Virus record (IMG/VR): IMGVR_UViG_3300027506_000012
Span: 1 to 32,744 of that record
DNA from: a virus
Direction: 5' to 3' (one strand)
Length of the DNA: 32,744 bases
Shown: in pieces, positions 1 to 32,744 of the stretch
Layout: each line of letters starts with the position of its first letter
Position numbering within the stretch: the first letter of the stretch is position 1
Translations under genes and position numbers: made by a program
The notes under the pieces: generated by a model
The model's database searches: none
The model's input: only the letters and a program-made list of their open reading frames with translations
Told to the model about the DNA's origin: nothing

Positions 1-888
1 GACTTCATCGAAGCCGCAGCAGGTTTTAATATTGTGTTGGATTATAAGAGGATCAACAAGTATTCTCTAACTGTTCGAACTAGGACAGCACTTAAGCTGG
101 CCGAACTTCCTTATTATCAAAGTGAAGGAATGATTTTGGATAATCCACCCATCTATCCCAATGTAAATGTCATTACATACAGGGGCATTGCGGACAGATT
201 ATCGTTCTTTATGAACTCTGGTCAAGGCCAGATTGAAATCTCCCCCATAACATTCTCTAGTGCCGAAGACACATTTATAGCCGACTATAGGAAGTCTAGA
301 AAACTAAATGATTTTCAGCCAATTCTTTATAAGTCCGATGAGACCGAGAACTTGGGAACCATATTCGAAATAAGAAGGCTGAGCATCGCCCCAGAAGATT
401 ATGAATCTTTTCGAAATGCCAGAGTGATAAATACTTCTAATTCAATTGATAGCGGAACCATTCCAGCAGCAACTTATGATGACCAAATTAACAGTAATAC
501 AAAATATTATTATATTTTTAGAGTTGCAGATAGAAGGGGAGCTATTTCATATCCTTCAGGAGTCATGGAGATAGAAATTATAGAAAATAGTGGTATAATA
601 TATCCAGTAATCAAACCATATGAATTCCCCAAACAAAAAACAGACACAACCAAAAACCTAAAGAGACTACTTAATATCGTACCACGGATAACACAAGTTC
701 TCCCGCCGAGGGAGAGGGCCTCCTATAAAACTCTTACAGCAGGCTCAACCAGTGTTTTAGGTCGAGAGGAAGAAGGGCTTTTTGGAAAGCAATTTAAGTT
801 AAGGTTAACTTCGAAAAAGACGGGAAAAGCTGTCGATTTGAATTTGAATTTCAAAGCAACTGTCGTAGAGAGGGCAGAAGCAGAATAA
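1..888 (+). CDS. Virion structural protein, C-terminal part (5' end outside window)
   Basis: The reading frame is open from base 1 (DFIEAAAGFN...), so the gene enters from the left and only the last 295 codons are seen. A GTG at 34 is an internal codon of this frame, not a likely start. The middle has a fibronectin-III-like beta pattern (YYYIFRVADRRGAISYP). The C-terminal end, around FKLRLTSKKTGKAVDLNLNF, has a beta-rich pattern that I associate with large virion proteins of marine T4-like phages. It lies just upstream of three more structural genes, so a tail or baseplate role is plausible but not shown. No catalytic motif is visible. I am confident that it is a real coding region and less sure of its exact role. 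Confidence 0.75.
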   Translation, partial: DFIEAAAGFNIVLDYKRINKYSLTVRTRTALKLAELPYYQSEGMILDNPPIYPNVNVITYRGIADRLSFFMNSGQGQIEISPITFSSAEDTFIADYRKSRKLNDFQPILYKSDETENLGTIFEIRRLSIAPEDYESFRNARVINTSNSIDSGTIPAATYDDQINSNTKYYYIFRVADRRGAISYPSGVMEIEIIENSGIIYPVIKPYEFPKQKTDTTKNLKRLLNIVPRITQVLPPRERASYKTLTAGSTSVLGREEEGLFGKQFKLRLTSKKTGKAVDLNLNFKATVVERAEAE

Positions 889-923
889 TAAACTAAAATG
901 TTTTTGAAAAATACATATTTTCA

Positions 924-933
924 AACTATTTAT
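924..933 (+). promoter_or_regulatory. Candidate promoter/control motif AACTATTTAT (copy 1)
   Basis: This exact 10-mer lies in the 82-nt gap before the structural gene at 971, with its last base 37 nt before the start codon. The same 10-mer occurs at 17151, 18623 and 19083. Read on the minus strand it is ATAAATAGTT, close to the T4-type late promoter core TATAAATA but pointing away from the downstream gene. Recurrence in leaders suggests a control site; its orientation and function are not established. Confidence 0.45.
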
Positions 934-970
934 TATGTAAAAAAATATTTAATCATTAAGAGGGCTTAAT

Positions 971-1900
971 ATGTCATTTTTAGATAACAGCGGTGATATC
1001 ATTTTAGACGCTGTATTAACAGACGCAGGAAGAGAGAGGTTAGCAAGAGGCGATGGCAGTTTTAAAATTGTCAAATTCGCCCTTGGTGACGATGAAATCA
1101 ACTATGGAAATTTTGACAGCACTGACCTCAGAGGTTCGGCTTTCTACGATCTTGAGATCCTCCAAACACCGGTTCTTGAGGCTTTCACAAATAATACTTC
1201 GAATTTGAAATCCAAGCTAATTACCATCACAAGAACAAACATTTTGTACTTGCCAATTATGGTATTTAATGGCAGCACTTCCACTGATGGTGGGACACAA
1301 TTGACCCCTGCCGGATCAGCAATTGGCGGGAACATCATTCCCGTAGCCGCAGATTCGGCTACAATGAGAAATCCAGATTCTGGTACAGCCTCGGGTGTTA
1401 GGCTGGATGCCTACGGCGGATATAACGCTGCCACTTCTGATTCGTCTAATTTGGTTTTAGATCAAGGTCTGGATACAACCGCAATTTCCCCCGAAACAAA
1501 TATTCCGGAAGACCTATATGAAAGTCAATATCAGCTTCAAATGGACAATAGATTGATATCTTTAGCGACCCCAGATGGAACAACTGTCGCAACCCCTTCG
1601 TTTGTTGACGATGATTCTATCGCATCCTATTCTGTGTCATCAGCAACTTATGTTGCAGATATTACAGCGACCGGTGCTGATGGAAGCCCTATCAAAGGGC
1701 CAAGAGGTAGCCGCTTACGCTTTGGGTTGAGATCGTCTCTCGATGTCCAATCAAGTACATACCTGTTCACGACTCTAGGATCAGAAGTTAGTGACGGAAC
1801 AAACACATATTACTATATTGATACAACTGTTAGGGTCGTTGGACTGACAACAGGCAACAGTGTCGATCTCCCCGTCAGATTATTCAAATATAAAGCATAG
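971..1900 (+). CDS. Conserved phage structural protein (MSFLDNSGDIILDAVLTDAGR family)
   Basis: This 309-residue protein starts at ATG 971 behind a purine-rich site (AGAGGG, about 960). The N-terminus MSFLDNSGDIILDAVLTD followed by GRERLARG and KIVKFALGDDEI is a distinctive opening that I recognise from structural genes of marine T4-like phages. The rest is Ser/Thr/Gly-rich and beta-like, ending in VDLPVRLFKYKA. There is no signal peptide, membrane segment or enzyme motif. It sits between structural genes and has its own leader, which carries an AACTATTTAT motif. A tail or baseplate component is the best guess; the exact role is unknown. Confidence 0.7.
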   Translation: MSFLDNSGDIILDAVLTDAGRERLARGDGSFKIVKFALGDDEINYGNFDSTDLRGSAFYDLEILQTPVLEAFTNNTSNLKSKLITITRTNILYLPIMVFNGSTSTDGGTQLTPAGSAIGGNIIPVAADSATMRNPDSGTASGVRLDAYGGYNAATSDSSNLVLDQGLDTTAISPETNIPEDLYESQYQLQMDNRLISLATPDGTTVATPSFVDDDSIASYSVSSATYVADITATGADGSPIKGPRGSRLRFGLRSSLDVQSSTYLFTTLGSEVSDGTNTYYYIDTTVRVVGLTTGNSVDLPVRLFKYKA

Positions 1901-1912
1901 GATTAACAAAAC

Positions 1913-2947
1913 ATGGCTACAACATTTAAAACTTTAGTATTAGACAAGGACGTTGCGAACACGCGAACGATGCTTCATGAAGCAATTCCTCTTACGGGAA
2001 CAATCGTTTCCGGAACTTATGCAGATGAGAACATCAAAAACTATGCACATGGCATGTTTCAGTCTGTTTATGATTACCCCTATCTCAGCTCATCAGCCAA
2101 CCATATTTTCGATCTAACAGTTGGGTATTCAGCAACATCTGCCCTCTCTGGGGCAGCAAGTATTCAGAATGCAAAAAAGATTAATATTTATAATCAGATG
2201 GCCCAAGTTCTTGTAGGGTATGATGAAACAGGTGCAATTCGAGAGTTTGACCAAGACGGTAATCTGGCTGCAGGCGGCACTAAATTAAAAGAATGTGTAT
2301 TCGTCAATTTCTCCAGATTATTAACGAAGGATGAAGTCAAGAAAGGCTCCTTCATTATGACTGCTTTAACTGGTGGCACACCATCAGCACCGACAGACGC
2401 ATTGACCATCCAAGACCACGGCGCATCTTCTACATATTTGACAAACTCACCCGCCGGAGAATATGCTCCGCTTTATACGAGTTCAGCAACACCAAACACC
2501 GGATCCGCAGTGGGCCTACTTTACTATCAGGCCGGCATCGCAGTCCTTACCGCTTCTGTATATGATGGGGCATTTGGTGCACCCGCTGCGACCTATGATA
2601 CCTCATCTATCGATGCTGTTTTGACCGGCTCAGAGATCTCTTCTTCTTGTGACGGCATCAGAAACCGTTGGCAGGATTGTGACTTCAACAATACAACAGA
2701 ATTGAATTCTACAATCTATTTCTGTCGAGCCTCATCCAATGAGTTCAATTATAGCTCCAACCCAACATATTTATCGGGAAGTAAGATTCGGGTCAAGAAT
2801 GAATCCACAGACTCTCCTTCGTCATATATCACGACGATCGGTTTATATTCTGAAGATAACGAGCTGCTAGCAGTGGCAAAGATATCGGAACCTCTTAAGA
2901 AGGATCCAACAAACGAACTAACCTTGCGCGTCAGATTAGATTACTAG
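1913..2947 (+). CDS. Phage structural protein, paralogue of the next gene
   Basis: This 344-residue protein starts 12 nt after the previous stop. It is Ser/Thr/Ala-rich with no enzyme motif, as expected for a virion protein. Its last ~75 residues (EFNYSSNPTYLSG, then ITTIGLYSEDNELLAVAKI and a closing TLRVRLDY) match the end of the following gene (ELNHSNNPTYIT, ISKIGIYDEDKNLIGIA, FKLKLDI). The two genes therefore share a C-terminal domain and probably arose by duplication. Position suggests a tail or baseplate part. The N-terminus (MATTFKTLVLDKDVANTRT) is of a type I associate with phage structural proteins of unknown location. Confidence 0.7.
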   Translation: MATTFKTLVLDKDVANTRTMLHEAIPLTGTIVSGTYADENIKNYAHGMFQSVYDYPYLSSSANHIFDLTVGYSATSALSGAASIQNAKKINIYNQMAQVLVGYDETGAIREFDQDGNLAAGGTKLKECVFVNFSRLLTKDEVKKGSFIMTALTGGTPSAPTDALTIQDHGASSTYLTNSPAGEYAPLYTSSATPNTGSAVGLLYYQAGIAVLTASVYDGAFGAPAATYDTSSIDAVLTGSEISSSCDGIRNRWQDCDFNNTTELNSTIYFCRASSNEFNYSSNPTYLSGSKIRVKNESTDSPSSYITTIGLYSEDNELLAVAKISEPLKKDPTNELTLRVRLDY

Positions 2948-2985
2948 TATAATTAAAAAGACAACGCATACTACTTATAGGTGTT

Positions 2986-4155
2986 ATGACTTTTAAAAAA
3001 TTTGACAGCAAAGATATCTTGTATAATGTTCTAGAGACAAATCCAGAGCAATTATTTGAAATATACGATTCAAAAGTATACAGGAACAAACAAACACACA
3101 TCGTTGGTAAATTTACCAGCTCTGTTCCTAATGTGCCCACGGGGTTTGTTTCTCTTTACGAGATAAATGTGGACAGAAATGTGACAGATACTGGATTGGT
3201 ATATCCCTTTGTCACCAAAGATAGTAGTTTGATCGGGACAAAAACCATATCGACGACATCTTTTAATACAGATTTTCTCTACGGAGACACTATTTCTGGA
3301 AGCTACCCACTGTCATCCAGCATAAAGAGGAACTTCTATCAATTGGGTCAGGCTAGGCCAGAAGTCGATGCTCTTAGAAATACTCTTAATAATTATAAGA
3401 TAAGAAGCACACAATTTGCCTATAGCTCATCTTTTGGAAACAAAGCGACACAGCCTCTTAACCTCATATCTATACCATCTATTCTTTTCGGAAGCTCGAT
3501 CAAGCCTACCTCTCTGGAATGTAATTTTTATATTTCAGGTACTCTGATCGGGACATTAAAAGATGAGAGTGGAAACGGAGAGATGATTCAGACAGGCCCA
3601 GTTGGGAGTACTGGTTCAGGATCCGTCGCTGGTGTCGCATTATATGACGAGGGTTTTGTTGTCTTGACTGGATCATGGGGCTTGGAGGACGGCACCGCAA
3701 GAAACTATTTAAATGATCCCGGCAATTTAGCAACTGCTTCATGGTTATATTTTGGAGTCGGTGCTAATGATAGTATACCAGCAGGAACCATACCATCGTC
3801 CAGCTATGCTATGGAAATGAAGGGTGTCAACAAGATTCCCACTTTAACTATGTTTGCACATGCAGAAAAAGGAGAATTAAACCACTCCAATAATCCCACA
3901 TATATCACCTATGGGCAACCTACGGCAGCATCAACAGGATCTTACGTATATGCGGAACCCACCAACCTATCTATCAAGAATATTGCTAGCTCTTCCTATG
4001 TTGATCCACCTGCATCATTTCAAAAAATTACCTATATTTCAAAGATAGGAATATATGACGAAGATAAAAACCTAATTGGAATTGCGACGATGGCAACTCC
4101 GGTCAAAAAGACACAAAATAGAAATTTAACATTTAAATTAAAATTGGATATTTAA
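2986..4155 (+). CDS. Phage structural protein, paralogue of the previous gene
   Basis: This 389-residue protein begins at ATG 2986 behind AGGTG. Its N-terminal half (FKKFDSKDILYNVLETNP) is unlike the upstream protein. The C-terminal ~80 residues share the NPTY, IG(L/I)Y-(S/D)ED and L(T)F/LR-L-L pattern with it. It is Ser/Gly/Thr-rich, with no membrane segment or catalytic motif. The 38-nt leader holds ACTACTTAT, one mismatch from the recurring AACTATTTAT core, but only 7 nt before the start codon. The stop overlaps the next start (TAATG), so it is translationally linked to the RuvC-like gene. Probably a virion component; the precise role is unknown. Confidence 0.7.
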   Translation: MTFKKFDSKDILYNVLETNPEQLFEIYDSKVYRNKQTHIVGKFTSSVPNVPTGFVSLYEINVDRNVTDTGLVYPFVTKDSSLIGTKTISTTSFNTDFLYGDTISGSYPLSSSIKRNFYQLGQARPEVDALRNTLNNYKIRSTQFAYSSSFGNKATQPLNLISIPSILFGSSIKPTSLECNFYISGTLIGTLKDESGNGEMIQTGPVGSTGSGSVAGVALYDEGFVVLTGSWGLEDGTARNYLNDPGNLATASWLYFGVGANDSIPAGTIPSSSYAMEMKGVNKIPTLTMFAHAEKGELNHSNNPTYITYGQPTAASTGSYVYAEPTNLSIKNIASSSYVDPPASFQKITYISKIGIYDEDKNLIGIATMATPVKKTQNRNLTFKLKLDI

Positions 4156-4667
4156 TGATATTAGGATTAGATGTGAGCACGAGCATCATTGGTGTTTGCT
4201 TGCTTGAAGACGACAAAATTATCAAAGCAGATTATATTGATTTAAGAAAGGTTACCGGCTTACTGCACAAAGCGAAGGTTGTAGAAGACTACATAGATAA
4301 TAATTTAAAAGAAGTAAAAATAGAACACATTTTTATTGAGCAAGCATTGATGTTTTTCCGCAGAGGGGGTTCAACCGCTAAAACAATGGCCATCCTTCAG
4401 AATTTTAATGGAGTAGTTTCATGGCTTTGCTTCAAGCAACTGGAGTTGGAGCCTCAATATGTTACACCAATCTCCGCTAGATCCAAGTGCGGCATAAAAG
4501 TACCCAGAGGAAAGAAAGCGAAAGAAGTGGTAATGGAGCACTTTTTAGAAAGCAAGGAATTCCCGATAGACTATACCAGATACGGTAATGTACAAAAATA
4601 TTGCTATGATATGGCCGATGCAGTAGTTGTTGCAAGAGCCGGCTCAAAAATAATCCTTGACACGTAG
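4155..4667 (+). CDS. RuvC-like Holliday-junction resolvase / RNase H-fold nuclease
   Basis: This 170-residue protein has the RuvC layout of acidic residues. D6 is in GLDVSTSIIGV at the end of the first strand, E62 in HIFIEQAL, and D152/D155 in YDMADAVVVA near the C-terminus. The family cleaves four-way or branched DNA with two metal ions; in a phage this would resolve recombination intermediates before packaging. Length fits RuvC (about 170). The start codon overlaps the stop of the structural gene before it (TAATG). The next genes are a primase and a Mre11-Rad50 fusion, so this is the first gene of a recombination/replication island. T4 uses a different resolvase fold (gp49), so this is a functional substitute by inference. 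Confidence 0.85.
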   Translation: MILGLDVSTSIIGVCLLEDDKIIKADYIDLRKVTGLLHKAKVVEDYIDNNLKEVKIEHIFIEQALMFFRRGGSTAKTMAILQNFNGVVSWLCFKQLELEPQYVTPISARSKCGIKVPRGKKAKEVVMEHFLESKEFPIDYTRYGNVQKYCYDMADAVVVARAGSKIILDT

Positions 4668-4691
4668 AGAATAGTATGATATATTAAGAGT

Positions 4692-5627
4692 ATGAATGAG
4701 AAACTTTCAATACTTAACAGCATCCTTGGCACCGGCTTTAAATCCAGCGAAGAACATCTCTTTGCCTGTCCTTACTGCGGCCATCATAAGAAGAAATTTT
4801 CAGTCAATATTGAAAAGAACATGTACAAGTGTTGGATCTGTGACGCAAGAGGCAAGAGCTTACTCCGCGTCATCAGACGCTTTGGGAATTTCTCGCAGTT
4901 GGAAAAGTGGAAGGAGCTTAGCGGGCATCGACAAGATTTAGGAGATTTTGAAAGCCTTTTCATGCAACAATCTCCCGTTGAGCAAAGAGAAGCAATTTTA
5001 GAGATGCCTCAAGGATTTAAAAGCTTAACTACCGCATCTACAAATAAATTTCACTTGAGAGCTATCAGTTATCTTTCTGAGAGGGGAATAGGTATGGGGG
5101 AAATATTGAAGTGGAAAATGGGATATACCGCCGAAGGCCCTTTCCGGAACCGGATTATTATCCCCTCTTTCAATGCCTCCGGTGAATTGAACTATTTTAT
5201 AGCTAGAACCTTCGCGAATGATTATAGAAGATATATGAATCCACCGGTTTCTAGAAATATTGTTTTTAATGAACTTTATATCGATTTTGAAGAGGAAGTA
5301 GTTATTGTTGAGGGGGTATTTGACGCGATTAAAGCCTCTAACGCCGTTCCGATTTTAGGTTCGACAATAAGGGAAACATCTAAATTGTTTAGAAAAATAA
5401 TCAATAACGATGCTGCCGTCCTCCTCGCGCTGGACCCGGATGCAAGAAAAAAGTCAGAATCAATCAAAAGACTATTTTTAAAATACGGAATAGAGGTAAG
5501 AGAGTTCATATACCCAGACGAGAGGGACATAGGAGACATGTCAAGAGAAGAAGTTTCAGTTTTAAGTCAGAAAGCAAAGTTTGTTAAAAGTTATGATAAC
5601 TTACTTAACGCTATTTCTGCCATTTAA
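4692..5627 (+). CDS. DNA primase (zinc-finger plus TOPRIM, DnaG / T4 gp61 type)
   Basis: This 311-residue protein has the two hallmarks of phage primases. A zinc finger comes first: C26-P-Y-C29 and C47-W-I-C50. A TOPRIM domain follows, with E207 and D211 in VVIVEGVFDA and the acidic pair D248/D250 in LALDPDA. The product would make RNA primers for lagging-strand synthesis. The length is near that of T4 gp61 (about 340). No helicase domain is fused (unlike T7 gp4), and no helicase gene is in the window. The start ATG 4692 follows TAAGAG with short spacing, so the ribosome site is weak. It lies 24 nt after the resolvase gene. Confidence 0.88.
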   Translation: MNEKLSILNSILGTGFKSSEEHLFACPYCGHHKKKFSVNIEKNMYKCWICDARGKSLLRVIRRFGNFSQLEKWKELSGHRQDLGDFESLFMQQSPVEQREAILEMPQGFKSLTTASTNKFHLRAISYLSERGIGMGEILKWKMGYTAEGPFRNRIIIPSFNASGELNYFIARTFANDYRRYMNPPVSRNIVFNELYIDFEEEVVIVEGVFDAIKASNAVPILGSTIRETSKLFRKIINNDAAVLLALDPDARKKSESIKRLFLKYGIEVREFIYPDERDIGDMSREEVSVLSQKAKFVKSYDNLLNAISAI

Positions 5628-5641
5628 TAGGAGAATATATT

Positions 5642-8600
5642 TTGAAGTTTGCTCACATTGCAGATACACACATCAAGAACCTTAAATTTCACTATGAGTA
5701 TGGTATAGTTTTTGAGAAGCTCTACGAGACTCTTAAAAAAGAAAACGTGGACTATATTATCCATTGCGGAGACATCGCCCACACTAAAACACAGATATCT
5801 CCAGAATTCGTAGAAATGTGCACAAAGTTTTTTAGAAATTTGGCAGATATTGCCCCTACCTACATCATTTTAGGAAACCATGATGGAAACCTTAAGAATT
5901 CCAGCAGACAAGACGCGCTGACCCCTATCGCCGAAGCATTAGAGCATCCACGACTCCATTTACTCAAAGATTCAGGAGAGGTAATCTTAGATAACTTCGC
6001 CGCGTTAAACGTCCTTTCGGTTTTTGATGAAGATAATTGGGTTTCTCCATCTGATCCAAAAAAGGTGAATATTGCTCTTTATCATGGTTCTATTTCTGGT
6101 GTCAAAACTGATACTGGATATATCATGACCCATGGCGAGCACCCTATCGAGATCTTTGAAGGTCATGATTATGCTTTCTTGGGAGATATTCACAAAACAA
6201 ATCAACTATTAGATGAAGAAGGTAGAATACGCTATTGTGGGTCAACGGTTCAACAGAATCATGGAGAGACAAACGATAAGGGATATTTAGTTTGGGACAT
6301 TGAGGACAAGGAGAACTTTACTTGTAAACATGTTGTTCTGCAAAACCCTATTCCATTTGTTACTATCAACCTGACCCCCAAAGGGAAGATGCCTAAAGGA
6401 ATTCAAGTACCCGAAGGTTGCCGTCTACGACTAGTGACTCAAAATAACTTGCCTCTGGATGTCATGCGGCGCGCCACCGATATCGCTAAGAGAAGGTTTA
6501 ACCCTGTAGCGATAACTCGCCTCAATAGGTCGCAAGGTGAGCGCGGAAGTGTACAAGATATGGCAGGAGACTTGGAGGTTCAAGACCTGCGAGATGTAGA
6601 AATACAAGAGAAGTTGATCAAGGAGTACCTCAAAGACTACGAAGTAGAGCCAGAGCTAATGGATGACGTTCTGGCCCTTAATTCAAAATATAATAAAATA
6701 GCTGAAGACAATGAGGAAATTTCTAGAAATGTCAATTGGAAGCTTCAGTCGTTAGAGTTTGATAATCTGTTTAATTATGGTGAATCAAATTATATTGACT
6801 TTAAAAATCTAAGTGGGATCGTAGGCATTTTTGGAAAGAACTATTCTGGAAAATCCAGCATTATTGATTCGCTACTATTTACTATGTTCAATTCTACCTC
6901 CAAAAACGATAGAAAGAATCTAAACGTTATTAATCAAAATAAAGAAGCTTGTTTGGGTAAAGCCGTCATCTCAATTGGGAATTTGAACTATACAATCGAA
7001 AGGACGGCTACAAAATACATTAAAAAGCTAAAAGGGGAGACTACAACAGAAGCCAAGACAGATACCGATTTTAGTGTATACTGCCCCATCGAAGATGATT
7101 TTGAGAGTCTTAATGGGACCACCAGAAACGAAACTGACAAAAACATTCGTAAAGTATTTGGAAATCTGGATGATTTTCTACATTCTTCTATGGCTAGTCA
7201 GCTAGACTCCCTCTCTTTCATTAAAGAGGGATCAACAAAGCGAAAAGAGATTTTGGCAAACTTTCTCGACCTTAAATTCTTTGATAGTAAGTATAAGCTA
7301 GCAAATGATGATTCAGCGCATATCAGCATTGAAAGAAAGAAGCTCGAAAACCGCGACTTTAATCAGGAGATTCTAGAGCTTAAAATGGATTTGAGCGAGA
7401 AAGAGGTAGAACTAAAGCAAAAGAAGCGTTTATGCAAAGAATATAAGCAAAATACTCAAGAGTGTGCAACACAAGTTGCACTAATAAACGAAAAGATAGG
7501 CTCCATCCCTGCAGAAGTAATTGACGTAGTTAAAGTACGAGCGAATTTAAATCATAAAAAAAGTCAAATGGTGAGCACTAGAGATCAAGTTCAAGATGAC
7601 AAGCAAGTCAGAGATGCTAAAAAGAATGAATACCGAGCTATCTGTGACTTTTTGGAAACTTATTCTAGAGATAGTCTTTATGGCCAGCGAGAGAACATTG
7701 AGAACCTTCGCCATGACATTGTTGGATTGCAAGGAAAACTGCAAACAGAGCGCAATGATAAAAGCAGAAATGAAAAGAGAGTAAAGTTATTAGATGGAAT
7801 TCCATGCGGTACGTCTTTTCCTACCTGCAAGTTTATCAAAGACGCATTAGTGGCAGAGGCTAATATCCCAGAGAACGAAAAACTCATAGACACAATTCAA
7901 GCTAGCATTGATCTGATCGACGAGCAGGTGGCCTCTATGGATCCGAAGCTTGTCGATACTAAAATCCAAGCCTACGAAAAGATTGTGTCCGAAAGAGATG
8001 GCTTGTCAAACAATATTACAAATTTGGATTTAAAAATTGATAAAAACGAAGCTTGTATTTCCACCCTTCTCGTCGAAATAGAAAGGTTAGAAGACAAGGT
8101 TTCAGAGTACGAAACCAATAAAGATGCCATTGAGAATTTAGAGAGCCTAAATACTAAATTGGCCTCATTACAGTATGATCATAAGAATTATGAGATCAAG
8201 GGCGAGAAGTGTAACAACCAAATCTTAAACTTATATAAAGCGGTTGGATCATGCGAGGAGAAAGTTAACTTTATCGAAGAACAAAAAGCCTCGTTTGACG
8301 CTTTACAGAAAGAATACTCAGCTTATGACTTATATAAGCAGTGTATGCACCCCAATGGAATTGCATTTGACGTTATCAGGAAGAAATTGCCTGTTATTAA
8401 CGAAGAAATCGGAAAAATCCTGTCAAATATCGTTGATTTTGAGGTGTTTTTCGAAGATGACGGAAAGCGTCTGGAGATCTTTATCAAACACCCTCTTTAT
8501 GACCCGCGCCCCCTAGAGATGGGATCCGGAGCAGAAAAGACAATCTCTGCCATGGCCATTAGGCTTGCGCTCTTAAGTGTTTCTAGCTTGCCCAAAGGAG

Positions 8601-8794
8601 ATATCTTTGTCCTTGATGAGCCCGGAACGGCACTTGACGAAGAAAATATGCAAGGCTTCGTGGATATTCTATCTATTATCAGAAATTATTTTAAAACAGT
8701 TTTATTAATCTCGCATCTTGACACGTTGAAAGACTGTGTTGACATGCAAATAACAATTGACAAAAAAGACGGCTATGCATCCGTTAATGCATAA
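5642..8794 (+). CDS. sbcD-sbcC: Mre11-Rad50 (SbcD-SbcC, T4 gp47-gp46) single-chain fusion
   Basis: One uninterrupted 1050-residue frame joins two normally separate proteins. Residues 1 to about 330 are a Mre11/SbcD metallophosphoesterase: D8-T-H10, G43-D44, G78-N79-H80-D81, H148 in LYHGS, and D182-I-H184. Residues from about 366 are a Rad50/SbcC ATPase: Walker A G398KNYSGKS405, long coiled coils, a variant hook C722-X6-C729, ABC signature around S962GAEK, Walker B D992-E993 and an ISH loop. The complex processes DNA ends for recombination-dependent replication; in T4 genes 47 and 46 are adjacent in this same order. The start is TTG 5642, set by AGGAG at 5629-5633 with 8-nt spacing. The third metal-site motif reads GDIH, where many Mre11 proteins have GHIH. 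T4 gp47 plus gp46 total about 900 residues, so this is a little longer. Confidence 0.92.
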   Translation: MKFAHIADTHIKNLKFHYEYGIVFEKLYETLKKENVDYIIHCGDIAHTKTQISPEFVEMCTKFFRNLADIAPTYIILGNHDGNLKNSSRQDALTPIAEALEHPRLHLLKDSGEVILDNFAALNVLSVFDEDNWVSPSDPKKVNIALYHGSISGVKTDTGYIMTHGEHPIEIFEGHDYAFLGDIHKTNQLLDEEGRIRYCGSTVQQNHGETNDKGYLVWDIEDKENFTCKHVVLQNPIPFVTINLTPKGKMPKGIQVPEGCRLRLVTQNNLPLDVMRRATDIAKRRFNPVAITRLNRSQGERGSVQDMAGDLEVQDLRDVEIQEKLIKEYLKDYEVEPELMDDVLALNSKYNKIAEDNEEISRNVNWKLQSLEFDNLFNYGESNYIDFKNLSGIVGIFGKNYSGKSSIIDSLLFTMFNSTSKNDRKNLNVINQNKEACLGKAVISIGNLNYTIERTATKYIKKLKGETTTEAKTDTDFSVYCPIEDDFESLNGTTRNETDKNIRKVFGNLDDFLHSSMASQLDSLSFIKEGSTKRKEILANFLDLKFFDSKYKLANDDSAHISIERKKLENRDFNQEILELKMDLSEKEVELKQKKRLCKEYKQNTQECATQVALINEKIGSIPAEVIDVVKVRANLNHKKSQMVSTRDQVQDDKQVRDAKKNEYRAICDFLETYSRDSLYGQRENIENLRHDIVGLQGKLQTERNDKSRNEKRVKLLDGIPCGTSFPTCKFIKDALVAEANIPENEKLIDTIQASIDLIDEQVASMDPKLVDTKIQAYEKIVSERDGLSNNITNLDLKIDKNEACISTLLVEIERLEDKVSEYETNKDAIENLESLNTKLASLQYDHKNYEIKGEKCNNQILNLYKAVGSCEEKVNFIEEQKASFDALQKEYSAYDLYKQCMHPNGIAFDVIRKKLPVINEEIGKILSNIVDFEVFFEDDGKRLEIFIKHPLYDPRPLEMGSGAEKTISAMAIRLALLSVSSLPKGDIFVLDEPGTALDEENMQGFVDILSIIRNYFKTVLLISHLDTLKDCVDMQITIDKKDGYASVNA

Positions 8795-8809
8795 GAAAAA
8801 AGGAGAAAA

Positions 8810-9799
8810 ATGTCAGTATTAACACAAGATACCACTTTTACCAGTTATCAGGACACAGAGGAGATGGGGCCCGAGTCCCCGTCAGTATTTAATGATGGCT
8901 TTGAAAAAGGCCCATCTCAGACAGGATTTTTTATTTATTCCGAAGAACCATATTCATTATGGTTCAACGACGGTAATGGTTGGACTCTTCATCAAACATT
9001 TACAGCGGTAAATTTAATTACTGGAACAAACTACGCTTGGGGAGATTATACAGCTGCTTATATAGAGACAGAGGCTAATAGTTCTCTCACCGTCCATATT
9101 AAGCCTCGAACTGGAGCTATCCTTATTGACGGGAACATTGGGGATGGTGTGAATCAGCACGATACACTTGTCGTTTCTGGGAACTCAACTACTGTAAATG
9201 TCTCGCCAACATCTATTGATATAAGTGCTAAGAGTATTAATGACCTAGACACCAAATTATATACTAGTCCAGTGTCAGCACCGGGCGGATATGATGATCC
9301 AGTACAAGATAGTGTAATGTTCTATGATGAAGATGTGACTGATGGCAATCACTGGAAATATAGAACAGGAAAGAGCCTTGTAGTTGACGCGGTTGATATA
9401 GACAACAACTCCACCGGTAAGTTTATGAAATGGGATAACCCATCAGATTCATTCTTATGGGAAATTCCACCTATGGGCGGAGCAATGACAAGCCACATCA
9501 TTCCAGATGCAAATGCAGCATACGACTTAGGAAACGCACAATACAAAATTAGACACCTTTTCTTGTCTGATAACTCAATGTACATTGGGGATACTTGGAT
9601 TAAGGCAGAGGGAGATTCTGTCAAAATGCCTAATCTTTTGGTTGGCGACCTCAACCTCAACAACACGGGTCGTCAAAACGAAGTGGATGGTACAAGTGGT
9701 CACTGGTCTATTCAAGAGGGTGCCGATGACCTTTTCTTGATTAACCGAACAACCGGAAAGAAGTTTCGTTTTAATATTACAGAAGTAGAGGAGAGTTAA
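8810..9799 (+). CDS. Tail-fibre / tail-spike type structural protein
   Basis: This 329-residue protein starts at ATG 8810 behind AGGAG (about 8801). The C-terminal third carries a pattern that I recognise from phage fibre proteins: HIIPDANAAYDLGNAQYK, IRHLFLSDNSMYIG, then GHWSIQEGADDLFLINR and TGKKFRFNI. The N-terminal two thirds are Ser/Thr/Asp-rich and beta-like. It would be part of the adsorption apparatus or baseplate periphery. It lies between the recombination island and the holin/spanin-like genes, a common place for a fibre gene. No chaperone or enzymatic domain is visible. Which fibre it forms cannot be told. Confidence 0.75.
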   Translation: MSVLTQDTTFTSYQDTEEMGPESPSVFNDGFEKGPSQTGFFIYSEEPYSLWFNDGNGWTLHQTFTAVNLITGTNYAWGDYTAAYIETEANSSLTVHIKPRTGAILIDGNIGDGVNQHDTLVVSGNSTTVNVSPTSIDISAKSINDLDTKLYTSPVSAPGGYDDPVQDSVMFYDEDVTDGNHWKYRTGKSLVVDAVDIDNNSTGKFMKWDNPSDSFLWEIPPMGGAMTSHIIPDANAAYDLGNAQYKIRHLFLSDNSMYIGDTWIKAEGDSVKMPNLLVGDLNLNNTGRQNEVDGTSGHWSIQEGADDLFLINRTTGKKFRFNITEVEES

Positions 9800-9801
9800 A
9801 A

Positions 9802-9996
9802 ATGACAGAATTAGCAAGAGGTGCTGTTGATAAGGTCTTGGAAAAAGTAGTTTCTCGTAAACTACTTGTCTGGGCAACTGCAACTGCATTAATGTTCAAT
9901 GCGACGATTGATAGTGGAGACTGGCTTATTTTAAGTGCGCTTTATATTGGCGGCCAATCTGTTATCGATGCAATTGTAAAGTTGAAAGGTCTCTAG
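9802..9996 (+). CDS. Small membrane protein, putative holin
   Basis: This 64-residue product starts 2 nt after the fibre gene's stop. It has an amphipathic N-terminus (TELARGAVDKVLEKVVSRK) and two hydrophobic stretches, LLVWATATALMFNA and WLILSALYIGGQSVIDAIV, separated by a short polar turn. Size, two membrane segments and a position directly before spanin-like genes fit a small holin that would permeabilise the inner membrane at lysis. No endolysin gene is seen nearby, so the lysis cassette is incomplete in this window. A membrane scaffold of other function is possible. Confidence 0.5.
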   Translation: MTELARGAVDKVLEKVVSRKLLVWATATALMFNATIDSGDWLILSALYIGGQSVIDAIVKLKGL

Positions 9997-9997
9997 G

Positions 9998-10399
9998 TTG
10001 ATTAACGTCGACTTAGGCGAAGCATTTAAGGCAATCGGAGCTTTTGTAGCCAAGAACTGGCAAACATTAGCTCTGATAGCCTTTATTGTTTTCTTCTTTC
10101 TTTCCAAAAATGATTACGGCGCACTTAAAAAATCAATGGAAGTAATGACGGTTAGTTATCAAGAGCAGTTGGAAACCATGGAGAGACTTCATAAAAAAGA
10201 ATTAAAGCTCCGTGAAGAGTCAATTGCAAAGTACGAAAAGGAAGTTGCAGATTTGACTAAGAAATATGATGAAGCTTTATCTAGCCTTAAGAAAACGAAA
10301 GAAGAAGACATTGAGAGAATAGAAAAAGACTTTAAGGAAAAGCCAGAAAAGCTGGCTGAAGAAATAGAAAATCAATTTGGATTTAGCCATGTTAAGTAG
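9998..10399 (+). CDS. Membrane-anchored coiled-coil protein, i-spanin-like
   Basis: This 133-residue protein has one N-terminal membrane segment (residues 21-36, WQTLALIAFIVFFFLS) followed by a long charged coiled coil (about 45-125, rich in Lys and Glu). That layout, N-in with a periplasmic helix, is typical of inner-membrane spanins (Rz-like), which fuse the two membranes at the end of lysis. The start is TTG 9998, one base after the holin-like gene's stop, with AAAGG 9985-9989 upstream. Its 3' end overlaps the next gene by 11 nt in another frame, as spanin pairs often do. The call rests on architecture and context, not on sequence identity. Confidence 0.5.
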   Translation: MINVDLGEAFKAIGAFVAKNWQTLALIAFIVFFFLSKNDYGALKKSMEVMTVSYQEQLETMERLHKKELKLREESIAKYEKEVADLTKKYDEALSSLKKTKEEDIERIEKDFKEKPEKLAEEIENQFGFSHVK

Positions 10400-10823
10400 A
10401 CTATTTTTATTTTTGTTTATGTTGATTTGCTGCGATAATGCAGCTGCATCCGAGGGAAAGTTCACATTCATCCAGCAAGGTAAGCAAGCACCCTTCACAG
10501 GCACTCTGTTTGACCCGACAGCGACTGCAAAAATTATGGCCAATGGGAAGTTCCTAAAAGAAGAGTACGAGCTTAAGCTGGGCTTTGAGCTGAAAAAACA
10601 AGAAAAACAATTCGATCTTGATCTTACTCAACTTAAGATTACTTTGGATACCGAACGAGAGGGTTTTCAAAAAACACTTGAAGTCAAAAATAAAGAGATT
10701 GAGCAACTAAATAGAATTATAGCAAAGAAGCCCGGTACCAACGCATTATTGTGGGGAGTACTCGGAGGATTTGCGGTCGGAGTTGCAACAACAGTCGGCA
10801 TAACTTACGCGGTGAACAAATGA
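10389..10823 (+). CDS. Secreted/membrane coiled-coil protein, lysis-associated candidate
   Basis: ATG 10389 gives 144 residues; a TTG at 10377 in the same frame is less likely, since the ATG directly begins a signal-peptide-like stretch (MLSRLFLFLFMLICC) with a probable cut after DNAAAS. A segment APFTGTLFDPTATAKIMA follows, then a coiled coil (about 55-112), and a C-terminal membrane segment (LLWGVLGGFAVGVATTVGITY). It overlaps the i-spanin-like gene by 11 nt. I recall this domain order from marine T4-like phages but know no proven function. C18-C19 are near the signal end but do not form a clear lipobox, so it is not a classical o-spanin lipoprotein. A role in lysis is inferred from position. 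Confidence 0.55.
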   Translation: MLSRLFLFLFMLICCDNAAASEGKFTFIQQGKQAPFTGTLFDPTATAKIMANGKFLKEEYELKLGFELKKQEKQFDLDLTQLKITLDTEREGFQKTLEVKNKEIEQLNRIIAKKPGTNALLWGVLGGFAVGVATTVGITYAVNK

Positions 10824-11203
10824 AAAAAGATTTAAATAAGATTGCCCAATATGAGATAGCTATCTCGAAAAAGTACGGGAAGGAAGCCATCGCGCACCCT
10901 CAAGCCGACTGGGATGACGGAAAAGAGAAAGAATATCAACAGCAAATAATGGATTTGTACCAAAAAGAGCGAAAGCACGAAGAAAAAAACGAAAAATTAG
11001 AAATGGATGGTTTTTTAATTTCTAAAAAACTATTTAGTAAGGAAGACAATAGAAATTGTCCTGTTTGTCAAGCATATTCTTTTGAATTGCGCGACGATGT
11101 ATACATGACAAAATTTGATTGTTGCTTTAAATGCTACATACAATGGGTTGAAGGTCGAGAAACCAGATGGAGAACTGGCTGGCGACCCCAAGAGGAAAAA
11201 TAA
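10820..11203 (+). CDS. Small zinc-ribbon-like protein, function unknown
   Basis: The start ATG 10820 overlaps the preceding stop as ATGA, giving 127 residues. An upstream extension of the frame to 10751 lies inside the previous gene and is rejected. The N-terminal half is charged and helical. The C-terminal half has C80-P-V-C83 and C101-C102-F-K-C105, which could hold one zinc ion, followed by Trp/Arg-rich WVEGRETRWRTGWRP. No family with a known function is recognised. The zinc ribbon suggests nucleic-acid or protein binding, but the context (between lysis-like and terminase genes) does not define a job. Confidence 0.65.
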   Translation: MKKDLNKIAQYEIAISKKYGKEAIAHPQADWDDGKEKEYQQQIMDLYQKERKHEEKNEKLEMDGFLISKKLFSKEDNRNCPVCQAYSFELRDDVYMTKFDCCFKCYIQWVEGRETRWRTGWRPQEEK

Positions 11204-11710
11204 ATGGCTACAACATTAGAAATTATTCAAGGTATTAATCAAGCAGCCGCAAATGCTTATGATGGGTCACATGATCAGCGTTTCGTTGCTGGTGACACTA
11301 AGGAAATTGGTCTAAGCCGAGAAGAGGGTTGTCCTATTATCGATAGTCGTGTTTCTGACGGGTTCGGTGTTAAAATCATCGGAGACATGCTCCAAATTAA
11401 CTATGAGGCCAATATTTTCCTTAAAGATGTGTATGCTAATGGCTTCGAGGAAGAGTGCGAAAGACGCTTACAGGCGATCGCCGACTTCATCAAGAAAGAG
11501 TTTAAACTCATTGTGGGAAGCAGCCTAAGACTGACCCCCCAAGGCGAAGCAAAGTGCTTAGTTCAACATACCTCTAGAGTGCGTACTTTTTTGACAGCCC
11601 ATAAACTTTTTAAGATCGGCGGCATGAAAGGTGTCGAAACTTTGGGAGAAGGCATCACAAACCCTATGGATGTCAAATATCAGAAATTCTTAAAAGAAGG
11701 AAAATTTTAA
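11204..11710 (+). CDS. Conserved phage protein of unknown function
   Basis: This 168-residue soluble protein begins directly after the previous stop, with GAGG about 12 nt upstream. It has mixed alpha/beta character, with a central helix-rich part (EEECERRLQAIADFIKKEFK) and no signal peptide, membrane segment or recognisable catalytic motif. The segment GFGVKIIGDMLQINYEANIFL is beta-like. It sits in a run of tightly spaced small genes leading to the terminase gene, so a role in head or tail completion or packaging is possible, but this is guesswork from position. Confidence 0.65.
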   Translation: MATTLEIIQGINQAAANAYDGSHDQRFVAGDTKEIGLSREEGCPIIDSRVSDGFGVKIIGDMLQINYEANIFLKDVYANGFEEECERRLQAIADFIKKEFKLIVGSSLRLTPQGEAKCLVQHTSRVRTFLTAHKLFKIGGMKGVETLGEGITNPMDVKYQKFLKEGKF

Positions 11711-11711
11711 A

Positions 11712-12059
11712 ATGAAACTTACAAAAAAATATTTAACACAACTCATTAAAGAAGAGCTTGAAAATGCTATGTCGGAAGTTGAAAGACCTAAGGCCACACC
11801 GGAATCTCGTTCTGCCAATAAAGCTTTGGTTCAGCAACATGACGAGATGAAAAAGGCTGAAAAAACTCTCGCTGCGGCACGAAAGACTGAAGTAGAGGCA
11901 ACGCAAGAGGCCGTCTCAAACCTGCCCGGAAGGAATTATGACTGGTACGCCGACATGTTTATGTACCAAAGTAGGGCGGAACTTGCAGCCGCCGAAGCTG
12001 TCTATAAAACAGCAGTTGAAACATACAAACAAATGCACGATAAAATAAAAGGCAAGTAA
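11712..12059 (+). CDS. Small helical protein with a LIKEEL leader, possible internal/capsid-targeted protein
   Basis: This 115-residue product is mostly helical and Ala/Glu/Lys-rich. Its N-terminus MKLTKKYLTQLIKEELENAM is an amphipathic leader of a type I have seen on several marine-phage proteins. It contains I12-K13-E14, which fits the (L/I)-x-E cleavage preference of T4-type prohead protease gp21. In T4, short N-terminal peptides ending in such a site target internal proteins into the prohead and are cut off. By analogy this could be packaged in the capsid, but that is inference. The start is 1 nt after the previous stop; the next gene is terminase. Confidence 0.6.
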   Translation: MKLTKKYLTQLIKEELENAMSEVERPKATPESRSANKALVQQHDEMKKAEKTLAAARKTEVEATQEAVSNLPGRNYDWYADMFMYQSRAELAAAEAVYKTAVETYKQMHDKIKGK

Positions 12060-12073
12060 AACAAGAATATTAA

Positions 12074-13663
12074 ATGTCTTACACACTCTCCAAAAAAGAG
12101 ATAGTAGCTGAAATATTGAAATGCGGCAAAGACCCTGTTTACTTTATTGATAACTACGCAAGAATATCTCACCCAATTCACGGCTTGATCCCTTTTAAGA
12201 CTTATCCTTATCAGGGAGAGTTACTACAAGACTTTAATGATTATCGTTTTAATGTAATACTGAAGGCCCGACAGTTAGGAATCTCAACTATCGCAGCAGC
12301 ATATGTTGTATGGCTGATGCTATTCCATAGAGACAAGAATATCCTTGTTATGGCCACAAAATTCAAAACAGCTTCCAACTTGGTGAAAAAAGTTAAGGCT
12401 ATCATGAAAAATTTGCCAGAGTGGATTGTGATTTCTGAAATCTCGATAGACAATCGCTCCTCTTTCGAGCTGTCCAATGGTTCCCAAATACAAGCTGCCT
12501 CCACCTCTGGCGATGCCGGTCGTTCAGAGGCTCTATCTTTGTTGGTAATTGATGAGGCAGCCCATGTAGAAAATCTTGATGAGTTATGGGCGGGTCTTTA
12601 TCCCACTATCTCTACTGGTGGGCGAGTTATAGCCTTGAGTACTCCAAATGGTGTGGGTAACTGGTTTCACAAAACATACACGGAGGCCTCCGAAGGATCT
12701 AACGACTTTCATCCGATCGATCTAGCTTGGGATGTTCACCCCGATAGAGATCAGGAGTGGTTCAATAAAGAAACTAGAAACATGTCCCGACGAGAAATAG
12801 CTCAAGAGCTGGAGTGCAACTTTAATACTTCAGGAGAGTCTGTAATTCACCCCGATGACATCGCTTGGGTAGAGAGTAACGTAACCGATCCGAAATATCG
12901 CACTGGATTTGATAGGAATATGTGGATCTGGGAACAATATCAGGCAGATAGTACATATCTTCTGGTAGCAGATGTCGCGAGAGGCGACGGAGCTGATTAT
13001 TCTGTATTTCATATAATTAAATTAGAGACAATGGAGGTAGTGGCAGAATATCAAGGAAAGCCCAACTTGGATATGTACTCCACTATCCTCATGCAAGCCG
13101 GAAAGGAATTTGGAAACTGTCTCTTGGTGGTTGAAAATGTGGGAATAGGGATTTCCGTTTTGGAAAAGTTAATTGATCTGCAATATCCTAATCTATATTA
13201 CTCCGTAAAAGGATCTCATGAGTTTATCGACGGCTATCAAGCCGAGACAAACAACGCAGCGGTACCCGGATTTACAACTTCTTCCAAAACGCGACCACTA
13301 ATCGTAGCAAAACTGGAAGAATTCATCAGAAACAAACTAATTAAGGTATATTCTGTTCGTTTTTCTAATGAATTGCGAACCTTTATTTGGCATAATGGCA
13401 AACCTCAAGCGATGAGAGGATACAACGACGACCTGACAATGGCGTTAGCAATCGCATGCTGGGTCCGAGACACAGCACTTACTGTAAATCAAAGAGAGGC
13501 AGATTATAAAAAAGCATGCTTAGGTTCAATAATTAAAGTTGATACAAAAGTAAATACAACAATCCCCGGAATGCACGGCTACAATAGAAAAGAGGCCCTA
13601 GACGACAAAATGTTCAAGGCACAAGAAGATTATGAAAAATACTCATGGCTTATTAAAGGATAG
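12074..13663 (+). CDS. terL: Terminase large subunit (T4 gp17-like packaging motor)
   Basis: This 529-residue protein has both terminase domains. The N-terminal ATPase has a Walker A-like loop K64ARQLGIST72, Walker B LLVID160E161 and the coupling motif ALSTPNG (about 187-193). The C-terminal RNase H-like nuclease has D300 (LLVADVARGDGADYS), E354 (LVVENVG) and D452/D453 (GYNDDLTMA). It powers DNA translocation into the prohead and cuts the concatemer. T4 gp17 is 610 residues; this one starts close to the ATPase domain, so it is shorter at the N-terminus. No small terminase subunit is recognised in the window. The portal gene starts 3 nt downstream. Confidence 0.95.
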   Translation: MSYTLSKKEIVAEILKCGKDPVYFIDNYARISHPIHGLIPFKTYPYQGELLQDFNDYRFNVILKARQLGISTIAAAYVVWLMLFHRDKNILVMATKFKTASNLVKKVKAIMKNLPEWIVISEISIDNRSSFELSNGSQIQAASTSGDAGRSEALSLLVIDEAAHVENLDELWAGLYPTISTGGRVIALSTPNGVGNWFHKTYTEASEGSNDFHPIDLAWDVHPDRDQEWFNKETRNMSRREIAQELECNFNTSGESVIHPDDIAWVESNVTDPKYRTGFDRNMWIWEQYQADSTYLLVADVARGDGADYSVFHIIKLETMEVVAEYQGKPNLDMYSTILMQAGKEFGNCLLVVENVGIGISVLEKLIDLQYPNLYYSVKGSHEFIDGYQAETNNAAVPGFTTSSKTRPLIVAKLEEFIRNKLIKVYSVRFSNELRTFIWHNGKPQAMRGYNDDLTMALAIACWVRDTALTVNQREADYKKACLGSIIKVDTKVNTTIPGMHGYNRKEALDDKMFKAQEDYEKYSWLIKG

Positions 13664-13666
13664 AAA

Positions 13667-15628
13667 ATGGCTGATAACAAGAAAAACCCCAACAATCCGC
13701 AATCTGAATTATACAGAAGGCTAACCCGATTATTCTCCGGACCAATTGTGAACTGGAGAACACAGATGAATCGAAAGATTCGCAGAACTGCCTTGGATAA
13801 ATATGCTACAGACTTTAGATCTGCCAGCGGACAACAATTTAAAAAAGCGGAATATTCTCCTTTTGATGTTATGCATTCTAAAATCATGGCACAGCAAAAC
13901 CGTGCTGAAAGATATATCGACTATGAGCAGATGGAATATATGCCTGAAATCGCCTCTGCCCTTGATATTTACGCTGACGAGATGACCACTCACTCATCAC
14001 TATCGCCGATGATGCACATTGAGTGCCCTAACGAGGAAATCAAGGCGGTTCTACAATCTTTATATGAGAACGTCCTTAACATTGATCACAATCTCTTTGG
14101 CTGGTGCCGCTCAATGTGTAAATTTGGTGATTTCATTCTCTATATGGACATTGACGACTCCTTCGGAGTGAAATCTGTAATTCCAATTCCTCTGCGAGAA
14201 GTAGAAAGAATGGAAGGCGAAGATCCAACCAATCCAAATTACGTCCAATACCAATGGAATTCCGCAGGAATGACTTTCGAGAATTGGCAAGTCGCGCATT
14301 TTCGTATCTTAGGTAATGATAAATATACTCCATATGGAACCTCTGTTTTAGATCCGGGCCGCAGAATTTGGCGGCAATTAGTATTAATGGAAGACGCGAT
14401 GATGGCTTATCGTATCGTTAGGTCTTCTGAAAGAAGGGTGTTCTATATCGATGTTGGCAATATTGCGCCCAATGACGTAGAACAATTTGTACAAAAAACA
14501 ATCACCTCAATGAAAAGAAATCAAGTGGTTGATGCCCAAACCGGACGAGTGGATTTAAGATATAACCCGCTATCAGTTGAAGAGGATTATTTTATTCCCA
14601 TTCGCGGCGGCGAGTCTTCAAAAATTGAGACTCTAGCTGGCGGACAGTTTACTGGTGATATTGATGATGTTAAGTATTTAAGAGATAAGATGTTTTCTGC
14701 GCTTAAAATCCCTGCTCCATACTTATCAAGCGGCGATGAGGCAAGTGAAGATAAGACATCTCTCGCACAGAAAGATGTCAGGTTCGCGAGAACAATACAA
14801 AGACTACAACGTGCTGTTATTTCAGAACTGGAAAAAATTGGTATTGTTCACCTTTACACTCTGGGTTTCAAAGGCGACGACTTGGTAAGCTTTCGCTTAA
14901 GATTGAACAACCCCTCTAAGATCGCTGAATTACAAGAGCTAGAGCATTGGAAGACCAAATTTGATATTGCTGGCGGAGCAACGGAAAACTTCTTTTCTAG
15001 AAGATGGATAGCTCAAAACATCTTTAGTCTATCTGAAGAGGAATTTGTGAGGAACCAGCGCGAAATGTATTCGGATAGAAAATATGAAGCAGAGCTTAAC
15101 GCCGCTGCAGAAGCTGCGGGCGAAGCCGCAGCAGGTAATTTTGGCGGATCCGCAGAAAGCGGCTTGGATGTTGAATCTCCGGATGACGAGGGCGACTTTG
15201 ACACGGATACCGATATGGAGGAACCCGATGTAGAGATTGATGTCGAGACTGATGATACAGGATCGGAGGAGCCACTTTTAGCAGCCCCCGCAAAGAGAGA
15301 TGATCGTGGTCGAAAGTACACACAAAACTCCATGAGGGCAAAGGCAAAAGGAAAAAAATATGCCCCTTCTATGCAGGGCGATCGCCGCTCATCAGCAGGC
15401 TCCTTAAAGAACAGAAAAGGCGCAGCAATACCTGCAGGGACGCAAACAGGGCTCCCGGCTGGTATGGAGACCTTGAGAACATTTTCGAGAGGAAGCATTT
15501 ATGAGGTTAAGCAGACTACTTATAACAAAGAAGAGGAATTACTCTTCGAGGCTAATGCCAAAGTTAGAGATCTGATATTAGATTTAGAAAAAGCGGAGAT
15601 TCATACAAATGAAGATGAAACACAATAA
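13667..15628 (+). CDS. 20: Portal protein (T4 gp20-like) with long acidic C-terminal extension
   Basis: This 653-residue protein matches T4-type portal features: N-terminal basic region, YIDYEQMEYMPEIASALDIYADE, the stem/clip region with ERRVFYIDVGN, and KIPAPYLSSGDEASEDKTSLAQ. It forms the dodecameric ring through which DNA is packaged. T4 gp20 is about 524 residues; the excess is a tail from about residue 475, with an Ala-rich stretch, an Asp/Glu-rich stretch (DDEGDFDTDTDMEEPDVEI), then a basic, Gly/Ser-rich segment and a final helix. The last 20 nt overlap the next gene. Position right after terminase is the usual T4 order. Confidence 0.93.
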   Translation: MADNKKNPNNPQSELYRRLTRLFSGPIVNWRTQMNRKIRRTALDKYATDFRSASGQQFKKAEYSPFDVMHSKIMAQQNRAERYIDYEQMEYMPEIASALDIYADEMTTHSSLSPMMHIECPNEEIKAVLQSLYENVLNIDHNLFGWCRSMCKFGDFILYMDIDDSFGVKSVIPIPLREVERMEGEDPTNPNYVQYQWNSAGMTFENWQVAHFRILGNDKYTPYGTSVLDPGRRIWRQLVLMEDAMMAYRIVRSSERRVFYIDVGNIAPNDVEQFVQKTITSMKRNQVVDAQTGRVDLRYNPLSVEEDYFIPIRGGESSKIETLAGGQFTGDIDDVKYLRDKMFSALKIPAPYLSSGDEASEDKTSLAQKDVRFARTIQRLQRAVISELEKIGIVHLYTLGFKGDDLVSFRLRLNNPSKIAELQELEHWKTKFDIAGGATENFFSRRWIAQNIFSLSEEEFVRNQREMYSDRKYEAELNAAAEAAGEAAAGNFGGSAESGLDVESPDDEGDFDTDTDMEEPDVEIDVETDDTGSEEPLLAAPAKRDDRGRKYTQNSMRAKAKGKKYAPSMQGDRRSSAGSLKNRKGAAIPAGTQTGLPAGMETLRTFSRGSIYEVKQTTYNKEEELLFEANAKVRDLILDLEKAEIHTNEDETQ

Positions 15629-16427
15629 GAAGCGCAACACCAGCTTTCTTTATGAAGTAATTATTAGAGAGCTTACAAAAGCTATGGTTGAAGGTGACAA
15701 AAAAAAGAAGTCCTCGATCATTAAAATAGTGAGAGAGAATTTCAAAGGAAATACTCTTCTCGCGAAGGATCTCGACTTATACAAGGCGGTTCTTGAGACA
15801 AAAGGCGTGGATAATTATACCGCTGAAAAAATAATTTTTCAAGCGAGAACGCAAAAAATGGCTATCAATCACAAGAGATTGTTCGAAGAACAATCAACAC
15901 TCGTTGATACTATTAATAAGACTATCAACACAGAAGCCTTCAATACTTTTGTTCCGAACTACAAGTCACTTGCTACAGTTTTTCAAATTTTCCACCCGAA
16001 GACCAAGACTAAAAACCGAATATTATTAGAAAAACAGATGATTCAGGCGATGACTTGCGAGGCTCAATCGGCAGACGACTTAATGAAGCCAATTGATAAT
16101 TTGACCTACAAGACATTTGTCAAGAAGTTTAACGACAAATATACGACCTCTTTATTGTCAGAGCAGAAGCACCTCTTAAACAGATATGTTACATCTTTTT
16201 CAGATAATGGACTTGAACTCAAAGCTTATCTGAGTGAGGAAATCCCTAGATTATATAGGCGTGTTGATGAATCTTTAGAATATCCAGAGATTAAGTCAGA
16301 TGCTGCTATGTCTGCAAAGACCTCGCGAGTCTTAGAAATTTTAAAGACCACTGCGGATAGAAAAGTCGACAATACTCTTGTTCGAGACATTTTAAATATC
16401 CAGAACTTGGTTCGGGAGTTAGACTGA
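15609..16427 (+). CDS. Conserved helical phage protein, head-assembly region
   Basis: This 272-residue, strongly helical and Lys-rich protein begins inside the end of the portal gene. ATG 15609 is preferred over ATG 15615 because GGAG at 15595-15598 is 10 nt upstream. The opening MKHNKKRNTSFLYEVIIREL is one I recognise from marine T4-like phages, where no function is assigned. It takes the place where T4 has prohead core genes 67 and 68, so a role in prohead core or portal initiation is plausible. No catalytic or metal-binding motif is visible. The stop overlaps the next start (TGATG). Confidence 0.7.
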   Translation: MKMKHNKKRNTSFLYEVIIRELTKAMVEGDKKKKSSIIKIVRENFKGNTLLAKDLDLYKAVLETKGVDNYTAEKIIFQARTQKMAINHKRLFEEQSTLVDTINKTINTEAFNTFVPNYKSLATVFQIFHPKTKTKNRILLEKQMIQAMTCEAQSADDLMKPIDNLTYKTFVKKFNDKYTTSLLSEQKHLLNRYVTSFSDNGLELKAYLSEEIPRLYRRVDESLEYPEIKSDAAMSAKTSRVLEILKTTADRKVDNTLVRDILNIQNLVRELD

Positions 16428-16978
16428 TGCCTGTTTCAATTAAAGTAGTTGAAGGGGAGACCGAAAAGATTGTGAGCTTGGATCTTCAAGCTCGAAAGTC
16501 TCTGGATGGAAACATCATGATTTTTGATCATGAAGAGATGGATATCGTAGTTTTTCCCAAGGCAAGCAAAATTGCCACTTTCGCCAAGAGCGACTTTTCT
16601 GAAATGGTTTATCACGCTCAAAACCGCCTATTCGAATTTTTAAAAAGAAAGGGTGTGATAGACTACGAATCGGTTAAGGGCGGTAGCGTATACGGCTCAA
16701 TTGAGGGAGTAATTCCCCAACCTGTTGACGAAGGTATCAATTCTATAGACTATGCTATTTACGGCATTTACAAGTTTCTAAAAGAAGAAAAGCCTTATTA
16801 CAACTATATTGACGATTACGAAGAAATGCTGGACGACTATTTCACAGACCCGACAGAAGAAGATTCTACAGAACTCGGCGAGGTACCCCAGTCATCAGAA
16901 AAAGGATCTATCAGGCCGGGATACAATTACAGTCCCTACTGGATGAGTTATATGCTGGAAAACAAAGAGAGCAAGTAG
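16427..16978 (+). CDS. Conserved acidic phage protein, head-assembly region
   Basis: This 183-residue protein is translationally coupled to its upstream neighbour (TGATG). The first ~55 residues are beta-like (SIKVVEGETEKIVSLDLQAR, IMIFDHEEMDIVVFPKA). The middle has amphipathic helices (MVYHAQNRLFEFLKRKG). The C-terminal third is very acidic and Tyr-rich (YYNYIDDYEEMLDDYF). No enzyme motif is seen. Similar genes occur in this position in marine T4-like phages as far as I recall, without known function. The stop overlaps the GTG start of the next gene (TAGTG). Confidence 0.65.
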   Translation: MPVSIKVVEGETEKIVSLDLQARKSLDGNIMIFDHEEMDIVVFPKASKIATFAKSDFSEMVYHAQNRLFEFLKRKGVIDYESVKGGSVYGSIEGVIPQPVDEGINSIDYAIYGIYKFLKEEKPYYNYIDDYEEMLDDYFTDPTEEDSTELGEVPQSSEKGSIRPGYNYSPYWMSYMLENKESK

Positions 16979-17268
16979 TGTCGTTGTTATATTTTATTCT
17001 AGCGTCCTACGGAATGACACAATTGCTTTGTTATGGAAAGATATTTCATAGAATCCGCCCACGAGGATACTTTTGGAGTTGCCCTATGTGCGTCGGCTTT
17101 TGGACGGGCGCATTTTTATGCGGCATTAATCCATGGACAGAACTATTTATATTTGAACTTACTGTTACAAACTTTTTTATTTGTGGTTGTATAAGCTCTG
17201 GAACATCATATGTATTAAATATGATTTTTACTGATACGGGCCTTAAGCTCGATATAAAGGGAAAATAA
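16978..17268 (+). CDS. Small membrane protein with CPxC motif (DUF1360-like)
   Basis: GTG 16978 overlaps the previous stop (TAGTG) and gives 96 residues. The pattern is a hydrophobic N-terminus (LLYFILASYGMTQLLCYG), a basic turn, then FWSCPMCVGFWTGAF and a second hydrophobic region (TELFIFELTVTNFFICGC). The CP-x-C followed by G-F-W-x-G resembles the DUF1360 family of small membrane proteins, whose function is not established. Six cysteines in 96 residues is unusual for its neighbours. A membrane protein inside a head-assembly operon has no obvious structural job; the inner membrane is where T4 proheads start, so a link to assembly is possible but speculative. Confidence 0.6.
   Translation: MSLLYFILASYGMTQLLCYGKIFHRIRPRGYFWSCPMCVGFWTGAFLCGINPWTELFIFELTVTNFFICGCISSGTSYVLNMIFTDTGLKLDIKGK
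17151..17160 (+). promoter_or_regulatory. AACTATTTAT motif inside the DUF1360-like gene (copy 2)
   Basis: This is an exact copy of the 10-mer found in the leaders at 924, 18623 and 19083. Here it lies within coding sequence (codons for E-L-F-I), about 185 nt before the prohead protease gene. Read on the minus strand with one more base it is TATAAATAGTT, containing the full T4-type late core. It could be a promoter for the protease or a chance match in AT-rich coding sequence. Confidence 0.25.
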
Positions 17269-17270
17269 AT

Positions 17271-17324
17271 ATGTCTAGAAGATGGATGCTAAGAGGCGTA
17301 AGACGCTGTAAAAATGGTTGTTGA
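17271..17324 (+). CDS. Possible 17-residue arginine-rich microprotein
   Basis: In the 77-nt gap between the DUF1360-like gene and the protease, ATG 17271 opens a frame of 17 codons, MSRRWMLRGVRRCKNGC, ending in TGA. AAAGGG lies about 9 nt upstream, giving a plausible ribosome site. The peptide has five Arg, one Lys and two Cys, and two Met that could start it. The gap would otherwise be unexplained in a genome where genes usually touch. A small hairpin (GCGT-AAG-ACGC) lies inside it. No homology is claimed; it could also be plain leader sequence. Confidence 0.3.
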   Translation: MSRRWMLRGVRRCKNGC

Positions 17325-17345
17325 CTACTTTAAGAGGGATAACAA

Positions 17346-17963
17346 ATGTCAAAAGTTTTATTAAGAGAATACCATGCACTTTGCGAAGGAGGGGTCTGCC
17401 AAGATCTCCTCACAGAAGCGCAGAAAGCAGATATTAAAGAAAATAATACAATGTACCTTAGCGGCTTGATGCAGCATGCTGATAAGCCTAATGGTAATAT
17501 GAGAGTTTATCCTCTCGAGGTCTTGAAAAGAGAGATCGAGGTTTATGAGAAACTTGTAAAAGACAACAGGGCACTTGGCGAATTAGATCACCCAGATGAT
17601 TCAGTTATTAATCTTAAAAATGCCTCTCACATGGTCGTAAATATCTGGATGGAGGGGAAGAAAGTTATGGGTGTGGTGAAAGTGCTGCCAACTCCTTCAG
17701 GAGATATCTTGAGATCACTGGTTGAAGGAGGTTGTCAGTTGGGCATCTCATCACGCGGCCTCGGATCGGTTAGGGAAAGCTCAAATGGCGGTGTTGTCGT
17801 TGAGGAAGATTTTCAATTAATTTGTTTCGACTTTGTATCAGAACCATCAACTCCAAATGCCTTTATGCATTTAAAAGAAGGCAAATCTTACAGAGAACCA
17901 AACATTTTCACAAAAGCGGATAAAATCAATCGCGCTTTGAATGATATATTAAGGAAAAAATGA
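17346..17963 (+). CDS. 21: Prohead core protease (T4 gp21-like, S80-type serine protease)
   Basis: This 205-residue protein starts behind AGAGGG. It has the expected catalytic pattern: H82 in GELDHPDD, and S135 or S136 in QLGISSRGLGS, with D155 or D162 as a candidate third residue. NMRVYPLEVL and LEGGCQLGIS-type segments also fit. The enzyme cleaves scaffold, capsid and internal proteins after (L/I)-x-E during head maturation. Its own N-terminus has L6-R7-E8, a possible self-cleavage site. Length is close to T4 gp21 (212). It precedes a putative core protein, bS21, a structural protein, scaffold and capsid genes, in nearly T4 order. Confidence 0.93.
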   Translation: MSKVLLREYHALCEGGVCQDLLTEAQKADIKENNTMYLSGLMQHADKPNGNMRVYPLEVLKREIEVYEKLVKDNRALGELDHPDDSVINLKNASHMVVNIWMEGKKVMGVVKVLPTPSGDILRSLVEGGCQLGISSRGLGSVRESSNGGVVVEEDFQLICFDFVSEPSTPNAFMHLKEGKSYREPNIFTKADKINRALNDILRKK

Positions 17964-18382
17964 AAAAAAGTGAATTACAAAAATTATTAAAGCCCCTCAT
18001 TAAAGAATGTATCAAAGAGGTGATCTTTGAAGAGGGTATCTTGTCTGGCTTGATTAAAGAAGTCGCTGTAGGTTTGGGTTCTCAACAGACCATTGTTGAA
18101 AAACAAGAGGTTCCACAACAAAATTTCTCAAGACAAAGAGTGGAGCTTCAAACAGAAGCTCGTCAGGCGATGCAAGAAAAGAAAAGAAAGCTAGAAGAAT
18201 CTCTTGGAGGAGGCTTTTCTGGTATCTTCGAGAACACAGAACCTATCAGTTCGGCAGGGTCTCCAAGTGGGGAAAGCAGCTCGCAAAGTCCACTTTCTAC
18301 TTATGCCCCCGGCGATTCCGGTATTGACATATCTGGCCTCATGAGTATGGCCGGCGGCCACAACTGGAAAAAAATGATTTAA
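17960..18382 (+). CDS. Putative prohead-core / internal protein with LIKE leader
   Basis: This 140-residue product overlaps the protease gene by 4 nt (ATGA). The N-terminal 40 residues form an amphipathic helix region (MKKSELQKLLKPLIKECIKE) with three possible gp21-type cleavage sites: I14-K15-E16, I18-K19-E20 and I22-F23-E24. The middle is Gln/Arg/Glu-rich and helical; the C-terminal third is Ser/Gly/Pro-rich and ends in GGHNWKKMI. Location between protease and scaffold, plus these sites, suggests a head-core component or packaged protein cut during maturation. No known function is recognised. Confidence 0.65.
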   Translation: MKKSELQKLLKPLIKECIKEVIFEEGILSGLIKEVAVGLGSQQTIVEKQEVPQQNFSRQRVELQTEARQAMQEKKRKLEESLGGGFSGIFENTEPISSAGSPSGESSSQSPLSTYAPGDSGIDISGLMSMAGGHNWKKMI

Positions 18383-18394
18383 TTGGAGTTAATT

Positions 18395-18616
18395 ATGGCT
18401 AAGAAGACAGTAAACATATCCGTTAGGTCAAGAGGCCACAAGGATAACATGCAGAGAATGATTAAAAGATTCATGAAGAAATGCAAAAAAGAAAGAATTA
18501 TTGAGCAATATCGCGAGAACCAATATTATGAAAAGCCCTCGACAAAGCGAAGAGCAGCTGCCAAAAGAAGACGAAGAGTTTTGGATAAGCTTAAAATAAA
18601 AGAGCAGAATTCATAA
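18395..18616 (+). CDS. rpsU: Ribosomal protein bS21 homologue, phage-encoded
   Basis: This 73-residue, highly basic protein resembles bS21. A beta-like start (KTVNISVRSRGHKDN) leads into the helix MQRMIKRFMKKCKKERIIEQ, then YRENQYYEKPSTKRRAAAKRRRR, which parallels the bacterial core with its conserved R/K-x-x-x-YEKP(T/S) segment. bS21 sits on the 30S platform near the anti-Shine-Dalgarno end of 16S rRNA and affects initiation. ATG 18395 is favoured over in-frame TTG 18383 because GGAG 18385-18388 lies 6 nt upstream. Phage bS21 genes are known from environmental viruses. Here the gene sits inside the head operon, so it would be made with capsid proteins. Confidence 0.88.
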   Translation: MAKKTVNISVRSRGHKDNMQRMIKRFMKKCKKERIIEQYRENQYYEKPSTKRRAAAKRRRRVLDKLKIKEQNS

Positions 18617-18622
18617 AATCGT

Positions 18623-18632
18623 AACTATTTAT
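18623..18632 (+). promoter_or_regulatory. Candidate promoter/control motif AACTATTTAT (copy 3)
   Basis: This exact copy of the 10-mer lies in the 40-nt gap between the bS21 gene and the structural gene at 18657, ending 24 nt before its ATG. The minus-strand reading is TATAAATAGTTAC, a full match to the T4-type late core in the opposite direction. A start site about 10 nt downstream on the + strand would leave room for the ribosome site, consistent with a promoter. Confidence 0.45.
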
Positions 18633-18656
18633 AATTAAAAATGGAGCATTTTAAAA

Positions 18657-19031
18657 ATGTCAATTTACGAATATAGAGCCGGTATAGGAAATGCCGCATC
18701 ATATCAAGCTTCTGGATCTCCTTTTATTACTGGATCCACTTCTTTAACAGGAGTCATGAAGATTGAATTCCCTAGGGTTACAAAATCTATCACACTTCAT
18801 GAACTAAGTTCTAATAATCAACTTTACTTTTATTTCCACGAAGATGCAACGGCATTAAATAAGTTTGTTATAGATACTTCGGCCCACGATCATGGTCCAG
18901 TAACATTCGATGTAAAGTGTAAGGAACTGTATGTGTCTGGTTCTGGATTAGATTTCAGACTTTATGCCTCCTTAACAGCAATCGGTGTGGAACAAATGTT
19001 CCCACTAACTGGTTCAGGAATTACAGAATAG
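18657..19031 (+). CDS. Small beta-rich structural protein, capsid-decoration candidate
   Basis: This 124-residue protein has no signal, membrane segment or catalytic motif. It is rich in Ser/Thr/Gly and alternates beta-type stretches (GVMKIEFPRVTKSITLHEL, NQLYFYFHEDA, VTFDVKCKELYVSGSG). The opening MSIYEYRAGIGNAASYQASG is of a type that I associate with marine phage structural genes. It has its own leader carrying AACTATTTAT and is the last gene before the scaffold, so it may be strongly expressed. A head decoration or other virion part is the best guess. Confidence in coding is high and in role low. Confidence 0.7.
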   Translation: MSIYEYRAGIGNAASYQASGSPFITGSTSLTGVMKIEFPRVTKSITLHELSSNNQLYFYFHEDATALNKFVIDTSAHDHGPVTFDVKCKELYVSGSGLDFRLYASLTAIGVEQMFPLTGSGITE

Positions 19032-19051
19032 TATTAGCAACAAAAATAACC

Positions 19052-19079
19052 TTTATAAAATATGTCTTTTTATAAAATA
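19052..19079 (+). repeat. Direct repeat TTTATAAAATA, two copies with 17-nt period
   Basis: In the 94-nt leader of the scaffold gene, TTTATAAAATA occurs at 19052-19062 and 19069-19079. Each copy contains the palindrome TTTATAAA. The second copy ends 3 nt before the AACTATTTAT motif at 19083. This looks like a pair of binding sites or tandem promoter elements in front of the scaffold and capsid genes. AT-rich sequence makes chance repeats more likely, so confidence is moderate. Confidence 0.4.
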
Positions 19080-19082
19080 ATA

Positions 19083-19092
19083 AACTATTTAT
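19083..19092 (+). promoter_or_regulatory. Candidate promoter/control motif AACTATTTAT (copy 4)
   Basis: This exact copy of the 10-mer lies in the scaffold gene leader, ending 33 nt before ATG 19126 and followed by a T-rich stretch and AGAGGAG. It would drive scaffold and major capsid genes together. It sits 3 nt after the TTTATAAAATA direct repeat. Confidence 0.45.
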
Positions 19093-19125
19093 TTTTGAGA
19101 TAATTTTTTTTAGAGGAGTTTATCT

Positions 19126-20124
19126 ATGTCTTCACTATTGGAACAGGCGATTATTGACGCACAGGCTCTTAAAGAGGCCGCAATCAAGAATGCCGAAACC
19201 GCAATTTTAAATAAATATTCAAGCGACATTAAAGAAGCTGTCGAGTCTCTCTTAGAGCAGGAAGACGACGAAGAAACTGTTGCTGAAGAAAGCGATGAAT
19301 CTGAATCATTGCAAGCTAGTATCCCCATGGCCATAGAACGCGAGGAATCGTCTGTCGATCAAGAAATCGTACTTAGCATGGAAGAACTAAAAGATATGGC
19401 AGAAACATTAGCTGCAGCAGAAGCTGGCCTAGGCCATCCACAATCTCACGAAGATTTGGTTGATGATGTCGTAGTGGACAATGAAATGCCTTCTTTGGCC
19501 ACCGCCGAAGAAGTTTCCGCCATCCCAGTAGAAGCCACCCTTGATGAGGAATTAGCACTGGAAGACATTGAACAAATTATTGAGGAATTGGTTGTAGAAA
19601 TTGATCCTCAAAAATCTGGTTGGGCTGGAACTCCCGAGGCTGTCATGAGATATAAGGAGCAAATGAGAATGGCTCAATTGGCTTCAACAAAAGCTCATGA
19701 GGAAAATATGGAGCTTGTTGCCGCTAGAGATAGACTGTCAGAGCAACATGTTGGCCTGAAAACTAAGTTCATTAAAATGAGCGAAGCACTTAAGACGTTG
19801 AAAGAATCCTTCGACAAGGTAAATCTTTCAAACGCAAGACTTTTATACACGAATCGAGTTTTAACAAACAACTCCCTGAATGAGCGACAAAAATCAAAAA
19901 TTGTTGAAGCTTTGTCAAATGCCGATTCAATCAATGACGCAAAGGTTATTTTCGAAACTCTAGAAAGCGCAGTGGGTAGTGTAGCGGGTAAAGCACGACC
20001 ACAATCACTTCGCGAGACTATCGAAAGACCTACTGCCACTTTACCCAGAAGAGAAGCCAGAAAAGAGCATGCCCCGGTAACGGATAGGATGCAAATTCTG
20101 GCCGGCATTAAAAAGTTAAAATAA
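19126..20124 (+). CDS. 22: Prohead scaffold / core protein (T4 gp22-like)
   Basis: This 332-residue protein starts at ATG 19126 behind a strong AGAGGAG site. It is highly acidic and helical in the first half (LLEQEDDEETVAEESDE). A long coiled coil follows (about 170-245), and a C-terminal domain with NARLLYTNRVLTNNSLNER and KIVEALSNADSINDAKVIF, a signature of T4-type core proteins. It would form the internal core that shapes the prohead and is then degraded by the gp21-type protease; many (L/I)-x-E sites are present. T4 gp22 is about 270 residues. It directly precedes the major capsid gene. Confidence 0.9.
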   Translation: MSSLLEQAIIDAQALKEAAIKNAETAILNKYSSDIKEAVESLLEQEDDEETVAEESDESESLQASIPMAIEREESSVDQEIVLSMEELKDMAETLAAAEAGLGHPQSHEDLVDDVVVDNEMPSLATAEEVSAIPVEATLDEELALEDIEQIIEELVVEIDPQKSGWAGTPEAVMRYKEQMRMAQLASTKAHEENMELVAARDRLSEQHVGLKTKFIKMSEALKTLKESFDKVNLSNARLLYTNRVLTNNSLNERQKSKIVEALSNADSINDAKVIFETLESAVGSVAGKARPQSLRETIERPTATLPRREARKEHAPVTDRMQILAGIKKLK

Positions 20125-20143
20125 ACTAAAGGAGATTTTTAAA

Positions 20144-21871
20144 ATGTCAATTATTAATAAACTAACAGAAGGCATCGTAAGACGAGACCTCTCCAAAGAG
20201 GGATCAGCTCTTCTCAACAAGTGGGAAAAAACTGGTCTTTTGGAAGGAATTTCTAACGATCGCAGTCGTCAAGGTATGGCCGCACTTCTAGAAAATCAAG
20301 CAAAGGAGCTTCTTCGTGAATCTGCTTCTTCAATGGGATCCGGAGATGTTGAAGGCTTCGCTTCAGTAGCGTTTCCAATTGTTCGTCGTGTTTTCGGCGG
20401 ATTAATCGCTAACGACCTTGTTTCTGTCCAGCCAATGAGCTTGCCATCTGGCCTCATTTTCTTCTTGGACTTCACTTTAGACTCTGCACGTCTTGACTAC
20501 ACAGCTGATACTTCAGTGTACGGTGGTGGAGTTATTGGTCAGCAAATCACTGGCGGTGTTTCACTCGCTGGCGATTTGGCCGAACAAAGCTTCTACTCTT
20601 TGAACAACGGCTACTCATCTCCAACTGCTTCAGTTGCCACTACACCAACTCGTTTGGCTTTTGCTTCGGGTACAGTGGGTGGCTCTTGGACCAGTACAGC
20701 CGGCACCGGACTTGCTATGGATTCTGCCGTTTTGAACGACAGTTTGATGCGATTCGACCCAGATATTGCTTCTGGAACAGCTGTGGTGGTTATTGAATAT
20801 CCATTATCTACATTCACAGATGGACAGTTTAACATCAAGGATTATGTGACAATTACTTCAACTGCCCTTGGCACCACCGTTGCCCAAGCAGATCAAGTTC
20901 GTCGTCTTACTCGCGATTCTCCTAACAGCTCCAATGGCGCAGGGAACATCATTCTTGTCTGGGCAGACGGAACAGATACAGTCGCTCTTGAAACTAGTGT
21001 AAAGCTCAACAATGTTAGTGCCTCATTCATCATTGATGACAACTTCACTCAAGGAACAGGCGTTCCGGGTTCAGTTGCAGGTACTTCACAATGGGGCTTG
21101 GAAAACAATCCAAACATCCCAGAAATCGACATCAAAGTTGACTCTGTTGCTGTTACAGCAAAGACCAAGAAGCTTAAAGCTAAGTGGACACCAGAATTGG
21201 CTCAAGACTTGAACGCATACCATAACTTGGATGCCGAAGTTGAGTTGACTTCTATCCTTTCAGAGCACATCGCTCTTGAGATCGACCAAGAAATCTTGGA
21301 AGACCTCGTGAAAGGTGCCACTGCAGCCACTCTTTACTGGTCGCGTTTGCCCGGTAAATTCGTCAACCGCAGAACTGGTACGGCACCGGGAACATCCGTT
21401 GTTGCATATCCTGATTTCACAGGTAATGTTTCAGAATGGTATGAAACCTTGGCTGAAACCATTAATGATGTTTCTGCACAGATCCATCGCAAGACCCTAA
21501 GAGGCGGCGCAAACTTTGTAGTTTGTTCTCCAGAAGTTGCCAACCTCCTTGAGTTCACTGCGGGATTCCGTGGAAGCGTAACACATGACGATGATCGCGG
21601 AGAAATCGGCGCAATCAAGGTTGGTTCTTTGAGTAAGAAATTCGACGTTTACGTTGATCCCTACTTCCCAAGAAACGTTGTCTTGGTTGGTCGTAAAGGC
21701 TCGTCTTTCCTCGAAAGTGGATATGTCTATGCCCCATACGTTCCACTCCAGATGACTCCAACAATCTTCGGAACAGAGGATTTCGTGCCACGTAAGGGTG
21801 TCATGACTCGTTATGCGAAGAAAATGGTTCGTCCAGATATGTACGGATTAGTTATCGTAGAAGATCTATAA
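20144..21871 (+). CDS. 23: Major capsid protein (T4 gp23-like)
   Basis: This 575-residue protein starts behind AAAGGAG. It shows T4-type capsid features: an N-terminal helical propeptide, then GDVEGFASVAFPIVRRVFGGL, LPSGLIFFLDF and a C-terminal domain ending FVPRKGVMTRYAKKMVRPDMYG. L57-R58-E59 followed by S60 fits the (L/I)-x-E preference of the maturation protease and is near the T4 gp23 cut (residue 65), so cleavage there is predicted. A second site at L48-L49-E50 is possible. The length exceeds T4 gp23 (521). Codons look well used, as expected for a highly expressed gene. A terminator follows. Confidence 0.96.
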   Translation: MSIINKLTEGIVRRDLSKEGSALLNKWEKTGLLEGISNDRSRQGMAALLENQAKELLRESASSMGSGDVEGFASVAFPIVRRVFGGLIANDLVSVQPMSLPSGLIFFLDFTLDSARLDYTADTSVYGGGVIGQQITGGVSLAGDLAEQSFYSLNNGYSSPTASVATTPTRLAFASGTVGGSWTSTAGTGLAMDSAVLNDSLMRFDPDIASGTAVVVIEYPLSTFTDGQFNIKDYVTITSTALGTTVAQADQVRRLTRDSPNSSNGAGNIILVWADGTDTVALETSVKLNNVSASFIIDDNFTQGTGVPGSVAGTSQWGLENNPNIPEIDIKVDSVAVTAKTKKLKAKWTPELAQDLNAYHNLDAEVELTSILSEHIALEIDQEILEDLVKGATAATLYWSRLPGKFVNRRTGTAPGTSVVAYPDFTGNVSEWYETLAETINDVSAQIHRKTLRGGANFVVCSPEVANLLEFTAGFRGSVTHDDDRGEIGAIKVGSLSKKFDVYVDPYFPRNVVLVGRKGSSFLESGYVYAPYVPLQMTPTIFGTEDFVPRKGVMTRYAKKMVRPDMYGLVIVEDL

Positions 21872-21903
21872 GATAGATTATAGGTTCTTAACACCAAAGC
21901 AAG

Positions 21904-21930
21904 CCCTTCCACATTTTGTGGAGGGGTTTT
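21904..21930 (+). terminator. Rho-independent terminator after the major capsid gene
   Basis: A 9-bp stem (CCCTTCCAC paired with GTGGAGGGG, one G-U pair) with a 5-nt ATTTT loop is followed by TTTT. It lies 32 nt after the capsid stop. The T-tract is short, so it may be leaky and allow read-through into the neck genes, for which no clear promoter is seen. Confidence 0.8.
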
Positions 21931-21970
21931 GTGCTTCTGGGAACTACTTAGAATTAGGAGAAAAATTATA

Positions 21971-23239
21971 ATGGCATTTCCAACTTTAACCCCTGCTAGT
22001 CAAATGAGCAAGTCAATATTGCCCGCTACTGGGACAGTTACTGAAGTCGCAGCACTCCTTCCACTGGAAGTTTATTCTGATTCGGGACAGTTCTTATCAG
22101 GAGCAGCTGATCAAGTAGCCTTTACATACAAGAAAATAGGCGGAGATGTATTAGATATAGAGCTGAAGCCGGGTAATGTATACGCCAACTATCAAGAGGC
22201 AGTTTTAGAATATAGTTATTTGGTCAACCTCCATCAATCTAAAAATATTTTATCGGATGTCTTAGGACAAACTACAGGTACCTTTGACCACGAAGGGCAG
22301 AGGCTTACTGGCCCAGAAAACGTTAATTTAAAGTTTCCTAGAGTATCTTTTGAGTATGAACGACGGGTTTCAGATGCTTATTCGACAGAAGCGGGAATCG
22401 GAGGCACCATTCCTATCTACTCCGCTTCTTTTGATCTAGAGCAGGGCCGACAAGATTACAACTTGCAAGAAATAATTTCTGGCTCCTCTGCGACCGGTAC
22501 CGATGCCAACGGTAATCCAGCCCCATATGCGGGTATCGTTGGCGACAAAAGAGTGATTGTTAAGAAAGTCTATTACAAGACCCCTAATGCGATGTGGAGG
22601 TTTTTCGGGTATTTCGGAGGGCTTAATGTCGTAGGTAACTTAAATAATTATGGACAATATACGGACGATTCTACATTCGAAGTCATACCCACTTGGCAGA
22701 ACAAGCTCCAAGCCATGGCATACGAGGATAACATCTATACAAGACTGTCTCATTATTCATACGAGCTTAAAGACAATCACCTCAGAATATTCCCCGCACC
22801 AGCGATATTTTCGGACTATACCAATATGTGGGTAGATTTTTCAATCATACCTGATGCTTGGGTAGAAACTGGAACTACAGATACCGGAATTTCTGGTATC
22901 AACAACATGAATACACTTCCTTTCGACAACCTGCCTTATGACAATATTAACGCTATCGGAAAGCAGTGGATCAGAAGGTTTGCCCTAGCCTTGTCTAAAG
23001 AAACTTTGGCGCAAATAAGAGGAAAGTTTCAAACGATACCGATTCCCGGCGAATCCGTAACATTGAACGCCGATGCACTAATGAGTCAAGCCAAAGAAGA
23101 ACAAGAAAAACTAAAAGAAGAACTTAAAACAATCTTGGACGAGTTAACATATGTTGAACTATCTAAGAAGGACGCGGAAAAATCTGAATCCACCAATCAG
23201 GTTCAGAAGAGAGTCCCATTATTAATATTCCAAGGATAA
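21971..23239 (+). CDS. Virion structural protein, neck/connector candidate
   Basis: ATG 21971 is chosen, with AGGAG 21956-21960 upstream, giving 422 residues; the frame stays open back to 21929 inside the terminator, but no start there is credible. The protein is mixed alpha/beta. A C-terminal part (YDNINAIGKQWIRRFALALSKETL, split here by position about 345-370) is followed by PIPGESVTLNADALM and a charged helix. I recall this arrangement from T4-like phage structural proteins next to the neck. Position directly after the capsid gene supports a neck (gp13-like) or head-completion role. Which T4 gene it replaces is uncertain. Confidence 0.7.
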   Translation: MAFPTLTPASQMSKSILPATGTVTEVAALLPLEVYSDSGQFLSGAADQVAFTYKKIGGDVLDIELKPGNVYANYQEAVLEYSYLVNLHQSKNILSDVLGQTTGTFDHEGQRLTGPENVNLKFPRVSFEYERRVSDAYSTEAGIGGTIPIYSASFDLEQGRQDYNLQEIISGSSATGTDANGNPAPYAGIVGDKRVIVKKVYYKTPNAMWRFFGYFGGLNVVGNLNNYGQYTDDSTFEVIPTWQNKLQAMAYEDNIYTRLSHYSYELKDNHLRIFPAPAIFSDYTNMWVDFSIIPDAWVETGTTDTGISGINNMNTLPFDNLPYDNINAIGKQWIRRFALALSKETLAQIRGKFQTIPIPGESVTLNADALMSQAKEEQEKLKEELKTILDELTYVELSKKDAEKSESTNQVQKRVPLLIFQG

Positions 23240-23243
23240 ATTT

Positions 23244-24113
23244 ATGAGCAGTAGAGACGATAAATATTCTGGTTTCAGACCATATTTTAAAGATACTTCT
23301 CCGAAGAAAGAAGTTCCTCCTATAAAGGAGATAACATTTCTTCCCTCGACAATTGAGACAGTCGATACTGCTCTTTATAACTGGATTAATGAAGCTTTAA
23401 ACATCTTTTGTACCACCAACGAAGGATGGAAGAAAGTGCCTCTCATTTGGTCAATGCCCGAGCGTTCGTTTCAAATCAAAGATAACAAAGATTTACGCTC
23501 TCACAATGTCTTCACACTACCAGCAATAAGTATTGATAGAACAGCGGTCGTCAAAGATCCCAACATGAAGGGTGTCGCTTGGTCACATATTCCTCGTATA
23601 AACGATGCTAAAGGCGGCGCAATCACCGTAGCAAGGAGACTACAGCAGGAAAAAACTGCTAACTTTCAAAATGCCGATGCACAGAGGCTCTTTAAGCAGC
23701 CTACTTATCCATACGAGAGCGACAAAGCTGTATACGAAGTAATAACAATGCCGCTACCCACGTATGTGGTGATGACATATAAATTAATAATCAATACTGA
23801 ATATCAACAGCAAATGAATGAGATTGTCACTCCCTTTTTGGCATATACAGGACAAATTAACAACTTCTTCATCAATCACGATGGCCACCGTTTCGAAGGA
23901 TTCGTCGATGGCACCATGGGCTTGGAAAATAATATAGCCAATCTAGGAGATGAAGAGCGAAAATTCAAGACGAGTATTGATTTAAAAATCTTAGGGTATT
24001 TAATGGGATCCGCTGCCAATGATAACCAGCCAAAGATAACGATTAGAGAATCAGCAGCACAACTCCGTATCATTCGAGAGAGAGTGATATTCGGCGATAA
24101 GAAGGACTATTAA
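23244..24113 (+). CDS. Virion structural protein, neck/tail-completion candidate
   Basis: This 289-residue soluble protein begins 4 nt after the previous stop, with AAGGA upstream. Features are a Pro-rich N-terminus (FRPYFKDTSPKKEVPPIKE), VPLIWSMPERSFQIKD and a central MPLPTYVVMTYKLIINTEYQQQ. There is no catalytic motif. The middle of the protein looks like a beta-rich connector fold. It lies between two neck candidates and has the right size for a T4 neck or tail-terminator protein (gp14 256, gp15 272, gp13 309 residues). The assignment is by position and size only. Confidence 0.65.
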   Translation: MSSRDDKYSGFRPYFKDTSPKKEVPPIKEITFLPSTIETVDTALYNWINEALNIFCTTNEGWKKVPLIWSMPERSFQIKDNKDLRSHNVFTLPAISIDRTAVVKDPNMKGVAWSHIPRINDAKGGAITVARRLQQEKTANFQNADAQRLFKQPTYPYESDKAVYEVITMPLPTYVVMTYKLIINTEYQQQMNEIVTPFLAYTGQINNFFINHDGHRFEGFVDGTMGLENNIANLGDEERKFKTSIDLKILGYLMGSAANDNQPKITIRESAAQLRIIRERVIFGDKKDY

Positions 24114-24114
24114 G

Positions 24115-25032
24115 ATGGCAGATAATAAGTGGACTAGGCCTGCAAATCCGCCTCCTCCTTTATTTTTAGGTCAGAAGGAGAGGAACTTAGTAAAGCAGGT
24201 CAACGACGAGCTGCTGGAAAGAGTAATCGGCCAGCAGATTCTATATCTTCCTGTTTCGATGGAATACTCTAACTTTCACCCTCTATATGGAGAGGCTATT
24301 GAAAAATGTTTCTTGCCTCCCATTCGGGCATATGTGCTCGTGGATTTTGAAGCTATCGAGACAACAACAGAGAACTTTGGTCTAGATAAAATGCACACCA
24401 TAAACGTAAAGTTTCATGAAAGAAGGTTGCATGAAGATCAAGATACCTATATCCGGGAAGGGGATTATATCCAATATGGTCACTCATTTTATGAAATTGT
24501 AACCCTCACGGAAGACAGACCTTTGTTTGGACAAGTAGATCATCTTTTTCAAATTATAGCTAAGTGTGTGAGGACAAGAAAGGGACTACTGGACTTTGAG
24601 GTTCTGGACACTCGCATACAAGATGCCGCCATCGCTAACGCAGAAATTACAGGAACAGTAGCTGCAGAGGCTTCTGGAGAAAGTTCTAGCAGCGAATCCG
24701 AAGATGAAGCTGTCGCTCCTTATACTACAGCGGCCAAGATTGTCCACGGCGCAGAGGATTCTGAATCGTCAACTGCGGGAATCTTATCAGGAACAATTTC
24801 TCCCGGCACTAGTGTCAATGACTTCTTTTCTATTCCAGAGGGCCAAGTCCTTGATCCAGATACGATAATGGTGTTCTTAAACGGTATTTTACAACTACTT
24901 ACTAGTGTAGAGGCTTCTGGAGATTTTTATATCAACGAAAGCAATCAGATAATAACTAATTATGAGCTGGAACCCGGAGACAGCCTAATCGTCGTCTTTT
25001 TATCCGCCATTACTTCTTATTTCGGAGGCTAA
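24115..25032 (+). CDS. Virion structural protein, neck/head-closure candidate with C-terminal extension
   Basis: This 305-residue protein starts 1 nt after the previous stop. The N-terminal two thirds (KERNLVKQVNDELLERVIGQ, LYLPVSMEYSNFHPLYGEA, DYIQYGHSFYEIVTLTED) look like a T4 gp14-type neck or head-closure protein. After a Ser/Glu/Ala-rich linker (about 182-206), a small beta domain follows, with DPDTIMVFLNGILQLL and LEPGDSLIVVFLSAI. The GGAGG at its 3' end (25024-25028) serves as the ribosome site of the next gene, yeaH, so the stress trio is joined to the neck genes. Confidence 0.68.
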   Translation: MADNKWTRPANPPPPLFLGQKERNLVKQVNDELLERVIGQQILYLPVSMEYSNFHPLYGEAIEKCFLPPIRAYVLVDFEAIETTTENFGLDKMHTINVKFHERRLHEDQDTYIREGDYIQYGHSFYEIVTLTEDRPLFGQVDHLFQIIAKCVRTRKGLLDFEVLDTRIQDAAIANAEITGTVAAEASGESSSSESEDEAVAPYTTAAKIVHGAEDSESSTAGILSGTISPGTSVNDFFSIPEGQVLDPDTIMVFLNGILQLLTSVEASGDFYINESNQIITNYELEPGDSLIVVFLSAITSYFGG

Positions 25033-25033
25033 T

Positions 25034-26242
25034 TTGAGTATTTTTAGAGAACATAAATCGCATGCAGACCGATCTGCTGCGGACAGAAAAAGACACAAAG
25101 AAAAAATTGATAAAGCCATCAAGGAAGGCATAAGAGATGTCATCGCAGATGAGTCAATAATCGGCCAAGATGGTAAGAAGAAGATAAAGATACCCGTCAA
25201 GGGAATCAAAGAATATCACTTTGTTTATGGTGAAAATGAAAAAAACCAGAAAACAGGTTCCGCCGGCGACAAAAAGATCAAAAGAGGACAAGTCTTGAGA
25301 AAAGGGGCCAAGAAGCAGAAAGCTGCAGGAAAAAAAGGCTCTGATAAGGCGGGCGAAGAGTATTACGATGTGGAAGTCACCCTAGATGAATTAGCGGAAT
25401 ATTTATTCCAAGACCTAGAGCTTCCAGACTTAGAAAAGAAGAGATTTAGGCTTATTAAATCCCACAAACCCAAAAGAAGCGGATTTAGAAAAAAGGGAAT
25501 GAGATCTCGATTAGCCAAAAAAGAGACAATCAAAAGAAAGATAAGAAGAAAGAAGATGGCCATCGCCTCTGGCGCGTTTGATCCCGAGTCTGGAGAGAGA
25601 TTTCCTTTTCACCAAGACGACTTAAAATATAAGCACACAAAGCTTAAACCTCAAGAGAATAACTCTGCGGTCATCTTTTTTGTTATGGATGTATCAGGCT
25701 CAATGGGAAAAGAAAAGAAGTACATGGCCCGCAGCTTCTATTTCCTTTTGTATCAGTTTTTAAGATATAAATACGACAATGTAGAAGTGGTATTTATTTC
25801 CCATTCGACTGAGGCGAAGGAAGTGAGTGAGGATGACTTCTTCAAGAGGGGCACCATGGGAGGGACAGTCATGTCCTCTGCACTACAACTCACTAAGGAT
25901 ATCATAACCAAGAGATATCACCCTTCTAGTTGGAATATATATACTTTTTACTCCGGAGACGGCGAAAACTGGTCTTTCGACGACGAAAAGACTGTCAACC
26001 TCTTCAGAGAGCTGAAAGAACTCAGCCAGATGATGTGTTATGCTGAAATAGATCCGCAATCGTTCCCCGAACAGGGAGCCTATGGTATCTTAAACAAATC
26101 ATTTAGTTATAATCAGAGCGAAGCAACCAATTTGTGGAAAAAGCTGAGTCCAATTATCGATGAAGGCTTCAAGAGGCTTAGGATAACAAAACCAGCCCAT
26201 ATTTGGCCTTCTTTTAAACTACTGTTCGGAGGAAAGTCATGA
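25034..26242 (+). CDS. yeaH: YeaH/YhbH family protein (DUF444) with VWA-like domain
   Basis: This 402-residue protein starts at TTG 25034, set by GGAGG 25024-25028 inside the preceding gene. The N-terminal half is very basic and Lys-rich, with REHKSHADRSAADRKRHKEK, the typical opening of this family. The C-terminal half is a von Willebrand A-like domain with an intact metal site D219-x-S221-x-S223 (MDVSGSMG) and GTMGGTVMSSAL. Bacterial YeaH is about 427 residues and is encoded with the PrkA/YeaG kinase, as here. It is linked to starvation and stationary-phase responses; its biochemical role is not settled. It overlaps spoVR by 4 nt (ATGA). Confidence 0.92.
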   Translation: MSIFREHKSHADRSAADRKRHKEKIDKAIKEGIRDVIADESIIGQDGKKKIKIPVKGIKEYHFVYGENEKNQKTGSAGDKKIKRGQVLRKGAKKQKAAGKKGSDKAGEEYYDVEVTLDELAEYLFQDLELPDLEKKRFRLIKSHKPKRSGFRKKGMRSRLAKKETIKRKIRRKKMAIASGAFDPESGERFPFHQDDLKYKHTKLKPQENNSAVIFFVMDVSGSMGKEKKYMARSFYFLLYQFLRYKYDNVEVVFISHSTEAKEVSEDDFFKRGTMGGTVMSSALQLTKDIITKRYHPSSWNIYTFYSGDGENWSFDDEKTVNLFRELKELSQMMCYAEIDPQSFPEQGAYGILNKSFSYNQSEATNLWKKLSPIIDEGFKRLRITKPAHIWPSFKLLFGGKS

Positions 26243-27540
26243 AAGATTGGTCAATTAAAGAACTGCAGGATTGGGATGATGAGATCTGCAAGATTGCCAA
26301 AGAAAAATACAATTTAGATTGGTTCCCTATCGAGTACGAGATTTTGAATTATCGCGAAATGATCGGAGCCATGGCTTATACTGGGCTCCCTACCCACTAC
26401 CGGCACTGGTCTTTTGGCAAGTCTTTCGAAAGGACTATCACTAGATATAACCTCGGCATGGAGGGCCTCCCCTATGAGATGATTATTAATTCTAACCCAT
26501 CGATTGCATACTTAATGTTAGAAAATCCTATGAGTACCCACCTGCTAACGATGGCCCACTGTGTTGGTCACTCTGACTTCTTCAAAAACAACAGGATGTT
26601 CACTTATACAGATCCAGATAACGTTATATCTCGCTTTAAGTCAGCCGGCAAACGTGTTCAGCAATATATTGAGAACCCGAGTATCGGGATTGATAAGGTG
26701 GAGCGCATCTTGGATGCGTGCCATGCAGTTCAGTACCAAATTCCTCGTACACCCGGAATTAAAAGGCTTAGCCAAGATGAGGCTAGAAGAGACTTATTTA
26801 AGAAAACTCAAGGTAAATTAGATTTATCAGTAGGTTTGGTGCAGAAAGACTACAATCTGTTGGGATTTATTCGAGAGAATGCTCGTAACTTAGAAGATTG
26901 GCAAAAGGATCTTATTGAGATGGTGGAGAGAAGATCGAAGTATTTTGTCCCCCAAGCCCAGACTAAAATCATGAACGAGGGGTGGGCAGTTCTTATACAC
27001 GAGAAAATTATGTATGATTTGGGTTTGCCTGACAAATATCATTTAGCATTTTTAAAGACACACAATCAGGTGGTCAGGCCTATCGTGGGAAGGGTAAATC
27101 CTTACCATTTAGGATATACCCTGTTCAAGAAAATTGAGAAAGAACACGGATTTGAAGAGTGTTTGCTTGTTAGGGAGACACACGACGATGAATCTTTTAT
27201 TCGTAAATATTTAGACGAAAAAGTCTGCGAGGAACTCAATTTATTTAATTATTCTATGGATAAGCACAGTGGAAATTACTCAATTAAGGAAATTTCTGAT
27301 AAAGAAGGGTGGAAAAGCGTCCGCGACGGTCTAATTAGTAATATAGGACTAAATGGAGTTCCGGTTGTTCATGTTGAAGATTATGAAAAGAAGACAAATA
27401 CGCTTTTTATTAAACACGAGCATGATGGACGAGATTTGGAGCTATCACACGCAAACAAAGTTTATGACCACATTTGCTATTTGTGGAACGATAACGTAGA
27501 ATTTATAACGCTCATTGAGGATGAGCTATGGGAATTTTAA
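26239..27540 (+). CDS. spoVR: SpoVR family protein (YcgB-like)
   Basis: This 433-residue protein overlaps yeaH by 4 nt (ATGA). It has family signatures: LDWFPIEYEILNYREMI, P51THYRHWSFGK61, YEMIINSNPSIAYLML, H107CVGHSDFFKNN and KIMNEGWAVLIHEKIM, HDDESFIRKYLD. SpoVR/YcgB proteins are cytosolic; in Bacillus they affect spore cortex formation, and in proteobacteria they are co-conserved with PrkA and YeaH. The activity is not established. E. coli YcgB is about 510 and B. subtilis SpoVR about 468 residues, so the phage copy is somewhat short. The conserved core appears intact. Confidence 0.93.
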   Translation: MKDWSIKELQDWDDEICKIAKEKYNLDWFPIEYEILNYREMIGAMAYTGLPTHYRHWSFGKSFERTITRYNLGMEGLPYEMIINSNPSIAYLMLENPMSTHLLTMAHCVGHSDFFKNNRMFTYTDPDNVISRFKSAGKRVQQYIENPSIGIDKVERILDACHAVQYQIPRTPGIKRLSQDEARRDLFKKTQGKLDLSVGLVQKDYNLLGFIRENARNLEDWQKDLIEMVERRSKYFVPQAQTKIMNEGWAVLIHEKIMYDLGLPDKYHLAFLKTHNQVVRPIVGRVNPYHLGYTLFKKIEKEHGFEECLLVRETHDDESFIRKYLDEKVCEELNLFNYSMDKHSGNYSIKEISDKEGWKSVRDGLISNIGLNGVPVVHVEDYEKKTNTLFIKHEHDGRDLELSHANKVYDHICYLWNDNVEFITLIEDELWEF

Positions 27541-27541
27541 A

Positions 27542-29482
27542 ATGAGTAAATCAAAAACTAATAAATTTTTAGAAATTGCTGAAAAGCACAAGAAAGGAAG
27601 TAAGAGGGAAAAGTTTTCTGGAGTATTCTCTGATTATCTAGCGATGGTCGAAGAGGATAAGAAGATTACTATGCTAGCCCACAAGAGATTGTATACAACA
27701 ATTACCGGAGAAGGAATCACCAGAATGTCTGAAGAGGATTCTAGATGTTCTAATCTATTTGGCGGCGAAGCCCTCAAAACTTATGATTATTTTCAGAGCA
27801 AATTCTTTGGAATGGAGAGATCCTTAGCCAAAATCATGAGATACTTGCACTCCGCATCCATGAAAGGTGAAGAAAGCAAGCAAGTCTTGTTATTATTGGG
27901 GCCGGTTGGAGCCGGCAAATCTGCCCTCGTGGAACATATTAAAAGAGCACTGGAAAACAGTGGTGCTTTGTACGCTCTTGACGGATGTCCAATTAATGAA
28001 GAGCCTCTACACTTAGTTCCCAGAAGCTTGCGTGATAAATTTCAAGAATTGTATGGAATGAAGATCGAAGGTGATCTTTGTCCAGTATGTCGTCACAGGC
28101 TATTAGAAGAATTCGGAGGAGATTATATGAACTTCCCAGTCTCCGAAAAGAGTTTCTCCATTCGTGGCCGAAGAGGTATCGGAGTTGTTCCTCCCATGGA
28201 TGCGAACACACAGGATACAAGCATCCTAGTAGGGTCAGAGGACATTTCAAAATTAGACCTCTATCCGGAAGACGATCCTCGTGCCCTAAGCCTAAATGGG
28301 GCCTTCAACGTAGGAAATCGTGGAATTGTTGAGTTTGTTGAGGTTTTCAAGAACGAAATTGAATTCTTACACACAATGATTACCGCAACACAAGAAAAAG
28401 CAGTCCCATCGCCCGGTAAAGGTGCCATGATTTACTTTGACGGTGTTATCCTCGCACACTGTAACGAAGCTGAGTGGATTAAATTTAAATCAGAGAACAC
28501 CAATGAGGCGATTCTTGACAGGATTGTAAGAGTTAATGTTCCTTACTGCTTGGAAGTTAGTGAAGAACAGAAGATTTATCAGAAGATGCTCGATGAGTCC
28601 GACTTTGATGCGCATATTGCACCGCACACACTTGAAGTAGCAGCGATGTTCTCTGTCTTGACAAGGCTCAAAGCTTCCAACAAGGTCGACCCAATGACTA
28701 AAATGAAGATTTATGACGGACAAGAAGTGGTGGAAAAAGGATATATTAAGAAAATTGATATTGATGATCTACGTGAAGAAGTCCGCGACGAGGGTATGAC
28801 AGGGATCTCAACAAGGTTCATTATGAAGTCAATTGACGCTGCGGTAGCCGATTCTGACAATAATATGGTGACTCCCATCTCCATTAGAGACGCACTTGTC
28901 AAGCAAGTGAAGGAGCAGGTTGTCGTCGAGGACCTAAGAGAGAAATATTTATCCTTCCTGCAGAAAGAGCTGCATGATGAATACCTAAGCATGCTAGAAA
29001 CGGAAATTACTAAAGCCTTTGTATCGGCTTACCAAGAGCAGGCAGAATCGCTGTTTAATAACTATCTTGACCATGCGGAAGCATATGTCAATGGATCAAA
29101 AGTCAAGGATAAGATAACAAACGAAGAGATGCAAGCAGATGAAGAGTTCCTATGTTCCATTGAAGAGCAAATTGGCATAGTTGGATCATCCCGTGAGAAT
29201 TTCAGAGCAGACATCACAGCTTACATGTTTGCAAAGCTTAGAAAAGGCGAGCAGATTGACTGGACATCATACGGGCCACTCAAAGAAGCTATAGAGAACA
29301 AATTGTTAACTTCAGTTCGTGACATTTCCAGAATTGTAACAAAATCGAAGTCTAGAGATAAGAAACAGCAAGGTAAATACAACGAGATGATCAAAACCTT
29401 GATGGATGAATACGGATATAATGAAGCTTCGGCTACAGAAGTTATCAAGTACGCTTCCAACAATCTCTGGAGAGATAGCTAA
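27542..29482 (+). CDS. prkA: PrkA/YeaG-type serine protein kinase with AAA-like domain
   Basis: ATG 27542 gives 646 residues, essentially the length of E. coli YeaG (644). In-frame codons back to 27515 lie inside spoVR and are rejected. An AAA-type ATPase domain has Walker A G120PVGAGKS127, then NEEPLHLVPRSLRDKF, C180-P-V-C183, NRGIVEFVEVFKNEIEF and NEAILDRIVRVNVPYCLEVSEEQ. The C-terminal part corresponds to the PrkA kinase-like domain. In bacteria PrkA autophosphorylates and, with YeaH, is induced under nutrient stress. It begins 1 nt after spoVR and is the last gene before a strong terminator. There is no sign of decay. Confidence 0.94.
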   Translation: MSKSKTNKFLEIAEKHKKGSKREKFSGVFSDYLAMVEEDKKITMLAHKRLYTTITGEGITRMSEEDSRCSNLFGGEALKTYDYFQSKFFGMERSLAKIMRYLHSASMKGEESKQVLLLLGPVGAGKSALVEHIKRALENSGALYALDGCPINEEPLHLVPRSLRDKFQELYGMKIEGDLCPVCRHRLLEEFGGDYMNFPVSEKSFSIRGRRGIGVVPPMDANTQDTSILVGSEDISKLDLYPEDDPRALSLNGAFNVGNRGIVEFVEVFKNEIEFLHTMITATQEKAVPSPGKGAMIYFDGVILAHCNEAEWIKFKSENTNEAILDRIVRVNVPYCLEVSEEQKIYQKMLDESDFDAHIAPHTLEVAAMFSVLTRLKASNKVDPMTKMKIYDGQEVVEKGYIKKIDIDDLREEVRDEGMTGISTRFIMKSIDAAVADSDNNMVTPISIRDALVKQVKEQVVVEDLREKYLSFLQKELHDEYLSMLETEITKAFVSAYQEQAESLFNNYLDHAEAYVNGSKVKDKITNEEMQADEEFLCSIEEQIGIVGSSRENFRADITAYMFAKLRKGEQIDWTSYGPLKEAIENKLLTSVRDISRIVTKSKSRDKKQQGKYNEMIKTLMDEYGYNEASATEVIKYASNNLWRDS

Positions 29483-29518
29483 GCTCAGATATTTTTCAAA
29501 AATAAACGTTTTAAATAA

Positions 29519-29554
29519 AGTCTTGTAAGGAAACTTACAAGGCTATTTTTTTTT
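29519..29554 (+). terminator. Strong rho-independent terminator after prkA
   Basis: An 11-bp stem (AGTCTTGTAAG paired with CTTACAAGGCT, one G-U pair) closes a GAAA tetraloop (29530-29533). After one A comes a run of nine T (29546-29554). It is 36 nt after the prkA stop and ends the long transcript of the neck and stress-trio genes. Confidence 0.93.
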
Positions 29555-29782
29555 GTCAAATTGGTAATCTTTTTTGGCTTTTGGAGAGTGGGTGGTATAT
29601 CTAGGGCGAACAAGTCTACCCGTAGACTCTGTTCATGTTTTTTTGAAAATTTCGGTTTTCTTAAAAGGGGTTTTTTAATGGTTTTTTTACCTAACGGTAG
29701 GCAATTAAAATTAAGTTTAGAAAACCCTAAAAAAATAATATTTTCTATTATTTCTATTAACAATTATAAAGGAGAAATCAAT
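29555..29782 (+). other. Non-coding gap between the PrkA terminator and the fibre leader
   Basis: This is the only long stretch without a convincing gene. It contains the inverted repeat at 29608-29634, a T-rich stretch, a short CCTA-ACGG-TAGG palindrome near 29690, and a very AT-rich leader (29735-29770) before the fibre gene. An in-frame 48-codon frame from ATG 29678 ends at 29824; its composition is Lys/Leu/Ile-rich and not convincing. A promoter for the fibre gene is expected here, but no clear match to the AACTATTTAT motif is present. Confidence 0.6.
29608..29634. repeat. Inverted repeat GAACA-AGTCTAC-CC-GTAGACT-C-TGTTC
   Basis: The left arm GAACAAGTCTAC and the right arm GTAGACTCTGTTC are complementary over 12 pairs with one bulged base and a 2-nt centre (CC). 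CATGTTTTTTT follows, so it could act as a second terminator. It could instead be a DNA-binding palindrome between the stress trio and the fibre gene. Perfect pairing of 7 bp at the core makes chance unlikely. Confidence 0.55.
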
Positions 29783-29824
29783 ATGAAATTAAATAATAAT
29801 AAGGAGGATCTAACATGTCTTTAA
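29783..29824 (+). CDS. Possible 13-codon leader peptide overlapping the fibre start
   Basis: ATG 29783 has a good site (AAAGGAG, with GGAG 29771-29774, 8 nt spacing) and opens MKLNNNKEDLTCL, ending at TAA 29822-29824. This overlaps the start of the fibre gene at ATG 29815 by 10 nt in another frame. The fibre's own AGGAGG (29802-29807) is inside it. Such an arrangement could couple translation of the fibre to the leader. It could equally be a chance ATG. Confidence 0.3.
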   Translation: MKLNNNKEDLTCL

Positions 29825-32744
29825 TTACCAATCTTGTTGCCACTTGGAACTTTGATGATGACACAGGTGACGATTCCGTAGGTTCGGCAAACGGCACAGT
29901 AACAGATCTCACCTACGCAACAGCGGACGGCATAACTTATGCAGAAGCTGATGGTAGTGGGAACAAAATGGACTTAGGCACCCCTGCCGCTTTGGACTTG
30001 GGAACTTCCGATTTCACTATCTCCGGATGGGCGAATATGGATGCTATTCCAACAGGAGCATCGGGCGCAATCCTTTACAATAAGGGTATGACGACCCAGA
30101 GCTGGCCAAAGTTTAACGGAGCCCAGATAAGTTTTTATCAAGGCAATGCTAGGTTCTTCGTCGGTGGTCAAGGCTCCTATACTGTGATCACTGAACCTAT
30201 GTCTACTGGACAATGGTACCACTTTATGGGCACACGTTCTGGCACAACAATGAAATTCTATGTCAATGGAGTTCTTGTTGACACAAAAGATACCGGCACC
30301 GTAAAAGATGTAACCTCTTCGTTGAACGGCACTATCTTTTCCAATTATAATGGAAGTTGGTATACAGATGCCTTTGACGGAAAATTAGCCGACATTAGAA
30401 TTTGGTCAAGAGCTTTGTCAGATGGCGAAGCCGCTTCGGTCCACACAACTGGCCCAGAAGCTTCTCTTGCATCTAGTCTTGTTGCAAAATATCCTCTGGA
30501 TTCAGATGGTGTCCCTTCAGTTGGTGATGTAACTTTTACAGCATCAAATGTCACTTATGGTGCAGGTGAATCGTTTTCGACTTTCGCAAACCAGAACAGT
30601 GGATACTATGTTGACTCACCGTATTTGGATCTTGCTAATGAATATACTTTATCATTTTGGTTCAAAAACCTAAAAAGCAGAGCAGCCGCTCCATACGGTT
30701 TCTTAATGGCAGCAGCCTATAATAAAGAAACTGGCGGAGTGGGAGGTTACACTTACTGGGACCAAGACACCAATTATGATATTGTCATCTATACTAACGA
30801 TATGCTCGGTGCGTATGGACACGCGAATGCGAGTGCAGGAGCGAGCACCCTTAATAGCACAGGATATCAGATGACACAGGCTCTATATAATGGAACTGGT
30901 TGGCATCATATGGCTTGCGCGTTTTCCGGTGGACAGATGACCTACTACATTAACGGTGTTCAGGTAGGTGTCCCAGTATCGACAACAGGTATGGATAAGT
31001 TGCAAACTATCGGTTCTTATACTGATATGAATTATGCGGCTTTCGAATATATGGACGACTTCCGTGTATATAATAAAGCCATATCCGCCGCCGATGCAGT
31101 CGTATTACACGAAGAAGGTGCAGAAGCACCAGCCGCACCAGCCGCGCCAACCATCGACTTGAGCGTCGCCCAGTTCGATTCTTATGGTGATAGTTGGAAC
31201 GGAGGTAGCATTACAATCGCTGATGCCAACGGTGTCGCAGTTCTCACCTCCAATGGTCCGGGAAGTGGTGTCAAAGCACCAGCTGGATTAACAGAGACAG
31301 TCTCTGTCGAGGAGGGAGTATATACATACACCATAGCTCCCGGCGGCTACCCGAACGAGATATCAGCTACTATTACCGATCAGTATGGTACTTTATTGGC
31401 TAACCTTGTTGGAGGATCAGGTACAGGAACGTTTACCGTGTCTATGCCTGTCTCAGTCATTACTCCGGTATTGTCTGCTAGTGGCGGAGATATAACAGTG
31501 TCTGCTACTCTCAACACGGAAGCGATTACAGCAGGAGCCACCCAATGGGCCTACTCCTTGTCTGCTCTGGGAGCCGTAGGGCAACCACATGGCGGAACTT
31601 TAGTCGCTTTAAACGGATCTGCAACAGTTACTCCTGCATCCTTGGGGATGCATACTGTTTATGTCGCAGCTGTTGACGCAGCAGGAAACGTGGTCGTAGA
31701 TAACTCGGATACCATCGATAATTCACCATCCGTATCTGTAACTATTGTGAAAACTGACTCATACAATGACGGTTGGGATGGCTCCACTTGCGTGATCACT
31801 CATGTCGGTACAGGTAATGTTTTACACAATGAAACACTTGCGAGTGGTGTGTCTCCAGAGACTATCCTATTAGATTTGCCATATGGCGATTATACATGGG
31901 CTCTCGTAGGCGGAAGTTATATCGGCGAGCATTCGCTATCAATTACTCTGACCTCTGACGGGTCAGTATTAGCAACTAGTGCCGCATCGACACCTTTAAG
32001 TGGAACATTTACTGTAGCAGCCCCAGCAGCAGCTATCACTCCTTCTACTTCTGTGTCAGGAGCAGCTATAACTGTTTCGGCAACTGTAAATGCAGTAGCC
32101 ACGGCAGAAGGCGCAGCAAACTGGTCAGCATCTCTGACTGGATTTGGAGCAGTTGGTGCAACAATTGATGGTGCGAAAGCATTGACAACTATTGGTGTAG
32201 ATGCAGCTCTTACTGCCCCATCGGGTGGTTCTCATTCAGTATATGTAGCAGTAGTTAATGATTCAGGGGTTATCCTTGCAAAAGCTGATACATCAGTTGA
32301 TATTTTCATCTCACAACTAAGCGTTGGTGATGACATTATCATCATGTCCTACTTAGAGCATCCTTCACTCTCACCAACTGGTACACACGATCAGATGACC
32401 GATGACGATGGAGACCTCAAATATGGACCAATCTATATTGGAGATTTAACCATCAAATCCCTGTCTATAAATAGCGCGGATAGCGATGAAATAGTTACTG
32501 ATGTAACTTTTGAGGACCCCAATGGAGGCGATCTAGATCTTGATGCACTTGTAATAGAGCTTATCAAGAAATATAACCTAAATTTGCTATCAGGTGTTCA
32601 AGCTTCTGACGGAGCAGTTTTTCAATCGGTTGTTGACGGCACAGCAGGTTTCAGTGCATCTGCCCTTCTCTCATGGAATGCCGAAGATACAAATACAACC
32701 ATGCTTCCTTCAGGCGGCGGTCACTATGCTGAATATGATGCTGT
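29815..32744 (+). CDS. Large LamG-domain adhesin / tail-fibre protein (3' end outside window)
   Basis: ATG 29815 follows a near-ideal AGGAGG (29802-29807). The frame is open for 976 codons to the right edge, so the gene continues. Domain 1 (residues about 2-215) is a LamG/concanavalin-like fold: LVATWNFDDDTGDDSVGSA, SDFTISGWANM, GQWYHFMGTRSG, MKFYVNGVLVDT, LADIRIWSRALSDGE. Domain 2 (about 217-435) repeats it: LVAKYPLDSDG, TLSFWFKN, TGWHHMACAFSGG, MTYYINGVQVG, MDDFRVYNKAIS. A PAAPAAPAAP linker leads to two 179-residue repeats starting at DSYGDSWNG and DSYNDGWDG. LamG-like domains bind sugars or proteins, so this is a likely receptor-binding or surface-adhesion protein of the virion. After about residue 830 the protein becomes a different domain (LSVGDDIIIMSYLEHP). 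Confidence 0.88.
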   Translation, partial: MSLITNLVATWNFDDDTGDDSVGSANGTVTDLTYATADGITYAEADGSGNKMDLGTPAALDLGTSDFTISGWANMDAIPTGASGAILYNKGMTTQSWPKFNGAQISFYQGNARFFVGGQGSYTVITEPMSTGQWYHFMGTRSGTTMKFYVNGVLVDTKDTGTVKDVTSSLNGTIFSNYNGSWYTDAFDGKLADIRIWSRALSDGEAASVHTTGPEASLASSLVAKYPLDSDGVPSVGDVTFTASNVTYGAGESFSTFANQNSGYYVDSPYLDLANEYTLSFWFKNLKSRAAAPYGFLMAAAYNKETGGVGGYTYWDQDTNYDIVIYTNDMLGAYGHANASAGASTLNSTGYQMTQALYNGTGWHHMACAFSGGQMTYYINGVQVGVPVSTTGMDKLQTIGSYTDMNYAAFEYMDDFRVYNKAISAADAVVLHEEGAEAPAAPAAPTIDLSVAQFDSYGDSWNGGSITIADANGVAVLTSNGPGSGVKAPAGLTETVSVEEGVYTYTIAPGGYPNEISATITDQYGTLLANLVGGSGTGTFTVSMPVSVITPVLSASGGDITVSATLNTEAITAGATQWAYSLSALGAVGQPHGGTLVALNGSATVTPASLGMHTVYVAAVDAAGNVVVDNSDTIDNSPSVSVTIVKTDSYNDGWDGSTCVITHVGTGNVLHNETLASGVSPETILLDLPYGDYTWALVGGSYIGEHSLSITLTSDGSVLATSAASTPLSGTFTVAAPAAAITPSTSVSGAAITVSATVNAVATAEGAANWSASLTGFGAVGATIDGAKALTTIGVDAALTAPSGGSHSVYVAVVNDSGVILAKADTSVDIFISQLSVGDDIIIMSYLEHPSLSPTGTHDQMTDDDGDLKYGPIYIGDLTIKSLSINSADSDEIVTDVTFEDPNGGDLDLDALVIELIKKYNLNLLSGVQASDGAVFQSVVDGTAGFSASALLSWNAEDTNTTMLPSGGGHYAEYDA
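31177..32292 (+). repeat. Two diverged 179-residue protein repeats in the fibre gene
   Basis: Unit 1 (31177-31713) and unit 2 (31756-32292) are both 537 nt. Each opens with D-S-Y-(G/N)-D-(S/G)-W-(N/D)-G. Each then has GTFTV, A/S-(V/A)-ITP, a shared S-G-x-x-ITVSAT-(L/V)-N, GAVG, and (H)(T/S)VYVA-V. The Asp-rich opening motif could bind calcium. The DNA has diverged, so the duplication is not recent. Confidence 0.75.

Follow-up and report, generated by a model that had tools for sequence, protein, structure and literature searches.

Why does a phage carry three adjacent genes of a bacterial starvation module directly behind the genes for its own capsid and neck, and are these genes really its own? 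The window (the whole stretch of DNA analysed, 32,744 nucleotides) is a 32.7-kb IMG/VR fragment, IMGVR_UViG_3300027506_000012, from a T4-like phage with a terminase, a gp20-type portal and a gp23-type capsid protein by Pfam. The gp23-type capsid protein marks the carrier as a distant member of the T4-like phages; among cultured phages, Flavobacterium phage immuto and Microcystis phage Mel-JY01 come closest in capsid and portal. Positions 25034-29482 hold intact, full-length yeaH, spoVR and prkA genes (the trio), with all three frames open:

12074-13663: terminase (Pfam)
13667-15628: portal protein gp20 (Pfam)
20144-21871, + strand: major capsid protein, T4 gp23 type (Pfam Gp23, 5e-76)
21929-25032, + strand: three genes directly 5' of the trio (436, 289 and 305 aa), in conserved synteny behind the major capsid gene; the first matches PHROG head-tail adaptor Ad2, and the order is kept in 26 contigs
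25023-25027, + strand: GGAGG ribosome-binding site of yeaH, within the final codons of the preceding neck gene (from the sequence)
25034-26242, + strand: yeaH (DUF444), 402 aa, TTG start (Pfam DUF444, 5e-107)
26239-27540, + strand: spoVR, 433 aa (Pfam SpoVR, 2.5e-116)
27542-29482, + strand: prkA, 646 aa, AAA+ ATPase domain and PrkA C-terminal domain (Pfam AAA_PrkA, 6e-149; PrkA, 4e-79)
29519-29544, + strand: intrinsic terminator, 11-bp stem and 4-base loop followed by a T-run (fold -15.1 kcal/mol, z -4.1)

The HMM searches, with the Pfam E-values listed above, bear out the family assignments of the original prediction. YeaH scored 358.9 bits (gathering score of PF04285, 27), SpoVR 389 bits (PF04293, 27), and the two PrkA domains 496 bits (AAA_PrkA) and 266 bits (C-terminal domain) against a cutoff of 25; the SpoVR C-terminal domain PF24755 stayed under its cutoff (21.9 vs 27.6). 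The trio had also been described as joined to the neck operon by shared sequence and closed by a strong terminator, and both features are present. The TTG start of yeaH lies one base past the neck-gene stop (25030-25032), with its GGAGG inside the neck gene, while yeaH and spoVR overlap by 4 bases. For prkA, the ATG at 27542, one base after the spoVR stop, is the better start and agrees with the N-termini of relatives; we prefer it to the TTG at 27515 (655 aa) proposed earlier. Terminator-like hairpins lie 3' of prkA in 13 of 19 relatives that share the neck-gene linkage, compared with 4 of 465 in a mononucleotide-shuffle control. Sigma-70-like promoter sites were not in excess over background (27 found vs 25.9 expected), and no exact match to the T4 late promoter TATAAATA was found upstream of the trio; on the + strand, exact matches occur only within yeaH (25766) and near the contig end.

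Elsewhere in the window, positions 5642-8794 form a single 1050-aa frame in which an SbcD-like nuclease half is followed by an SbcC-like half, a fusion of the counterparts of T4 gp47 and gp46. Beyond the terminator, 29815-32744 is a LamG (concanavalin-like) fibre-type frame that stays open past the contig end; LamG genes come directly after the neck genes in one relative that has no trio (L308). An Rfam search gave no match.

To see whether the three genes travel together, as the original prediction had suggested checking, we turned to other viral contigs. The search returned 37 close PrkA loci and 120 SpoVR loci, and a looser scan at least 478 contigs with PrkA relatives. Removal of duplicates left 100 distinct marine-type viral contigs with this SpoVR, 99 of which also encode YeaH and 97 of which encode PrkA; the order is yeaH-spoVR-prkA throughout. 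The trio is thus a stable viral gene set and not a one-off. Its proteins also form a clade of their own, a point the original prediction had proposed to check: marine viral PrkA, SpoVR and YeaH each fall into one clade with support of 100, 99 and 99, respectively, in quick trees where branch support is SH-aLRT, without bootstrap. Around 100 independent contigs and the separate clades rule out an assembly chimera between host and phage. Between the fragment and its close relatives, dN across the trio is about 0.04-0.14, with synonymous sites saturated or nearly so.

The same three families occur in bacteria as prkA-yeaH(yhbH)-spoVR (YeaG, YeaH and YcgB in E. coli; PrkA, YhbH and SpoVR in B. subtilis), likewise adjacent, at full length and with the same catalytic motifs, but in a different order and outside the clades of the phage proteins. 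Of the sampled bacterial loci in which the three genes form a cluster, nearly all read prkA-yeaH-spoVR, so the unusual order noted at the outset is real. This phage order is a circular permutation that recurs in a small number of thermophilic or acidophilic Bacillota (L148, L151, L152, L154 and L159). In the PrkA tree, Clostridia and an unplaced bacterium neighbour the marine viral clade, which falls inside a Bacillota/Myxococcota-type group, whereas in the SpoVR tree a proteobacterial-type group is nearest. As the two trees place different groups next to the viral clade, the donor is unsure. One apparent bacterial exception, a 306-kb contig in a Methylococcaceae MAG (L123), has its trio inside the viral clade and PhoH, NUDIX and LamG-like genes as neighbours; it is probably a phage contig, because of this placement and these phage-like neighbours.

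The trio was originally thought to be undescribed in phages, which does not hold: it is already present in the sequence records of Thermus phages, and has been partly reported for the Ralstonia jumbo phage RsoM2USA (SpoVR and PrkA; PMC8504454). Thermus phages phiYS40, TMA, phiLo, MN1 and Lalka8 share the marine order yeaH-spoVR-prkA, although in phiYS40 a further gene separates spoVR from prkA. However, the Thermus-phage trio is only ~33-35% identical in PrkA, and the Thermus copies form a separate, distant clade, probably reflecting an independent uptake. The huge uncultured phages LR745206, LR756502 and LR756504, together with contig L041, also have all three families, but in the bacterial order prkA-yeaH-spoVR where clustered (spoVR is elsewhere in the LR756502 genome), and with proteobacterial-type or other bacterial sequences in the trees. 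A single origin of all phage copies is therefore rejected; judging by the separate tree positions of the Thermus-, huge- and marine-phage copies, phages took up the module several times. Viral spoVR has also been recorded as an abundant viral gene in an oxygen-minimum zone and in ocean viromes (PMC8940887). Apart from the papers cited here, the literature searched contained none on the full trio in phages. What we did not find described in the literature searched is the large marine lineage, with its fixed permuted order, single clade and capsid-linked subclade.

What the three proteins might do can be approached through their predicted structures and conserved residues. YeaH consists of a basic, low-complexity N-terminal half and a VWA domain. 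The DxSxS metal site recognised in the original prediction is part of a complete MIDAS (D219-x-S221-x-S223, T278 and D309), the residues of which are invariant in 45 viral and bacterial sequences. A sequence search found no solved relatives of YeaH. The predicted structure has a VWA fold (Z 17.8), and its Foldseek matches include the VWA domain of NorD from the NorQ-NorD complex and the MIDAS of Rea1/MDN1. In its model, YeaH is thus similar to the VWA proteins with which AAA+ machines are paired, NorD and Rea1 among them. NorQ/NorD, CbbQ/CbbO and Rea1 likewise combine an AAA+ ATPase with a VWA/MIDAS protein. However, PrkA belongs to a different AAA+ family than these ATPases and has its own C-terminal domain, and its pairing with YeaH is by analogy.

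In PrkA itself, for which the sequence search found the solved relatives 9xip, 9xiq and 9xir, the Walker A Lys/Ser, the sensor Asn and a conserved Arg are invariant in 21 viral and 31 bacterial sequences. A kinase is another matter. E. coli YeaG K426A failed to complement (PMC4664914), and all 21 marine viral sequences have lysine at this position. However, the 31 bacterial sequences have K in 14, N in 10 and D in 7, and Thermus phages have D. With N or D in 17 of 31 bacterial members and D in the Thermus phages, a lysine here does not define the PrkA family, as far as the alignment goes. B. anthracis PrkA showed undetectable kinase activity and negligible protease activity (PMC13001217). The 'stress-kinase' label of the original prediction is weak on both counts, and the kinase designation of PrkA is doubtful. 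Separately, around CPVCRHRL, roughly half of the marine viral PrkA sequences retain a CxxC zinc-ribbon-like motif, which the remaining half have lost.

For SpoVR, too, a sequence search found no solved relatives. Its AlphaFold2 model (mean pLDDT 93) had no significant match in Foldseek. Among the matches of a second aligner, the 50 listed are overwhelmingly zinc peptidases or their ACE2-type homologues, with a best Z of 12.2; this peptidase likeness rests on that aligner together with the invariant motif, and a Z of 12 is about the range helical models reach by chance. The motifs H107xxxH111 and N246-E247-G248-x-A250 (HxxxH and NEGxA) are invariant, with H107, H111 and E247 in 44/44 sequences. 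Gluzincin zinc peptidases have HExxH with a catalytic glutamate and, further along, a glutamate ligand, whereas SpoVR has V, C or A at the glutamate position, so that the modelled likeness to gluzincins would be one of fold only. The invariant motifs and the missing glutamate together suggest a metal-binding, probably non-peptidase protein, which we regard as a lead rather than an established result. B. subtilis SpoVR has been found to bind RNA (PMC12456014).

Where the trio sits differs across the marine lineage. In 26 of the 100 contigs, those closest to the studied fragment, it lies 3' of the capsid-neck genes; in 25 of these 26 it follows immediately after the last neck gene, usually with start-stop overlap, and yeaH starts between -4 and +10 bases relative to the neck-gene stop in 24. 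Beside those neck genes, the trio was not found in the other 74 contigs (a few of which have little upstream sequence). Of 15 large trio contigs, 14 contain a T4-type capsid gene; its distance from prkA is ~6-7 kb where the trio is neck-linked and ~30-110 kb in most others. Conversely, of 36 relatives that share the capsid-neck block and extend >4 kb beyond the neck genes, 35 do not have the trio there, and in the cases read, their neck genes run directly into tail sheath or LamG genes. As the trio is mostly absent from relatives sharing this block, it is an accessory cassette, joined to the late operon in one subclade. The proposed synthesis late in infection, alongside virion proteins, is hence plausible for this neck-linked subclade only, and loses its footing elsewhere, where the capsid gene is so distant in most large contigs.

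This distribution bears on whether the trio could be a morphogenesis chaperone, an AAA+/VWA pair that remodels neck, portal or tail proteins or aids particle maturation, which would explain its place behind the last genes of the head/neck operon. Besides the tight neck-gene adjacency, this would fit Thermus phage Lalka8, in which the trio is flanked by a minor head protein and TerL. However, the other 74 contigs do not have the neck genes beside the trio, the capsid gene is distant in most of the large ones, and nearly all relatives with the same capsid-neck block have no trio there. We consider this explanation unlikely.

In the sister phages, the trio is accompanied by genes for PhoH-PIN, NUDIX and helicase proteins, as well as by a diverged GroEL-like gene. 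In many of them, this GroEL-like protein (~400-490 aa, no Pfam match, PHROG groEL E-values of 8e-25 to 9e-9) is encoded just after prkA, for example:

L233, 11951-13318: GroEL-like gene after prkA (PHROG groEL)
L251, 12258-13718: GroEL-like gene after prkA (PHROG groEL)
L123, 9165-10370: GroEL-like gene after prkA (PHROG groEL)

We rejected true GroEL as the direct neighbour of prkA; true GroEL is found elsewhere in many of these genomes, and the neighbour is only a weak, diverged relative. Another trio-carrying phage encodes a Tubulin/FtsZ-like protein (L244, 15111-16439; Pfam Tubulin E-value 0.0014, under the cutoff).

Taking these observations together, we favour a role in controlling the state of the host. 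An ancestor of the marine T4-like lineage would have acquired the trio in one piece, perhaps from a relative of the Bacillota/Myxococcota-type family. PrkA would form an AAA+ ATPase ring, with YeaH as its VWA/MIDAS adaptor, by analogy to NorD for NorQ or the MIDAS domain for Rea1, and SpoVR as a metal-binding, RNA-associated third component or client. By remodelling host factors, the three would keep a starved ocean host slowed but intact through a long infection. The neck-linked subclade would translate the trio from the end of the head/neck operon and thus make it late, while in the sister phages it sits among genes for host homeostasis. For this whole account, of a phage-owned and selected module, a single uptake and a remodelling machine that slows the starved host, we put the probability at roughly 0.45.

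Several lines of evidence support this host-state role. The trio is kept together in nearly all of the 100 contigs in a fixed order, with single clades, invariant ATPase and MIDAS residues and low dN, and YeaH matches both the NorQ-bound NorD VWA and the Rea1 MIDAS. Downstream of the trio, the sister phages have PhoH-PIN and the diverged GroEL-like gene. In E. coli, YeaG and YeaH jointly restrain metabolism during nitrogen starvation (PMC10954441, PMC4664914), to which the RNA binding of SpoVR and the abundance of viral spoVR in the ocean may be added. On the other hand, restraining the host's metabolism could equally be detrimental to phage production, and the neck-gene adjacency in 26 contigs may point to morphogenesis instead.

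A counter-defence or anti-dormancy module, blocking host toxin-antitoxin or abortive responses, seems improbable to us. YeaG has been reported to repress mqsRA and dinJ-yafQ, although this effect is indirect and unexplained, and in a non-systematic look we saw no defence-related genes adjoining the trio. We find it very improbable that the proteins are made late, packaged into virions and injected to act as the next infection begins, for instance by waking or controlling dormant cells; the late-operon position of the fragment's own subclade would suit such effectors, but is not general across the viral clade, and linkage to neck genes in one subclade alone makes a virion role less likely. Finally, ordinary host cargo or an assembly join without a viral role, as the Enterobacter phage LAU1 record appears to be (L118, MN688132.1, 1-3308; it opens with yeaG-yeaH at the left end, probably host DNA joined or carried), deserves practically no credence and is refuted for the marine lineage by its own clade in ~100 independent contigs, fixed order, intact motifs and low dN.

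Returning to the host-state role, a more specific and speculative version is conceivable, though we think it unlikely to be right in full. SpoVR would be a metal-dependent protein with a gluzincin peptidase fold and a lost catalytic glutamate, loaded or activated by ATP-driven PrkA-YeaH, much as NorQ-NorD acts on nitric oxide reductase. Marine T4-like phages would thereby impose a starvation-like state, and viral spoVR would be unrelated to sporulation.

A starvation module used by many bacteria is a stable part of a large lineage of ocean phages. The marine phage copies provide many natural variants for finding which residues matter, and the phage trio offers a test of how the module acts outside sporulation. 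In viromes, viral spoVR has been counted as a 'sporulation' auxiliary gene; our results suggest rereading it as one third of a PrkA-YeaH-SpoVR unit.
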